Assembly (NCBI RefSeq): GCF_032854445.1
Contig: NC_088295.1
Span: forward strand, 86,224,644 to 86,288,643
DNA: 64,000 bases
Direction of reading: 5' to 3'
From: Liolophura sinensis
Lineage: Eukaryota; Mollusca; Polyplacophora; Chitonida; Chitonidae
Shown here: positions 1 through 64,000 of the stretch, one piece after another
Layout of the letters: each line of letters opens with the position of its first letter
Position numbering within the stretch: position 1 is the first letter of the stretch
The notes under the pieces: model-generated
Seen by the model: the letters and a program-made list of their open reading frames with translations, nothing else
Told to the model about the DNA's origin: nothing
Database searches by the model: none
Made by a program: the position numbers and the translations under genes

Positions 1-2357
1 TACCTCATCATACCTACAGGGTGGCCTTCCAGATCAGTTCATACCTCATCATACCTACAGGGTGGCCTTCCAGGTCAGTTTATACCTCATCATACCTACA
101 GGGTGGCCTTCCAGATCAGTTCATACCTCATCATACCTACAGAGTGGCCTTCCAGATCAGTTCATACCTCATCATACCTACAGGGTGGCCTTCCAGCTCA
201 GTTCATACCTACAGGGTGGCCTTCCAGATCAGTTTATACCTCATCATACCTACAGGGTGGCCTTCCAGATCAGTTCATACCTCATCATACCTACAGGGTG
301 GCCTACCAGCTCAGTTCATACCTACAGGGTGGCCTTCCAGATCAGTTTATACCTCATCATACCTACAGGGTGGCCTTCCAGATCAGTTTATACCTCATCA
401 TACCTACAGGGTGGCCTTCCAGCTCAGTTTATACCTCATCATACCTACAGGGTAGCCTTCCAGATCAGTTCATACCTCATCATACCTACAGGGTGGCCTT
501 CCAGATCAGTTCATACCTCATCATACCTACAGGGTGGCCTTCCAGATCAGTTCATACCTCATCATACCTACAGAGTGGCCTTCCAGATCAGTTTATACCT
601 AATCATACCTACAGGGTGGCCTTCCAGATCAGTTTATACCTCATCAAACCTACAGGGTAGCCTTCCAGATCAGTTCATACCTAATCATACCTACAGGGTG
701 GCCTTCCAGATCAGTTCATACCTCATCATACCTACAGAGTGGCCTTCCAGATCAGTTTATACCTAATCATACCTACATAGTGGCCTTCCAGATCAGTTTA
801 TACCTCATCATACCTACAGGGTGGCCTTCCAGATCAGTTTATACCTCATCATACCTACAGGGTAGCCTTCCAGATCAGTTCATACCTAATCATACCTACA
901 GGGTGGCCTTCCAGATCAGTTCATACCTCATCAAACCTACAGGGTGGCTTTCCAGCTCAGTTCATACCTCATCATAACTACAGGGTAGCCTTCCAGATCA
1001 GTTTATACCTCATCATACCTACAGGGTGGCCTTCCAGATCAGTTCATACCTCATCATACCTACAGGATGGCTTTCCAGATCAGTTCATACCTAATCATAC
1101 CTACAGGGTGGCCTTCCAGCTCAGTTCATACCTAATCATACCTACAGGGTGGCCTTCCAGATCAGTTCATACCTAATCATACCTACAGGGTGGCCTTCCA
1201 GATCAGTTCATACCTCATCATACCTACAGGGTGGCCTTCCAGATCAGTTTATACCTAATCATACCTACAGGGTGGCCTTCCAGATCAGTTAATACCTCAT
1301 CATACCTACAGGGTGGCCTTCCAGCTCAGTTTATACCTCATCATACCTACAGGGTGGCCTTCCAGCTCAGTTCATACCTTATCATACCTACAGGGTGGCC
1401 TTCCAGCTCAGTTCATACCTCATCATACCTACAGAGTGGCCTTCCAGATCAGTTCATACCTCATCATACCTACAGGGTGGCTTTTCAGGTCAGTTCATAC
1501 CTAATCATACCTACAGGGTGGCTTTCCAGATCAGTTCATACCTAATCATACCTACAGGGTGGCTTTCCAGATCAGTTCATACCTCATCATACCTACAGGG
1601 TGGCCTTCCAGCTCAGTTCATACCTACAGGGTGGCCTTCCAGATCAGTTTATACCTCATCATACCTACAGGGTGGCTTTCCAGCTCAGTTCATACCTTAT
1701 CATACCTACAGGGTGGCCTTCCAGCTCAGTTCATACCTAATCATACCTACAGGGTAGCCTTCCAGCTCAGTTCATGCCTAATCATACCTACAGGGTGGCC
1801 TTCCAGCTCAGTTCATACCTAATCATACCTACAGGGTGGCCTTTCAGCTCAGTTTATACCTCATCATACCTACAGGGTGGCCTTCCAGATCAGTTTATAC
1901 CTCATCATACCTACAGAGTGGCCTTCCAGATCAGTTCATACCTCATCATACCTACAGGGTGGCCTTCCAGATCAGTTCATACCTAATCATACCTACAGGG
2001 TGGCCTTCCAGATCAGTTTATACCTCATCATACCTACAGGGTGGCCTTCCAGATCAGTTCATACCTAATCATACCTACAGGGTGGCCTTTCAGCTCAGTT
2101 TATACCTCATCATACCTACAGGGTGGCCTTCCAGATCAGTTTATACCTCATCATACCTACAGGGTGGCCTTCCAGATCAGTTCATACCTAATCATACCTA
2201 CAGGGTAGCTTTCCAGATCAGTTCATACCTCATCATACCTACAGGGTGGCCTTTCAGCTCAGTTTATACCTCATCATACCTACAGGGTGGCCTTCCAGAT
2301 CAGTTCATACCTCATCATACCTACAGGGTGGCCTTTCAGGTCAGTTCATACCTCATC
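1..2357. repeat. 41-bp minisatellite array, truncated by window edge
   Basis: About 57 head-to-tail copies of a 41-bp unit containing 'cctacagggtggccttccag' and 'atcagttcatacctcatcat'. Copies differ at a few recurrent sites (aGat/aGct before CAGTT, ttcata/tttata, Ctcatca/Ctaatca). Several copies lack about 10 bp (one tacctcatca module). The array starts before base 1 and ends near 2357 where the sequence becomes unique. Because 41 is not a multiple of 3, long apparent frames shift from unit to unit. These frames (up to about 230 codons, mostly opening at GTG rather than ATG) have no non-repeat sequence and are not taken as genes. Confidence 0.95.
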
Positions 2358-4242
2358 ACCACTGTGCGTGCCATACCCTGAAACCTGTCACGCAAACCTA
2401 GACAAAATTTAAATTGGCATTTCTATGTGTTAGCAATCACAGTTTCCATTCAAGAGAATTCAAACCTTATCTTACTTTTGTGGATGATACGTAAAAGATC
2501 AGCTCCATTGTTACTTTCACTGGTGTTAGTGACAGACTGTCATCGTCACTGCAACTCACAATCCACTGGCCGGTCTGCATGGATCCTCATATCAGCCAGT
2601 GTCGCTTGACTTGGTTATAAAAATTTATAGTGGACTACGAAAACATGCCAAATTCTTCACAGATATTACCATAATTCCATTGATGTCCAATGCCTGAATG
2701 CGTTTGTGTCATCTATGTGGCCAGTATGTGAGTTGCTATGCTGTACATGCTTTTCCAGGGTCTGATACAACTTCGGTACCCTATCTATCACAATATTTTT
2801 TGTAAAATTGTTTTACTTATATGATTTCCACAGTGCTAATTAAGAAGGGGTAGTAGGGGTAATCAATGATTAGGTCGTATGATGGCTTCTGGAAAAGCAA
2901 ACAGTGGGTAGGTCTTATGCATGAATTCAGCAATGCTTTGTAGGGCTTGTCAATACAAAAGCCCAGCAGGTCTTACCGGCGTGACATCACCCGGCCAGGG
3001 CTCTCTGGTCGACATGATAGGCAGAAAGTCCAACTTTAATGTTTTGTTTTTTTTTAAATGGAACTAGTTGATGTAAGATTTTTCTAAATGCAGTTTACAG
3101 ACTAACATAGCACAGATATTGTGTCTACAGAACATTTAGTGTGAAAATAAAGTCATTGGGGATCTCTTTTAAGTGTGTCTGATATGGGATTATGTCATCC
3201 TGGTACAGCCCTTTTATGTCATCCCTTAATATACAGCATGAAAAAGCATTTTAATATGGACAATGTATACAATAATTAATATCATTCATAATTGATGACT
3301 TCTTCCCAGAAATATGTAGTTTAAAGGATTTATTACATAATTTAATAAATTGAAGTCATCTTTTGTGGATACTTCTTAATATTATATATAACTGTGCGAG
3401 TAAAAATGTACAGGTTTGCCCTCGTGTGATGTAAAGCGAGATTGTTATAACACAATACAGCTTTGTTTTCTGTTTGGCACCAACATGTAAATTATTTATT
3501 AATCAAGCGAAATAACGCTCACTGTGAGAGTGTGGGTCTTGTCACTAAAACTTTAAGTCGATTCTGAATGTTACCACTAACTCATGCTATTCTATTGCTA
3601 ATTCACTTTTCAGACAATGGCAAAATTCTCGGTATTTTCAACGTATCGTATACTCACAATCATGCTGAAGATTCAATGGCCCCCTGTTGGGATCTTGTGC
3701 TTTAAGAGCAGACACATTTCAGATAAACTGACACCAACACCCCAACTTCAGGCCGAATGCGTGCCATCCAGACTTTCAAAGTGAGCCCGCTGAAGGTTTG
3801 TTGCAGTAATCGTCATGGAGCGAGACCACATGTCATTCATCAACCGAAAGGATATGAGTCCCAATTCCTAATTCTTCGCCTATCACAATTCTAAATGTAC
3901 GCATAATTCATCCCAAATATGCTTCGTCCTGACATAAATGCAACAGTGGTCAGTGGTCGCCAGCATTCTGCTTTGTTTATTGTAATAACATGTAAAATGT
4001 AAAATTCATTTCGTAATCGGACCTGTACAGTACCATACGGTCCTCACGCCTGACATTTAGGCGGAAAAGGAAATGGGTTATGCGCATGTCAAACATTCGC
4101 ATTCTCAACTTGAAACACACTAATGCCAGGACGAATCGGACACTTGCATATCATATGAAAAGATTTATACACCGAAGAGTAGCTAAATAACGTGAAAACG
4201 CTGTGTTAGTCACCAAATTAACCAAGCAACGAGGACTGAAAG
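2358..4242. other. Upstream intergenic region of TTC21
   Basis: No convincing exon, ORF or RNA gene was seen on either strand. The sequence is AT-rich and unique except for short homopolymers. The last few hundred bases, next to the TTC21 start, should hold the TTC21 promoter. No TATA box was recognised near the start; the only motif with a plausible role is the X-box-like site listed separately. Confidence 0.6.
4209..4222 (+). promoter_or_regulatory. Candidate RFX X-box upstream of TTC21
   Basis: The 14-mer GTCACCAAATTAAC lies 20 bases before the TTC21 ATG. It fits the ciliary X-box consensus (GTHNYY-AT-RRNAAC) at 12 of 14 positions by my count. RFX factors are known to drive IFT genes through such sites near the start. 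The match is imperfect and the site may lie in the 5' UTR, so this is suggestive only. Confidence 0.4.
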
Positions 4243-7200
4243 ATGGCAGAGGGAGATCCAGTGACATTGGTAAATATCGGAACGGCTTAAACTTATGACA
4301 CCAACAGTGCACGGGTGATCGTGCATGATTACTACATAGTTACATTGAGAATCTCAGTGAGATGGTTAGACGCAGTGTTGCAGCAATTCTTTCTCGCTTA
4401 TTCTTGGGTGATTACCAGTGGGTGTCTTGAGCTTTTAAACAGCTTCATTTTTCACAGAACCTTTCTCCGGCCTACGTGCAGATAACCTGAGATTGCTCTT
4501 TGACGTTAAGTTTGGGAAAATTTTTTTTGACCAAGGATGGCCCCAAACCAACAACATAGCACGCTTCAGTCCGAAATTGCTGAGACGTTAGATTTGGCAA
4601 AAATTTTGATCGGCCAAGGATGGCCTCAAACCAACATCAGAGCGTGCTCCATTTAAAAACAGTATCTGAGACCAAAATTACACATCAAATATGTGTGTAT
4701 GCGGCCTAGAGCTTGCAGACATTTGTCTGCCTTATCTTTCTGTCTGTTGATGTATCACAAGCACAATGTAAGTCGGTTATTTCCTAGTTCATGTGGTCCT
4801 GAGATTCCTTGGTGGTGCTCAAAGCGAACGGCTGTACTGACAGCCTCGACATATGTGACATGGGCAGGTAACTGCTTCAGGCTTATAAATGGTGCATGCT
4901 CTGACGTTGGTTTAGGGCCATCCTTGGACAAACAAAGATTTTCCAAACCTAATGTCAGAAAAATGTTGGACTAATTGGGTTCCATTTAAATATGTGATGC
5001 CATTGATTACCCTCAATATGATAAGTCACTGTTTAACTCTCTACTGTACCTGTGGCTTGAGCCAGTCAAAGTTGCGGAGTGAGGTAATTTAAGCATTGCA
5101 GCTGCAAGAATTCAGGAGCGAAATTACCCAAATGTTTCGCATTTACAATAAGGAACATTTACTGGTGTTCACTTGTGCATAAAAACTTTAGGAGCATAAC
5201 CATGGTCAACCAGATGTTCCTAGGTAAACCATAACCTGTTGGTTAGTTGACCGAATGAAAAATAGTTCATGGCAATCACAAAACTTCACAAAATAGAAAA
5301 TTTTCAGGGTTGTCTTAGTCATTGGATAAATTTGGTCACTCAAAGTGTAGTCAAGGGAAATAATTCATAGTTTTGAGCACCCGGGTTCCTGTCAAGGAAC
5401 AGGTGGTGATAAATAACAAGGACCTAAAATGAGGGAAATGCTGATTTTTGCTGATTGCCAAGTACTACAAGACACTGAAAGTATCATATTTGAAGGCTAG
5501 ACACCTTCTGAGTACTTTTCGGAAAGTATTTTTGGTAGCATTTTCTTATTGGTAGCATTTGCTGATTGCCTGCATTCAAGCGAGGTAACCCTATCTAGAT
5601 AACAGCTTCTCCACACCTAGATCAAGTGTTCTAAGGTAAGTGTTATGTACTGCATTAAGGGAATAGCCTCACTTGCGTACGTTTGTTTCCGTGTTTCTTT
5701 TCAAAAAATGTGTGATGTGAAAAATGAACACGTGCAGAAATAATTTTGTTCATCTTTTTTTTTTAAATTATTTCAGGCGAAGATTAACTATTGCAGCAGG
5801 GAAAGATATTATGGCCAGATGGAGAATGCAGCTGCTGAAGGGTTACAAAAATATGGAAATGACCCAGTTTTAAAATTCTTCAGGGCATATGCCATGATCC
5901 AACAAGGTATTCACATTCTGTACATATGCATTTCCGTGATCTTTAAACGTGAGCAAAGATGTAAAAAAAAAAAAAAAAATTAACATCATTATTTAATCTC
6001 TTTATCTGTAATAAACCATATGTTGTAGTGCTTGAGTGTGAATCAAACTGACTTACTAGTTACCATAATGTTAAGATAAAAATCATTGATATTTTGTAAT
6101 GATGCAAAATTTAATGTTTCAGAATTTCCACATCCACAGTGATGAGTCACACGCAATCTGACAAATGCAGTGATTGTGTTCTGGTCATGTCATGGATGTC
6201 ATGATTACAGGATTGTAATTACAGCTTATGTCATTATTTATCTGTCTTGTCAAATCTGGATGCGTCCTCTTTTTAATAGATCGTATTCAGGAGGGAATGA
6301 GAGAGTTAGAACTCCTCAAGGACAAGAGAGACGTCAACCTTTGCTCTACTATGGCGCTTATGTATGCTCATAAGAAGAGTCGGACTATTGGTAAGACATC
6401 ATACTGTACTAATACAAGAGTGCAGGGCCCAGTTTAACAAAGCTCTTTTAACATTAAGAGCTCGCAACTACCATGACAACGTAATGCCTACAGTACTGGT
6501 TGCTGTGGTAGTTAAGTGAACATGGAGTTAAGAGTGCTTGGTAAATCGGTGCCCAGATGTTTAACTTTACATGTCAGCAAGTTCATCATGAGACACACGA
6601 GAAATTGTGAGCTCCATTTGATTTCCTCTATCCCTGATCCTAGCTTTTTGTTTTTCAAGGCCCAGTTTCACGAAGCTGTCTTAACGTTACGAGCTCGCAA
6701 CTACCATGAAGACATAATGCCTACAGTACCGATTACCATTGTATTTAAGTGAACATAACATTGTGAACAGAGTGCTTTGTGAAACCTGGCACTAATGTAT
6801 GAATCTGTTTTTTTTTTTTACACCATACTCAATAAACATCAGATCAGTCAGGTTTGTAAGGCGAAGCCATTCTAGCCTTGACGTTATCCAACAAGTGTCT
6901 TGACTGAAAGCTGCAGCTAAACCAGCAGGAGCTAAGGTTTGACAGGTAATGTTGAAATTCCCATAATTGTCTTTACTTCCATTTTTACAGACAAAGACGC
7001 CATTATTGAATTGGACACCAAACTTAAGGAGGAGCGGAAACAGTCCGGTGAAATGGTAAGATTTTTGACATGTTTAAGCCTTTTTCTTTTTGTATGCTTT
7101 AATTTCTGAGAAAGATTTAAATGAGAAGGCACTGAAGGTCAGATGACCTTTCTCCTCATGTTAGTTGCTACATCCCCTTCGTGTTTTTATGCCGAGTCTT

Positions 7201-10200
7201 GTCTTCACCCCTCTGTTGTTCTGATGTGTATAAATGTTTAAACCTGGAAGGGATTGAAGCTTAGATTAAAATTTAACTTGATGTGTTTTAACATAAGACT
7301 GGTATTGAGGTATATATGCCTGGCTTTGTATTTGATATACTTTTGAACAATTTACCCAGGAAAGGAAAAGTTTGATATCTTTTGTACCTGACTTAAACTT
7401 TCTTAGCCCATGCCAAACATTGTACATTTTACCTGATTCTCGTATCTTGAAAAGGTGTTTTGAGGTTTCTTTTGAAGTTAGGAAGATATCTGAATAGAAA
7501 GGTAATTTTCAGCACCAAGAGTGATATTTTATGGCATTTAATTGCATCCGGTGAAATTTTAGGCTATTTACTGTATTGTCATGCTTCACTCCACAGCAAA
7601 GATCACTGAGTAGACCTCAGATACAGATGCTCCTACACATGACAAGGCATTTATGTATTGCTTTATTTATTTAGTTTAATAATTTTTCCCATTTTGGTTA
7701 GAAGCCATTGCACTTAAAATCGGTCATTAAAACTAGGGGACCACTTCAGTGGCCTAATAATTTGAGCATCAACCTCAAAGTTGGGAGACCCAGGTTCAGA
7801 CCCGAGTCAGGTCCTACCAAAGACTTTAAAAATGGTACTTGTTGCTGCCTCTTTTAGCGCCCAGCACAGAGAGGCTGAAGCAAGGAAACATTAGCAAGGA
7901 AACAGGACAGGTTGGCCCAGTGTCAGTATAAGGTGACTGGGTGGGGTGTCATATCTGGCGTCTTCAGCATGATACCTCAATGGTGGTAGCACTTTGGCAG
8001 CATGGACTCACCTTGCCATAAGAAGACACATTATATGTACACACACCTAATGACTCGTCATTGTCATATGACCAAAAAAATTGTTAAGTATGTCGTAAAA
8101 CCCCAAGCATTCATTCATTTATTCATTAAAATCAGGGTTCCCCCACAGTAAAACCTTGCTCTTCCCCAGGTTACTGACAAACCACCTGACTTAAATCCTG
8201 TGATTTCATTGGTCAGAATTTGATTGGCCGGAATTTGATTGGCCATTTTGACCAATCGAGGACATGATGTTGACATGACAAGAGAGTTGAGGTGCAGCTT
8301 CAAGCCACACAATGCTCTTGTTTTAACTATGTTGTTGAATGGTCATTCTTGTTACAAAGAATCTGTTTGTGCAGTCTTGAATTTGATAAGATTACTTATC
8401 TTCCACCAATATTGGGTGCAAGTCAGTATAGCACAGGTGGGAAAGTTTGTCAGGACCTTGTCAAGAGATGGTGGTTTACCCCAGGCACTCTGCCTTCTTC
8501 CAACGAGGTATAAAACTGACCATTGTATAAATGAAAAATTCTTGTGTGGCATTAAACAACAATCAAATATATAAACAATGCAGCACAGTAACTACAGTCT
8601 ATAGAAACCTATATTGCAATTGAAGTTGTGATACTGGTAAGTACAGTGTAAGGTGTTGCATTTATTAAGAAGGTATGTTTGTGCAGAATGACGGGATACC
8701 TGAATAAACACACAGTGTAAAGTATATCAGCTTTTAAGCTCTACTGTGAAATTATTGTGGTGCAATTAATGAATATGTCAGATGATTGTTTTTATCCTAA
8801 GAGCATCCAGAACCTCAACCCAGCATTGGTTGCATGCTTACATCTGGTGATCACAGTCTGACTGTAATGATTCTGCTGTTCTTTGCAAAAACTGTTCCTC
8901 ATCCATGTTAGTGTAATCTAGGTAGGTGAGAGACTGAAATATCTTTTGTATATCTCTCGGAAGTGTGGTGAAGTCAATCTGTTCCATGAGTACAGGTAAG
9001 AGTTTCTGCCTGCCCGTGTGAACACTCTCCAGATAGGCCATCTCTAACTCATACATACACCACTCACTCCTGAAGTATGCCTCTGTGATGAAGGTGATAG
9101 TTTTCTTGCTGTAGTGAACTGCACGGTAAATGTTTATTGCTATTGCCGTGCCGGGCATAAAATCTCGTGTATGTATGCAGAGCTGAAGTCCACGCTGTTG
9201 CTCCAGATTTGGATATATGGTATTCACAATGAAACGATGTAAACTGTCTTCATATGATAAAAATGCATCGTAGGAAACAACATCATTGTCCTCTTCATCA
9301 GTTAGTGGTTGGTAAAGCCTTAGTCTTAAAGCCAGTTGATTCTTCAAGAATCTCACCTTCCAGCGATGACGATAGAGTAATGCTGTAAGTGTGATGATGA
9401 GGATGAGAGCAGCGAAAGACACAGAAGATGCTATTATTATATTATCTTGCAGGCAATGAAGTTCTAGCTTTTTTATCAAATGTGGTAAATTGGCAAGTCG
9501 TTCATTTTTTTTCCCAAGTAGTGTGCATGTGTATGAGGAAAGGAGAATGAAAAATTTTTGGTGTTGGTCCAGCCATCTTAGAAATTCTAGGTTTTCACAT
9601 GAGCACTGAATCTGGTTTCCTAAGAACGAAATCCTTAATGCTGAATTTCTCATTGCAACCTCTAGATCGCCGCGTGCTGATGATTCAATAGTGGTCAGTT
9701 GATTATGGCTTAAGTCCAAATTTTGCAGGTTGGTCATGTGACCTACTTTGACCTGCCAATGTTTTAAACTGTTGCTGCGCAACACTAATGTCTGAAGCTG
9801 ATGCTGACCCTTTAATATAGATTCATGTAAAGTCTCTATGTTGCAATTGCTTAAATCTAGGTGTTTAAGTTTGCCTGGAATTGAAAACGTGTGGCCTTCA
9901 GTGTCATTGGCAAGACAGTTCAGATTGTTATTCGCTAGAATTATTTGTTCAAGACTTGGCATATCCTGAAAAAAGCTTTGTCCTAGAATGCTACTCTGAC
10001 CATTTGACAAGTTAATAATTCTTAGTTTGTGGAGTCCAAGTAAGGGACCTTGAAGTTCCATTTTATTGTTTGAAATATCAATGTGCGAAATACTGTTTGG
10101 CTGAAGGAAAATGATAGGTGGAATACAGCCGAACTGCAGATTGTTATTTTGTAAATAAAAGTATCTGAGCTTTGATGGAAGGGGAATAGTAAGTCTGTTA

Positions 10201-13200
10201 GATGAAGGACAAAGATTTTGTGTGAGGTCCATGTAAGCTGTAGTCTGTGATGAGAAGTGAAAAGTCTGAAAGTCTGTTGCTTCTTTGAGACCAGATGTGT
10301 TCTGGTGAAATTGTTCGCCAGGTTCCTGGCAGCAGCCATTAAAACTCACTAAATGTTTTAGCAAAAAAGGAGCATATTTAGCCCAGGTTTGTTTGCCTTT
10401 TACAATGTTGTTTTCTGACAAATCCAAATTTTCTAAGGATGATGGAAGGTACTTAATGAAGTCGTCACAAATTTTTGAAATCCCACTGTCTTGGAAAACA
10501 AGGCTGGTCAAGTTCGTGTTTTTTATAGGTTCAAATGTTGTGCTAGGTAGGCGAAAGTCTAACCCAAAATATTCAATGTGAACCAGTCTGAGTGTTTTAA
10601 TAGGGGAAGTTGAAAGTCCTGTTAAGCCAATTTTTAACTTCTGGAAGGTCAAGCGATTCCATTCAAAGTTAATTGTGTGAATTACTTTAAGAGGCAGAAA
10701 AGAATCTGGGTGTATGTCTTTAATGTTACAGTGCTGCAGAGTAAGATTTGTTAGGTTTGTTGGCTCAAAGTTTGTAAATGTGTTCTTCTCCAGAAACGGC
10801 ATTGAACAGCCACCGTGTTGAGTGCCTATATCCAGAGTGTGCAAGAGTGATAGGTTACGGAATCCAGGCCCAAAGGTCTTGTTTGGCAGGCCATCTAGAA
10901 ACAGCTCCCTCAAATTTTTAAGGTGAGCAAAGGCTGTGTCAGGATAGTCACATGACTCTGCACAGCTCATGCTATTGTTTTTAATGTTCAGAATACGTAG
11001 ATGTTGTAAGTCTACAAACACACCAGGCTTAAATGCTGGTTTGTCCTGTAAGAAAGTCAGCCTGTTGGTATCTAGTTTGAGTTGTACAAGACTGTGCAAG
11101 CCTGTGAAGGCCATCTCATCCAGGCTGGTGAGTCGATTGTAGGAAAGGTCTAGTGTCTGCAGAGATGCGAGTTGATGAAACGCCAGCCCACGGACATTCT
11201 CGATGAAGTTATGGCTGAAGTTCAGATTTACAAAGCTGGATGATAAATTGTTTGGCAGCCTGTCCAGTTGCCGATATGAACAGTTGCCATGGTATAATTT
11301 TGAGTGGCCATCCAGCGCACATGAACAAAGGCTCTGACAAATCCATGGTAGTGGAGATGGGTTTTCCAGCAAATAGTGACCTGTCCTCTGCTGAATGTCT
11401 CCTTGAGAAACTGATGCTATCATGGCTGCCAGGGTGGCGTGGACTAGACCTAAAAACATCTGCAAAATAAAAAAGAGGTAATAAATATCTGGTACAAAAC
11501 TTTATTTTGCATACATTATTAATGTGTATGTGTGTCAATCCACATGGGCGGTGGGTCACAAGAGTGCTGTCATTTCACTTGCAAAGTCAGTTGAGATGGG
11601 TGTCCCATTCAAAAGTGGGAAGACTTAACTTTACATAGTTGAACAATTAATGAAATAGTTTGACAATTTATGTGACTATTTCTTATATTTTTATGTGAAT
11701 TCAGTGGATAATGCTGGTCACACAGACAAGACTTTGTAGTGAAGCGTGGCTTGAACCACGTGCATCTCGAGTAGATATCTAATCACAGACGTCAGCACTT
11801 CACATGGCAGAAAGGAGCATGTATATACCTGTGATAACAATAGGTTTTATTGGCACGACTGACAAGTCGCATAAAATACTATATATGATCCATTACATTG
11901 AAGATTTGTCTTTCAAGAAAGCATATTTTTAAAAATTTAATTCTCACCTTGACTTATTTTAGGCTCTTTGAAAAACAAGTGTACTGACTAAAACTGGATC
12001 CATTAACCGCTTGATACAATACTTTATATGGTTTAAAAAGTGTGATGTAGGAGCAGACGTAGACCTGTTTGTAATGTACACTTTTTCTTAGACCTCAGTT
12101 GTTCTGTATTTGGAATCAAAGAAACCATGGATCTACTTGGCATTCATCAAATGTAGAGACTGGTATAATATGAGAATAAGAAAATGACCTGTTATCTTTA
12201 TAGAACTTGGAAAATTCTCTAAGTCTTCTCGGCGTAATCAGTTTTTGCTCTCAATTTATGTGACTTAAACAGTTTTATTTTGACTCCATTCTCTTTTCTG
12301 CACTGTATTATAGATGTACATGTTGGGATTTTTTTTATGAAAAGCAGTAAAGTTATGCCAGCAAACGTAATTACGGGACAGACCCAATGGTGTTTTGATT
12401 TGGTCTGTGAACATCATGTAGATGAGCAAGAAATTTGGATTAATTATTTGTAAAAGGTGAGTTGAAATATCCGGTTTTTGAGACTATTTAGAAGACAACA
12501 CATTATGTCTCAAATTTTCAGTTTTACTTGCTAAAATGTAATAGCAGAAGAACAAGCATATTTCAGTCAAAACTGGAAATTCTTTCCCCTAGACAAAATA
12601 ATATGTCGAGAACAAAAATTCTGACCCAAAGCAGAAATTTTACCCCAAGACACAAACATTAGTTCAAGACAGAATTTCGCTCCAAACATATATTTTCCTG
12701 TCAAAACACAAAATCCAAGACATTTGCAGTCAAGAAACCATGTGACTATTCATGATACGTATGAACAAGAATTCATGAAATATGATTGTGCAATTTAGAA
12801 ATTACACCAGTTTAATTGCTCATGCTTCAGTATTAGCACTGGAATCAGATAGGTTAAGCTCTAGTTCAGAATGGTTGCCGGAAAGTGACGTTGTAAAGGT
12901 TATGCATAGCCTTAGAAGGTCAAGTGTGTCTTGGATGGTCATGTGCTTTTTTAAATTAGATTTGGTGTCTGAACATGAGATATTTCCTTTGGATAAAATT
13001 TTGTTTAGTTTCAGTGATATTTTTACCATCGAGTTAACATCTGTATCTTTTGTTGAAAATGTTTAGTTTAATATATTGTTTAAAATTTATGACACTAAAA
13101 TTTGTCATTCTGAAAGGAAAATTCAGTTTTGTAGTTTGTATAGTTATAATATTTCTATATTTTTTCCCCGCTTTGGCATCCATACATAAGCCATGTTTCC

Positions 13201-16200
13201 TTGTGATTCTTGTGATCTCATGAAGTCACATGACTTGAGCTGTGTACCAGGCTCACTGGTTTTATCCATGACCTACGGTTGTATATATGTGATGGATAAG
13301 ACTCTTGGGTAAGATATTTCCAAACCTTTGTCTTTACTGATTAAACATTTCTTTATTCTGTTTTTCAGCACATGATGAGCTTGTCAAGACTGGTAACAAT
13401 AAAGCTGTCAAACAAAGTCAAATGTCTACAAAATGTATCCTTAAAAAGATGGCTATGTAAATTACCGAGGACAAATTACCGAGGACATGCAAACATGTTC
13501 TAAAAACGTTAAAATTGATCTTTCCTGCTTTTGGTATTTCATAGTGTACACTACATATAATTATACCTCTTCCTCATCATAATACACTTAGCTTCATTGC
13601 AACAAATTTGTCCCCTACCATCCCCCAGCCCCCTCCAAAGTTTTCACCAAGTTGTTGTTGCACGTATCTGTACATAGTGTTTCAGGGGAAAAAACCTGTG
13701 GCGTTCTATCTTTGTGGAACTCAGACAGTCATCATACTATTGACCAGAAGCATTAAAGTGGTGCTGATTCCTCTTAAGAATAACATCCAGCAGCATACTG
13801 TGTCTGTTCCTATTCTGTGCATTATACAGACTAACATTGACAAACAAACCTCATACAGCATTTATAACACGATAGGCAGATTTGTCCCCCAATAGCAGCA
13901 TTGTCACAAGGTAGACTTTGAGAGGTGTAGCTACAGACTCTCCAGTTATGTAAATGTTTACAGTGGCAAAATCAGACCAAATTTCCAAACATACCGTTGG
14001 CATGAAGCACTGTGTCCAATTCTGTTTTGGGTAGACTTTTACTCTGTTCACCAGAGCTTTACCTTTTGGCTGACTTGTGTACTGGTAGACATGAGGTGTG
14101 GTAACAACTGGTCTGAGCCTGAAGCTGTCCTATTTCCGATGAATTAACACACTGCAGACAGGTTTATGCCTAGCACTTGTTTTCATAGAAATTTGATGCT
14201 CAAGTTACGGTGTGCAATAAACAGTGGTTATGCAACATCTGCAGTGAGCTGTATTTATTTTCACTTTTGTGATAGGACTTGTTGAACTTTAATGTATGAA
14301 GGAGCCTGGTTAGCTGTTTGTTAATGTTCACTTTTACTCTTGTCTGCTTGCCCAGTTATTATCAAAGTTGGTGTGTTTTTAAGGAAAACCATGCATATTG
14401 TTATAAAAATACATCAAGCTAATTCAAGGTGATTTGTAGGGAGTGAGACTGATTAGATTTTGTGCCCTGGTAAATTTTACAAAATATACATCATGTGGAG
14501 AACATTTTGATAAAGATCCTATGTGAGACATTTTGGTTATACAGCATGAGGCATCTGGATGTGTGTAATGTATGAAACATTTGGGTATGTTCACCATATT
14601 TAAGTTATTTGGGTTTACACCATAGGTAAACCCTGGATGGGTTTTATACTGCATGTATTAGAAATTTGTGTGTATACCAAAGGTATAATTTATTTGGATA
14701 TACACTATGTGTGAGGCATTTAGTATACACCATGGGGGAGACATTTGGTATACACTATGAGAGAGACATTGGGTATACACTATGAGAGAGACATTGGGTA
14801 TACACCATGGGTGAGATATTTGGTATACGGTATGGGCGAGACATTTGGTATGCACAATGGACAAGACATTTGAGTATACACCATGAAGGAGACATATAGG
14901 AATGCACAATGGGTAAATCATATGGATATACACTATGGGCAAGACATTTGGTATCCACTATGGTTAAAACATTGGGTATACACCATGGGTAACACATTTG
15001 ACTATACACCATGGGCAAGACATTTGGGTACATCATTGGTGAAACATCTGAGCATACACTGATGGGTGAAACATTTGGATATACACAGCGGGTGAAACAT
15101 TTGGGTATACACTGTGGATCAAACATTCAAGCATATACCATGGGCAAGACATTTGGGTATACACTGTGTGAAACATTTGGGTATACACCATGTGTGAAAC
15201 ATTTGGGTATACACAATGGATGATATTTTTGGTACATAACAGTGACACAACATTTGGTCATACAACACAGGTGAGATATTTGGATGTACATTTCAGAAAG
15301 GGATTTGGATGTAAGCCTCACTGTGGGATGGACGGGGGTGGGCGGGTAGACATTTAGATGTAGAACTACATGTAGCATGAGGAAAAATGCATTCAATTTA
15401 AGAATTTAGAATTTTTAGAATGTACACATAAAATTTTCACACCTACGCAGTACTTATTCATCTTTTCCTTTGATCCTTAGTAGAAGTTTGAACTGGTTTA
15501 GCCTAGTCTTTTTTCTCAGTCTGGGTTATGGATCACCCACGTAGATTTGTTTAAAGTAAATATGCTTTACACTTCTCAGACATCAATCTTAAGTTAAGAT
15601 GTGTTAACACAAGTGCATGAACATGCCACATGAGTACATTTACATAACTGTAAAGTATAATTCTAGGTTGGGATGGGATGGTGAAATGTATTTTTATATT
15701 GCTGCTGTGAACCACAAATGTACCTAAATGCATGCAGGCATAGCTTTTTCACTGCCAATGTTGACATCACCTGTACTGAACTTGTGTTCATTATGATGTT
15801 CTTTTCCTTACCTTTTGCTGCATAGTATAGCCTCTTATATCGGCTAGGAATTTACTGTATAACTTACTGAACTTACCTGGAATCCAAATAATGCTGTGAA
15901 ACACGTATTAACCCCTGCATTGCCCCTGTGTACCAGTAATCCATATAAGGCCTTTTGTAAATGTTGCGGCAGCCATGTTTTCCTTCGCCAACCCTGTTAG
16001 TCATGTGACTAGACTTGTAAAGTATTTTAGCCATCTTCTGACATTTTGCTGTGTTGTAATGTTCTTGTTTGTGCTCAGTAACATAATGTGATTTTGGGTG
16101 TTATTGTCTGAGCATATTTCATTGTATTTCATGCAGATAAGGCTAGGTACTACTTGTATAAATTTTTTTTGGAAGTTGCGCAGTCCTTTGGATAGCGGGA

Positions 16201-19200
16201 ACATTCAAACAGGTCATCAAGTGCTTCCTATCAAAGTAGGTTTATTACATATGTACAACAGCACTGAAATAGCATTTTGACTCTGTGTGTATATTATTAA
16301 CTAACCATAGTTACTGTTTTAATCTTGTATTAATTATTGAAGTGTCATTAGACGATCAGAGCATTCGATATCACTACGCTGTTCTGTGGCTATGGATTGA
16401 TATACTGTTGAGTGGAAATGTGAAGCTAAACAAAAGGTGCAACCCTATGTTATCAGGGTACTTTGATCCTAGTAAAGAAAGTCCCTTTGCACTGCAGGAA
16501 GATCCACCCTGTGTCTTCCCATATTCCTGGAATTTGTCATTGGTTACATAAGAAGTTCTTGCATTGCCAACTTTGTCACAACTGTACCAAATACTGGCCG
16601 TTGATTGGTTGACCGCGGTCACGTGACTTGCCTTGCACGTCTATAAATACTGGCCGAGATGTGTAGTTGTCAGATAGAATCAGAATGGCTTCCCATTAAC
16701 ATCTCGGAACAACAATAAAGGTGCTTACATTGTGTATCCTATGTTGGACATTACCTGGGATGTATGTATAATACTGTGTGTATAGTACCACATTTACATG
16801 TATATGGAATTACAGTGGGATGCAATTGTATATACCTTAAACAAGGATACTTTAATTTCTGTGTGCTATCTCCCCATGGCTCAACTGTGGGTTAACTAAG
16901 CCATTCATCTCATAGTACCACTGTGCCTATATCACCTTGTAAGAAGATTTAATGACTCCTTCAATATATATTTGACCTTCAACTGAACTTGTTCTTGATT
17001 TCATTCATCGGTGGCCATTGGATCATCATGGGAATTTGATTGATCGATCAATTCATTTATCATTATCCCCAGCTTGGGTGTGAAATTCTAAGGTGCTTTG
17101 CAGCAGCTTTTGCATAACCAATATCAGTGCTCATCTGTGTGGGATATGTGCAACTTATTAATAATAATAACAATAATAATAATCCTTTTTTCTGAAGGAG
17201 AAAAATTAATCAAAATCAATCTTCCTTGAGTCTCTCATGTACACACACATTCACACAAAAAGATATTTGCATATATATACAGTATATATAAAATATGGAT
17301 GCACCTGATAAAATCATCGCCAACCATATACAGTGTAGTACAACATTTAGACAGTTCTACACTTAATCAACAGAAGCATATTTTGACATACTAAACACTT
17401 TCATTTTTTTATTTGAACGTTGACATTTTGTGATTTTTTTTAATATGTGTTATCACCCCAAAATAACTAAAAGAATGGTTAAGGGCATTAATTCTGGGTT
17501 TAGGTGGGATGAGGTTTATGGATATTGTAGATCAAAGGTTTATTTGATGGACAGTTGCAATGTAGGTAAATTGGCTGAATAGGTATATTTGAGGTTAGTT
17601 CATTCAGGCATTTAAACAGCTTTGTGCAACATGATTCTTTCATATTCTGTCATCCACTTAAAGATTTTGAACAGTTCTTGATTCTGTGTCATATATTGTG
17701 CATTTAAAATGATCTCTGCTACACGTTTCTGGAGACCAAAACATACATTGGAGTGACTCCTTAGAGGCACTGCCCCAAACTGCGCAGCCGTAATACAACA
17801 GTGGTTGCACACAAGAAACATGAAACAAAATTCTGGCGTTGTGTGGTGAATATTTTTTGATCTTTTGTAACAAAATTGGATGATACTAATCAGTGTACAC
17901 TGAATCTCACTTTGTTTCTCCCAGGACAACTTCATCAGTTGTTACACCTAGAAGCTTTGTATACTTAAATTTTTCATTTCCTTTCCTTTTTCATTTCCAG
18001 TTTTTATTTTCTACATGAAGTTTCCTCTCCAAATTAGCCATACACAGCCATGAACGAACTGTTGTGCATTTTGTCTGATCAAGGTTGATGGCCATGCCAT
18101 TATATTTTAAAATAACAACTTTTAGATCAAAATGATACCAGAAGCTTAAAGGACATGCCTGTGTGTCTGATAGATAAATTGCTGCTGGGATTTTCATGAA
18201 AATGTCGGTGAGTTGTTTTAGAAAAAACCCAGATGAATACTGTGGCAAGGTAAGCAAAAATCACCGTGTTTTTGGAGTGGTCAAGTACCAGTAACAGGAT
18301 ATATATATGTGTACATACATCTGTGAGAGAGCAGGCATTTAAACATTCCCTGATATATATATATATATATATATATGATTATATTTGTTTCTTTTGTTTA
18401 ATTAAGCTCTATTTATATAGAAACCTAAATTCCTTTCTGTGTTTACAATTACCAGGCAACAACTAAGAACTGCTAAAATACATAACTGTACACATGTCTA
18501 TATATGTGTTCTTTGTGACTATTAACTGTACCATTTTGAAAAGTCTAAAAATGGTTTAAATACAAGTGTGATGTAACATTAGTTTTCATTCATCGTACAT
18601 TACACTCGCTTCAGCTAGCAAGTCATTCTCCTGGATATACTACATGCAAGGACTTCATTTGTTTCTGTAATAATATTTGTATACATGTGTGCTTCTTGTT
18701 AAAGTGAACAGTATACTGTACATAGTAGATATGCTCAACCACACAAACGATGTACATGTATGTACATGTATTTATGGTGGTAGGGGTGAGAGGCTTAAAC
18801 ATTATACCTCCAATCAAAAACAAAATTGCACTGTTCTGGGTACTGGTATTTACATTGCATTTTAGTGTAATTACTAAAGGTGTCTAACAGCTGTGAAATG
18901 TACCCTGTGCCCTGCTATTTTAGAGCGTGATAAACATTGATAAACATTGCAATCTGTTTGGATTAACTATGGGAAATACCCAGAACATAGCAAGATGACT
19001 CTTCTCTGTAGATAGGAGGGGAGCATTTCTGGCATACATAGTGATGCAGAGAGAAATGAAGTGACAATACAGTTCATCTGTCATTGATGACATTTTTTGT
19101 TAAAGGTAGAGCATCACAAGAAAGACATGGTGATGACCTTCTTTTCTCATAATCTGCTCACACAGAATGTGTGTGTTGCAAGTGGGATCTGGGATTAATA

Positions 19201-22200
19201 TAGACATCTATCTTAATCCCAGGTGGGATCAGTTCATCAGTTTAATAACTTCACTGAAGTATTCAACCTATGTTTGCTGGTTAAAGGGATGCCTTAATGA
19301 TGTGACCTCTATCAAAACTCCATACAGTTGGTCACAACCTATGTTTGCTGGTTAAAGCGATGCCTTAATGATGTGACCTCTATCAAAACTCCATGCAGTT
19401 GGCCACAACCTATGTTTGCTGGTTAAAGGGATGCCTTAATGATGTGACCTCTATTGAAACTCAATGCAGTTGGTCACAACCTATGTTTGCTGGTTAAAGG
19501 GATGCCTTAATGATTTGACCTCTATTGAAACTCAATGCAGTTGGTCACAACCTATGTTTGCTGGTTAAAGGGATGCCTTAATGATGTGGCCTCTATCAAA
19601 ACTCCATGCAATTGGCCACAACCTATGTTTGCTGGTTAAAGGGATGCCTTAATGATGTGACCTCTATTGAAACTCAATGCAGTTGGTCACAACCTATGTT
19701 TGCTGGTTAAAGGGATGCCTTAATGATGTGGCCTCTATCAAAACTCCATGCAGTTGGTCACAACCTATGTTTGCTGGTTAAAGGGATGCCTTAATGATGT
19801 GTCCTCTATCAAAATTCCATGCAGTTGGTCACAATTTATGTTTGCTGGTTAAAGGGATGCCTTAATGATGTGACCTCTATTGAAACTCAATACAGTTGGT
19901 CACAACCTATGTTTGCTGGTTAAAGGGATGCCTTAATGATGTGACCTCTATTGAAACTCCATGCAGTTGGTCACAACCTATGTTTGCTGGTTAAAGGGAT
20001 GCCTTAATGATGTGTCCTTTATCAAAATTCCATGCAGTTGGTCACAATTTATGTTTGCTGGTTAAAGTGATGCCTTAATGATGTGACCTCTATTGAAACT
20101 CAATACAGTTGGTCACAACCTATGTTTGCTGGTTAAAGGGATGTTTTAATGATGTGACCTCTATTGAAACTCCATGCAGTTGGTCACAACCTATGTTTGC
20201 TGGTTAAAGGGATGCCGTAATGATGTGTCCTCTATCAAAACTCCATGCAGTTGGTCACAACCTATGTTTGCTGGTTAAAAGGATGCCTTAATGATGTGAC
20301 CTCTATTGAAACTCCATGCAATTGGTCACAACCTATGTTTGCTGGTTAAAGGGATGCCTTAATGATGTGACCTCTATCGAAACTCCATGCAGTTGGTCAC
20401 AACCTATGTTTGCTGGTTAAAGGGATGCCTTAATGATGTGACCTCTATTGAAACTCCATGCAGTTGGTCACAACCTATGTTTGCTGGTTAAAGGGATGCC
20501 TTAATGATGTGGCCTCTATCAAAACTCCATACAGTTGGTCACAACCTATGTTTGCTGGTTAAAGTGATGCCTTAATGATGTGACCTCTATCGAAACTCCA
20601 TGCAGTTGGTCACAACCTATGTTTGCTGGTTAAAGGGATGCCTTAATGATGTGGCCTGTATCGAAACTCCATGCAGTTGGTCACAACCTATGTTTGCTGG
20701 TTAAAGGGATGCCTTAATGATGTGTCCTCTATCGAAACTCCATGCAGTTGGTCAGAACCTATGTTTGCTGGTTAAAAGGATGCCTTAATGATGTGTCCTC
20801 TATCGAAACTCCATGCAGTTGGTCAGAACCTATGTTTGCTGGTTAAAAGGATGCCTTAATGATGTGTCCTCTATTGAAACTCCATGCAGTTGGTCAGAAC
20901 CTATGTTTGCTGGTTAAAAGGATGCCTTAATGATGTGTCCTCTATCGAAACTCCATGCAGTTGGTCAGAACCTATGTTTGCTGGTTAAAGGGATGCCTTA
21001 ATGATGTGTCCTCTATCGAAACTCCATGCAATTGGTCACAACCTATGTTTGCTGGTTAAAGGGATGCCTTAATGATGTGACCTGTATTGAAACTCCATGC
21101 AATTGGTCACAACCTATGTTTGCTGGTTAAAGGGATGCCTTGATGATGTGTCCTCTATCGAAACTCCATGCAGTTGGTCAGAACCTATGTTTGCTGGTTA
21201 AAGGGATGCCTTAATGATGTGTCCTCTATCGAAACTCCATGCAGTTGGTCAGAACCTATGTTTGCTGGTTAAAGTGATGCCTTAATGATGTGTCCTCTAT
21301 CGAAACTCCATGCAGTTGGTCACAACCTATGTTTGCTGGTTAAAGGGATGCCTTAATGATGTGTCCTCTATTGAAACTCCATGCAGTTGGTCACAACCTA
21401 TGTTTGCTGGTTAAAGGGATGCCTTAATGATGTGTCCTCTATCAAAACTCCATGCAGTTGGTCACAACCTATGTTTGCTGGTTAAAAGGATGCCTTAATG
21501 ATGTGTCCTCTATTGAAACTCCATGCAGTTGGTCACAACCTATGTTTGCTGGTTAAAGGGATGCCTTAATGATGTGTCCTCTATTGAAACTCCATGCAGT
21601 TGGTCACAACCTATGTTTGCTGGTTAAAAGGATGCCTTAATGATGTGTCCTCTATTGAAACTCCATGCAGTTGGTCACAACCTATGTTTGCTGGTTAAAG
21701 GGATGCCTTAATGATGTGACCTCTATCAAAACTCCATGCAGTTGGTCACAACCTATGTTTGCTGGTTAAAAGGATGCCTTAATGATGTGTCCTCTATTGA
21801 AACTCCATGCAGTTGGTCACAACCTATGTTTGCTGGTTAAAAGGATGCCTTAATGATGTGTCCTCTATTGAAACTCCATGCAGTTGGTCACAACCTATGT
21901 TTGCTGGTTAAAAGGATGCCTTAATGATGTGTCCTCTATCGAAACTCCATGCAGTTGGTCAGAATAATGAACACAAGTTTTTTTTTGTGCTAATGAAGCA
22001 TTGTTGGTGCCAAAAGGATGAGTATTGTATTGTAAAGAGCAGATTAACATTACGGTATCTATATTGACGAAAGCTCAATATTGAGTAGATATGCACAGTC
22101 TGTGGTATGGAGAGTTGAGTGTAGGCACACAATTATTTGTCATGTGAACAGATATGGATGAGAATTAATACAATGTTGATAGTGGAGAAAGCAGAAGATC

Positions 22201-25200
22201 TATTCTTCTGTTGGCACAAAATGTCTTCTCTTAGTACTGGTTACAAGATCCTTGTGCTCACAATGTGGTGTATTATTTTTAAAGTTGCCTAGTAAGTTGT
22301 AGCGGTTGTTCACTTTAATACCATATGTTTTTTTTGTGTGTGTTTCATGTCATGTTTCAGATATGTTTAATGTCAGCACAACGGCACACTAGAATTTCAT
22401 TTGGCAACATTGAAAGAAAATACAGGCCTAAAAACATAATGCATCAGCAATTATGACAGCTATTGCAGAATGCCATTGTCAATTGCTAGGGGTGAGGATT
22501 GAGGTCAGCTGAAGGTTCTAATGGCCTTTGCCTCTAGTCCACTATTCTGATGCTCCGCCTAAATTTTCACCTCCAGTGGTTGCCAGGTATCTGTGTTGTG
22601 AAGGGAGCGGAGTTGTCAGAAGCTGGTTTTCTCACCATAAGTCTCACCTCTGTCATGTAAGGGAAGTTTTTGAGAATGGTGTGAAATACCAGTCAGATAT
22701 AAAATGAATAAACAAGACTGCTGATTTAATGTGACCTCTGAGTTTATTTTTGTCCTTTTTTTGCATGTTGAAAATTTGGGTGTGTTTCCCTCTTATATCT
22801 GTACTCTATATATAGTGATGCCCATGCTACATCTTCTTGTGCTTCTAAAAAGTACATGTATGTTGTATTTTACAGGGTTTGTACTATGCTGGTCTGTTCC
22901 TGTTTCATGCTGGCAAGCACGACAAAGCACGGGAATACATTGACAGGATGCTCAAAATGAACCCTACATCAAGGGAGGTAAGGCAGGTTGATTTCTGTCA
23001 TGTAACATTACTTAATTAAACCTATTTTTACCCCATGGCCAGAAAAGTGAACAGTCATTGTGAGGATGTTTCCTTCTGTATATCATGGAGTGAATCATAT
23101 CTGAAATAGGTAATGATGTTTTTGAATGACTGGATTATTGAGGTTTAATGTCACATTGTCAGTATTTTGGCCTGCCATGTGACAGAAATTTTGAAGTATG
23201 GATTTAACTTACATGCATGTAATGTTGTCAGTTTACTGCATTCTTGTATATTGATTCATGTAACCCTCATTGCTCATAATCTGCACAAAAAAACTAGACA
23301 GCTGACTGACAAGTTTAGCAGAATTATATTAGATTACACTGTGTGCAGAAAGCTGGGCTTCCTTTTTTGTGCTCAAAACGTATAAAATGTAAAGTTTTCA
23401 TGTTTTTTTGTTAATTTGCAGGGTTTAGTTATTAAAGGATGGATTGAAATGACCTGTGGGAGGGATGCCTTTGCAAAGAAGGCTATTAAATTTTTTGATG
23501 AAGCGATTTCGTAAGTACAAGTATGGAATAGAAGGGATATCAAAGTGCACTTTTTGCAACAATTTTTCAAGTTGTGCAAGAAATGAGTTATCATTGTACT
23601 TAGTTGTTTCCACCTTGTCATGCATTTTCTGCATTATCGTGTGATTACAAAATACGGAGTAATGGATACACCTTTGTAAAAAATGAAATAAGTTACATGT
23701 ATTCATGAATTTGTGACGAGAAAAAAAGTTTGCTGCATTTTACTGTCTTAAACTTCTAAAATATTTCGGCATGCAAGTAGTTCTCAAGCTCCCACATGTA
23801 TTTTATGAATATGTTAGATTAACTACTATAGGGTGTGTGCTGCAGACTTCCAGACGGTGCTCGTGACATTGATGCATTATTAGGGAAGGCTAAGCACATG
23901 GAGATGCGTCACAACTATAGCGGATCCTTAGAACTGGTCAATCAGGTGATCGTGGCTTACTCTGGCTTCACACCAGCACTGATTGAAAAGATGAAACTAC
24001 AGCTGGCTTTACAGGACTGGGACCAAACTGTGGAAACTGGCCAGAGGTACAGTTTACTTCCTCTCTCCAATATGTCTTATCTATTTTATATGGATATGGT
24101 ACATATAAAGACAATGACATAGATAATTTGTACTGGGCCTTGATAACCCTGAAAAGCTTGGAATTTGAAAATAACTTTTCTAGGCATTGAAAAGCCTGGA
24201 AAAACAAATCTTTCTGTACGTGGGCCTAGAAAAGCCTTGGAATTCAATCTACAAAACCAGTTTGAGCTACTGTTTATTTTATGCTGATACCCTCTGTGGA
24301 AAATTTTTTCCCCAACATCTTTGAATTGCCAAAAGACTGTAATTTCAACTAATTGTAAAGGTCATTTAACATTGCTTCAAGACTGTATAAGTGTAGAATA
24401 TTTATTTCAAATAACCTGAAAAATGTCATTTTTTAACCTGGAAATGCCTTGAAAAAACCTGGAAATTTAACATCTTTAAAACGTATAAACTCTGAGATAA
24501 ATAAAACAAGTTTCGAGTGGATTAACATGAGCATACCCCAGAGAAAATTACTGCTACATGTAACTTATTGGTGCACACATTTCCTGACCTGAAGTCCGCA
24601 AATCTGCCATTGGAAGCCTTCCAAGTTGCACAGATACTGGCCGTCGAGCGTGAACGAGTGGGGAGACTGTTGACCATTTTGGAGCATTATTGGCGTGGTT
24701 TGCCTTCAGTTATGTGTACATTTGTTCACATCACCTTCTGATTTCATATTCAGGGCTCTGGCACAGGAAGCAAATTGTTTGGAAGCTTTGAAGTACGAGG
24801 TTTTGAATTTCCTGTGCCGCGAAGGAGACTGTCAAACAGTAAGTAACAAGAGCCTTATTGCTGTTATGGGTGCCATCATGAACGTCTATGTCAGCTTTTG
24901 CAAAAGTGTAAAATATAACGGAGAGAACCAATTCAGGTATCCTTTTAAAACTTCTTATGACTACTTATTATTTGTAGTTAATTTCCTTTGACCTGTTTTT
25001 AAAAGTATTAATTAAAGTTAATGTTTGGCTCTTTAGCATGACAGCTTTCTCAGTTATCATGTACCAAGTCTTGTTGTTTGGGGATTGTGAAGAGCGGCAG
25101 AATAAGGGGGTTTGGGTTTGCGCAGCTTCATGTTCTGAGGTGTAGGCCTGTCTTAAGTTTCCAAGAGTTAAGTCTTCATAATTTCTAAGAAGAAATGTTG

Positions 25201-28200
25201 TTTTACATGGTAAAAATCTCAACATCACAAAATTAAATTTGCAAGTGGCCAGTTATGTAACGTGCTAAAACTAATGAATGTAATAGTAATATACAGTTTC
25301 TGGATTTTTTTTTTTATTTTTGACTCTTACAGTGTGATTGAAATTTGTTTTAAATGTTTTATTATGGCTTTATGAGGGTTAAGGTGTTCTGCTCTATCCT
25401 CAGGCTGCCTACAAGTGTGGAGATATTATTCAGGCGATGGACCGGATTGAGCCTAGAAATGCTTACCTGTACAAGTCAATGGCTCAACTATTTTCCAGGC
25501 TGGTACGTCTGTTACACATTCTAAACGAGGCTTTCAGTTTAACAGTGTTATGGTGACAAAGGAAGCTCAGGAATTGCTCATATTGAAGATCTTGGCTGGT
25601 GAAATGGTTTAAGCACTGAGTATCTCTAGGATTTACCTGTAAACATTGAGATTTGAATCCACACTTGTTGGCTAGACTATGACCTGTCAGAAGTGAGCTA
25701 GCAACATGTATGCTACCTTTGCTCAATTTATAGATACTACAATAACTTAAAGGCCAATAAAGTATTAGCTAGAGTAAAGTATTTTCTTTTCACTCTTTCC
25801 CATATGGTACAAGAATAGTTTTCAGATGTTATAGTTCTGAGTAATCTCTGCATGGAATAGACATATTTCATAAAGACATAAATGTAAGGAGATGTAGTTA
25901 ATTTGTCTTGTCCAAAATTGACTGTAACTTCTGATACATGAACCCTTTGACAGTGTGGCCGTAACAACCTGGTGCTGCAGCAGACCTGCACGCTTACGGA
26001 GAGAGCAGTGACTTTGGACAATGACAATGCTGAGTATGTGACGGAACTTGGTTTTGAACTCCTGGTTCGGGGTAAAGTAAGAGAGGCCATGAAGTGCTAC
26101 CGCAATGCTATGAAGCTGGATGAAACCAGTGTAGCTGCTCTCACAGGTAAATGCCATGATAATTGAGTGGTGTTTGGGGGGGGGGGGGGGGAGATTGATT
26201 GAGATTTTATGAAAATTTTACATGCTTGGTAAACTTTAAAGAAAACGTGATATAAACCTACATGTACGTGTTTCAGAGGAGGGCTGCTCATAGATGTAAA
26301 GCCATTTTATTCTGAGGTGCTTGGTAACTATAAATCAAGTTTTAATGCAGAATTCTTGTGTGAACGTGGAATACATGTGCACTGTGTTACAGAAACTGGA
26401 AACATTTTACATCATTCCTACATTATGCGCATATGGTTAAAAGACAAAACATTGTTCGAGTTATGTCCGCGGAAAAAGCTAAGCTGCTTTCTCAGGTTAT
26501 AGAAATAACTGGCTCCCGATCAGGTAAAATTGATAACATGGTGGCGCTTTTGATTTTCTCAATGTGCTCATTTTGCTTACCTTGAACTGCAGTACCTCTC
26601 TTATGTACTATCACAGAAATCAATTGTTATGTTTTCAAATTTTATGTGGTATAATTTATTAATGTATGTATACATGTAGATTTGATACAGTGTTGTCTTT
26701 TTTAACTGGTAATCTGTTTATGAGAACTATTTGTTAAGGATGTGTCAGGAAATATACCTGTCTGTTACAGGTATTATAAGATGTCAACTGGAGGAGAATC
26801 AGTTAGATGATGCTGCTCAACAGCTGGAGTTCCTCAACGAAATCCAGCAGAGTATTGGCAAATCAGCTGTAAGTTGGTGGTTTGATTTGTAACTGTTTAC
26901 GAGTACATATATTTGACATGAATGCAGACACTATTCAAAAAATTATGATAAACTTAAAGTGTCAACATTGCAGACAGGAATATGTTATTTATTTTGCCAG
27001 GTCACACTGTCTATTATGAAAGACACCTAGGTTTGACAAGGAGAAAATTCAGAATGTAAAGTAGACCTTGAACTTTTGACAAAAAATTTGTACACATTTA
27101 ATGGAGCAAATTACAGTAAAGCTGATTAATACATGTAAGTGCATTTAAAATTATGTCGATTATCTATTGTGTTTTTTTTTTTTCATGTTTTATTTTGGGA
27201 AATGCAGAATTTGATAAAGGTACATTTATAATGCTCTATGCAAAGCTTTGTAGTTTACGTACAGTCAAGCTACCATGTTGTATACTATACACTTCTCCCA
27301 ATCTGTCACTATGTCATGGCTGAAATATTGCCAATGCTATTTTAAGCCATAATCATTCATTTATTCACCCAATATGTGGGAGACTTTGTTGCGCTAATAT
27401 GTATCAAATTAATTTTTTTAAACTTGTTGTCTTCATGTGCGTGAAATAAATGTGCTGTTGTTAAGCCTGGATATGTTCACCTGGCAAGGATCGGTACATT
27501 CAAGCTCTTTTAATTCCTGACAAAGAGATCTTTGTATGTTCATGTTGGCAATGATTCCAGGTGTCACTACACCCTCGCATATATATGTCATTCAAGGACA
27601 TGCCACATACTACATGGCATTTTACACACATCTGACTCACAGCCTTGTCATCTGTACCATAACATAATACACATATGACTAACAGGCTTGTCATCTGTAC
27701 CATAACATAATACACATATGACTAACAGGCTTGTCACCTTCAGAATATTATTTTCCACACATCTCACTCAGAGACCATCTACAGCAAGCATTATTCACAA
27801 ATGATGACTCACAGGCTTGTCACGTACTAGTGCACAACATGGTATTACATCTGACTCACATGCTCACCACCTACAGCATTATGCGTACACCTCCAGTATG
27901 ACATTATATATACATGACTCACAGGCTGGTCACATACAAATGTACACCATGGTATTACGCACACGTCTGACTGGTATGCTCACCACCTACAGCATTATGC
28001 GTACACCTCCAGTATGACATTATACACATGTGACTCACATGCTTGTCATGTACAGATGTACACCATGGTATTACACACACGTCTGACTGGTATGCTCACC
28101 ACCTACAGCATTATGCATACACCTCCAGTATGACATTATATACACATGACTCACAGGCTGGTCACATACAAATGTACACCATGGTATTACACACACGTCT

Positions 28201-31200
28201 GACTGGTATGCTCACCACCTACAGCATTATGCGTACACCTCCAGTATGACATTTTACATACGTGACTCACAGGCTTGTCACGTACAAATGTACACCATGG
28301 TATTACACACACGTCTGACTGGTATGCTCACCACCTACAGCATTATGCGTACACCTCCAGTATGACATTTTACATACGTGACTCACAGGCTTGTCACGTA
28401 CAAATGTACACCATGGTATTACACACACGTTTGACTGGTATGCTCACCACCTACAGCATTATGCATACACCTCCAGTATGACATTATATACACATGACTC
28501 ACAGGCTGGTCACATACAAATGTACACCATGGTATTACACACACGTCTGACTGGTATGCTCACCACCTACAGCATTATGCGTACACCTCCAGTATGACAT
28601 TTTACATACGTGACTCACAGGCTTGTCACGTACAAATGTACACCATGGTATTACACACACGTCTGACTGGTATGCTCACCACCTACAGCATTATGCGTAC
28701 ACCTCCAGTATGACATTATACACACATGACTCACAGGCTTGTCACGTACAAATGTACACCATGGTATTAAACACACGTCTGACTGGTATGCTCACCACCT
28801 ACAGCATTATGCGTACACCTCCAGTATGACATTATATACACATGACTCACAGGCTGGTCACATACAAATGCACACCATGACATTATACAGTTGCTACTTA
28901 TGGCTTGACCTACAGCATCACATGATACATTTGATGCATAAGCTCACGACTTATAGCACCGCATTTTACACATGTGACTCACAAGTGTATCACTTATACC
29001 ATCCATATTTTTCGTGGACATCGTTGACTACTGATGCCTTAATTAGTACTTCATCATGTGGAAGTTATGTCACATTTTTTTTTTGGTCTTTTCTGTTCCA
29101 CTTTTCCTTTAAACTTATGATGCTTTTAGATTTACGTAGAAACCAGTACTGGCTCCAAGACATATTTTTCCGCTCAAAATAAGAAGCTGTTAAGGTTAAA
29201 GAATTTACAATTAATTCAGTATCACAAGCTCAGGATATATGGTGTGTGACTTATGCTAGAGCTGTCCAAGTAATTTTCAAAGTGAATAGCATGGAGCATA
29301 TGTGTTTGTCTCTGGTTGATATCTTGCTGTGATATAAATAGTGTTGCAGTTCGAGATAGACTGATACTTTCTGTGTGTGTCCTTAACTGTAATGTTTTTG
29401 TTTTGTGTTTTTCTTTCCTTACATAAAGGAGCTTTCCTATCTAAGTGCTGTGCTTGCATTGAAGAAAAGTGAAGCAAAAGAAAAGGTTCTGGGACTGCTG
29501 AATGAATCTGTGGAGACACACTTTTCAGCTTTGAAGGTAAGATTGACTTAGCTGTTTTATGGTTGTTGGTGTGTGGAGATCAGAACCCCACCCTCTGTAT
29601 AGTGGCGTTGGATGACCTACTTTTGGCAGCCATACTGGAGTACTACAGCTATACCAATCCATGTTAATGGGACTCCAATATGGCTGACTGGTTCCTGTCC
29701 TGCTAGCGGGGTGATGTCATATCTGTACTTACAAGTGTTGCATATATATATACATGCAGTGGCTGTGCTCACAGCACTCCTGTTATTTTTTTGAGGGGTG
29801 AGTCTTAGTCTCTCTGATTAAGCTACCTTAAGAATTCACTTGCCTTTCTCTAATGTAGCATAGTCATTTAGATTGCTTTGTGGGTGAAATTACGTCAAAT
29901 GTTTGAATTTTCAAGTTACTTGCACGAGGCCTGTGGCATACTAAGGTACTCCCCCCACCCGTGAAAACTGACTGGCAGGGTGTAAATTAAAGTGCTACAT
30001 TAATACCAATTAATCTATAGCCTGAGTTAAAATGTTTCTGTAATGCGGAAGAGCCAAGAGTAAATTTCAAAAACAGAAAAATATCCTGCTCATCATAGTT
30101 TTGTGAACAGCCTCGCCATTCTGTGATCATTTGTCTTTTTTTGCAGGGATTGCCACTAGGGGCCGATTACTTCTATCACCTGAACCCAGACTTCCTCCTG
30201 CAGGTCATCAAGATCTACCTTCAGTATGCTCCTCAACAGGTAGGTTTATGACCTTACCTACCAAAGTGTAAATGTCATTGTGATCATACGACGATTGTTA
30301 ATTTAAGAATATGTCAAAACCCAAGCATACAGTGTACTGTAAAATCTGGATATGCACATGTTACAGTGGTCTTGTCCATGACATTGCTCAGTACATATGA
30401 GGCGTCTGTTCAGTCACAGCCACAGCAGTCACAGGGAATGTTCAAGGTGTTACCTTCTAAAGTCAGCACTAAATCTGCTAAAATTTATATTGCCGGTCAC
30501 AGTATAACTTTGTCAAACTTTAGAATCATTCCAACACTAATAACAGTACAGGGACTAGTCTGATATTACTGAAAGGCCATAATTTGTTCTTGGTAAATAA
30601 AGAAATTTGGATTTAATCAGTGAATATGGGTTTTTTGCCCAAAATCTGTGTTGTAGAGTGTTTAATGAGTAGTTTTAAGTGCCGAAAGTTATTTGTTATG
30701 CATTGACTATGGCCTTTTTCTCCTCCCAGCCTGCTACCGCTGGTCAACCAGTTGACCCCACCCTGAAGCGCTGTAGTCAGATCCTTGACCCCCTGACCAG
30801 AGCTGTCCCTGGACTATTGGAGGGACTTTACCTGATGGGCAGAGTGAAGTTTCTCTTGGGTAATTATGTTTATTCTCAGTAAATCAGTGAGCTAAATCAT
30901 TTATATTTGAATAGTTGGAAGTTAAAAGTTATAATGTCTATTCTCATTTGAAAAATGGAGGTGTTCAGTGTTGTCCAGTTTTTACATAGGTATATAATCT
31001 TCTAATTTGCACCCTGAAAGTTGAAATGAACATCAATTACAGGTGAGATTGATTCTGCCCAGAGCACTCTCCAGCATTGTTTGGACAGAGATCCCACGGT
31101 GTCTGATCTACATATCCTGATGGCACAGGTAAAAACTTGCATCTGTCATCTTGTGAAATATATAGGAACTCAGCTTTATCTGACCTTATGTTACAGCAGA

Positions 31201-34200
31201 ACTCACCACAGATTAATATACAGCACCATATCTGCATAAAGTAGGCAACTTGAGTTTATTAGACTTCCTTGTGTAGGTTACATTGGCCACAGATTTAGGT
31301 ATTTCTTAAAACGTGCTAACAGTGCTCCATTTTTGGTGATGGAAGATGAGATTTTGACACGTTTGTGAGGTGGTCAGTATTTTCATTTCTAGGGCCTAAA
31401 ATAAACTTTAAAAAGTGTATTGCAAAATTTGACTGAAATCAGAAATGGATTTGTGGAATCAGGTGTCAACAGTTTCTGAAGGTGCTAAAAACACACCTTG
31501 TTATAGGAAAAACAAAACATCACTGACTGATGAGTAAGGTGTAAATGTTAGTTGTCACTGTTTTGTCAATGAGTGCGAACATATTGGAACCAGATGTTTT
31601 CTTTTTGTAGATCCATCTTTACCAGGGCAACTTTAAGCTTGCCAACCAGTCTTTGGAAGTTGGACTGAGCCACAACTTTGAGGTAGGTCTAAAGATGTCA
31701 GACAACATCACAGGCGTCTTTTGATGTTCTTCTTTCACAGCCTGTTTTTGGCTGTGGAACTTTCAGTATTCTTTTGTTCCCATTGTTCTTGTGGCAAGAA
31801 GTGGTTCACAGTGTTCCGGTGTGTTCTCTAACAGGCGGTTCATGGACCACTTGCCTGCAGTCAATATTATGGATGTCACCAATGGAAAAGCTTGCCAATA
31901 ACTACCCAAATGTTGGTGGTTTACTCCAGGCACTTTGGTTTGCTCTAACCATGAAAATGGCCACCAATGTATAAGAGAACAATTCTTGGGTAAAAGGATA
32001 CATGAAATGCTTTGGTTTTATTTCTTGATAAGCAGATTGTGATGTTTAGTAACATATAACAGTACAAACACATTTTTTCAACTTTCGCTTAGGGGTGTAA
32101 AAATGGCTTCAAAGTGCAGTTTTCTTAAGGCTCAAGCAGACAGTTTGGAAATTAAGTAGTTACATTGGTGACGTCAACGGTGATCCATGTTTAAAAAGAA
32201 CTCTGTAGGGGACGGGCTGAATAGGTGAGTGGGATAACAGACAGAATGGGGGTGTGTGTAGATGGTGATAAGCCGTCCCAAAGAAGCCATGCACTATCTG
32301 TGTACGTCAGCCCACACTGTAGTGACACGTTTCATAGGGCTCGGGGCACTTCGGCTGTGTTCACCGAGTTCTAAGCAAGATCAGTGACATAATTTTCGGT
32401 AAAATCCAACTGTTGACAGAAAGTATGCATAATATAGAGGGGTACTTCATAGATATAAAAATACAACCAAAATGAAATGAAATTTTTTAGCAAAAATTCC
32501 TGGGCGTAATTTTCTTTTTGTGGCATAGAAACATAAGCTTTGTTTTAGATGTATCATGTATCCTTAAGACAACAATGAAATAAATTAAATCTTTCACAGC
32601 CTCAATAAACCAAAAACATCATGTCATTTTAATTACAGATAATTTATTTGGCAGTCAGTGATACATTTTCATGTTAAAAATTGTTTGTAATTCTTGTTAA
32701 TGTTGAAAAGGTTGCATTGACATACATACTTGTTGACATTAAACAGGTATGTATGTATATATACAGCCACTAGTGGTTTGAGCACCAAAGTTTTGATGTT
32801 TTTCCAGGTGAGAGATCACCCAGTGTATCACCTGATCAGAGCCCGCATTCAGAAGAAGCAAGGAGATCATGCCGATGCCGTGAAAACCTTACAGCTCGCC
32901 ATGGTACTCCCAGGGGTGAAAAAACCTCCAGGTAAAATCATGCATAAATAACTTGCATTATGATCACGAGTCTTATGAAATAGCATTTGTGGTTTTTGTT
33001 TGACTTACATGTAAGTCAGTAGTTGAGACTGCAAATTGAACCATGTATGGGGCTTTAAGGGACTATGGCTAGCTCAGTAGTCTAAGGAGATCACCAACGT
33101 TTGCATATCAGGCAGGAGATGTGAGGCCCATCTCTTCCTGCAACAAACTTCCTGACACTAAGCCAGAGCAGGGATTTCACTAGCTTGTCCAGGTCACAAA
33201 ACAATTGACCTGGGTGCTGCCCAGTTTCCACCACTGCTCAGTTTGAGACGAAAACAATTGTGTAACAGTGTATTAAAGATGTAGTAAATCTGCTGCTGTT
33301 CCATTTGGTTTCTGTAGAACTTTATTGGCTGATGGGTTTTGTTTAAAATCGTAAGTATATGATGGGACTTAATACCAGTATTAGCTAATCCATTTTTAAA
33401 CCAAAGTATGCAGTATACCCATCTCTCATATGGCCGGAGAGGAAACCAGCATGAGTTGAACTTGAACTCACAGCGACCGCATTGGTGAGAGACTCCTGGG
33501 TCATTGTGCCGCATTGGCGCACTAACCACCTTGGCCACAAAGGCCCTGTCTACATGTAGTTATTCCAAGAACGGATAAACATCAGACTAAGTTCTCACCC
33601 TGTAGGAGCTACAATAAGTGTGGGTATGAGCTGACTAGTGCTAATACTGAGAATGTTATCATTGCAGGTGTGGGGAGTGCTGGTAACAAAGGCAAGGGTC
33701 AGCAGATCAGCATAAATGACCGCGTGTCAGTGTTCCTTGAATTGGCAGAAGCTCACAGAAACCTGGGAGAGCAGGTCAGGTCTCCTCTTTCTTAACTCAA
33801 AATCATAGGTAAAATAGAGGTACAGTGTAGCCTGGCTATGGCGCGCCGCTGTGGGGACAGATTCCTGAGTGCGTTATGGGCTACCTCGTGATGTAATGAA
33901 ATTTCATGCTAAATCAATGTATTAATTGAAAGAAAGAGAGGGGGTGGAAATAAGAAGCCATTCTCAAAAGTTTTGAGTGAGTTCATCTGAAATATCCCGT
34001 CAGCACGCCAGTAAGCCAAATCTCACTCCCTGCAGTTTCATACTTGATAGCCATTCAGTAATCTGATTAAAAGTTATCAGCATTTACTGAAAGTGTACAA
34101 ACATTAATCCCTTTATGAGGTTGGCCTGTCACATTGAGCAGCATGTGTTCTTCATTGCTGATAAAGCCATGCACACATGCGGAAGTAATGTTGCAACAAC

Positions 34201-37200
34201 AACATCACACGTGCATTGGAATCAAACTCACTTGCAAAGAAAATGTAACCAGTTACTTCCATTATTCGTAGAAAAATCCTTTTCTTTTTGCTTATACTCA
34301 TGCAATAATCAGAAGCTTAAGCCTAAAATATCAAATAACACATGGATCACACATCAACAGGAGGAAATGACGCAAGTGATGTTGCGTTAATTACTTACAT
34401 TTCTTGGTGAAAAATCTTTATTCATTTGCAGCTTTAGCATAGAAGTACACCACAGATTTTGTGTGGAACAAGTTTGGGTCACGTTATATCCGATTGAGCG
34501 TTATATCGAGGCGTCTTAGAGCATGGAGCGGTTTTACATGAGCCACTCCCACGATCCTTTAACCTGACTGCCATCATATAAGTGAAACATTCTCAAGGAC
34601 AAATCACCAACCAATCAATCAATCATTAACTTACCAAAAACAGCAACGTAAACTGTTCTATATGAGGGAAATTTATGAGTTGTCTTTTCTGGTAACCAGC
34701 TATATTTAATTTAATACTTGACTAAAAGTTGTTTTTTACCCCAAAATCTCTCTGTCTTCATTAAGTACATGTATCAACAAAGTATATCTTCAGAATTTAT
34801 GGTATAAATTTAGTTTTATCAGTTTATATCTTAAACTGAGGTATTGTGCACCATTGTACGATAAAATCTCATTTCCATTTCAATAGCATGAAGCGGCCAA
34901 AGTTATGCAGGATGCCATTAATGCGTTCCAAGGTACACCGGAGGAAGTGAGAATCACCATTGCTAATGCAGACCTGGCTTTGGCTAGACAGGATGTAGAA
35001 ATGGCTCTAGGCATGCTCAGAAACATCACTCCTGAGCAGGCTTATTTTGTGCAAGCACGAGAAAAGATGGCTGACATTTATCTTAACTATAGGAAGGACA
35101 AAAGACTTTATGCAAGCTGTTACAGGTGATTGTATATTCCTGTTTTGAATGTTTCCCATTCTATAATATAAACTCTGTATCTTTCCCTCTGAAATTTAAA
35201 ATTAAAAAGAATTACATACAAATTAACTGTATAAAGATATTGTTGAGGAATGGCTTTATGAAAGGTGACAACTTCAGAGGTACCTCTTTCTAAACTTAAC
35301 ATGCTATATTCAGTTGAGCATACAGTTATCAACCAGGCTATTATAAGGTTCTGTGGAATGCCACTAGCTCACCCTTAGAGCACTGCTAGCTCACCACTCG
35401 CACATTACGAGTACACTTTATACAAGATTTCAGCATTCCACTTGGAGCCTTCTTCAGTCCATAAGGTTATTGCTGAGGTTTGTTGATAAACCAGCTGTTT
35501 GCCATTCCACAGTATGTCCATTGCATTGCTACAGGCAAACCAGAGGCAGACTAGCTGCACACCATGGGGATACCACAAGAGAACTTTTAACACTGGCTTA
35601 AATTGTATTTTGCTTGTCATCTTTGTCACCATACTCTTTCTGTTTACGATGTTGGGAGAATGAACTGCATTTCTTTGAAAAGATTCAGAATGTAAAAAAA
35701 CGGTTCACATTTGTTCATCTTGTTCAGACAGTGGTGTCAGAATTTTTTTTGGCCCTTGTTTTGCAATGATATGTTCATAACATAGCTTGAAGCTTATTAA
35801 AGAGGACTTGTTGTTTTGAGAATTATGGTTATTAAGGAACCTAGCTGAAGACGTGTCATGTTATGTTTCATATATAATGGTTGGTCAGTTTAAGGTGTTG
35901 TTGTTGTTTCCAGGGAGTTGGTGGACAAACATCCTAGTCCTCAGACAAGTATATTGCTGGGGGATGCCTACATGAGTATACAGGAGGTGAGCGAATCAAA
36001 CAACTATTCATGACCTGTTAGTATTCAGTAACATTCTGATGAGAAAATTACTTGTCCTGGGAGATTGTCACCCCTTTATAATAGACTCTTTAATAGGTGT
36101 TTGTTATTTTTTCCTTTTTTGTGTGTATTATGAAATTTTGTTGGTAGTTTTAACAAAATTTTGAGTTGACCTTTTGTCGGCTCAGCACATGCCCATACGT
36201 AGGAAACAGAGATGCTGAATTGATGGTATTGTTTGTATTTCAGCCAGAAAAAGCCATAGAGGTTTACGAAGCAGCACTGAAAAAGAATCCACGAGATGCT
36301 GGACTGGCCAGCAAGATCGGCCAGGCATTGGTTAAGACACACCACTATGGAAAGGTGAGATGATGTACCTTTTGTACATTGAAATTATATATGAAAGAGG
36401 CACAGAAATGGCTTTGGAACATTGAAGTAAAACACAGATATTTCCTGATTACATTGTAACATATTGTGGGTTATGGATTGTTTTTGCGTTTTTACAGGCC
36501 ATGAATTACTATGAAGCAGCTCTAAAGTCTGGAGGACAAGCATTTCTCAGGTGTGAAAACTTTGAATATTAGTAGAATAAATTTCCTTGGATATTACTAA
36601 CACATAATTATGTCATTAACTCAATATTAGATAGGTGTACCTTAGTGTCAAAAAGTCAGTGGTAGTATGTACCTCATTGTCAAAGAAGTCAGTGATAGTA
36701 TGTACTTTATTGTCAAAAAAGTCAGTGATAGTATGTACCTCATTGTCAAAGAAGTCAGTGATAGTATGTACTTTATTGTCAAAGAAGTCAGTGGTAGTAT
36801 GTACCTCATTGTCAAACAAGTCAGTGGTAGTATGTACCTCATTGTCAAACAAGTCAGTGATAGTATGTACCTCATTGTCAAACAAGTCAGTGGTAGTATG
36901 TACCTCATTGTCAAACAAGTCAGTGATAGTATGTACTTTATTGTCAAAGAAGTCAGTGGTAGTATGTACCCCATTGTCAAAGAAGTCAGTGATAGTATGT
37001 ACCTCATTGTCAAAGAAGTCAGTGATAGTATGTACCTCATTGTCAAAGAAGTCAGTGATAGTATGTACCTCATTGTCAAAGAAGTCAATGGTAGTATGTA
37101 CCTCATTGTCAAACAAGTCAGTGGTAGTATGTACCTCATTGTCATAGAAGTCAGTGGTAGTATGTACCTCATTGTCAAACAAGTCAGTGGTAGTATGTAC

Positions 37201-40200
37201 CTCATTGTCAAACAAGTCAGTGATAGTATGTACCTCATTGTCAAACAAGTCAGTGATAGTATGTACTTTATTGTCAAAGAAGTCAGTGGTAGTATGTACC
37301 CCATTGTCAAAGAAGTCAGTGATAGTATGTACCTCATTGTCAAACAAGTCAGTGATAGTATGTACTTTATTGTCAAACAAGTCAGTGATAGTATGTACAC
37401 CATTGTCAAAGAAGTCAGTGATAGTATGTACCTCATTGTCAAACAATTCAGTGGTAGTATGTACCTCATTGTCAAACAAGTCAGTGATATGTTTCAGATA
37501 TGACCTTGCTGTGTTGCTGTTAAAACTTCGTCAGTATGATAAAGCAGAAAAAGTGCTGAGGAATGCCTTAGATTCAGAGAGCACAGGTATAGTATGCATC
37601 ATTATATCAGAGACCACGTACAGTACTGGAATTTCTATATCCGACTTCAAACATTTATGTGCCTATGCTAATATTTTAATGAGTTGTAAAATTTTATGAA
37701 AAGCTGTGTTTAGAACCAAGTTTATCATAAAATTAATTAGGTTACATTTATGAGGTGCAATGTTCCTTTTAGCCTGATTAAAAGGGGTCTCATTGTGGTG
37801 CAAAATTGAATGTAAAATGACACAGAATATGCTATAATTTAATAGGAAATAGTGATATTGTCAACAACAATGGTTTAACTTTATGTGGAAAATCAACCCT
37901 GTTGTTCTGAAGTGGTTTATACTTGTTAATTTGGAGAGAATCTGTTTTTGTCACCAGATTTAGACTCCATGATGGAGGAGACTCGCTACCAGATGTTGTT
38001 ATCCAAGGTTTACCAGAAAGTGGAGAAAACTGAGGATGCCCTTCTCTCTCTGACCAAAGCCAGGGACACTCAGGCTAGGTAATAGGACCTGTAGGGTAGC
38101 TACATAGAGAGGTACTGAAAAAAAGACAAATAAAGGAAATGTAATACCACTTTTGCTGCTGAAACTTACATTTTTTGTAGTAGCATGTGTTACATGTACA
38201 TGTACCTTCCAAACAAACCTCAAGAAACTTTTCAAAATCAATAGAACTCTCAGAATCTGACAAAATAAGAAACTTTGGTCATGGACACATAATTTTTGTG
38301 CTTACAGTCTAGAACTGACTCATTTAATATGCTTTTCCATATCTATTGCAATTAAGGGGCATATATTACCTATATGTGTGTAAAAATAAAGAAATAATGA
38401 TAAACACAGTTGGTAAACCTAGACACTGTGTGTTTTATTTGTAGAGTTCTGAAGCGAGTGCACCTGGAGCAACCAGACTCAGTGGCCAGCCAGAAGCAGC
38501 TAGCAGCCAGGTATGTGTTGTTAGTAAGACCAGGATATTTGTGAATTGTGGTGGGCTCTGAACATGTCGTAAATTGAATTTACCTGTATTAAGAAGTAGT
38601 CCTGTGTATTTTGTAAGAGCTGTGTGTGAGAAGTGTTGGTATATTTTTGTTGGTAATGATAATGAAAAAATTATGTGATGATAGTATTAAATATGACAGT
38701 TAAAAAATTCTCACTAAAGTCTGATACTAATGGTATGTATAGGAATGCCTTTATCTGAAGGCTTCAGATGTAAGGAAATAATCGATTCATTGTCTTTCGC
38801 TTTGGCAGTATCTGTTGTGAGATAGCAGAGCTTGAAGCTGGGCAGCGGAACTTTGAGAAAGCCATCAAATCGTATAAAGAGGCTTTGGTGTATGATGAGA
38901 ATAATGCCAAGGTTAGTGCTTTGTTGCATCATTAGGTATGATGAGAATAATGCCAAGCTGACAACTGTGTTGCATCATTAGGTATGTTGAGAATAATGCC
39001 AAGGTGACAACTGTGTTGCATCATTAGGTATGATGAGAATGATGCCGAGGTGACAGCTGTGTTGCATCATTAGGTATGATGAGAATGATGCCAAGGTGAC
39101 AACTGTGTTGCATCATTAGGTATGATGAGAATGATGCTGAGGTGACAGCTGTGTTGCATCATTAGGTATGATGAGAATGATGCCGAGGTGACCGCTGTGT
39201 TGCATCATTAGGTATGATGAGAATGATGCCGAGGGTGACAGCTGTGTTGCATCATTAGGTATGATGAGAATAATGCCGAGGTGACAGCTGTGTTGCATCA
39301 TTAGGTATGATGAGAATAATGCCGAGGTGACAGCTGTGTTGCATCATTAGGTATGATGAGAATAATGCCGAGGTGACAGCTGTGTTGCATCATTAGGTAT
39401 GATGAGAATAATGCCGAGGTGACAGCTGTGTTGCATCATTAGGTATGATGAGAATAATGCCGAGGTGACAGCTGTGTTGCATCATTAGGCATGATGAGAA
39501 TAATGCCAAGCTGACAACTGTGTTGCATCATTAGGTATGACGAGAATGATGCCAAGGTGAGTGCTTTGATGTATGGCTATCATCAAAAGTTTTTTGAGTT
39601 GAAAAAATATAAACAGTGGACTTCAGTTTGATAGATTTTCCTCTTACCTTTCTGTGACTACCAATTCTGATTCCCAGGTGATGCTTGATCTAGCTGGTCT
39701 CTACCTGAGCACAGAGGACTTGGATGCTTGTCAACACCAGCTCATGTCCCTCCTACAGACAGAGAGGGAAAATGATGCAGCCACCATTGTAAGTTGTAGC
39801 TCTGATAGATAGTGTTATACCAGGAAGAAGTGTGGCCAACAACCAAGAACAATACCATTGCTTGGTGTTTATCTGTCTGTTTAATAATGTACATGTACTG
39901 AATTTGCCCTACAAATTGGCCCAGGAAAGTGCATTTTAGGGACAAATAGCAGTCAAAAAATATTATATTGTTGCTATGGAAACTTACATATTTGTTAAAT
40001 CTTAAATCACCTTTCTCAGGTCTATAAAATCTCATTATCAGACAAAATGAGAGACTTGGAGAAGCACAAAAGATTAAGTCAAACAGAAGTGACACATCAT
40101 ATTTATGCTAACAGCCCAAGACTGATGCATGAATTTAATATGCTTTCCTTTCCTGATAAAATTCATCTGGTTGCAGGTGCGGTCAAGGCATTTTCTTTAA

Positions 40201-43200
40201 GACTCGATCAGTTTTTTCCACAGCAGGTGCTCCTCGTAGCATATGCCTTACAACTTTCTTGTGATTGCAGATGCTTGCAGACTTAATGTTCAGGAAAAAT
40301 GATTATGAAACGGCCAGGTTTCACTTTCAAAAACTTCTTGTCAGGCAACCAGGTGAAGTATTTGTTTACCTGAAATAAAGAGATTTTATCCTGACGTATT
40401 TGTAATCTATTTGTTAAAATATATTTTGTTTACTGTAAATAAAGTCATTTATTTTCACCTTTGATGTGAATCTCAGTATTAGAATTTGCATATCCTGTTG
40501 GAGTTTCTTTGATCTTATGATACTGAAAATCTCATTTGGTAATGCTGTCATTACAAGAATTGTATTTAGCATGGCTCTGTAGCTCCAGGGTTGTAATGAT
40601 TTGATAGTCGCATTTTCATTCTCTGACAAACAATAGGAATCATTTCGTGAGTTACATGTATTTAATGTATTACAATTAGAAGATTTATGTTTATCTGTCA
40701 GACAACTACCAAGCCCTGGCACGTTTGGTGGACCTGATGAGGAGGAATGGTAATCTTGATGAAGTCCCTGCCTTCTTGGAGGCAGCTGAGAAGGCCACGG
40801 CCAGGTCTACCATAGACAGCGGCTTCAATTACTGCAAGGGGCTTTATGAGTGGTAAGTCTGGGCGGACAGTTGTTCTGACAGCTGCTTTAAACTAATGCA
40901 AGGGGCTCTGTGAGTGGTAAACCTGGGCAGACAGTTGGTCTGACAGAGGCTTTAACTACTGGAAGGGGCTCTATGAGTGGTAAGCCTGGACAGACAGTTG
41001 TTTTCAAAGAGGCTTCAACTACTGCAAGGGGCTGTATGAGTGGTAAGTCTGGGCAGATAGTTGTTCTCAAAGGGGCCTAAACTAATGCAAGGGGCTCTGT
41101 GAGTGGTAAGCCTGGGCAGACAGTTGTTCTCAAAGGGGCCTAAACTAATGCAAGGGGCTCTGTGAGTGGTAAGCCTGGGCACAGTTGGCCTGACAGCAAC
41201 TTTATCTACAGCAAGGTGTCTATGACTCGTACGTGTGGACAAACTATTATACTTTGCTGTATACTACAGCTTTAACTGCTTGTTGTTTTTACCATGTGCA
41301 TACTTTTGTATGTTTGTGCCTGTTGGATCTATGTCCATGTAGTGAATTGGTTATTGATGGCTTTTTGCTTGTTCATCTTCATTTGATGGGTATCATTATT
41401 GTCTCAGTTGTATACAAATTATCAAGTGTACATGTGTATACATACTGCAGCCAGCTCTGATCACTTTATGTTTATGATGTAGGTACACAGGCAACCCCAC
41501 AGCTGCCCTGAAGTGCTTTAACAAAGCTCGCAAAGATTCAGAATGGGGGAATCAGGCCATCTACAACATGATAGAGATCTGCCTGAACCCAGACAATGAA
41601 ACCATTGGAGGGGAAGTGTTCGAGTCGGTGGAAGGAGATAGTTCGTGAGTCGTATAATGTATACTTATCTTTATACTTATTTTGTTTTTATCTGTTAGAC
41701 ACAATGTCCAATATGTTCTATTTATGGTGAGCAGATTATGGCAGATTACGTGCCAAATTTGGACTGTCCAACTGAGGCACTAACTGTTTTAGCTAAAGGA
41801 AGATCAGGCAATCCTAGAATCATAAAGAAATGGAGATTGATAGAAAGTGACAAGTCATATATTTTCTGTATGCTTCATTTTGAAGTCCTTTAAAGTGTTA
41901 TTTCATGTTGAAATTTCATGTTGAAATTCACATTTGTATTTGTCAGGAGCCAGATGGACCGAGACAAGGCCGACAGTGAACAGATGGCTGTGCGGACAGC
42001 GGAGAAACTTCTTAGGGTAGGTCACGCTAACTCATGCCCTTCCCAGAACTTTGTGGCTTTTTAAAGGTTTTTTCTTTCTTATCCACAGGCTTCTCTAAAA
42101 TTTAGTCAGCAATCTGAGAAAGTTGTAGTTGCCACCTTAGAAGATGCAGAGAATGTCCACAACAGCCTGCATTATTGGAAAAGAAAGTAATAAGAAAATA
42201 ATTACAAAATTTGATTGGTATTCCCATGTAACTTATATTGTGAATTATTCTCTGTGAACCTAAATTTGACTGTTTCAGGAAATAAAGTCTCGTCCCGGTG
42301 ACCTCCGTCCTCGTATTTTGGAGAACATGGCTCTTATTGCCACCAAAAATCGGCAGAACGTAGAGAAAGCTCTTTCTTCTTTCATGGAGATAGCCTCGAA
42401 TGAACAGGTAACTTTGTGAGGTTTTCTTTGAGCACTGAGAATCAGCGCTTTCAGTTTTGCACGACAGAAAGATAACACACTGTTTTGTTTGATTATTCTT
42501 GAACATGACAAATTTTATGTTTGAATAGTAAACCAATATAATTTCCAGTCCTAGTAGTGCACAATTTTGACCATTTCTAACCATCCTAATGAACTTCTGT
42601 AAGTATGAAATTGAGTGTACTAGTCATTTCTGAAGCTAAAGCTAAAGAATGCTGCTGTTTTTGGATACTCAGGGCAATTATCTTTGCTAAAGTAAAAACA
42701 TGGCACTTTCTGATGACTTGTAAGAAGAGGCAACTTATTGTGGCAACATTGCTTCCCATCCTCCTTGTATACACAGTCTCAGGTAGTCATCACTTTTCAT
42801 ATCTACATGTGGTTCATGTATGTTTGTTGATTAAGGACTTATTCTGAATCTCATCCAAGGTGACCAGTTGAGTTGCTAGTGCACAGTAGGTGTGGGTTCA
42901 AACTGAGCCATCAACAGAGGATTTGTGGATTCACCCACATTAAGCCTTGGTGACAAATCAGCAGTTGACGCTGCTCTTATCTTGACTGCTGCAGTCAAAC
43001 ATTCGTTGAAGATGAGTTGTCCACCACCAGTGTATATCTGTATCTGAACATCTGACCTGGGAATCTTTGTCGACAACCTGAAAAAAGTGGGTTAATGGTT
43101 TACCCCTGGCCTTCCGCTCATAAATGTGACTGCTATTTTAGGAGTGAAAATTCTTGATTGTGTTAAACAGCAATCTAATAAAAGTGACCTAAGTTTCATG

Positions 43201-46200
43201 TGTACCTACTGTATACTTGCTTCCACAGAGAGACCATGTTGGCTCCTTGTTTGGAATGGCTACTGGTTACATGGTAATCAAACAGAACCCAAGAGCACGA
43301 AACCAGCTCAAGCGAGTGGCCAAGTGTCCATGGACCATTCAGGTCAGTACATGGGCCATTTTAAATGCAAACAATGTGTGAAGAAAATTTATTGTGAACA
43401 TTTGTTTTTTTCTTTGGCTTGTTCGAGTTTTAACTGCAGTAAAAATTATGCATGGTTAGTGTGGACATGGTTTTGTGTATATCCACTTAATCTATGCATC
43501 TCTAAATATAACATCCAAGGTTAGTGTTCGTATTAAATTGACAAAAACGTATAAGTGTTTTCTAGAATTGTGTCACATTGTATTCCTTTGGATATGTAAC
43601 TTGGGTCTTTGATACAATTTTTCTGTAGGATGCTGAAGATCTGGAGAAGAGCTGGTTACTTCTGGCTGATATTTATATACAGGTTTGTGTGTAGAAATGT
43701 CATATTTTATATGTATTTACCAGTTTTCTGCCAAATCGAGGTTTATGTTTTTCTGCTACACTTACATTGTGTTCTAAAAAAAAAAATTTTATATTTTTTA
43801 TTTTATGACCGGGGGCCAGTTCCACAAATCCATTTCTGACTTACTTAAAATTTGAAATACGATCTTAAAGCTTATATTTGGTCTATAGAAATTAAAATTT
43901 TGTTTCCCTCATCAGTGTTATCACACAACAAATGTATTGAGATTTCAACTTCAAGCATCAAGTTCTTAAATTTTGACTTAAGTCAAAAACTCTGATTGTT
44001 AAGGAGATGCAGCTTTGTGTTTTGTTGCACATCATTTATTTTCAAATTCATTGTTGAATAAAAATACATGTATTTTAAATTGTAAAATTTTAATTGAATT
44101 TTTTTTTAGAGTGGAAAGTATGACATGGCCCAAGAATTGCTGAAAAGATGTCTACAGCATAACAAGGTAAGAATGAAAATAATAAATAAAATGTTACTTA
44201 ATTGTTATTTTGGGAGATGATATTTTCCACAATATTAATCTAAATGGATATCTCAAGAAACACTTAAATCCACACCAGTTTTGGCAGATCCAATCGTAAA
44301 ACGCCTTGAACAAATGATTCACATGAAATTTGTGAAGGCAAATGACATAATGTAACCAGAGAAATGATTTTAGCGGTTATTGTTGTCATTGTAAATTCCA
44401 TTTGGGATTCTGTTAAGCCACCTGCATTTTTGATAATTAATGGGGAAACAAATCTTACAACTTATAAAACAACAGTGCCCTCTACCTACTTGGTGACTAT
44501 ACACAGTATTGATAAATATAAATAACACACAGTGTTGTTACTTAAGTAGATAGAGTGTGCTGTTGTTTTATGAGTTATACGATTTGCTTGCCTTTGTTGA
44601 GGGCAGGACAACCCCATTATCCTGTGGTCCAGCTAAAAAATCTGTGGTATTGGCAGAACTTTTCTCCCATCATAAAACAGCTACATATAAATCAATCAAG
44701 ACTTATCTACTTTCGTAGTGTCATTTATCCCTCCATGTAGCAATTTGATGCTGTTGTCACATAGCTATAACATACTGAAATGATGTATTAGTCAGCTTAC
44801 TGATGCATGCATGGTATATCCATATATGTGTGCGGTTTGTCTTTTCAGTCCTGCTGCAAGGCCTATGAATACTCAGGGTTTGTAATGGAGAAGGAGCAGT
44901 CCTACAAAGATGCAGCCAACAGCTATGAGAAAGCCTGGAAATTTGGGAACAAGAACAACCCAGTTATAGGTAGCTTCCTGCCCCAATGTGGGTGTCTGAC
45001 TGCCTCTCCATCATCTTTCTTTTGGCTCAGATGGTTAAAATTCTGGCTTCCTCCTTGGCCGTTGACCAGGGAGGCACATGCAGCTTGCTCAACTCCAGCT
45101 CGTGCTTTTTTCTGCTTTCGTGCTTTTAGCCAAGAACTCCAGTTTCCTCCAACTATTTATCAAATTCTTGAAAAATTCTTGAGCACTGCGATAAAAACAC
45201 TAATCAATCAATCATCATCGTAAACCAACAACTTGTTACCCACGGGTCTTTCACAGAGATTTCAGACTTATAGCTAGAATGGTTATCCAAATTAAACTCT
45301 TCTAAAAGACTTAAATATATGCCTCAAATCAAAATTTTGACCCGCTGATTTTGTGCTGTGGTGGTATAATTTCAACCAAGTTCGGGCATCCAGTTTCAAA
45401 TATTTTGGTTTGTAAAGATCATTAAAGGTGAAACAGGCCCTAGCAAAACGCCACCTTGTACTGTAACAAAAATAGTAAACTCATTTAAATCACCAAGATC
45501 TCATTTCAGCTGTCGCCTTCTATAACTGCTTTTTACCAGTGAAGTCTATAGGGCAATACGAACAAAGTAGTGCAGTAGATTGTGACCAGTGTTAGTGGTT
45601 TAAAAGTCAAAGATAAGTCAGTCTTGTGGGTTTCCCCTAGGCCCCGCCTGGTTTCCTCCCACCATAATCCTGGCCGCTGGCGTATAAGGGAAATATTTTT
45701 GAGTGTGGCGTAAAACACCAATCAAAAAAATAAATAAATAAGTCAGTCTTAACAGAAAAGCTAACTGTTTCAGGGGTAGAAGACTGTCATTGCTAGATAA
45801 CAAGCCTGCGATGAATATGGTGCCTGTTTGAATCCAGCTCTTGCTAGTTAAACTTCAGCTTAGCTTCATGTGACGGAAATGTGTCTGTTCGGATATTCTT
45901 TACGGCAATGACAAAAATTCCTCTTAATAGCAATTCTATCCTCTGTAGAGGCATACAGTCGTTTGACGTCATATACAAGAATATTTTACTTATATGACGG
46001 CAATCAGCATAATGGGAAGAAACAATTGACATCCGCGGGTTGCTGACAGACCTTCTCACGTACAACCGGAGAGGAATCCAGCATGAGCTAGACTTGAACT
46101 CAAAGCGACTGCATTGATGCGAGGCTCCCAAGTTGTCATGCTGCACTAGAACACAAACCGCTTGGTCACAGAGGCCCCATATGTAGACACGTGTACAGGT

Positions 46201-46750
46201 ACATGTATCATTGTTATTAAAATACTATCAACATGCTGTTCATATATGTTTGTTCCTCACTACTCTTGTTTACAGGTTATAAACTAGCATTTAATTACAT
46301 GAAGGCCAGACGATTTGTGGATGCTATCGACATTTGTCATCATGTAAGTATCTAATCTTAGTAATTCAGCGATTTCCTAAATGCCTTAAAGTATATGTGA
46401 TTGTATGTTATATGCTTGTTTTTGTGACAAGCTCAGAATGTCAGCGAGTGTTTATATGGCAATGGGCTGGCCTGCGTGAGAGTCTGAATAACAGGACTAG
46501 TTGTGTAACTTTATAGTGTAGTCAGTAAGCCAGTACAGGACACCAGAGTACGGCAAGATTACCACATGTGATTACCGTGTGTTTTTTCCATTTGTTATCC
46601 CTTTTTTTGGAAAGTCAGAGATGTCTGAAACATTATTCACGCATGAAGTACATGTCAGTGTTTTGCTTGCAGGTTTTGGAAAATCACCCCAATTATCCCA
46701 AGATCAGGAAGGACATTTTGGACAAGGCCAGGATGAGCTTGAGAGTTTGA
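4243..46750 (+). CDS. TTC21B: TTC21/IFT139, intraflagellar transport complex A subunit (38 exons, complete)
   Basis: Encodes a predicted 1323-aa all-TPR protein, the IFT139 subunit of IFT-A, which drives retrograde transport in cilia and is needed for ciliary cargo entry. Human TTC21B is about 1316 aa and similarity is collinear from end to end ([90 protein letters not shown]). Exons: 4243-4269, 5777-5906, 6280-6390, 6991-7055, 22876-22977, 23422-23510, 23846-24046, 24754-24838, 25404-25502, 25954-26146, 26771-26868, 29429-29536, 30147-30239, 30730-30859, 31043-31128, 31611-31682, 32808-32931, 33668-33774, 34887-35125, 35914-35986, 36244-36354, 36498-36550, 37498-37586, 37958-38078, 38445-38510, 38809-38911, 39678-39788, 40271-40352, 40702-40852, 41483-41644, 41947-42016, 42279-42407, 43229-43342, 43629-43682, 44110-44166, 44849-44969, 46276-46343, 46673-46750. 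All junctions are GT/AG and phase-consistent, with no internal stop. The 9-codon first exon (MAEGDPVTL) has a good start context (aaagATGg) and joins in phase to the conserved [10 protein letters not shown]. Vertebrate TTC21A and TTC21B are paralogues, so this single gene may be orthologous to both. Confidence 0.96.
4503..4956. mobile_element. MITE-like foldback element in TTC21 intron 1
   Basis: Bases 4584-4656 and 4884-4956 form about 72-bp imperfect inverted repeats (gac(g/a)ttag(a/g)tttgg ... ccaaggatggcc ... aaaccaac). They flank about 230 bp of unrelated sequence with no transposase. A third, direct partial copy of the left arm begins at 4503. The structure is that of a non-autonomous DNA element with a duplicated left end. 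A short ORF across it is not considered coding. Confidence 0.65.
6425..6554. mobile_element. Short palindromic MITE, copy 1 (intron 3)
   Basis: The element starts with gggcccagtttaacaaagctc and ends with the near-reverse-complement gagtgcttggtaaatcggtgccc, so it is a compact foldback element. A second copy of the same family lies about 100 bp downstream at 6659-6790. Confidence 0.6.
6659..6790. mobile_element. Short palindromic MITE, copy 2 (intron 3)
   Basis: Starts ggcccagtttcacgaagc and ends gctttgtgaaacctggcac, a clearer terminal inverted repeat than copy 1. The interior shares 'gagctcgcaactaccatga' with copy 1. A third, one-ended match (gggggccagttccacaaat) occurs near 43811. Confidence 0.6.
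7736..8128 (+). mobile_element. tRNA-derived SINE, family A (intron 4)
   Basis: The head has a Pol III B-box-like GGTTCAGACCC near 7793. The body contains 'gtcagtataaggtgactggg' followed by 'tggggtgtc'. The tail is 'attgttaagtatgtcgtaaa' and then a short (attc)n run. A second copy with the same body and tail lies at 54908-55168. The tail resembles SINEs that I recall as abundant in mollusc genomes. Confidence 0.7.
8457..8577 (+). mobile_element. 5'-truncated SINE, family C (intron 4)
   Basis: Only the 3' half is present: 'ggtggtttaccccaggcact', then 'gaaaaattcttgtgtggcat' and 'taaacaacaatcaaata'. It shares these blocks with elements at 31868-32000 and 42862-43182. Confidence 0.55.
8661..8666 (-). 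terminator. Candidate poly(A) signal of the nested TLR
   Basis: TTTATT on the + strand gives AATAAA on the minus strand about 170 bases past the TLR stop. It fits a normal short 3' UTR. No transcript evidence is available here. Confidence 0.45.
8838..11459 (-). CDS. Toll-like receptor (single coding exon) nested in TTC21 intron 4
   Basis: Predicted 873-aa type I membrane receptor of innate immunity. In order: hydrophobic signal peptide (about residues 1-20); Cys-rich N-cap (about 38-70); roughly twenty LRRs of variable spacing (many LxxLxLSxN cores, numerous N-glycosylation sequons); a single C-terminal LRR Cys cap (about 619-669, CSC...C...C); transmembrane helix (about 673-697, [10 protein letters not shown] onward) followed by basic RHRWK; and a TIR domain from about 730 to the end. 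TIR box 1 is YDAFLSYE. Box 2 is [11 protein letters not shown] with the BB-loop proline retained, as in signalling-competent TLRs. One cysteine cluster next to the membrane marks it as the single-cysteine-cluster (vertebrate-like) class. I chose the ATG at 11459. The frame is open 6 bases further, but those bases (TTG CAG) sit in a good 3' splice site that directly abuts the ATG, so a non-coding 5' exon lies upstream. The frame is intact with no stop. Orthology to a named TLR was not attempted. Confidence 0.95.
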   Translation of the reverse strand: MFLGLVHATLAAMIASVSQGDIQQRTGHYLLENPSPLPWICQSLCSCALDGHSKLYHGNCSYRQLDRLPNNLSSSFVNLNFSHNFIENVRGLAFHQLASLQTLDLSYNRLTSLDEMAFTGLHSLVQLKLDTNRLTFLQDKPAFKPGVFVDLQHLRILNIKNNSMSCAESCDYPDTAFAHLKNLRELFLDGLPNKTFGPGFRNLSLLHTLDIGTQHGGCSMPFLEKNTFTNFEPTNLTNLTLQHCNIKDIHPDSFLPLKVIHTINFEWNRLTFQKLKIGLTGLSTSPIKTLRLVHIEYFGLDFRLPSTTFEPIKNTNLTSLVFQDSGISKICDDFIKYLPSSLENLDLSENNIVKGKQTWAKYAPFLLKHLVSFNGCCQEPGEQFHQNTSGLKEATDFQTFHFSSQTTAYMDLTQNLCPSSNRLTIPLPSKLRYFYLQNNNLQFGCIPPIIFLQPNSISHIDISNNKMELQGPLLGLHKLRIINLSNGQSSILGQSFFQDMPSLEQIILANNNLNCLANDTEGHTFSIPGKLKHLDLSNCNIETLHESILKGQHQLQTLVLRSNSLKHWQVKVGHMTNLQNLDLSHNQLTTIESSARGDLEVAMRNSALRISFLGNQIQCSCENLEFLRWLDQHQKFFILLSSYTCTLLGKKNERLANLPHLIKKLELHCLQDNIIIASSVSFAALILIITLTALLYRHRWKVRFLKNQLALRLRLYQPLTDEEDNDVVSYDAFLSYEDSLHRFIVNTIYPNLEQQRGLQLCIHTRDFMPGTAIAINIYRAVHYSKKTITFITEAYFRSEWCMYELEMAYLESVHTGRQKLLPVLMEQIDFTTLPRDIQKIFQSLTYLDYTNMDEEQFLQRTAESLQSDCDHQM
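11460..11476 (-). promoter_or_regulatory. 3' splice site abutting the TLR start codon
   Basis: Read on the minus strand, a T-rich tract followed by ttttgcag ends exactly before the ATG of the TLR. This implies that the whole CDS is one exon and that the 5' UTR is supplied by an exon somewhere above 11.5 kb, still inside TTC21 intron 4. That exon was not identified. Confidence 0.6.
11477..14440. other. Intron 4 interior without recognised genes
   Basis: AT-rich, largely unique sequence. Short ORFs here (about 95 codons at most) show no recognisable domains and no compositional difference from the surroundings. The region should contain the promoter and 5' exon of the TLR, but I could not locate them by eye. 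Confidence 0.5.
14450..15350. repeat. Degenerate ~25-bp tandem repeat
   Basis: About 30 diverged copies of a unit like 'acatttgggtatacaccatg' plus 'ggtga'. Spacing between successive 'acatt' cores is 25-26 bp in the best part (14766, 14791, 14816, 14841, 14866), then drifts. Copies are much more diverged than in the other arrays, so this is an older array. The antisense frames it opens (long runs of V/I-Y-P-N-V-S-type residues) are repeat artefacts. Confidence 0.85.
16595..16725 (+). promoter_or_regulatory. Isolated promoter-like segment, possibly a solo LTR
   Basis: Within about 120 bp there is an inverted CCAAT box (GATTGG, near 16603), a palindromic GGTCACGTGAC E-box (near 16618), a TATAAATA box (near 16642) and an AATAAA (near 16716). 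Only a 4-codon ORF follows. TATA and poly(A) signals this close together are typical of LTR U3-R regions. The 12-mer aaatactggccg occurs twice. I could not define the ends, a target-site duplication or any internal retroelement genes, so an orphan promoter is equally possible. Confidence 0.35.
17600..18200 (-). pseudogene. Decayed LINE reverse-transcriptase fragment
   Basis: On the minus strand, peptide blocks typical of the C-terminal half of a non-LTR retrotransposon RT are spread over different frames: a 'NLDQTKC' block, a 'KLLGV' block, a '[12 protein letters not shown]' block and '[12 protein letters not shown]'. They occur in the order expected for Jockey/CR1-like elements. Frames shift between the blocks and no endonuclease domain is visible, so this is a dead 5'-truncated insertion. 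Confidence 0.6.
18341..18376. repeat. (AT)n microsatellite
   Basis: An almost pure TA dinucleotide run in intron 4. It has no other feature. Confidence 0.8.
19262..21963. repeat. 71-bp satellite-like array, ~38 copies (intron 4)
   Basis: Head-to-tail copies of a 71-bp unit containing 'acctatgtttgctggttaaa', then 'gggatgccttaatgatgtg' and 'actccatgcagttggtcaca'. Period measured from 19267 to 19338. Copies are about 95% alike, with recurring variants (ctattgaaa/ctatcgaaa/ctatcaaaa; gtgacc/gtgtcc/gtggcc; aaaggg/aaaagg) that cluster along the array, indicating recent higher-order duplication. It carries in-frame stops and no gene. It ends about 900 bp before exon 5. Confidence 0.95.
24125..24480. 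repeat. Interspersed 'CTTGGAAAAGCCTGGAA' repeat (intron 7)
   Basis: Repeated variants of 'cctggaaaagccttggaatt' and 'gaaaaacctggaaattt' occur across the segment. This is a degenerate element type that I recall from several invertebrate genomes. Family and ends are undefined. Confidence 0.4.
25592..25690 (+). mobile_element. SINE head fragment (intron 9)
   Basis: A tRNA-like segment with an A-box-like 'ggtttaagcactgag' and a B-box-like 'gatttgaatccac'. No tail is recognised, so this is a truncated copy. Confidence 0.35.
27811..28877. repeat. 116-bp tandem array (intron 11)
   Basis: About nine copies, period 116 bp (the 'atgtcacgtac'-type junction recurs near 27811, 27927, 28043, 28159, 28275, 28391, 28507, 28623 and 28739), with a partial tenth copy. 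Units contain 'tgactcacaggcttgtcacg', 'gtacaccatggtattacaca' and 'gctcaccacctacagcatta'. Degenerate flanking copies extend to about 27600 and 28980. Adjacent units alternate between two subtypes (ctggtcacatac / cttgtcacgtac). The 68-codon ORFs in each pair of units are repeat artefacts. Confidence 0.93.
31868..32000 (+). mobile_element. SINE fragment, family C (intron 16)
   Basis: Contains 'ggtggtttactccaggcact' and a tail 'aacaattcttgggtaaaa', matching the element at 8457-8577. It is 5'-truncated. Confidence 0.45.
33058..33200 (+). mobile_element. SINE-like head (intron 17)
   Basis: Starts with a tRNA-like 'tatggctagctcagtagtct'. The downstream body matches none of the other families clearly. 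It directly precedes an inverted family-B fragment at 33421-33546. Confidence 0.35.
33421..33546 (-). mobile_element. SINE family B, 5' half, inverted (intron 17)
   Basis: The reverse complement begins 'gggcctttgtggccaaggtg', has B-box-like 'gagttcaagttcaact' and ends in 'ggccatatgagag'. It aligns base-for-base in long blocks with the full-length element at 62310-62574. Confidence 0.65.
34545..34627 (+). mobile_element. SINE family B tail fragment (intron 18)
   Basis: 'gactgccatcatataagtga' followed by 'aacattctcaaggac' and (aatc)n. It matches the 3' end of the 62310-62574 element. Confidence 0.5.
36640..37487. repeat. 33-bp minisatellite filling TTC21 intron 22
   Basis: About 25 copies of a 33-bp unit built from 'agtcagtgatagtatgtacc' and 'tcattgtcaaagaa'. 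Because 33 is divisible by 3, the array stays open for 170-290 codons in at least two frames on each strand, giving 11-aa peptide repeats. It is flanked by exon 22 (ends 36550) and exon 23 (starts 37498), with only about 10 bp between the last repeat and the acceptor AG. Retaining the intron would give a stop soon after exon 22, so I treat the array as non-coding. Confidence 0.92.
38912..39560 (+). repeat. 46-bp array made of the exon 26 end plus its donor
   Basis: Fourteen copies (fifteen counting the exon itself) of a 46-bp unit that begins with the last 20 or so coding bases of exon 26 (tatgatgagaataatgccaa) and continues past the splice donor. Internal copies read ...g|GTGACA with 'gctgtgttgcatcatta'. 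The first copy is the real exon end (gccaag|GTTAGTGCTTTG). The last copy (gccaag|GTGAGTGCTTTG) keeps the flank that the first copy also has, as expected when one junction has been tandemly duplicated. Every unit carries a TAG in the exon frame, so use of a downstream donor would truncate the protein. Confidence 0.9.
40853..41235 (+). repeat. 63-bp array made of the exon 29 end plus its donor
   Basis: Six copies after the exon itself, spaced 63-64 bp ('gagtgg' at 40848, 40912, 40975, 41038, 41101, 41164, then a decayed copy near 41224). Each contains the last ~30 coding bases of exon 29 (ttcaattactgcaaggggct-like) followed by a donor: GTAAGT, GTAAAC, GTAAGC, GTAAGT, GTAAGC, GTAAGC. In the exon frame each donor reads TGG TAA, so skipping the first donor gives an immediate stop. 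It is an independent case of the same process as in intron 26. Confidence 0.9.
42862..43182 (+). mobile_element. tRNA-derived SINE, family C, near full length (intron 32)
   Basis: The head has B-box-like 'gggttcaaactgag'. The body continues to 'ggtttacccctggccttccg' and the tail is 'gaaaattcttgattgtgtta' plus 'aacagcaatctaataaa'. It ends about 50 bp before exon 33. Confidence 0.6.
45000..45225 (+). mobile_element. SINE-like element (intron 36)
   Basis: Starts about 30 bases after exon 36. Contains 'tttggctcagatggttaaaa' (A-box-like), and ends 'aaattcttgagcactgcgat' plus 'aaaaacactaatcaatcaatc'. It belongs near the family B/C tails but is diverged. Confidence 0.4.
45625..45741 (+). mobile_element. 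SINE family B 3' half (intron 36)
   Basis: 'gtttcctcccaccataatcc', then 'gggaaatatttttgagtgtg' and 'gcgtaaaacaccaatc' with an (aaat)n tail. It is a clear partial copy of the 62310-62574 element. Confidence 0.65.
45978..46177 (-). mobile_element. SINE family B 5' part, inverted (intron 36)
   Basis: The reverse complement reads from 'ggggcctctgtgaccaagcg' through a B-box-like 'gagttcaagtctagctcatg' to 'gccgtcatataagtaaaata'. It lacks only the terminal tail. Confidence 0.65.
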
Positions 46751-47351
46751 TGGCCAGACACAGGAATGGGACGAGCATTCAAAACAGATGTTACACATTC
46801 CACAAATCATTCACTTCACCTGGCACATGTCATTAAAATTAAATGGTCAGACTATTATAAGAAATTCCAGATTGGTTGATGACTTTCAACTATGCGCTTT
46901 TCATCAAAGTATCGGGGTCACTATTTACAAATCAAATTTTGTAACTTTTGTGATAAATCTCTGACTTTGACACTAAATTCAGAGAGAAAAACGTTACAAG
47001 AAATTGGGTTTATGAATTTTTATGAAAGTTGCCCATTGTACAAAGAAAAGTTTTCCTGTCTTTGCAGCCTAAACGTACATCTGTTGATTATAGTTGACCA
47101 TTATATTTGTTATCTTCAAAACAATTAGCCATTCCGTCCATATTGACATTATTTATTCCGTCCTTGTATGATGCATTGATGAGTGTTGTATATTAAATAC
47201 AAAACATGATGACAAATTGATGTGATTGGACTTTTTATTATTGAACTTTCATTTATTTAAGTTTTGAGTTTGTGATGCCGATGTACATTTGTATTGATAA
47301 GACAAAACATCTCAGAATTTATCACACATAATTTATCACACTTGGGAAACT
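46751..47351. terminator. Convergent 3' ends of TTC21 (+) and AARSD1 (-)
   Basis: Only 601 bp separate the two stop codons. Candidate signals: for TTC21, ATTAAA at 46832-46837 and 47192-47197 (+); for AARSD1, AATAAA on the minus strand at 47252-47257 and 47234-47239. The distal TTC21 signal and the AARSD1 signals lie within about 65 bp, so the two 3' UTRs meet or slightly overlap. Confidence 0.5.
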
Positions 47352-50300
47352 TTATGCTTCTTTGGGGCATAATGTTTCTCGTAAAAGTCTTTCCACCTCT
47401 TTTCTGTTAACCAGCTTTTTGGCTTTTCCTTGGAACTGTCCATTCTTGCACACTCCCTTGGCTTCCAGTAGTTCTCCAACTCTGGAAGATTAAACAATGA
47501 CGTTCACAAATACAATGTGGAATTTGATGTGACATGTTATCATGCAGATTATGGACTTGTCTGATCACCAGCATAAGCCATTACACACAGTGTGATTGTC
47601 AAACCGTGTGAATCAATTACAGTTGAAAGGTACATGTACAAGTCTTTGGAAACAGAGCTTCTACTTTCAATCAAACAGTTGAATTTGACAATTTGCTCTG
47701 TGTAAATCGCTTAACTGTTATACCGAGCCATCAACTGCATTACTGTGGACTTTGATTAGGATACAACTTTGTGACATTATCCACAAGACCTCAGGATCAC
47801 TGACGTGGGCTGTTTCTAAGGACTAACAGAAAGTTCTTGCCTTGGCATCTCTCATGGGGATGATAAATAAAATCATATCAGTTTGGTCAGACATCACATG
47901 AAAAACTGTTATAAGGAATAGTCCCATACTGACATATCAAGAATTTTCAAGTGATGCCAGCCAGTTTCGTGGATGGAGGAAAATGGAGTAAACCACTGCC
48001 ATTTGGTAGCTACCTGACATACCTCCTGGATTTAAACATGCTGTTTCAACGGTCAGATAGCTGTAGCAAGCCAGAGAAAATGAGAAAAACATTCACCTAT
48101 TGCTCTTCCATATACATCTTACTGCGATAACCTGTAGGTAACATTCATGGGTTTTTGTTGTTGTTGTTGTTAGTTGGTTATCAATTGCTTTCTTATATAT
48201 GGTATGTGAACATGAGGTGTAATTTGTGCCTGTGAAACCCTTGAAAACAGGAGATAGGTAAATTAATGTAAACAAATATTGGCAAACATCTTTCACAAGG
48301 AATATGATGCAGTAGGATTTTTAAAGTACCTTTAACAAAAAAATTTAAAGAGTCCAAACTCGAAACTCGACTACTGAGTTAAGCACATGTACACAAAACA
48401 CTGTGCATGTAATTGTTTGTTAACTTCAAAGGATTACCTTTTTGACACCCTAGTCAAGATTTCATCTTTTGCTGCCAGTAAGAAAAGCCCTGCACCTTTC
48501 TCTTCACCAACAGTTAAGAACACAACCAGATCCTGCAAGGAATTATTTGCAGACAGCCTTGTTCAGCGAAAAACAAAAAAAATTTGACGTGTAAAGTACA
48601 AAAAAATTTGGAATTAGATACAAAAGTTAAGCCTTGCATACACATGCATGTCTTAAGCAGTGCCTGATGGATAAGGTTCAGCTTAATTTACAATAGAAAA
48701 TAAGGCGAGATCACAATAAAGAAATAATTTGAAATTTGAAATGATTTCAGACATCTTTGAAATTCATCTCTATAAATATTACCATAAATCTTGTTTAAAT
48801 ATTCACGGTTAAATGACAGAGATAAAGTCTTACCTCATTTGCCAATTCATTAGAAATAATGTTCATGAATTCATTGTCTCCATCTTTCCTGAAATCATCA
48901 CAGATCATTTTCACAACATACCATCATAGTTCAGTGAGAGCAGAAAAAGTCTTCATAACTGCCACAGACCTACATGTAATGCCACTGTCATAACTAATGT
49001 TTTTATATGTGCTTCTCGTACTAAAAGGGAAAAGTGGTTGTACATGAAACAAGGGCTAACAGACAGCTTGATATTTCGATAAAACCTTACATCCTCAGCA
49101 TTCAATGTAACTGTAGTTTTTCTATTTAGATGCTTATATGTAATGCAGTTTGAAGCTGAGATTAGAAGAAGGCTACATGAGTTAATATTTCAACTTAGTC
49201 CTGTATGACATAGAATTTCAGAGACAATTAACTGATCAATACACCAGTAGTGTCCAAGCCCACCAAACTTTTTTCCATTCAAACCTGTCCACTTGACAAG
49301 ATAACTTGTCAGGTACATGTAAATAAGATGGCAGCATCAACCAATGTTAACTATTCTAATTCGCTGATGTAGTATGTAGTGATGCAATTCTGGCCAGTCA
49401 GATTATTTGATTTAACAGCAGATAAGTCAGTTAAAGTCACCTGAGGCAGAAGCAAATACCTGTGCAAACAAAACACTGGGTCCTTCTCAGAATGTTGTTT
49501 CACCTGCATGGCCTCCATGCCTGCAATCTCTCTCAGAAGACCAGTCGCAGTCTGAAAAGGTGCCAGACAAAATTAATGCTTGAGATTACATAATCTAATG
49601 TGAAGTGAGTAGACCTGTTATAAATTAGGCAACCATAATGCATGAGCAAATGTTTATGTATACTGTATTCTTTAACATACAAAAACAAAACAATACGGTA
49701 TTTTTGTGCTAGTTTTAGGGACAATTTCACGCAATCTAATCAAACAGTTCAGCTGAGTTACAGTATCAGTACTGCCAACCAATCAATTTACATTTCATTA
49801 GACTGCAGTTTTTAAAGGGAAATTCCCCAAAACTCTCCACATTTGAAAGTGAATAAAATGCCTAAAATAGTCACCCCCATCGTGAGGATATGGTACTGCT
49901 AATCTGGGTTAGACAGCAAGTTAGCCTAGCCGGATGCATACAATGCTGATAGATAGATTTAGGTATGCTCTGATCTTAATTGTATGACCTTCAAATGTAT
50001 GACACAATCACGGGCAGCAGAAGACTGTTCAATTATGTGGTCAACAGGAGAAATATACAGTATATACAGTGACACAAGTTTTGTGTAACCGGTCATAACT
50101 TTTGTGTAATTGTATTTTTAAAGTGAAGTTATGTACACAGAGTACCTTTTGTGTCTGTTTGTAAGACTTTACAAGTTTCTCAGCCAACTCAGCATGCTGT
50201 TCAGGTGGACCACTGAAACATCAGAAACCACTGTGTCCATATCGCAGTATTGAAAACCATGATATTCTGAATTCTACTCAATACACCATACCTTAGAAAT

Positions 50301-53300
50301 GAAACAGAAAATCTCACAGCATGCTGGCTTTGGTGGAATACACGTATTTGAAAAAAATATGCAAGAAGTAAGGACTAGAGCAGAAACAAAAAGTCACAGT
50401 CAGAAACATAAGTAAACATCCATCTGAAGCAGATCTGAGTTTGATTTTATGCTGGTACTTGAAGTGTACGTCTAAATTTTAAACCTTGTTAAAAACATGT
50501 TTGTTTAGCTACAAAATTCATACTTCTAATATGTTTATATGAGGTTATTGATATATACTGATTATTAAGCTCATCTGCTGTTAAGTTTAACAAGTTTTAA
50601 ATTTGGGGAATGAATGTCTAGTACTGATCCATGAAACATCTTTTCAAACTTGAATTATTTTCTGTAGCTCTCATGATATGAGTGCAAATATTGTTTTCAT
50701 GTAATAAATTCAACATAAGACATAACAGTCAAGTATTCTGTCATGATATATACTACCATGAGGAATATGAAGTATGGAGTGAAAGACCATGAACACTGTA
50801 CAGAAAAACAGTTTGATTATTTGTTGGTTTTTTTTCAGAATTTTTTTTCAAACTAGTAAAATGAAATTGAAATTTTAAATATTAAAAATTAAATTCATTA
50901 AATACTTAAAAAGACAAAAAATTTCTGTAAATATATAGGTGGAAATATATATCACACATATATAAAGTGCAAATTCAGAGTTGTCCAAGTTCAGTCTTTT
51001 GTGAATATTTTTGTGTATGAGGCAATTCATGCGCATGTACAATTTATGTACACAGGAATATGTACAAACAAATAATGACAACTTGTTAGGACAAGACAAT
51101 GTAGTACAAGTACATGCATAATTATTTGAGCAGGTCTGCAGTGGTATTGTGGTTACAAGAACTTGCCTTACAATTAAAAGGGTGTAAGAGGTGTAGGTTC
51201 AATTCTGGCCTTTAACAGGTAATTTGCAGATTCACTGTTTGTGGGTCCTTAGTGACAGTAAGCATTTGATGACACCTGCAGGCTTCACACAGTCTAATCT
51301 TTGTTCAACACCACTTGTCTTCAATCAATATACTTTGCATATTTGAAGGTCAGATTTAAACATGTGGCAATGTTCATCAGTAACTTGCCAAAGGTCGATA
51401 CTTTACCCAGTGCACTCCAGTTTCGTCCACCCATGATCCTGACCTCCATTGTATATGTGAAAAATGTCTGAGTGACACTCAGCAACAATGAAATAAGTAA
51501 ATAAATGAATAATTATTTGATGTACATGTAGTAAAAGGCAAGGGGGTTCATGATTCTCATTCCTTGCAGACCATGTCCGCCATATCAATAGGGAATGCTC
51601 ATTCAGTTCGAAAAATACTCTACCTTAGAATTTGTGTCAGGGATTTCTCTGTATCATAACACCGTCCCAAATAAGACAGGATGCGATTCCCAACCAAGAA
51701 ATACAGGTTTGTCTTATTCTTTTTGCCTTTTTCAAGAGACAAGAGCTTCACTGACTGAAAATAGGCATATAAAATAAGCATTTATACACCTGTATACGCA
51801 ATCAATACTGACCAAATGTCAATAAGAAGAAATACTGTGTAAATCTTGTTCAGGTGTAAATGCAATGGGATTATGTTATAATTTCTCTCATTGAAACAAA
51901 TATATTCTAGCTGAATGCATGTAATGACTCCTGCAATTGTCTTTCAAAATATTCAAAACCAGTGAGAAGTACATAACAAAATTTATAAGCATAAGTGACT
52001 CATGTTGCCTGATTCGGAGAGTTCTACCGACCGTAGGTATTTTAGGTTTGTTTTGAAAATAGGATAACATCCTGCTAGGCAAGTTTCAGCTTCAAAAATA
52101 ATATTATATGATCTATATTTGCCACTATAGATGCACTTTATGGGTTGAATTGTTAAATCAAATACATTACATGAAAATAGGATGGCAGACATATTGCAGT
52201 AGTTTCTTATTCCCACTGAAATCCTGCATGACTCAACCATCAGCAACATTAAAATTACAAAGTTACAAAAAAGGCGTGACTATATGTGTTCCCATAGAAG
52301 ATGGCCTGTTTCGTACACCTAGTCCAAGATGCATCTGGCCTAGCTGTCAATAACAACAGACACCACATTGTAAACTTACCTGCAGATGACTCAGATTGCA
52401 GACATGTGTCCCACAGCAGAGTGCCGAGTCCACCCCATCAATAGTCAAAACTCTCACAGCCCCCACATGGTCATCTGGTAAGCCCAATCCCCTGTACTTC
52501 ACACAGACAAAAAGGAAACGTAAGACATTGACAACTGCTGAATTTGAACTTTACTACTGTAGTATATTTATTTATTTGATCGGTGTTTTATGCTGTACTC
52601 GAGAGTATTTCACTTATACATACAACAAGAAAGGAAACAAGCACGTGCTGGACTTGATCTCACAGCCAGCACATTGGTGACAGGCTCGTGAGTCATTGCG
52701 CTGTGCAATTTAAACATACGACTACAAAGTACAAAAGCAAACAGGACAATTATACATCAATTACCTGTGTACATATACGACAATAAATCATGTTCATTTT
52801 TCACCTGCTATGACCGACCCGATAAGGAGTAACGTTTTCCTTATTGTTCTGCTGCTTCGTTTCCTTCAATCATAATACTGACCTCTATCCTGTGCTAAGT
52901 GAAATATAACTGAGTATGCTGTAAAGACAACAATTAATCCAACAAATCAATAAAAAAGCAAAAAAAGTGTGAATTGAATCAACCTGTTTCAGCTCTGGGT
53001 CATTTTTGTCTGGGTACAGTTTTGGGTGGACGGAGAGCGAGGATCGGATTTTAGCATTAACTTCATCTTCTGCTTCCTTCATCTGGTCCAAACTCATGTC
53101 TGGAGTGTCCAGCTCAATGAAACTGATCTTCTCTCGGCCAGCTAAATTCCTGAGAAAAATTAACAGAAGAAGACTGGATTGTAAAGTGTGTACACTGTAA
53201 TATAAACGATGCACAAGAAAAGAATTAAGGGGAATAACTCTTATAGAGCACTACTTTACTGCATGGCTATACCAGTGGAATTTCATTGGAAAATATTACA

Positions 53301-56300
53301 TGTATTTGGACTACTATGATCATCATGCAACAGTCAGGCAGGCACACATTCCTGTACATCTCTTGCTATGAATTTTACCAACAAATGTCACAAATGAAGT
53401 TCTTTTGTGCTTAAAAAATGGGTACATGCGCTGTCCTCCGAGATTACAATTTAGAACTGGTTTGCCATATGTTTTAATCTTATCAACCAATATAATCAGG
53501 TGTAAAGACACGTATGGATTGAATGTGGCTTTTCACCAATGAAATGTCAGGGTTAGGTTAGGTTATAAACACATTTTGTTAGGGTATTAGAAGGGAGTAA
53601 AAGGCTAATTACAGTGGAGTCAATATAGCAGCTCTTTTATACCTTACACCTTTCTGTCTTACCAGGAAGTTGTCTTGAATCCAAATAAAGAATGTATTAC
53701 TGCAGTTATCAGGTGCTGCCCTGAATAAGAAAAACAGCAGACTGCTTAAAAACAACTCAGCTCACCATTTCAAAAAGCCCCCCCACCCTCCTTTATCTCA
53801 CCCCCTTCCAAAAAAAGACATGTTTAAAGTGAATAAAAAGTCAGCCAATAAGGCTGAATTAATTAATAAAGTAGTAATCCAGAAATGTTCAAAAAATATT
53901 CAAAAAATTCTACGCCGCTTATCTAAAAAATAAATAGCAAACAATAGTCTGTACCCAGTCACTCAACTAGTGATGCCATTTTGCCATGTACTACAAGTTT
54001 CTGACCTCTGACCCACCTGTATGTTGCTGCATGTGGTCAAAGCGGCGCGTCCAGTCCACCTGCAGTTCCACATCCTGTCCAGGCTCCAGAGGACTCCTCA
54101 CAAAGTGAAGCGCCTCAGCACCCCGCCTCACCACACGTAACACTTCAACGCCATTGATCTGGGTGGGTGTGGGTGGGGGATAATGAAGAGCAATTACTTA
54201 AGTACCCTTTTCTCACATTTTGATCACTTAACAGGGGCTCTCTTTCAAACAATGTTTAAGCCTGTGTTATTTATTGTTACACAACAAAATCTCACTTGCA
54301 AAAACATACTGGATTTGTCTCATTGCAAAAAATTTAACTTTTATTACTTAACAAATAAATATCTGCTTAAAGTACCGACTGAGTTTCAAAGTGCACGTAT
54401 ATGACAATATTATCAACATGATTATCAGAATTCATTACCAAGCGTATGTATCACACCCATGTACCTTTAACAACAAAGACTAGTTAAATTTCTGTCAATC
54501 CGCATGCACCCACTTTCTTTTATTTCCAACATTTGATGCTTTGTATAAATGTAAAACTGACAAATTGTGTCCACAAATGTTAATTAGTAGCAATCAACTG
54601 CTCCAAGTTTACTCACTGTGCCTCTGTCATCTGGCTGTAAGTAAAAGTAACACATGAAACATGATAAAAGATTTTACTCATGAAAACAAAACATTTCTAA
54701 CTACAGTTGTATTACCTGACAACATGCAATTAGGTGTACTTCTTAGACTTTAATCTTCAGCTGAATAGGGTAACTATATATATGCTTTCACAAAATGTAT
54801 GTAGGCCTACAGGTATAATCATGATACTACCATATCATTACAGATTGACTCCAAGTTGTCCAACATCTCCAATTGTTTTGTACATGTATGTGCAGTTTTA
54901 ATTTTTGTCCCGGGATCAATTAACTTGGGTTGTGTCATACCAAAGGCTTTAAAAGTGGTATTTGCTGCTGCCTCACTTGGCATTGAGCATTGAGAGGTAA
55001 GAGCAACAAAACGGGACTGATTGGCCCGGCGTCAGTATAAAGTGACTGGGTGGGGTGTCATGTCTGGTGTCTTCATAATGATACTTCAGTGGTGGCAGCA
55101 CTTTGGCAACCTGCCGCAAGAAAACACACATCTAATGAGTCTCCAAATGATGTAAAAATTGTTAACTACATACATATACATACAGCAGAAAGTACATTCA
55201 TACATGCTCTAATTCTTCAACCTTTCAAATGCCTTTGCAACAGTATTTTGAAACATTCTGAGGGAACTATGGGGTGTAGAGAAATAATTTCCACTGTTTC
55301 ATGAAGCTTGCATCTTTTAATGACATGAACATTTTTCATTTTTAGAGTCATTTTCATAATGATTGTATGCATAAATTTCACTGAAGGAAGTGTTTTAGTG
55401 GTTGAATATTTACACTATATTATTTTAATAAACTTATGACATCATTACCTGTCCGCCACCCTCTGGAAACAGAATGGTATCTTCCAGAACTACTTCAAAT
55501 CCATCCAATGTTTCCTTTTTCCCATTAACTGTCAGTTTAACTTTTGCTGGCAAACAAGTCTTCACACAGGTTTGAAACTGAAAGATATAACTTACCAGGA
55601 AAGAAATAGCCAAATAACTGGGAATTTTTTTAAACGTATGTGATGGGTGTCTAAAGAAAGCCTCAAGAATTTCACTTTCATTCCTACGAAGGCATTTGAT
55701 CATGCATGTCAGGTGAAGTTAAAAATAATTAATCAATGGTGATCGAGGGAAATCCAGGCTGACTACGGACACATGATGAGTGGGTCAGGAATTGCATAGC
55801 CAAAGTCTCAGGTTGTGTTGGCTACATACTTCTATAGGCCTATGTGTTATGCAAAGTCAAAGTAGACCGTTAGGCCTACCTAAACTTTCACCCAGGAGTA
55901 AGTTGCACATTTTACCTGATTATATATGAGAGTCCCATTTATCTTTTAAATGTGTTTTGGGGATTGATCCTACTGTGAAAATGTAACTTTCAGTACCAAC
56001 GGAAATATTTGATGAAAGAATTTGCTTCTAAAAATTCAATTTTTTGTGAGAAGCTTTAAGTCATGTAACACTCTCACATACTACAATAACAGGAACAAGG
56101 ACCAGACAGAGAAAAGCAGGCATACAAAAAGAAATTTCCATACAAATTTATACATACATGTACTGTATACATCACCTTGTTACATATGGTCAGTTGAATA
56201 AAGCAAGCTAATACAGATACAATGTAACCATATGTTTGCTTTGAAATCTGAATTTTTAGCTAAATCATAGCTAAGCATAGCATTGGTCAGTAAATAAAAT

Positions 56301-56921
56301 GAAGGCAGACTTATCAACTACAGGTCTCCTGTGAAAGAGGCACATAAGACCAATCTTCAGCAAATGGCCGGGATTTAGAAAATGATACAGAAATTCGGCA
56401 GAATTAATGTCATTAAAGGAGTCATTTACACAAAAGATGGGGAAAAGAAACAGCAAAGAAAAAAAATTACAAGAAATAAAATGGATTAAGTTTTGTTTAT
56501 AACAAATTTATGCGAAGATATTTAATTACTTTGGCCAATTTGAATTTCTTCAATTTCTTTGACTGTGTATGCATGGTCATCCGGACAAACAAACAGATCA
56601 ACATGCTACACCCATATTATACACTGTCCAGCAAGATTTAATCATGGCTTAGATCATGCTTTCTCCAACTCAGTCAGCACAGTGGTTTAATTAGATCAAT
56701 TATTCTTTTATGATGACAAGAAAACAAACAACCCGTCTTCCCATGAGCTAACTCTTTCAATTTAAAGGAACAAAATATTACTGCTTGGATTAAGAAAGCG
56801 AAACCCCTATTCTAGAGCCCCTTGACTTAACATGACCTGAACCAGGGCAGTTCGTAGAGAAGTGTTTATTCGTTGATCTTACTTCTTTAAGATAGCTGTT
56901 TCGCTGACAAGAAAAACTCAT
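47352..56921 (-). CDS. AARSD1: AARSD1, alanyl-tRNA editing (AlaX-type) protein, 13 exons, complete
   Basis: Free-standing editing factor related to the AlaRS editing domain; the family deacylates Ser (and Gly) wrongly attached to tRNA-Ala in the cytosol. Predicted length is 412 aa, the same as human. Exons in order: 56883-56921, 55449-55577, 54617-54634, 54017-54158, 53663-53720, 52984-53149, 52380-52496, 51624-51754, 50146-50212, 49460-49551, 48834-48888, 48438-48532, 47352-47481. All phases join and there are no stops. Landmarks: MSFSCQRNSYLKE start (human MAFWCQRDSYARE-like); FPEGGGQ-PDDRGT, split over exons 2 and 3; first zinc motif HTGQH, split over exons 4 and 5; second zinc motif CCGTHV in exon 7; EKGKKNKTNLYFL in exon 8; VFLTVGEEKGAGLFLLA in exon 12; NGQFQGKAKK near the end. 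An in-frame ATG 69 bases upstream of the chosen start is less likely, because the conserved protein begins at the second. Confidence 0.95.
49552..50145. other. AARSD1 intron 9, nothing recognised
   Basis: AT-rich unique sequence between exons 10 and 9. No repeat, ORF of note or RNA-like structure was seen. Confidence 0.5.
51122..51515 (+). mobile_element. tRNA-derived SINE, possibly full length (AARSD1 intron 8)
   Basis: The head has 'gtggttacaagaacttgcct' and B-box-like 'aggttcaattctggc'. The body ends in 'catgatcctgacctccattg', 'tatatgtgaaaaatgtctga' and a (taaa)n tail. It lies antisense to AARSD1. Confidence 0.55.
52566..52712 (-). mobile_element. SINE family B, inverted, internally diverged (AARSD1 intron 6)
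   Basis: The reverse complement shows 'agcgcaatgactcacgagcc', a B-box-like 'gagatcaagtccagcac' and a tail 'gcataaaacaccgatcaaat' with (aaat)n. It has an internal deletion relative to the 62310-62574 copy. Confidence 0.55.
54617..54634 (-). CDS. AARSD1: 18-nt microexon of AARSD1 (exon 3, PDDRGT)
   Basis: A six-codon exon is flanked on the minus strand by a ttacttacag acceptor and a GTGAGT donor. It supplies the PDDRGT that follows FPEGGGQ in the family and joins in phase on both sides (exon 2 ends at 55449, exon 4 starts at 54158). Skipping it would keep the frame but remove six conserved residues next to the active site. Confidence 0.88.
54908..55168 (+). mobile_element. SINE family A copy (AARSD1 intron 2)
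   Basis: Same body (gtcagtataaagtgactggg, then tggggtgtcatgtctggtgt) and tail (gtaaaaattgttaacta) as the 7736-8128 element. The head is partly eroded. Confidence 0.65.
55578..56882. other. AARSD1 intron 1, nothing recognised
   Basis: 1.3 kb of AT-rich sequence between exons 1 and 2. No repeat family, conserved exon or structured RNA was recognised. Confidence 0.5.
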
Positions 56922-57252
56922 AATGATTCCTTGTTGAAAAGAGCAGGAATATGAATCGCTACCATTCAATGACTTAATAAAAAATGAGCTCAATAACTGG
57001 CGCTCTCATTCTATGTTTCCGTGTTTGCAGCGATCTAATGGCGGTGCATTGTGGGTAGTAATACGCATGCGTCAGAGTATGCAGCCATTTTCTGCAAGAA
57101 AATCTGGGAAATTATTACATTTTAATATTATCGTCGGAATGTATCTTGTTTTTGCACTAGACACGTAGAAACAGCGCCATTTTATTTCTATATGTATTCA
57201 AGGTGAATGCCATTCTTCAAAGTTTGTCTTAAAACCATCTTCTTTCCCTAAA
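56922..57252. promoter_or_regulatory. Head-to-head promoter region of AARSD1 and the MBD-side unit
   Basis: About 330 bp separate the AARSD1 ATG (minus) from the first rightward ATG considered (plus). Visible elements: AATGGCGG (YY1-like, about 57037-57044); gcattgtgggtagt (57046-57059), whose reverse complement resembles the ACTAC...ACAATGC core of ZNF143/Staf sites; and the palindrome ACGCATGCGT (57063-57072), 8 of 10 to the NRF1 site. No TATA box is placed. These are typical of CpG-type bidirectional housekeeping promoters. Assignment is by motif only. Confidence 0.55.
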
Positions 57253-58746
57253 ATGCTGAAGTTTTTACCGGTTATGTGCGGGAATGTCCAAAGATTTGGC
57301 CTGTCTGGATCTCAGGTAGGTCAAAATTGAAACAGCCAACATATTAACCGATCTGGCATAGGTACAGACACCAAGCTAACGTACAAAACCACCAGCAGTT
57401 CAAGGACAACGTATAAATATGTTATTTTAGGCGTTGACATCCCTCAGTCTGTGTAGCAAAACCTGATGTGTACGTAACATCGTCAGCTGTCATAATTGTG
57501 TACATGGTCCAGGCACTGGACAGAAGAGCGGAGCATCAGCAAATACGTTGACAACACTGCAACTAAAATGATGTACATGCACTTTCCTGTTAAAACATCA
57601 ACATTACATTGTAATTTGTTTCAGTTAAGTGTATTCGGTATGTAAATGGGAGTTATGAACAGTTTGTAGAGTGTGGCAAAGACAATATTGCATGTTGCAT
57701 GTACGTACACAAGTAGCTCACCTCCAATCAGATTTTAGTATTATACAAGTATTTCCAAGGTTTTATGTGTTTTGATGCTACATTTCCATTAGTGTTGGGA
57801 GTTTAATTATCTTTAGGAGGAAAGTGAAAATTATCTCTACAAGTTACAGTGTATTCAAAATTTTGAGACCAATGTAGCAATGGATATATCTGCAATTAGT
57901 TGTGGCATGTTTGACATCCATCAAGCCAGAAATCCCTTTGATGGTATATATATTATGTGATTGGTGTTTTACTCCATACTCAAGCATTATGGTGGGAATA
58001 ACCCAGGCAGAGACCGGAGGAAACCCTGGCCACAACCATTCGCAGGTTGTTGGAAAACCTATCCAAGTTATCATTATCTTCAGGCCAACTTCTACTCAAC
58101 TACAATATTTCTTGACAAGCAGAAACTCTCACCTGCCCATGTTAACTGGTTCCAAAACATATTAGAAACATCTGTTTGTACTGTACAGACTGCGTTGCTT
58201 TTAAATTGGTTTATAAACAAAATTACAAAAAATGTTTGACATCGTCATAATGTGCACCTTTGTTAGAGCCAGCAAATTCACCAGTGGTTACTATTGTATA
58301 AAGCAAAGTAGAAAATTGAAACTTTCATGGAAAACCGTCAGCTTTCCTAATAGGGCATGTCAATGGTATTGAATTAGCGTTAATCGGGAGTACTGTAATT
58401 CTTCAACCTTTTACCAGGTTTGTTGATGTGTTTTCAAGCATATTTGGTGCGCATTATTTTGTGCAGACTGATAAAATTCTACTTTTTGTGAAGTTATGAA
58501 ATGTGCCATCTCAACCAATGTAGTTTTATGCCTCAATCAAATTAAAAATGAAAATGAAAGATCCTCTTCTATGTTCTGAAAGGGTGAGGAATTAAAGTAT
58601 TGAAAGTAATGTGAAGAATAAATATTTTGACAAAAATGGTTCATTTTTGAAAATTGTAAAAGGAAATGTTATTAGTAAATATTGACTCATTAATATCATA
58701 TTTTCAGCGTCTTGTGGATACCAACACAACTGAGGATGGATTCTAA
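57253..58746 (+). CDS. Possible two-exon microprotein or uORF (33 aa)
   Basis: ATG at 57253 opens 21 codons ending exactly at a strong donor (CAG|GTAGGT, exon end 57315). The next good acceptor (tatcatattttcag, exon start 58708) continues in phase for 12 codons to a TAA at 58744-58746. The peptide MLKFLPVMCGNVQRFGLSGSQ plus a short acidic tail has an N-terminus with hydrophobic and basic residues. An AATAAA lies at 58821-58826. It may be a tiny gene of its own or a uORF in the 5' leader of the MBD gene starting at 59031. I recognise no homologue. Confidence 0.35.
57955..58045 (-). mobile_element. SINE family B tail, inverted
   Basis: The reverse complement reads 'ggtttcctccggtctctgcc', ..., 'ccaccataatgcttgagtat', 'ggagtaaaacaccaat'. 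It is a 3'-end fragment within the intron between 57315 and 58708. Confidence 0.55.
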
Positions 58747-58820
58747 CCAAAATAGAATAGCATCCCCCACTACCTGTGTGCCCTGTCAGCTGTACACCTG
58801 ATATTGTGTTACAACTCTTG

Positions 58821-58826
58821 AATAAA
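58821..58826 (+). terminator. Candidate poly(A) signal AATAAA
   Basis: Lies 75 bases after the stop of the 33-aa ORF and is followed by GT-rich sequence (tgtttgaaaggattgtgg). If used, it would make that ORF a separate transcript ending before the MBD gene. Confidence 0.35.
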
Positions 58827-59030
58827 TATGTAACTGTTTGAAAGGATTGTGGAGTATGAGGAAGATTGATCAGTTACACCATTTAATTTTGTTTGCTTCA
58901 ATGGATTATGAAAAATGACTTAGCACTGTGCAAATGTGGGTGAACATTACTGACTTTCCAACATGGAAGTATCTCAAGAAGAAGATACTACCTCCCTGAT
59001 ACGAATAGTTCAGGAGACAAAGAAAAGAAA

Positions 59031-62000
59031 ATGAACCCAAACCTGAGACATCAGGTCCATTATGGCACCTTGCAGGTGCATGGAAATGCTGCTGCAACCA
59101 TGAACAACAACCTGCAATATGGGAATGCCCAGTCAGCCACCTTCTTCCCAACCAACATGTCTGGAGGAAAAGTGTACAACCAGCAGGCCAGTGTGATGGT
59201 CAACAACCAGGGCTTTGTGGCAATGAACATGGATGGGTTTGATGGTGGACAAGGTCAAAGAATTGTAGGCATGCAGGGCACTATGGCTGCCCAGATGCAA
59301 GGTGCCATCTCTATGACGGCCAACATTTCCCCTCAGTTCAACAGCCCTGGAGGCCACAACTTTAATATGGCTAATGCCACCATGATGCCAGGATCTATGA
59401 TGCCCGCACCAGGAAACATAATGCAAACATCTCCAGGTAACATAATGCAGGCTCCTGCTAACATGATGCAGGCACCTGGAAGTGTTATGCAGGCATCTGG
59501 CAACATGGTGCAAGGACCGGGGAACATGATGCATTTCTATAAAGGAATGAATTCTGGAATGATCAATTCACCAAATGGTTTGCCTGGAATGAATTTTAGT
59601 CCCCAGTCCTCAAATGTTCTGCCAAGCTTCAATCAGCTGTTTGGGAACCCAAGTCCACAGTTCCAGGCACCCAATCAGCAACAAGTGCATCAAGGTGGTG
59701 TGATGAATGCTGGGAATTCTGGAGGGTTTGATAACTTTGTCCAGAATGTTGTTGTTAATGGTCCAGCTCAACACATTCATCAGATGCAACCTCAACAACA
59801 ACAGCAGCAGCAGCAACACTCAGTTGGAACATTTGTTAATATTGGCTATAATCAAAGACAAAACTTGAACACAAACACTGTGAATGCTAGCCAATTTACA
59901 TGTATGCCATACAAGCAGGGGGACAATGTGTACATGATGACAACTCCTAACCTCAATAATAAGTTCAGTACAAGTATGCCGATAGGAACAGTTGGGCGAC
60001 CGGACTGTAGGTTTTCTGGGCCAGGTGTAGGGACGAATTCTGGTAACATTAACTTGCTGGGATGTCAGACGTCAAACTTGGCTGAGCATGCTCACCTGAG
60101 GCCAGTATCACAATCCGCAGCCATGGTGACCACCACAGTCTACTCTCATGCAAGCGTCACATGTAGTACAGCTGTCAGTGGCCAGCATGGTCAATGCATA
60201 ATGCAAAGGCCAGTACAGTCTAACTGTGGGCATAATCACCATCCATCAGAGCGGACTTCTCAGTGTGCTGTGGTGTCCAGGCCTTCATCGAGTTTTTGTA
60301 ACAATGTACAGACATCAATGTCTCAATGCAGGACTAACTTTTCACCTGGAACTAGTAAGCCAGTAACCACGACAACAGTTTCTTTGGGAAGTGTGGCATC
60401 TCCAGTTAGTGCTGACTCTGGTGTAGTTGCCTCCACTACTTCCAGCCCGATGACGGACATTGCCAGCCCTACAACCACAGCTACCCCTACCATCACCAGT
60501 ACAACCGTCTCTTCACAACCACCTGTTAGCTCCACAGTTACTGTCCCCTTTGGCTGGAAGAGGGTGGTTGAAGGCGAGGCTGTGGTATATTATAGGTGAG
60601 TGTTTACCAGATTTCCCTTCATGTAATATAGGCTATGATTTAAAATGTTTTTACTTGAACCTAAGTTTTGTGTTATTGTTATTTGGTGCATATATGCCAC
60701 AAGGCTGGGTATTTAGTGACACTCCAGTTTGTTTTTCTTCTTAGAGGTAAGGTGAGAAGGTGATAGCATTGCGTATGTGATATCCCCGTGTAAATGTCTT
60801 ACATTGGATGATGGAGTTTAAGTAGGGAAAAATTTTCATGGAGCTAACCGAGAAGGTTTTTAGTGGAATAAAAACATGTTTGAATAGATTCATATATATA
60901 AGAGTACATATGTTATTTAAGCTTGAATGTCAACCAGTAGAGCCAATGGATTTGACTTACCATTCCTACTAACTTTCATAAAATTAGGACTTGGGTGTAA
61001 ATCCTACTACAGTCCCATACCATTCTTAGGAATAAAGCAGTTTGGCAATCAATTCAGAATGTTTGTTCCATTGTATGATGATTACATAACATGTACATTC
61101 ACGATAAAGAATCCTTGGCTCATATGGAATTCTTATTTTATTCTAAAGGAGGAAGCATTTCATGTATGTAAGGCTCATAGAAATCTTTTCCTACCAACAA
61201 CATATTTAACCCTATCGGTATAAATTAATGTATTTGTTTACTTATTAAAATAATGTTTTTGTTGTTGGCATCAAGGAATTATTTATTATCAGTAGTTTAT
61301 TTGACAGAAAATGTCTCTGTTCACTTGAGTTTAATACTGTATTAAGCTGTATGTGCACCAGTACATGTAGGTCATATCAATTATTGATACCGGATCTGGA
61401 TTTCCTCCTCAGTTACTTGAATATGGTCTATAGGCTCTGTATTTGAACTAAATTTATTCCATGACTAAGCTTACCTGATTCTGAGAGTTTTGTTGTCCTT
61501 GACGTGTTTTCATGTTTATGATGGGATGATATCGTACTGGCAAAATGTAAGCTTCTGCTCCACATGTAGTACATTGTTACACAGAACATAGTTTGTATTT
61601 GGGATTTTTTTCGTCAATTTGTCCCCTCCTACAGAATTAATTGTATGGTCAGGGCTTCATACACATCGATTTTACGAACAATATTGAGTTTGTAATATTA
61701 TTGAATTTGTAATAATATTGAGTTTAAAACAATTTTGGGGTTGGACACTGAATATTTTTCAGGAAAAAAATTTATTAACAGTAATAACTATACTCAACCA
61801 ACTGAATGTTGAAAAAATGTATAAAAACAGAATTCGTAGAGCTAACTTTTCTGGAACAAATTAATAAATTTTCTGGTGTCTGGTGTCCGTTCATTATCCT
61901 AGTGGCATGCAATGTTTTACTTATTCAGTTAAAAACAAAGTAGGGTTAAAACAGTTAATCTAAGCATGTGGAGCTGAAATCATAGATGGCACTGTTTGTA

Positions 62001-64000
62001 GTTGTCCCCACATTATGCATTACGCTTAGTTGGTCAGTGGTGATTTAGCTGTGTTATGTAATATTGTAAAAATGTCCAATCAGCAGAATCATAAGAAATT
62101 ACATTCAAATAAGAATTTAGAAGTTTATTCAACTTGTCAAAGAAAGAAGTTTAATAAAATGTGAGTGTCTCTCAAATCGGGCAAAAAAATAAATGCAGAA
62201 CTGAGAAGGTTCAGCTAAGCAAAAAATTTTCTCATGGAAAATAAAATAGAAAAAGTATATTTAAAAGAGAACTGCAGTATAAAATGAACAACAGACCTAT
62301 TTAAAGAAAGGGGTCTCTGTGGCTCAGTTGGTTAGCGCGCTAGCGCAGCGTAATGACCCAGGAATCTCTCACCAATGCGGTCGCTGTGAGTTCAAGTTCA
62401 GCTCATGCTGGTTTCCTCTTCGGCCATATGTGGGAAGATCTGCCAGCAGCCTGCGGATGGTCGTGGGTTTCCCCGGGCTGTGCCCTGTTTCCACCCACCA
62501 TAATGCTGACCGCCGTCATATAAGTGAAATATTCTTGAGTACGGTGTAAAACACCAATCAAATAAATAAATAAATATTTAGAGATAAAAAGAAAACCTCT
62601 AAAATAAAAATATTATTTGTATGCTATATTTCGACATGAGATATGAAGACAAGTTATTTTTTCAAAATAAGTTGCTTTCTTAATTGTATTTACATTTCAA
62701 GCTGTAAAATGGATGCTATCAGAACTATATAGATAGTGGCACAATGCAATATAGAATTTAGCTTGGTTTGTAAAATATATTTTATCTCAATGAGGACTCC
62801 AAAAGGGTCAGTAAATATTTTTATGCCTGATTAATTTATGTGGTAAAAAAAAAATCCTAATTTGTGAGTTTTCAGTTTGTAAAATTTGGACTTTTGTGAA
62901 TCCGTGATTATTTGTACTACGTGGATAGTTTTTCTTGTGTTGGAAAGTGACTGGTTTGATCCCAGAGGTGTGACAAACATAAGGCCAGCGAGACCAGGAA
63001 ATCTGGATTGCTTAACCATTGTCTTCCTTTTATTTCACGAGAAAGGCTGGTGATGGACATGTGCTTTTACAAGCCAAGTTGGTACCCTTACAATCACCAA
63101 TATTGCATCTGACTGACTCAATTTTTGGAAACCTCAGTTCAAAACATTGACGAAGAGTGAACGGACCTGTATACAAGTAAATGGTTCTTGTGCTTTGGCA
63201 AAAAAAACACCAGTTACATATGTGAATTGTTAGTAGGTCTCACGCTGTGATTACATTTTCAGTGATTATTCTTTTCATTAGGAGGGAACGAGGGTACATG
63301 TACATGTACTTGTTTTGATAAATTCATGCTAATGTTCCAAGTCTTTTCTTTTTAGCCCAAGTGATACCCGGCTGCTGTCTGGAGACTGTGTGAGAAAATA
63401 CCTGCAGTCAGATGGCACCTGCAAATGTGGTTTGGAATGCCCACTTATGGTCGACAAAGTCTTCAATTTTGACACACACATTAAATCGAAAGCTTGGACT
63501 GTGGCAGAGGTTTCCTGTAATGATGACCTTACCAAGTTCTGCAACCACAAACGGAAAATAATAGCCTTAGCCACACTGCAGAACAGTCAGTCAATGCAGG
63601 TACCCATAAGTTGTCAAGAGGAGAAAGACACTGGTAATGACAAAGAAGAAACGGCAAACCAGGGTTCAACTCCAGTAGTGTCATCTCCTTCCAAACCAGC
63701 TAAAAAAGGTAAATGAATTAGGGTTCTTGGTGGCCAAGTGAGATAAAGTGTACTTTAAGTTTACTTAAAGAGTTACTAGGCTGTAACAAATGGTGTTGTA
63801 TGTTGGGATCAAGCTTCTGATAGTGTGACTGCACCCGCATGTCAGTGCTTAAGTTTATTGGTTTCTTCCATTTCCCATAATTGCAATCTTTCACAGGGTG
63901 CGACATCCAGAGCGGGAGAAGGTGTGGAAGTGGGCCTCCCCCTCCTATTTATTTCGAAAATGACCATTTTCAATTAGGAATAATTCAAACACAATGTGTG
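59031..64000 (+). CDS. MBD5/MBD6-like methyl-CpG-binding-domain protein, 3' end outside window
   Basis: Exons 59031-60595 and 63356-63708 join in phase; a possible third runs from 63897 off the edge. The first 505 or so residues are low-complexity, rich in Met, Asn, Gln, Ser and Thr, with imperfect GNIMQ/ANMMQAPG repeats (about residues 120-165), a short poly-Gln and a Ser/Thr-rich stretch. The MBD follows: VPFGWKRVVEG...YYR at the end of exon 1, then SPSDTRLLSGDCVRKYL, DGTCKCGLECPLMVDKVFNF and ITHKRK-like CNHKRKIIALATL. The CKCGLECPL signature separates MBD5/6 from MBD1-4/MeCP2. Vertebrate MBD5 and MBD6 bind the PR-DUB (BAP1/ASXL) deubiquitinase and are not known to need methyl-CpG. An in-frame stop at 58941-58943 with no intervening ATG supports the start at 59031. 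One gene here probably corresponds to both vertebrate paralogues. Confidence 0.88.
60596..63355. other. Intron splitting the MBD domain
   Basis: 2.76 kb between the two MBD-coding exons. It holds one full-length SINE (62310-62574) and otherwise AT-rich unique sequence; no other exon was recognised. Confidence 0.7.
62310..62574 (+). mobile_element. tRNA-derived SINE family B, full length (reference copy)
   Basis: Starts gggtctctgtggctcagttggttagc (A box), with B-box-like 'gagttcaagttcagc'. It continues with 'gggtttccccgggctgtgcc' and 'accataatgctgaccgccgt', and ends 'attcttgagtacggtgtaaa', 'acaccaatcaaataaataaa'. At least six other partial copies of the same family occur in this window, in both orientations. 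Confidence 0.8.
63897..64000 (+). CDS. Possible third exon of the MBD5/6-like gene, cut by window edge
   Basis: A reasonable acceptor (caatctttcacag) precedes 63897. In the phase required by the preceding exon the sequence is open to the window end (34 codons, including GSGPPPPIYFEND). No family similarity was recognised, so this could be a chance open frame. Confidence 0.35.

Follow-up and report, generated by a model that had tools for sequence, protein, structure and literature searches.

Tandem duplications of exon/intron boundaries have been described in amphioxus under the name of "mirages", in Adh3, the globin genes BflGb6 and BflGb9, troponin C and PGBD5 (PMC3087553, PMC3902484). The first mirage paper (PMC117041) is cited here through PMC3087553, and the reports concern a handful of lancelet genes (PMC3087553, PMC3902484). 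The lancelet arrays are minisatellite-like, have units of 10–160 bp, lie on the donor or the acceptor side of an intron, and keep GT or AG in many of their copies; they are said to vary in copy number and to leave splicing undisturbed, and new introns have been suggested to arise from them (PMC3087553, PMC3902484). Two other systems are close. In intron gain by tandem duplication (potato RdRp, ATP2A1; PMC4974935) exon sequence or an intron-exon boundary is duplicated beside splice signals, and ordinary intronic minisatellites consist of head-to-tail units of tens of bases within an intron. A literature search, with most subscription journals outside its scope, returned no report of mirages from a chiton or any other mollusc, and the accessible part of an earthworm paper on intronic repeats (PMC12783039) notes no junction array.

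The DNA analysed here (the window) is a stretch of 64,000 nucleotides from the chiton Liolophura sinensis (C1:86224644-86288643), in a genome assembly of 609,464,459 bases and 632 sequences. The gene of interest was identified from the joined peptides of two neighbouring exons, which match TTC21B (IFT139) in 8fgw with an E value of 2.6e-44; the exon numbers 26, 29 and 30 used below are those of an earlier sequence-only reading of the window. Tandem Repeats Finder (TRF) places an array of period 63, with 6.6 copies and 84% matches, across the end of exon 29, and also finds a 189-base period in it. The features are as follows, in window coordinates.

38890..39560, + strand: second junction array in the same gene (exon 26), 46-bp unit, 14.6 copies (TRF); the tail of the exon and its donor region could be fitted to 13 of them.
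40702..40852, + strand: TTC21B/IFT139 exon (exon 29), from its peptide against 8fgw; starts after TCTGTCAG and ends before GTAAGT; the final 38 bases belong to unit 1 of the array.
40815..41225, + strand: tandem array of 6.6 copies with a 63-bp unit, overlapping the end of the exon (TRF, unit alignment).
40853..40858, + strand: genuine 5' splice site GTAAGT, the sole site of six that gives an open, conserved peptide when joined to the next exon.
40917..40922, + strand: extra donor-like site GTAAAC, copy 2; immediate stop if used.
40980..40985, + strand: extra donor-like site GTAAGC, copy 3; immediate stop if used.
41043..41048, + strand: extra donor-like site GTAAGT, copy 4; immediate stop if used.
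41106..41111, + strand: extra donor-like site GTAAGC, copy 5; immediate stop if used.
41169..41174, + strand: extra donor-like site GTAAGC, copy 6; immediate stop if used.
41483..41644, + strand: next exon (exon 30); starts after GATGTAG, its peptide lies in the 8fgw match, and its end before GTGAGT was read by eye.

The repeated unit at exon 29 crosses the exon-intron boundary, and the genuine boundary is itself one of the copies. By TRF and unit alignment, unit 1 is made up of 38 exon bases followed by 25 intron bases, the GTAAGT donor included, so that what was duplicated is the exon end, its donor and the opening stretch of the intron; in an ordinary intronic minisatellite, by contrast, the first unit is not coding sequence with a splice site. 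Besides the genuine copy, the array holds five more that carry donor-like sites (GT is kept in 5/5 of those fitted) and a decayed seventh, which is 57–70% identical to the other units. The donor-like hexamers are spaced by 64, 63, 63, 63 and 63 bases. In a rough alignment in which the start of unit 2 is shifted, units 5 and 6 are 97% alike and the other pairs among units 1–6 are 73–89% alike; units 1, 3 and 4 look like one subfamily and units 2, 5 and 6 another. The sequence-only reading had described six repeats of some 30 exonic bases and a donor, spaced at 63 bp up to 41235, as a pattern for which it knew no name. The array itself stands, with six sites counting the real one and hence five extra; the exonic part is 38 bases, the first spacing is 64, the end lies near 41225, and the pattern has a published name from amphioxus.

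With this anatomy the exon 29 array is very probably a mirage, that is, a minisatellite that arose by tandem duplication across the junction and is tolerated with the exon-proximal donor still in use. Its 63-bp unit falls within the lancelet range. The systems differ in host, a cephalochordate against a mollusc, and the chiton case comes with a sampled frequency. That the array is an assembly or sequencing artefact is extremely unlikely: arrays are known to trouble assembly, and one lancelet mirage was misassembled in a draft (PMC3087553), but the HiFi reads average 8,347 bp according to the assembly paper (PMC11068029) and far exceed the length of the array, which makes an assembly error unlikely. 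The copies also differ from one another, and many similar arrays occur elsewhere in the genome.

Each of the six donors was joined by script to exon 30, and only the first yielded the full conserved peptide. The five downstream donors all gave ...LYEW followed by a stop: in this intron phase TG/GTAAGT is read as TGG TAA, which places TAA immediately behind the Trp codon. The sequence-only reading had called the copy donors usable; their hexamers are donor-like, but since all five lead to a stop at once, no protein variant can come from them, and an alternative protein by way of the downstream exon 29 donors was ruled out.

The array would have started as a tandem duplication covering the exon end, the 5' splice site and the first intron bases. 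Once two copies stood head to tail, slippage or unequal exchange may have added more, with only the intron growing. Judging from the reading frame, the first copy would still be joined to the exon, with its donor still used and the mRNA unchanged; because that copy stays attached and its donor remains in use, the duplication would be nearly harmless. The extra copies, without a coding role, would then drift like intron sequence.

The array at exon 26 starts with the tail of its own exon, and two junctions of one gene are therefore affected. The units of the two arrays are unrelated (their local alignment scores 9.0, while shuffled sequences average 7.8 and 134/500 shuffles score as high), which bears out the earlier claim that junction duplication has happened at least twice in this gene. 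One point at exon 26 goes against the simple picture of origin given above and is not predicted by it: the strongest donor is that of the last copy, which scores 8.0, against 4.5 in the first. The last unit also contains a 22-base micro-exon (39535-39556), through which a second route keeps the frame and encodes the same peptide except for Asn to Asp, so that the array offers two routes to one protein but for one residue.

A reading in which such arrays are introns in the making, supplying new splice sites so that the array becomes or extends an intron, follows models put forward by Rogers and in the lancelet globin paper, and published models do form introns in this way (PMC3087553, PMC4974935). 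The two exon 26 routes favour it, and the exon 26 array may possibly be a case of intron gain in progress; the micro-exon route, however, begins at weak sites (donor -2.0, acceptor 1.0) and is for that reason only a lead. At exon 29, all routes through copy donors (5/5) run into an in-frame stop at once, none keeps the frame, and the acceptor used ends at 41482, outside the array. Whereas the cases in PMC4974935 are intron gains, exon 29 makes no new intron and an existing one is lengthened, and the corresponding route at exon 26 is possible but weak. Taken as an account of these arrays, intron gain is very unlikely.

Other repeats lie in the window. An array of about 26 copies of a 33-bp unit (36636-37489), with open stretches of 170 to 304 codons in several frames, stops some 10 bases short of a TTC21 acceptor and does not enter the exon, and TRF finds further large minisatellites at 1-2358, 14692-15223, 19264-21961 and 27626-28879.

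The frequency of junction arrays was estimated from myosin heads and kinesin motors, two gene families located by profile search, with TTC21 excluded. A simple weight matrix served to call splice sites, and a junction was counted as spanned if it lay at least 6 bases inside a TRF array. From 81 myosin hits 64 were used; 16 lay outside the fetched loci or overran a locus edge, and C2:5385090-5385236 (L015), with neither junction spanned, stood outside the count (its inclusion gives 17/360). Locus L004 held no whole myosin hit. The kinesin profile gave 132 hits; 15 that contained at least two stops were dropped before fetching, and 116 of the 117 fetched were used; two kinesin exons had no called acceptor. 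The seed of L038 was dropped after the result had been seen, because L038 appears to repeat the array of L037; with L038 the kinesin count is 12/232 against 3.0 expected. The statistic and the null were fixed after the myosin count and before the kinesin loci were fetched. In another part of the assembly (C8:37880506-37891931), eight haemocyanin domains (Pfam Haemocyan_bet_s) follow one another in the same orientation and probably form a single haemocyanin gene of eight units. Eight units per gene is a molluscan arrangement.

Arrays spanned 7 of 128 myosin junctions (2.1 expected), and 10 distinct arrays were found over 230 kinesin junctions (2.9 expected). Together these make 17 distinct arrays over 358 called junctions against 5.2 under uniform seeding (Poisson null, P 3e-5), an expectation that rests on the matrix-called sites and the uniform-seed model; two of the arrays concerned, in L095 and L025, are weak (76% matches). 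With a stricter array score cut-off, 150 or 300, 16 and 15 spanning arrays remain, respectively. Both kinds of boundary are affected, with 12 donor arrays (12/180 donors, 2.6 expected) and 5 acceptor arrays; acceptors alone are not significant (5/178 against 2.6 expected, P 0.12), nor is the difference between donors and acceptors over the 358 called junctions (p 0.13). Unit lengths divisible by three are not overrepresented (4/17 spanning arrays). About 5% of the sampled junctions thus carry such arrays, above the prediction of uniform seeding and chiefly on the donor side, the size and cause of the excess being uncertain.

Several of these loci deserve description. On the acceptor side, a 32-bp array of about 43 copies (L015, 1846-3206) spans an acceptor; its unit contains TTTGTAG then GTTTGAGCG, and the called acceptor sits at the 3' end of the array. 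Two kinesin arrays, L037 705-1368 and L038 1-997, have a common donor sequence, and the Pfam kinesin hit of L038 seems to be one of the copies within the array. On the minus strand of L009, two arrays with strong sense donors (4168-5211 and 9349-9589) were not counted as spanning. By eye, one is probably a missed myosin exon; the other looks like a decayed donor mirage that stands in a 32-base register from a called donor, with its first copies decayed. As these two were left uncounted, the junction count may be low.

Exon-only 30-mers were searched in the adjacent intron for 172 exons, at a score of at least 14. Downstream, exon ends recurred in 11 exons, exon middles in 2, exon starts in 1, reverse complements in 2 and shuffled sequences in 0; upstream, exon starts recurred in 5 exons, middles in 1, ends in 1, and reverse complements and shuffled sequences in 0. 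A look-alike pair in L008 stays in these counts, where it contributes 1 of the 11 exon-end, 1 of the 5 exon-start, 1 of the 2 mid-downstream and the 1 mid-upstream matches. The two similar myosin exons of this pair (702-800 and 1795-1887) are separated by about 1 kb and look more like alternative exons than like a mirage.

These arrays might instead be ordinary intronic minisatellites, in a genome so rich in them that some start in an exon by chance, the junction being irrelevant save that damage to the exon is avoided. The sampled loci contain 76 arrays in all, 59 of which span no called junction. Array edges are enriched just two-fold at junctions, with 16 in the 80 exon bases beside junctions and 43 between intron bases 80 and 560 (2.0-fold rate, p 0.018), and the 17 edges in the first 80 intron bases are about as dense as those on the exon side. 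The genome-wide scan that the sequence-only reading had proposed was run in a crude form, counting three perfect copies of AGGTAAGT 20–50 bases apart, overlapping matches included; the whole genome holds 626 matches against 468 for the backward form, and the one permuted octamer used as a control gave 400 and its backward form 134, so that donor triples are not clearly commoner than control octamers. Standing against chance alone are the 17 distinct arrays where 5.2 were expected on the matrix-called sites and the uniform-seed model, an excess alike in both families and at three score cut-offs. An origin in ordinary minisatellites seems doubtful, if still a serious contender. The earlier suggestion that junction duplication is a recurrent source of minisatellites thus holds in its first part, with two cases in TTC21B and 17 over 358 junctions; because 59/76 arrays span no called junction, junctions are one source of intronic minisatellites here, though on this evidence not demonstrably the main one. 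An origin of the other arrays in donors was also considered and found no support: strong donors were found 2 times in sense and 2 in antisense among 57 non-spanning arrays of period at least 15, a sense-antisense difference with p 0.10, and both sense cases are those in L009.

Copy fitting was tried at 15 donor loci, of which 13 were scored (L090 and L095 gave no copies). On average per array, 90% of the copies in these 13 donor arrays retain GT, and conservation is about 0.78 at positions +3 to +6, about 0.82 at +7 to +14 and about 0.93 in exon-derived positions, a pattern consistent with a functional first copy that is constrained while the others drift. The genuine donor is at least as strong as the copies compared with it except for one copy at L032 (copy 5.2, genuine site 5.1) and the last copy at exon 26, an outcome that the site-calling method favours. 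The unit's sense donor is better than its antisense donor in 16/17 spanning arrays, which is partly a result of how spanning arrays were chosen.

The same data bear on whether the copies might serve regulation, with some transcripts using a copy donor, meeting an early stop and being removed by nonsense-mediated decay, so that the level of TTC21B would be lowered. The five remaining donor-like sites at exon 29, one of them a GTAAGT that scores 5.8, equal to the genuine site, and the stop behind every one of them would suit this purpose. Across the 13 donor arrays, however, copy donors are no better kept than the neighbouring intron bases, and lancelet mirages are reported to leave splicing undisturbed (PMC3087553, PMC3902484). 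Such a regulatory role appears quite unlikely.

The phenomenon itself is known and was named in lancelets; added here are its presence in a chiton, a member of another phylum, and a first estimate of its frequency. Mirages at about 5% of sampled junctions would make splice-junction duplication more than a lancelet oddity. Each array pits several near-identical donors against one another, and arrays of this kind can mislead gene prediction, as with the L038 seed, which was matched as a kinesin exon and appears to be an array copy. We put forward only tentatively, as a possibility we hold to be unlikely on balance, that minisatellites of this chiton truly arise or persist at splice junctions more than elsewhere, most of all at donors, with roughly one sampled donor in fifteen carrying an array of itself. 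If this were true genome-wide, the chiton would hold a very large set of natural donor-competition experiments and a permanent stock of material from which new introns could form, and the exon 26 array of TTC21B would perhaps be one caught in the act.
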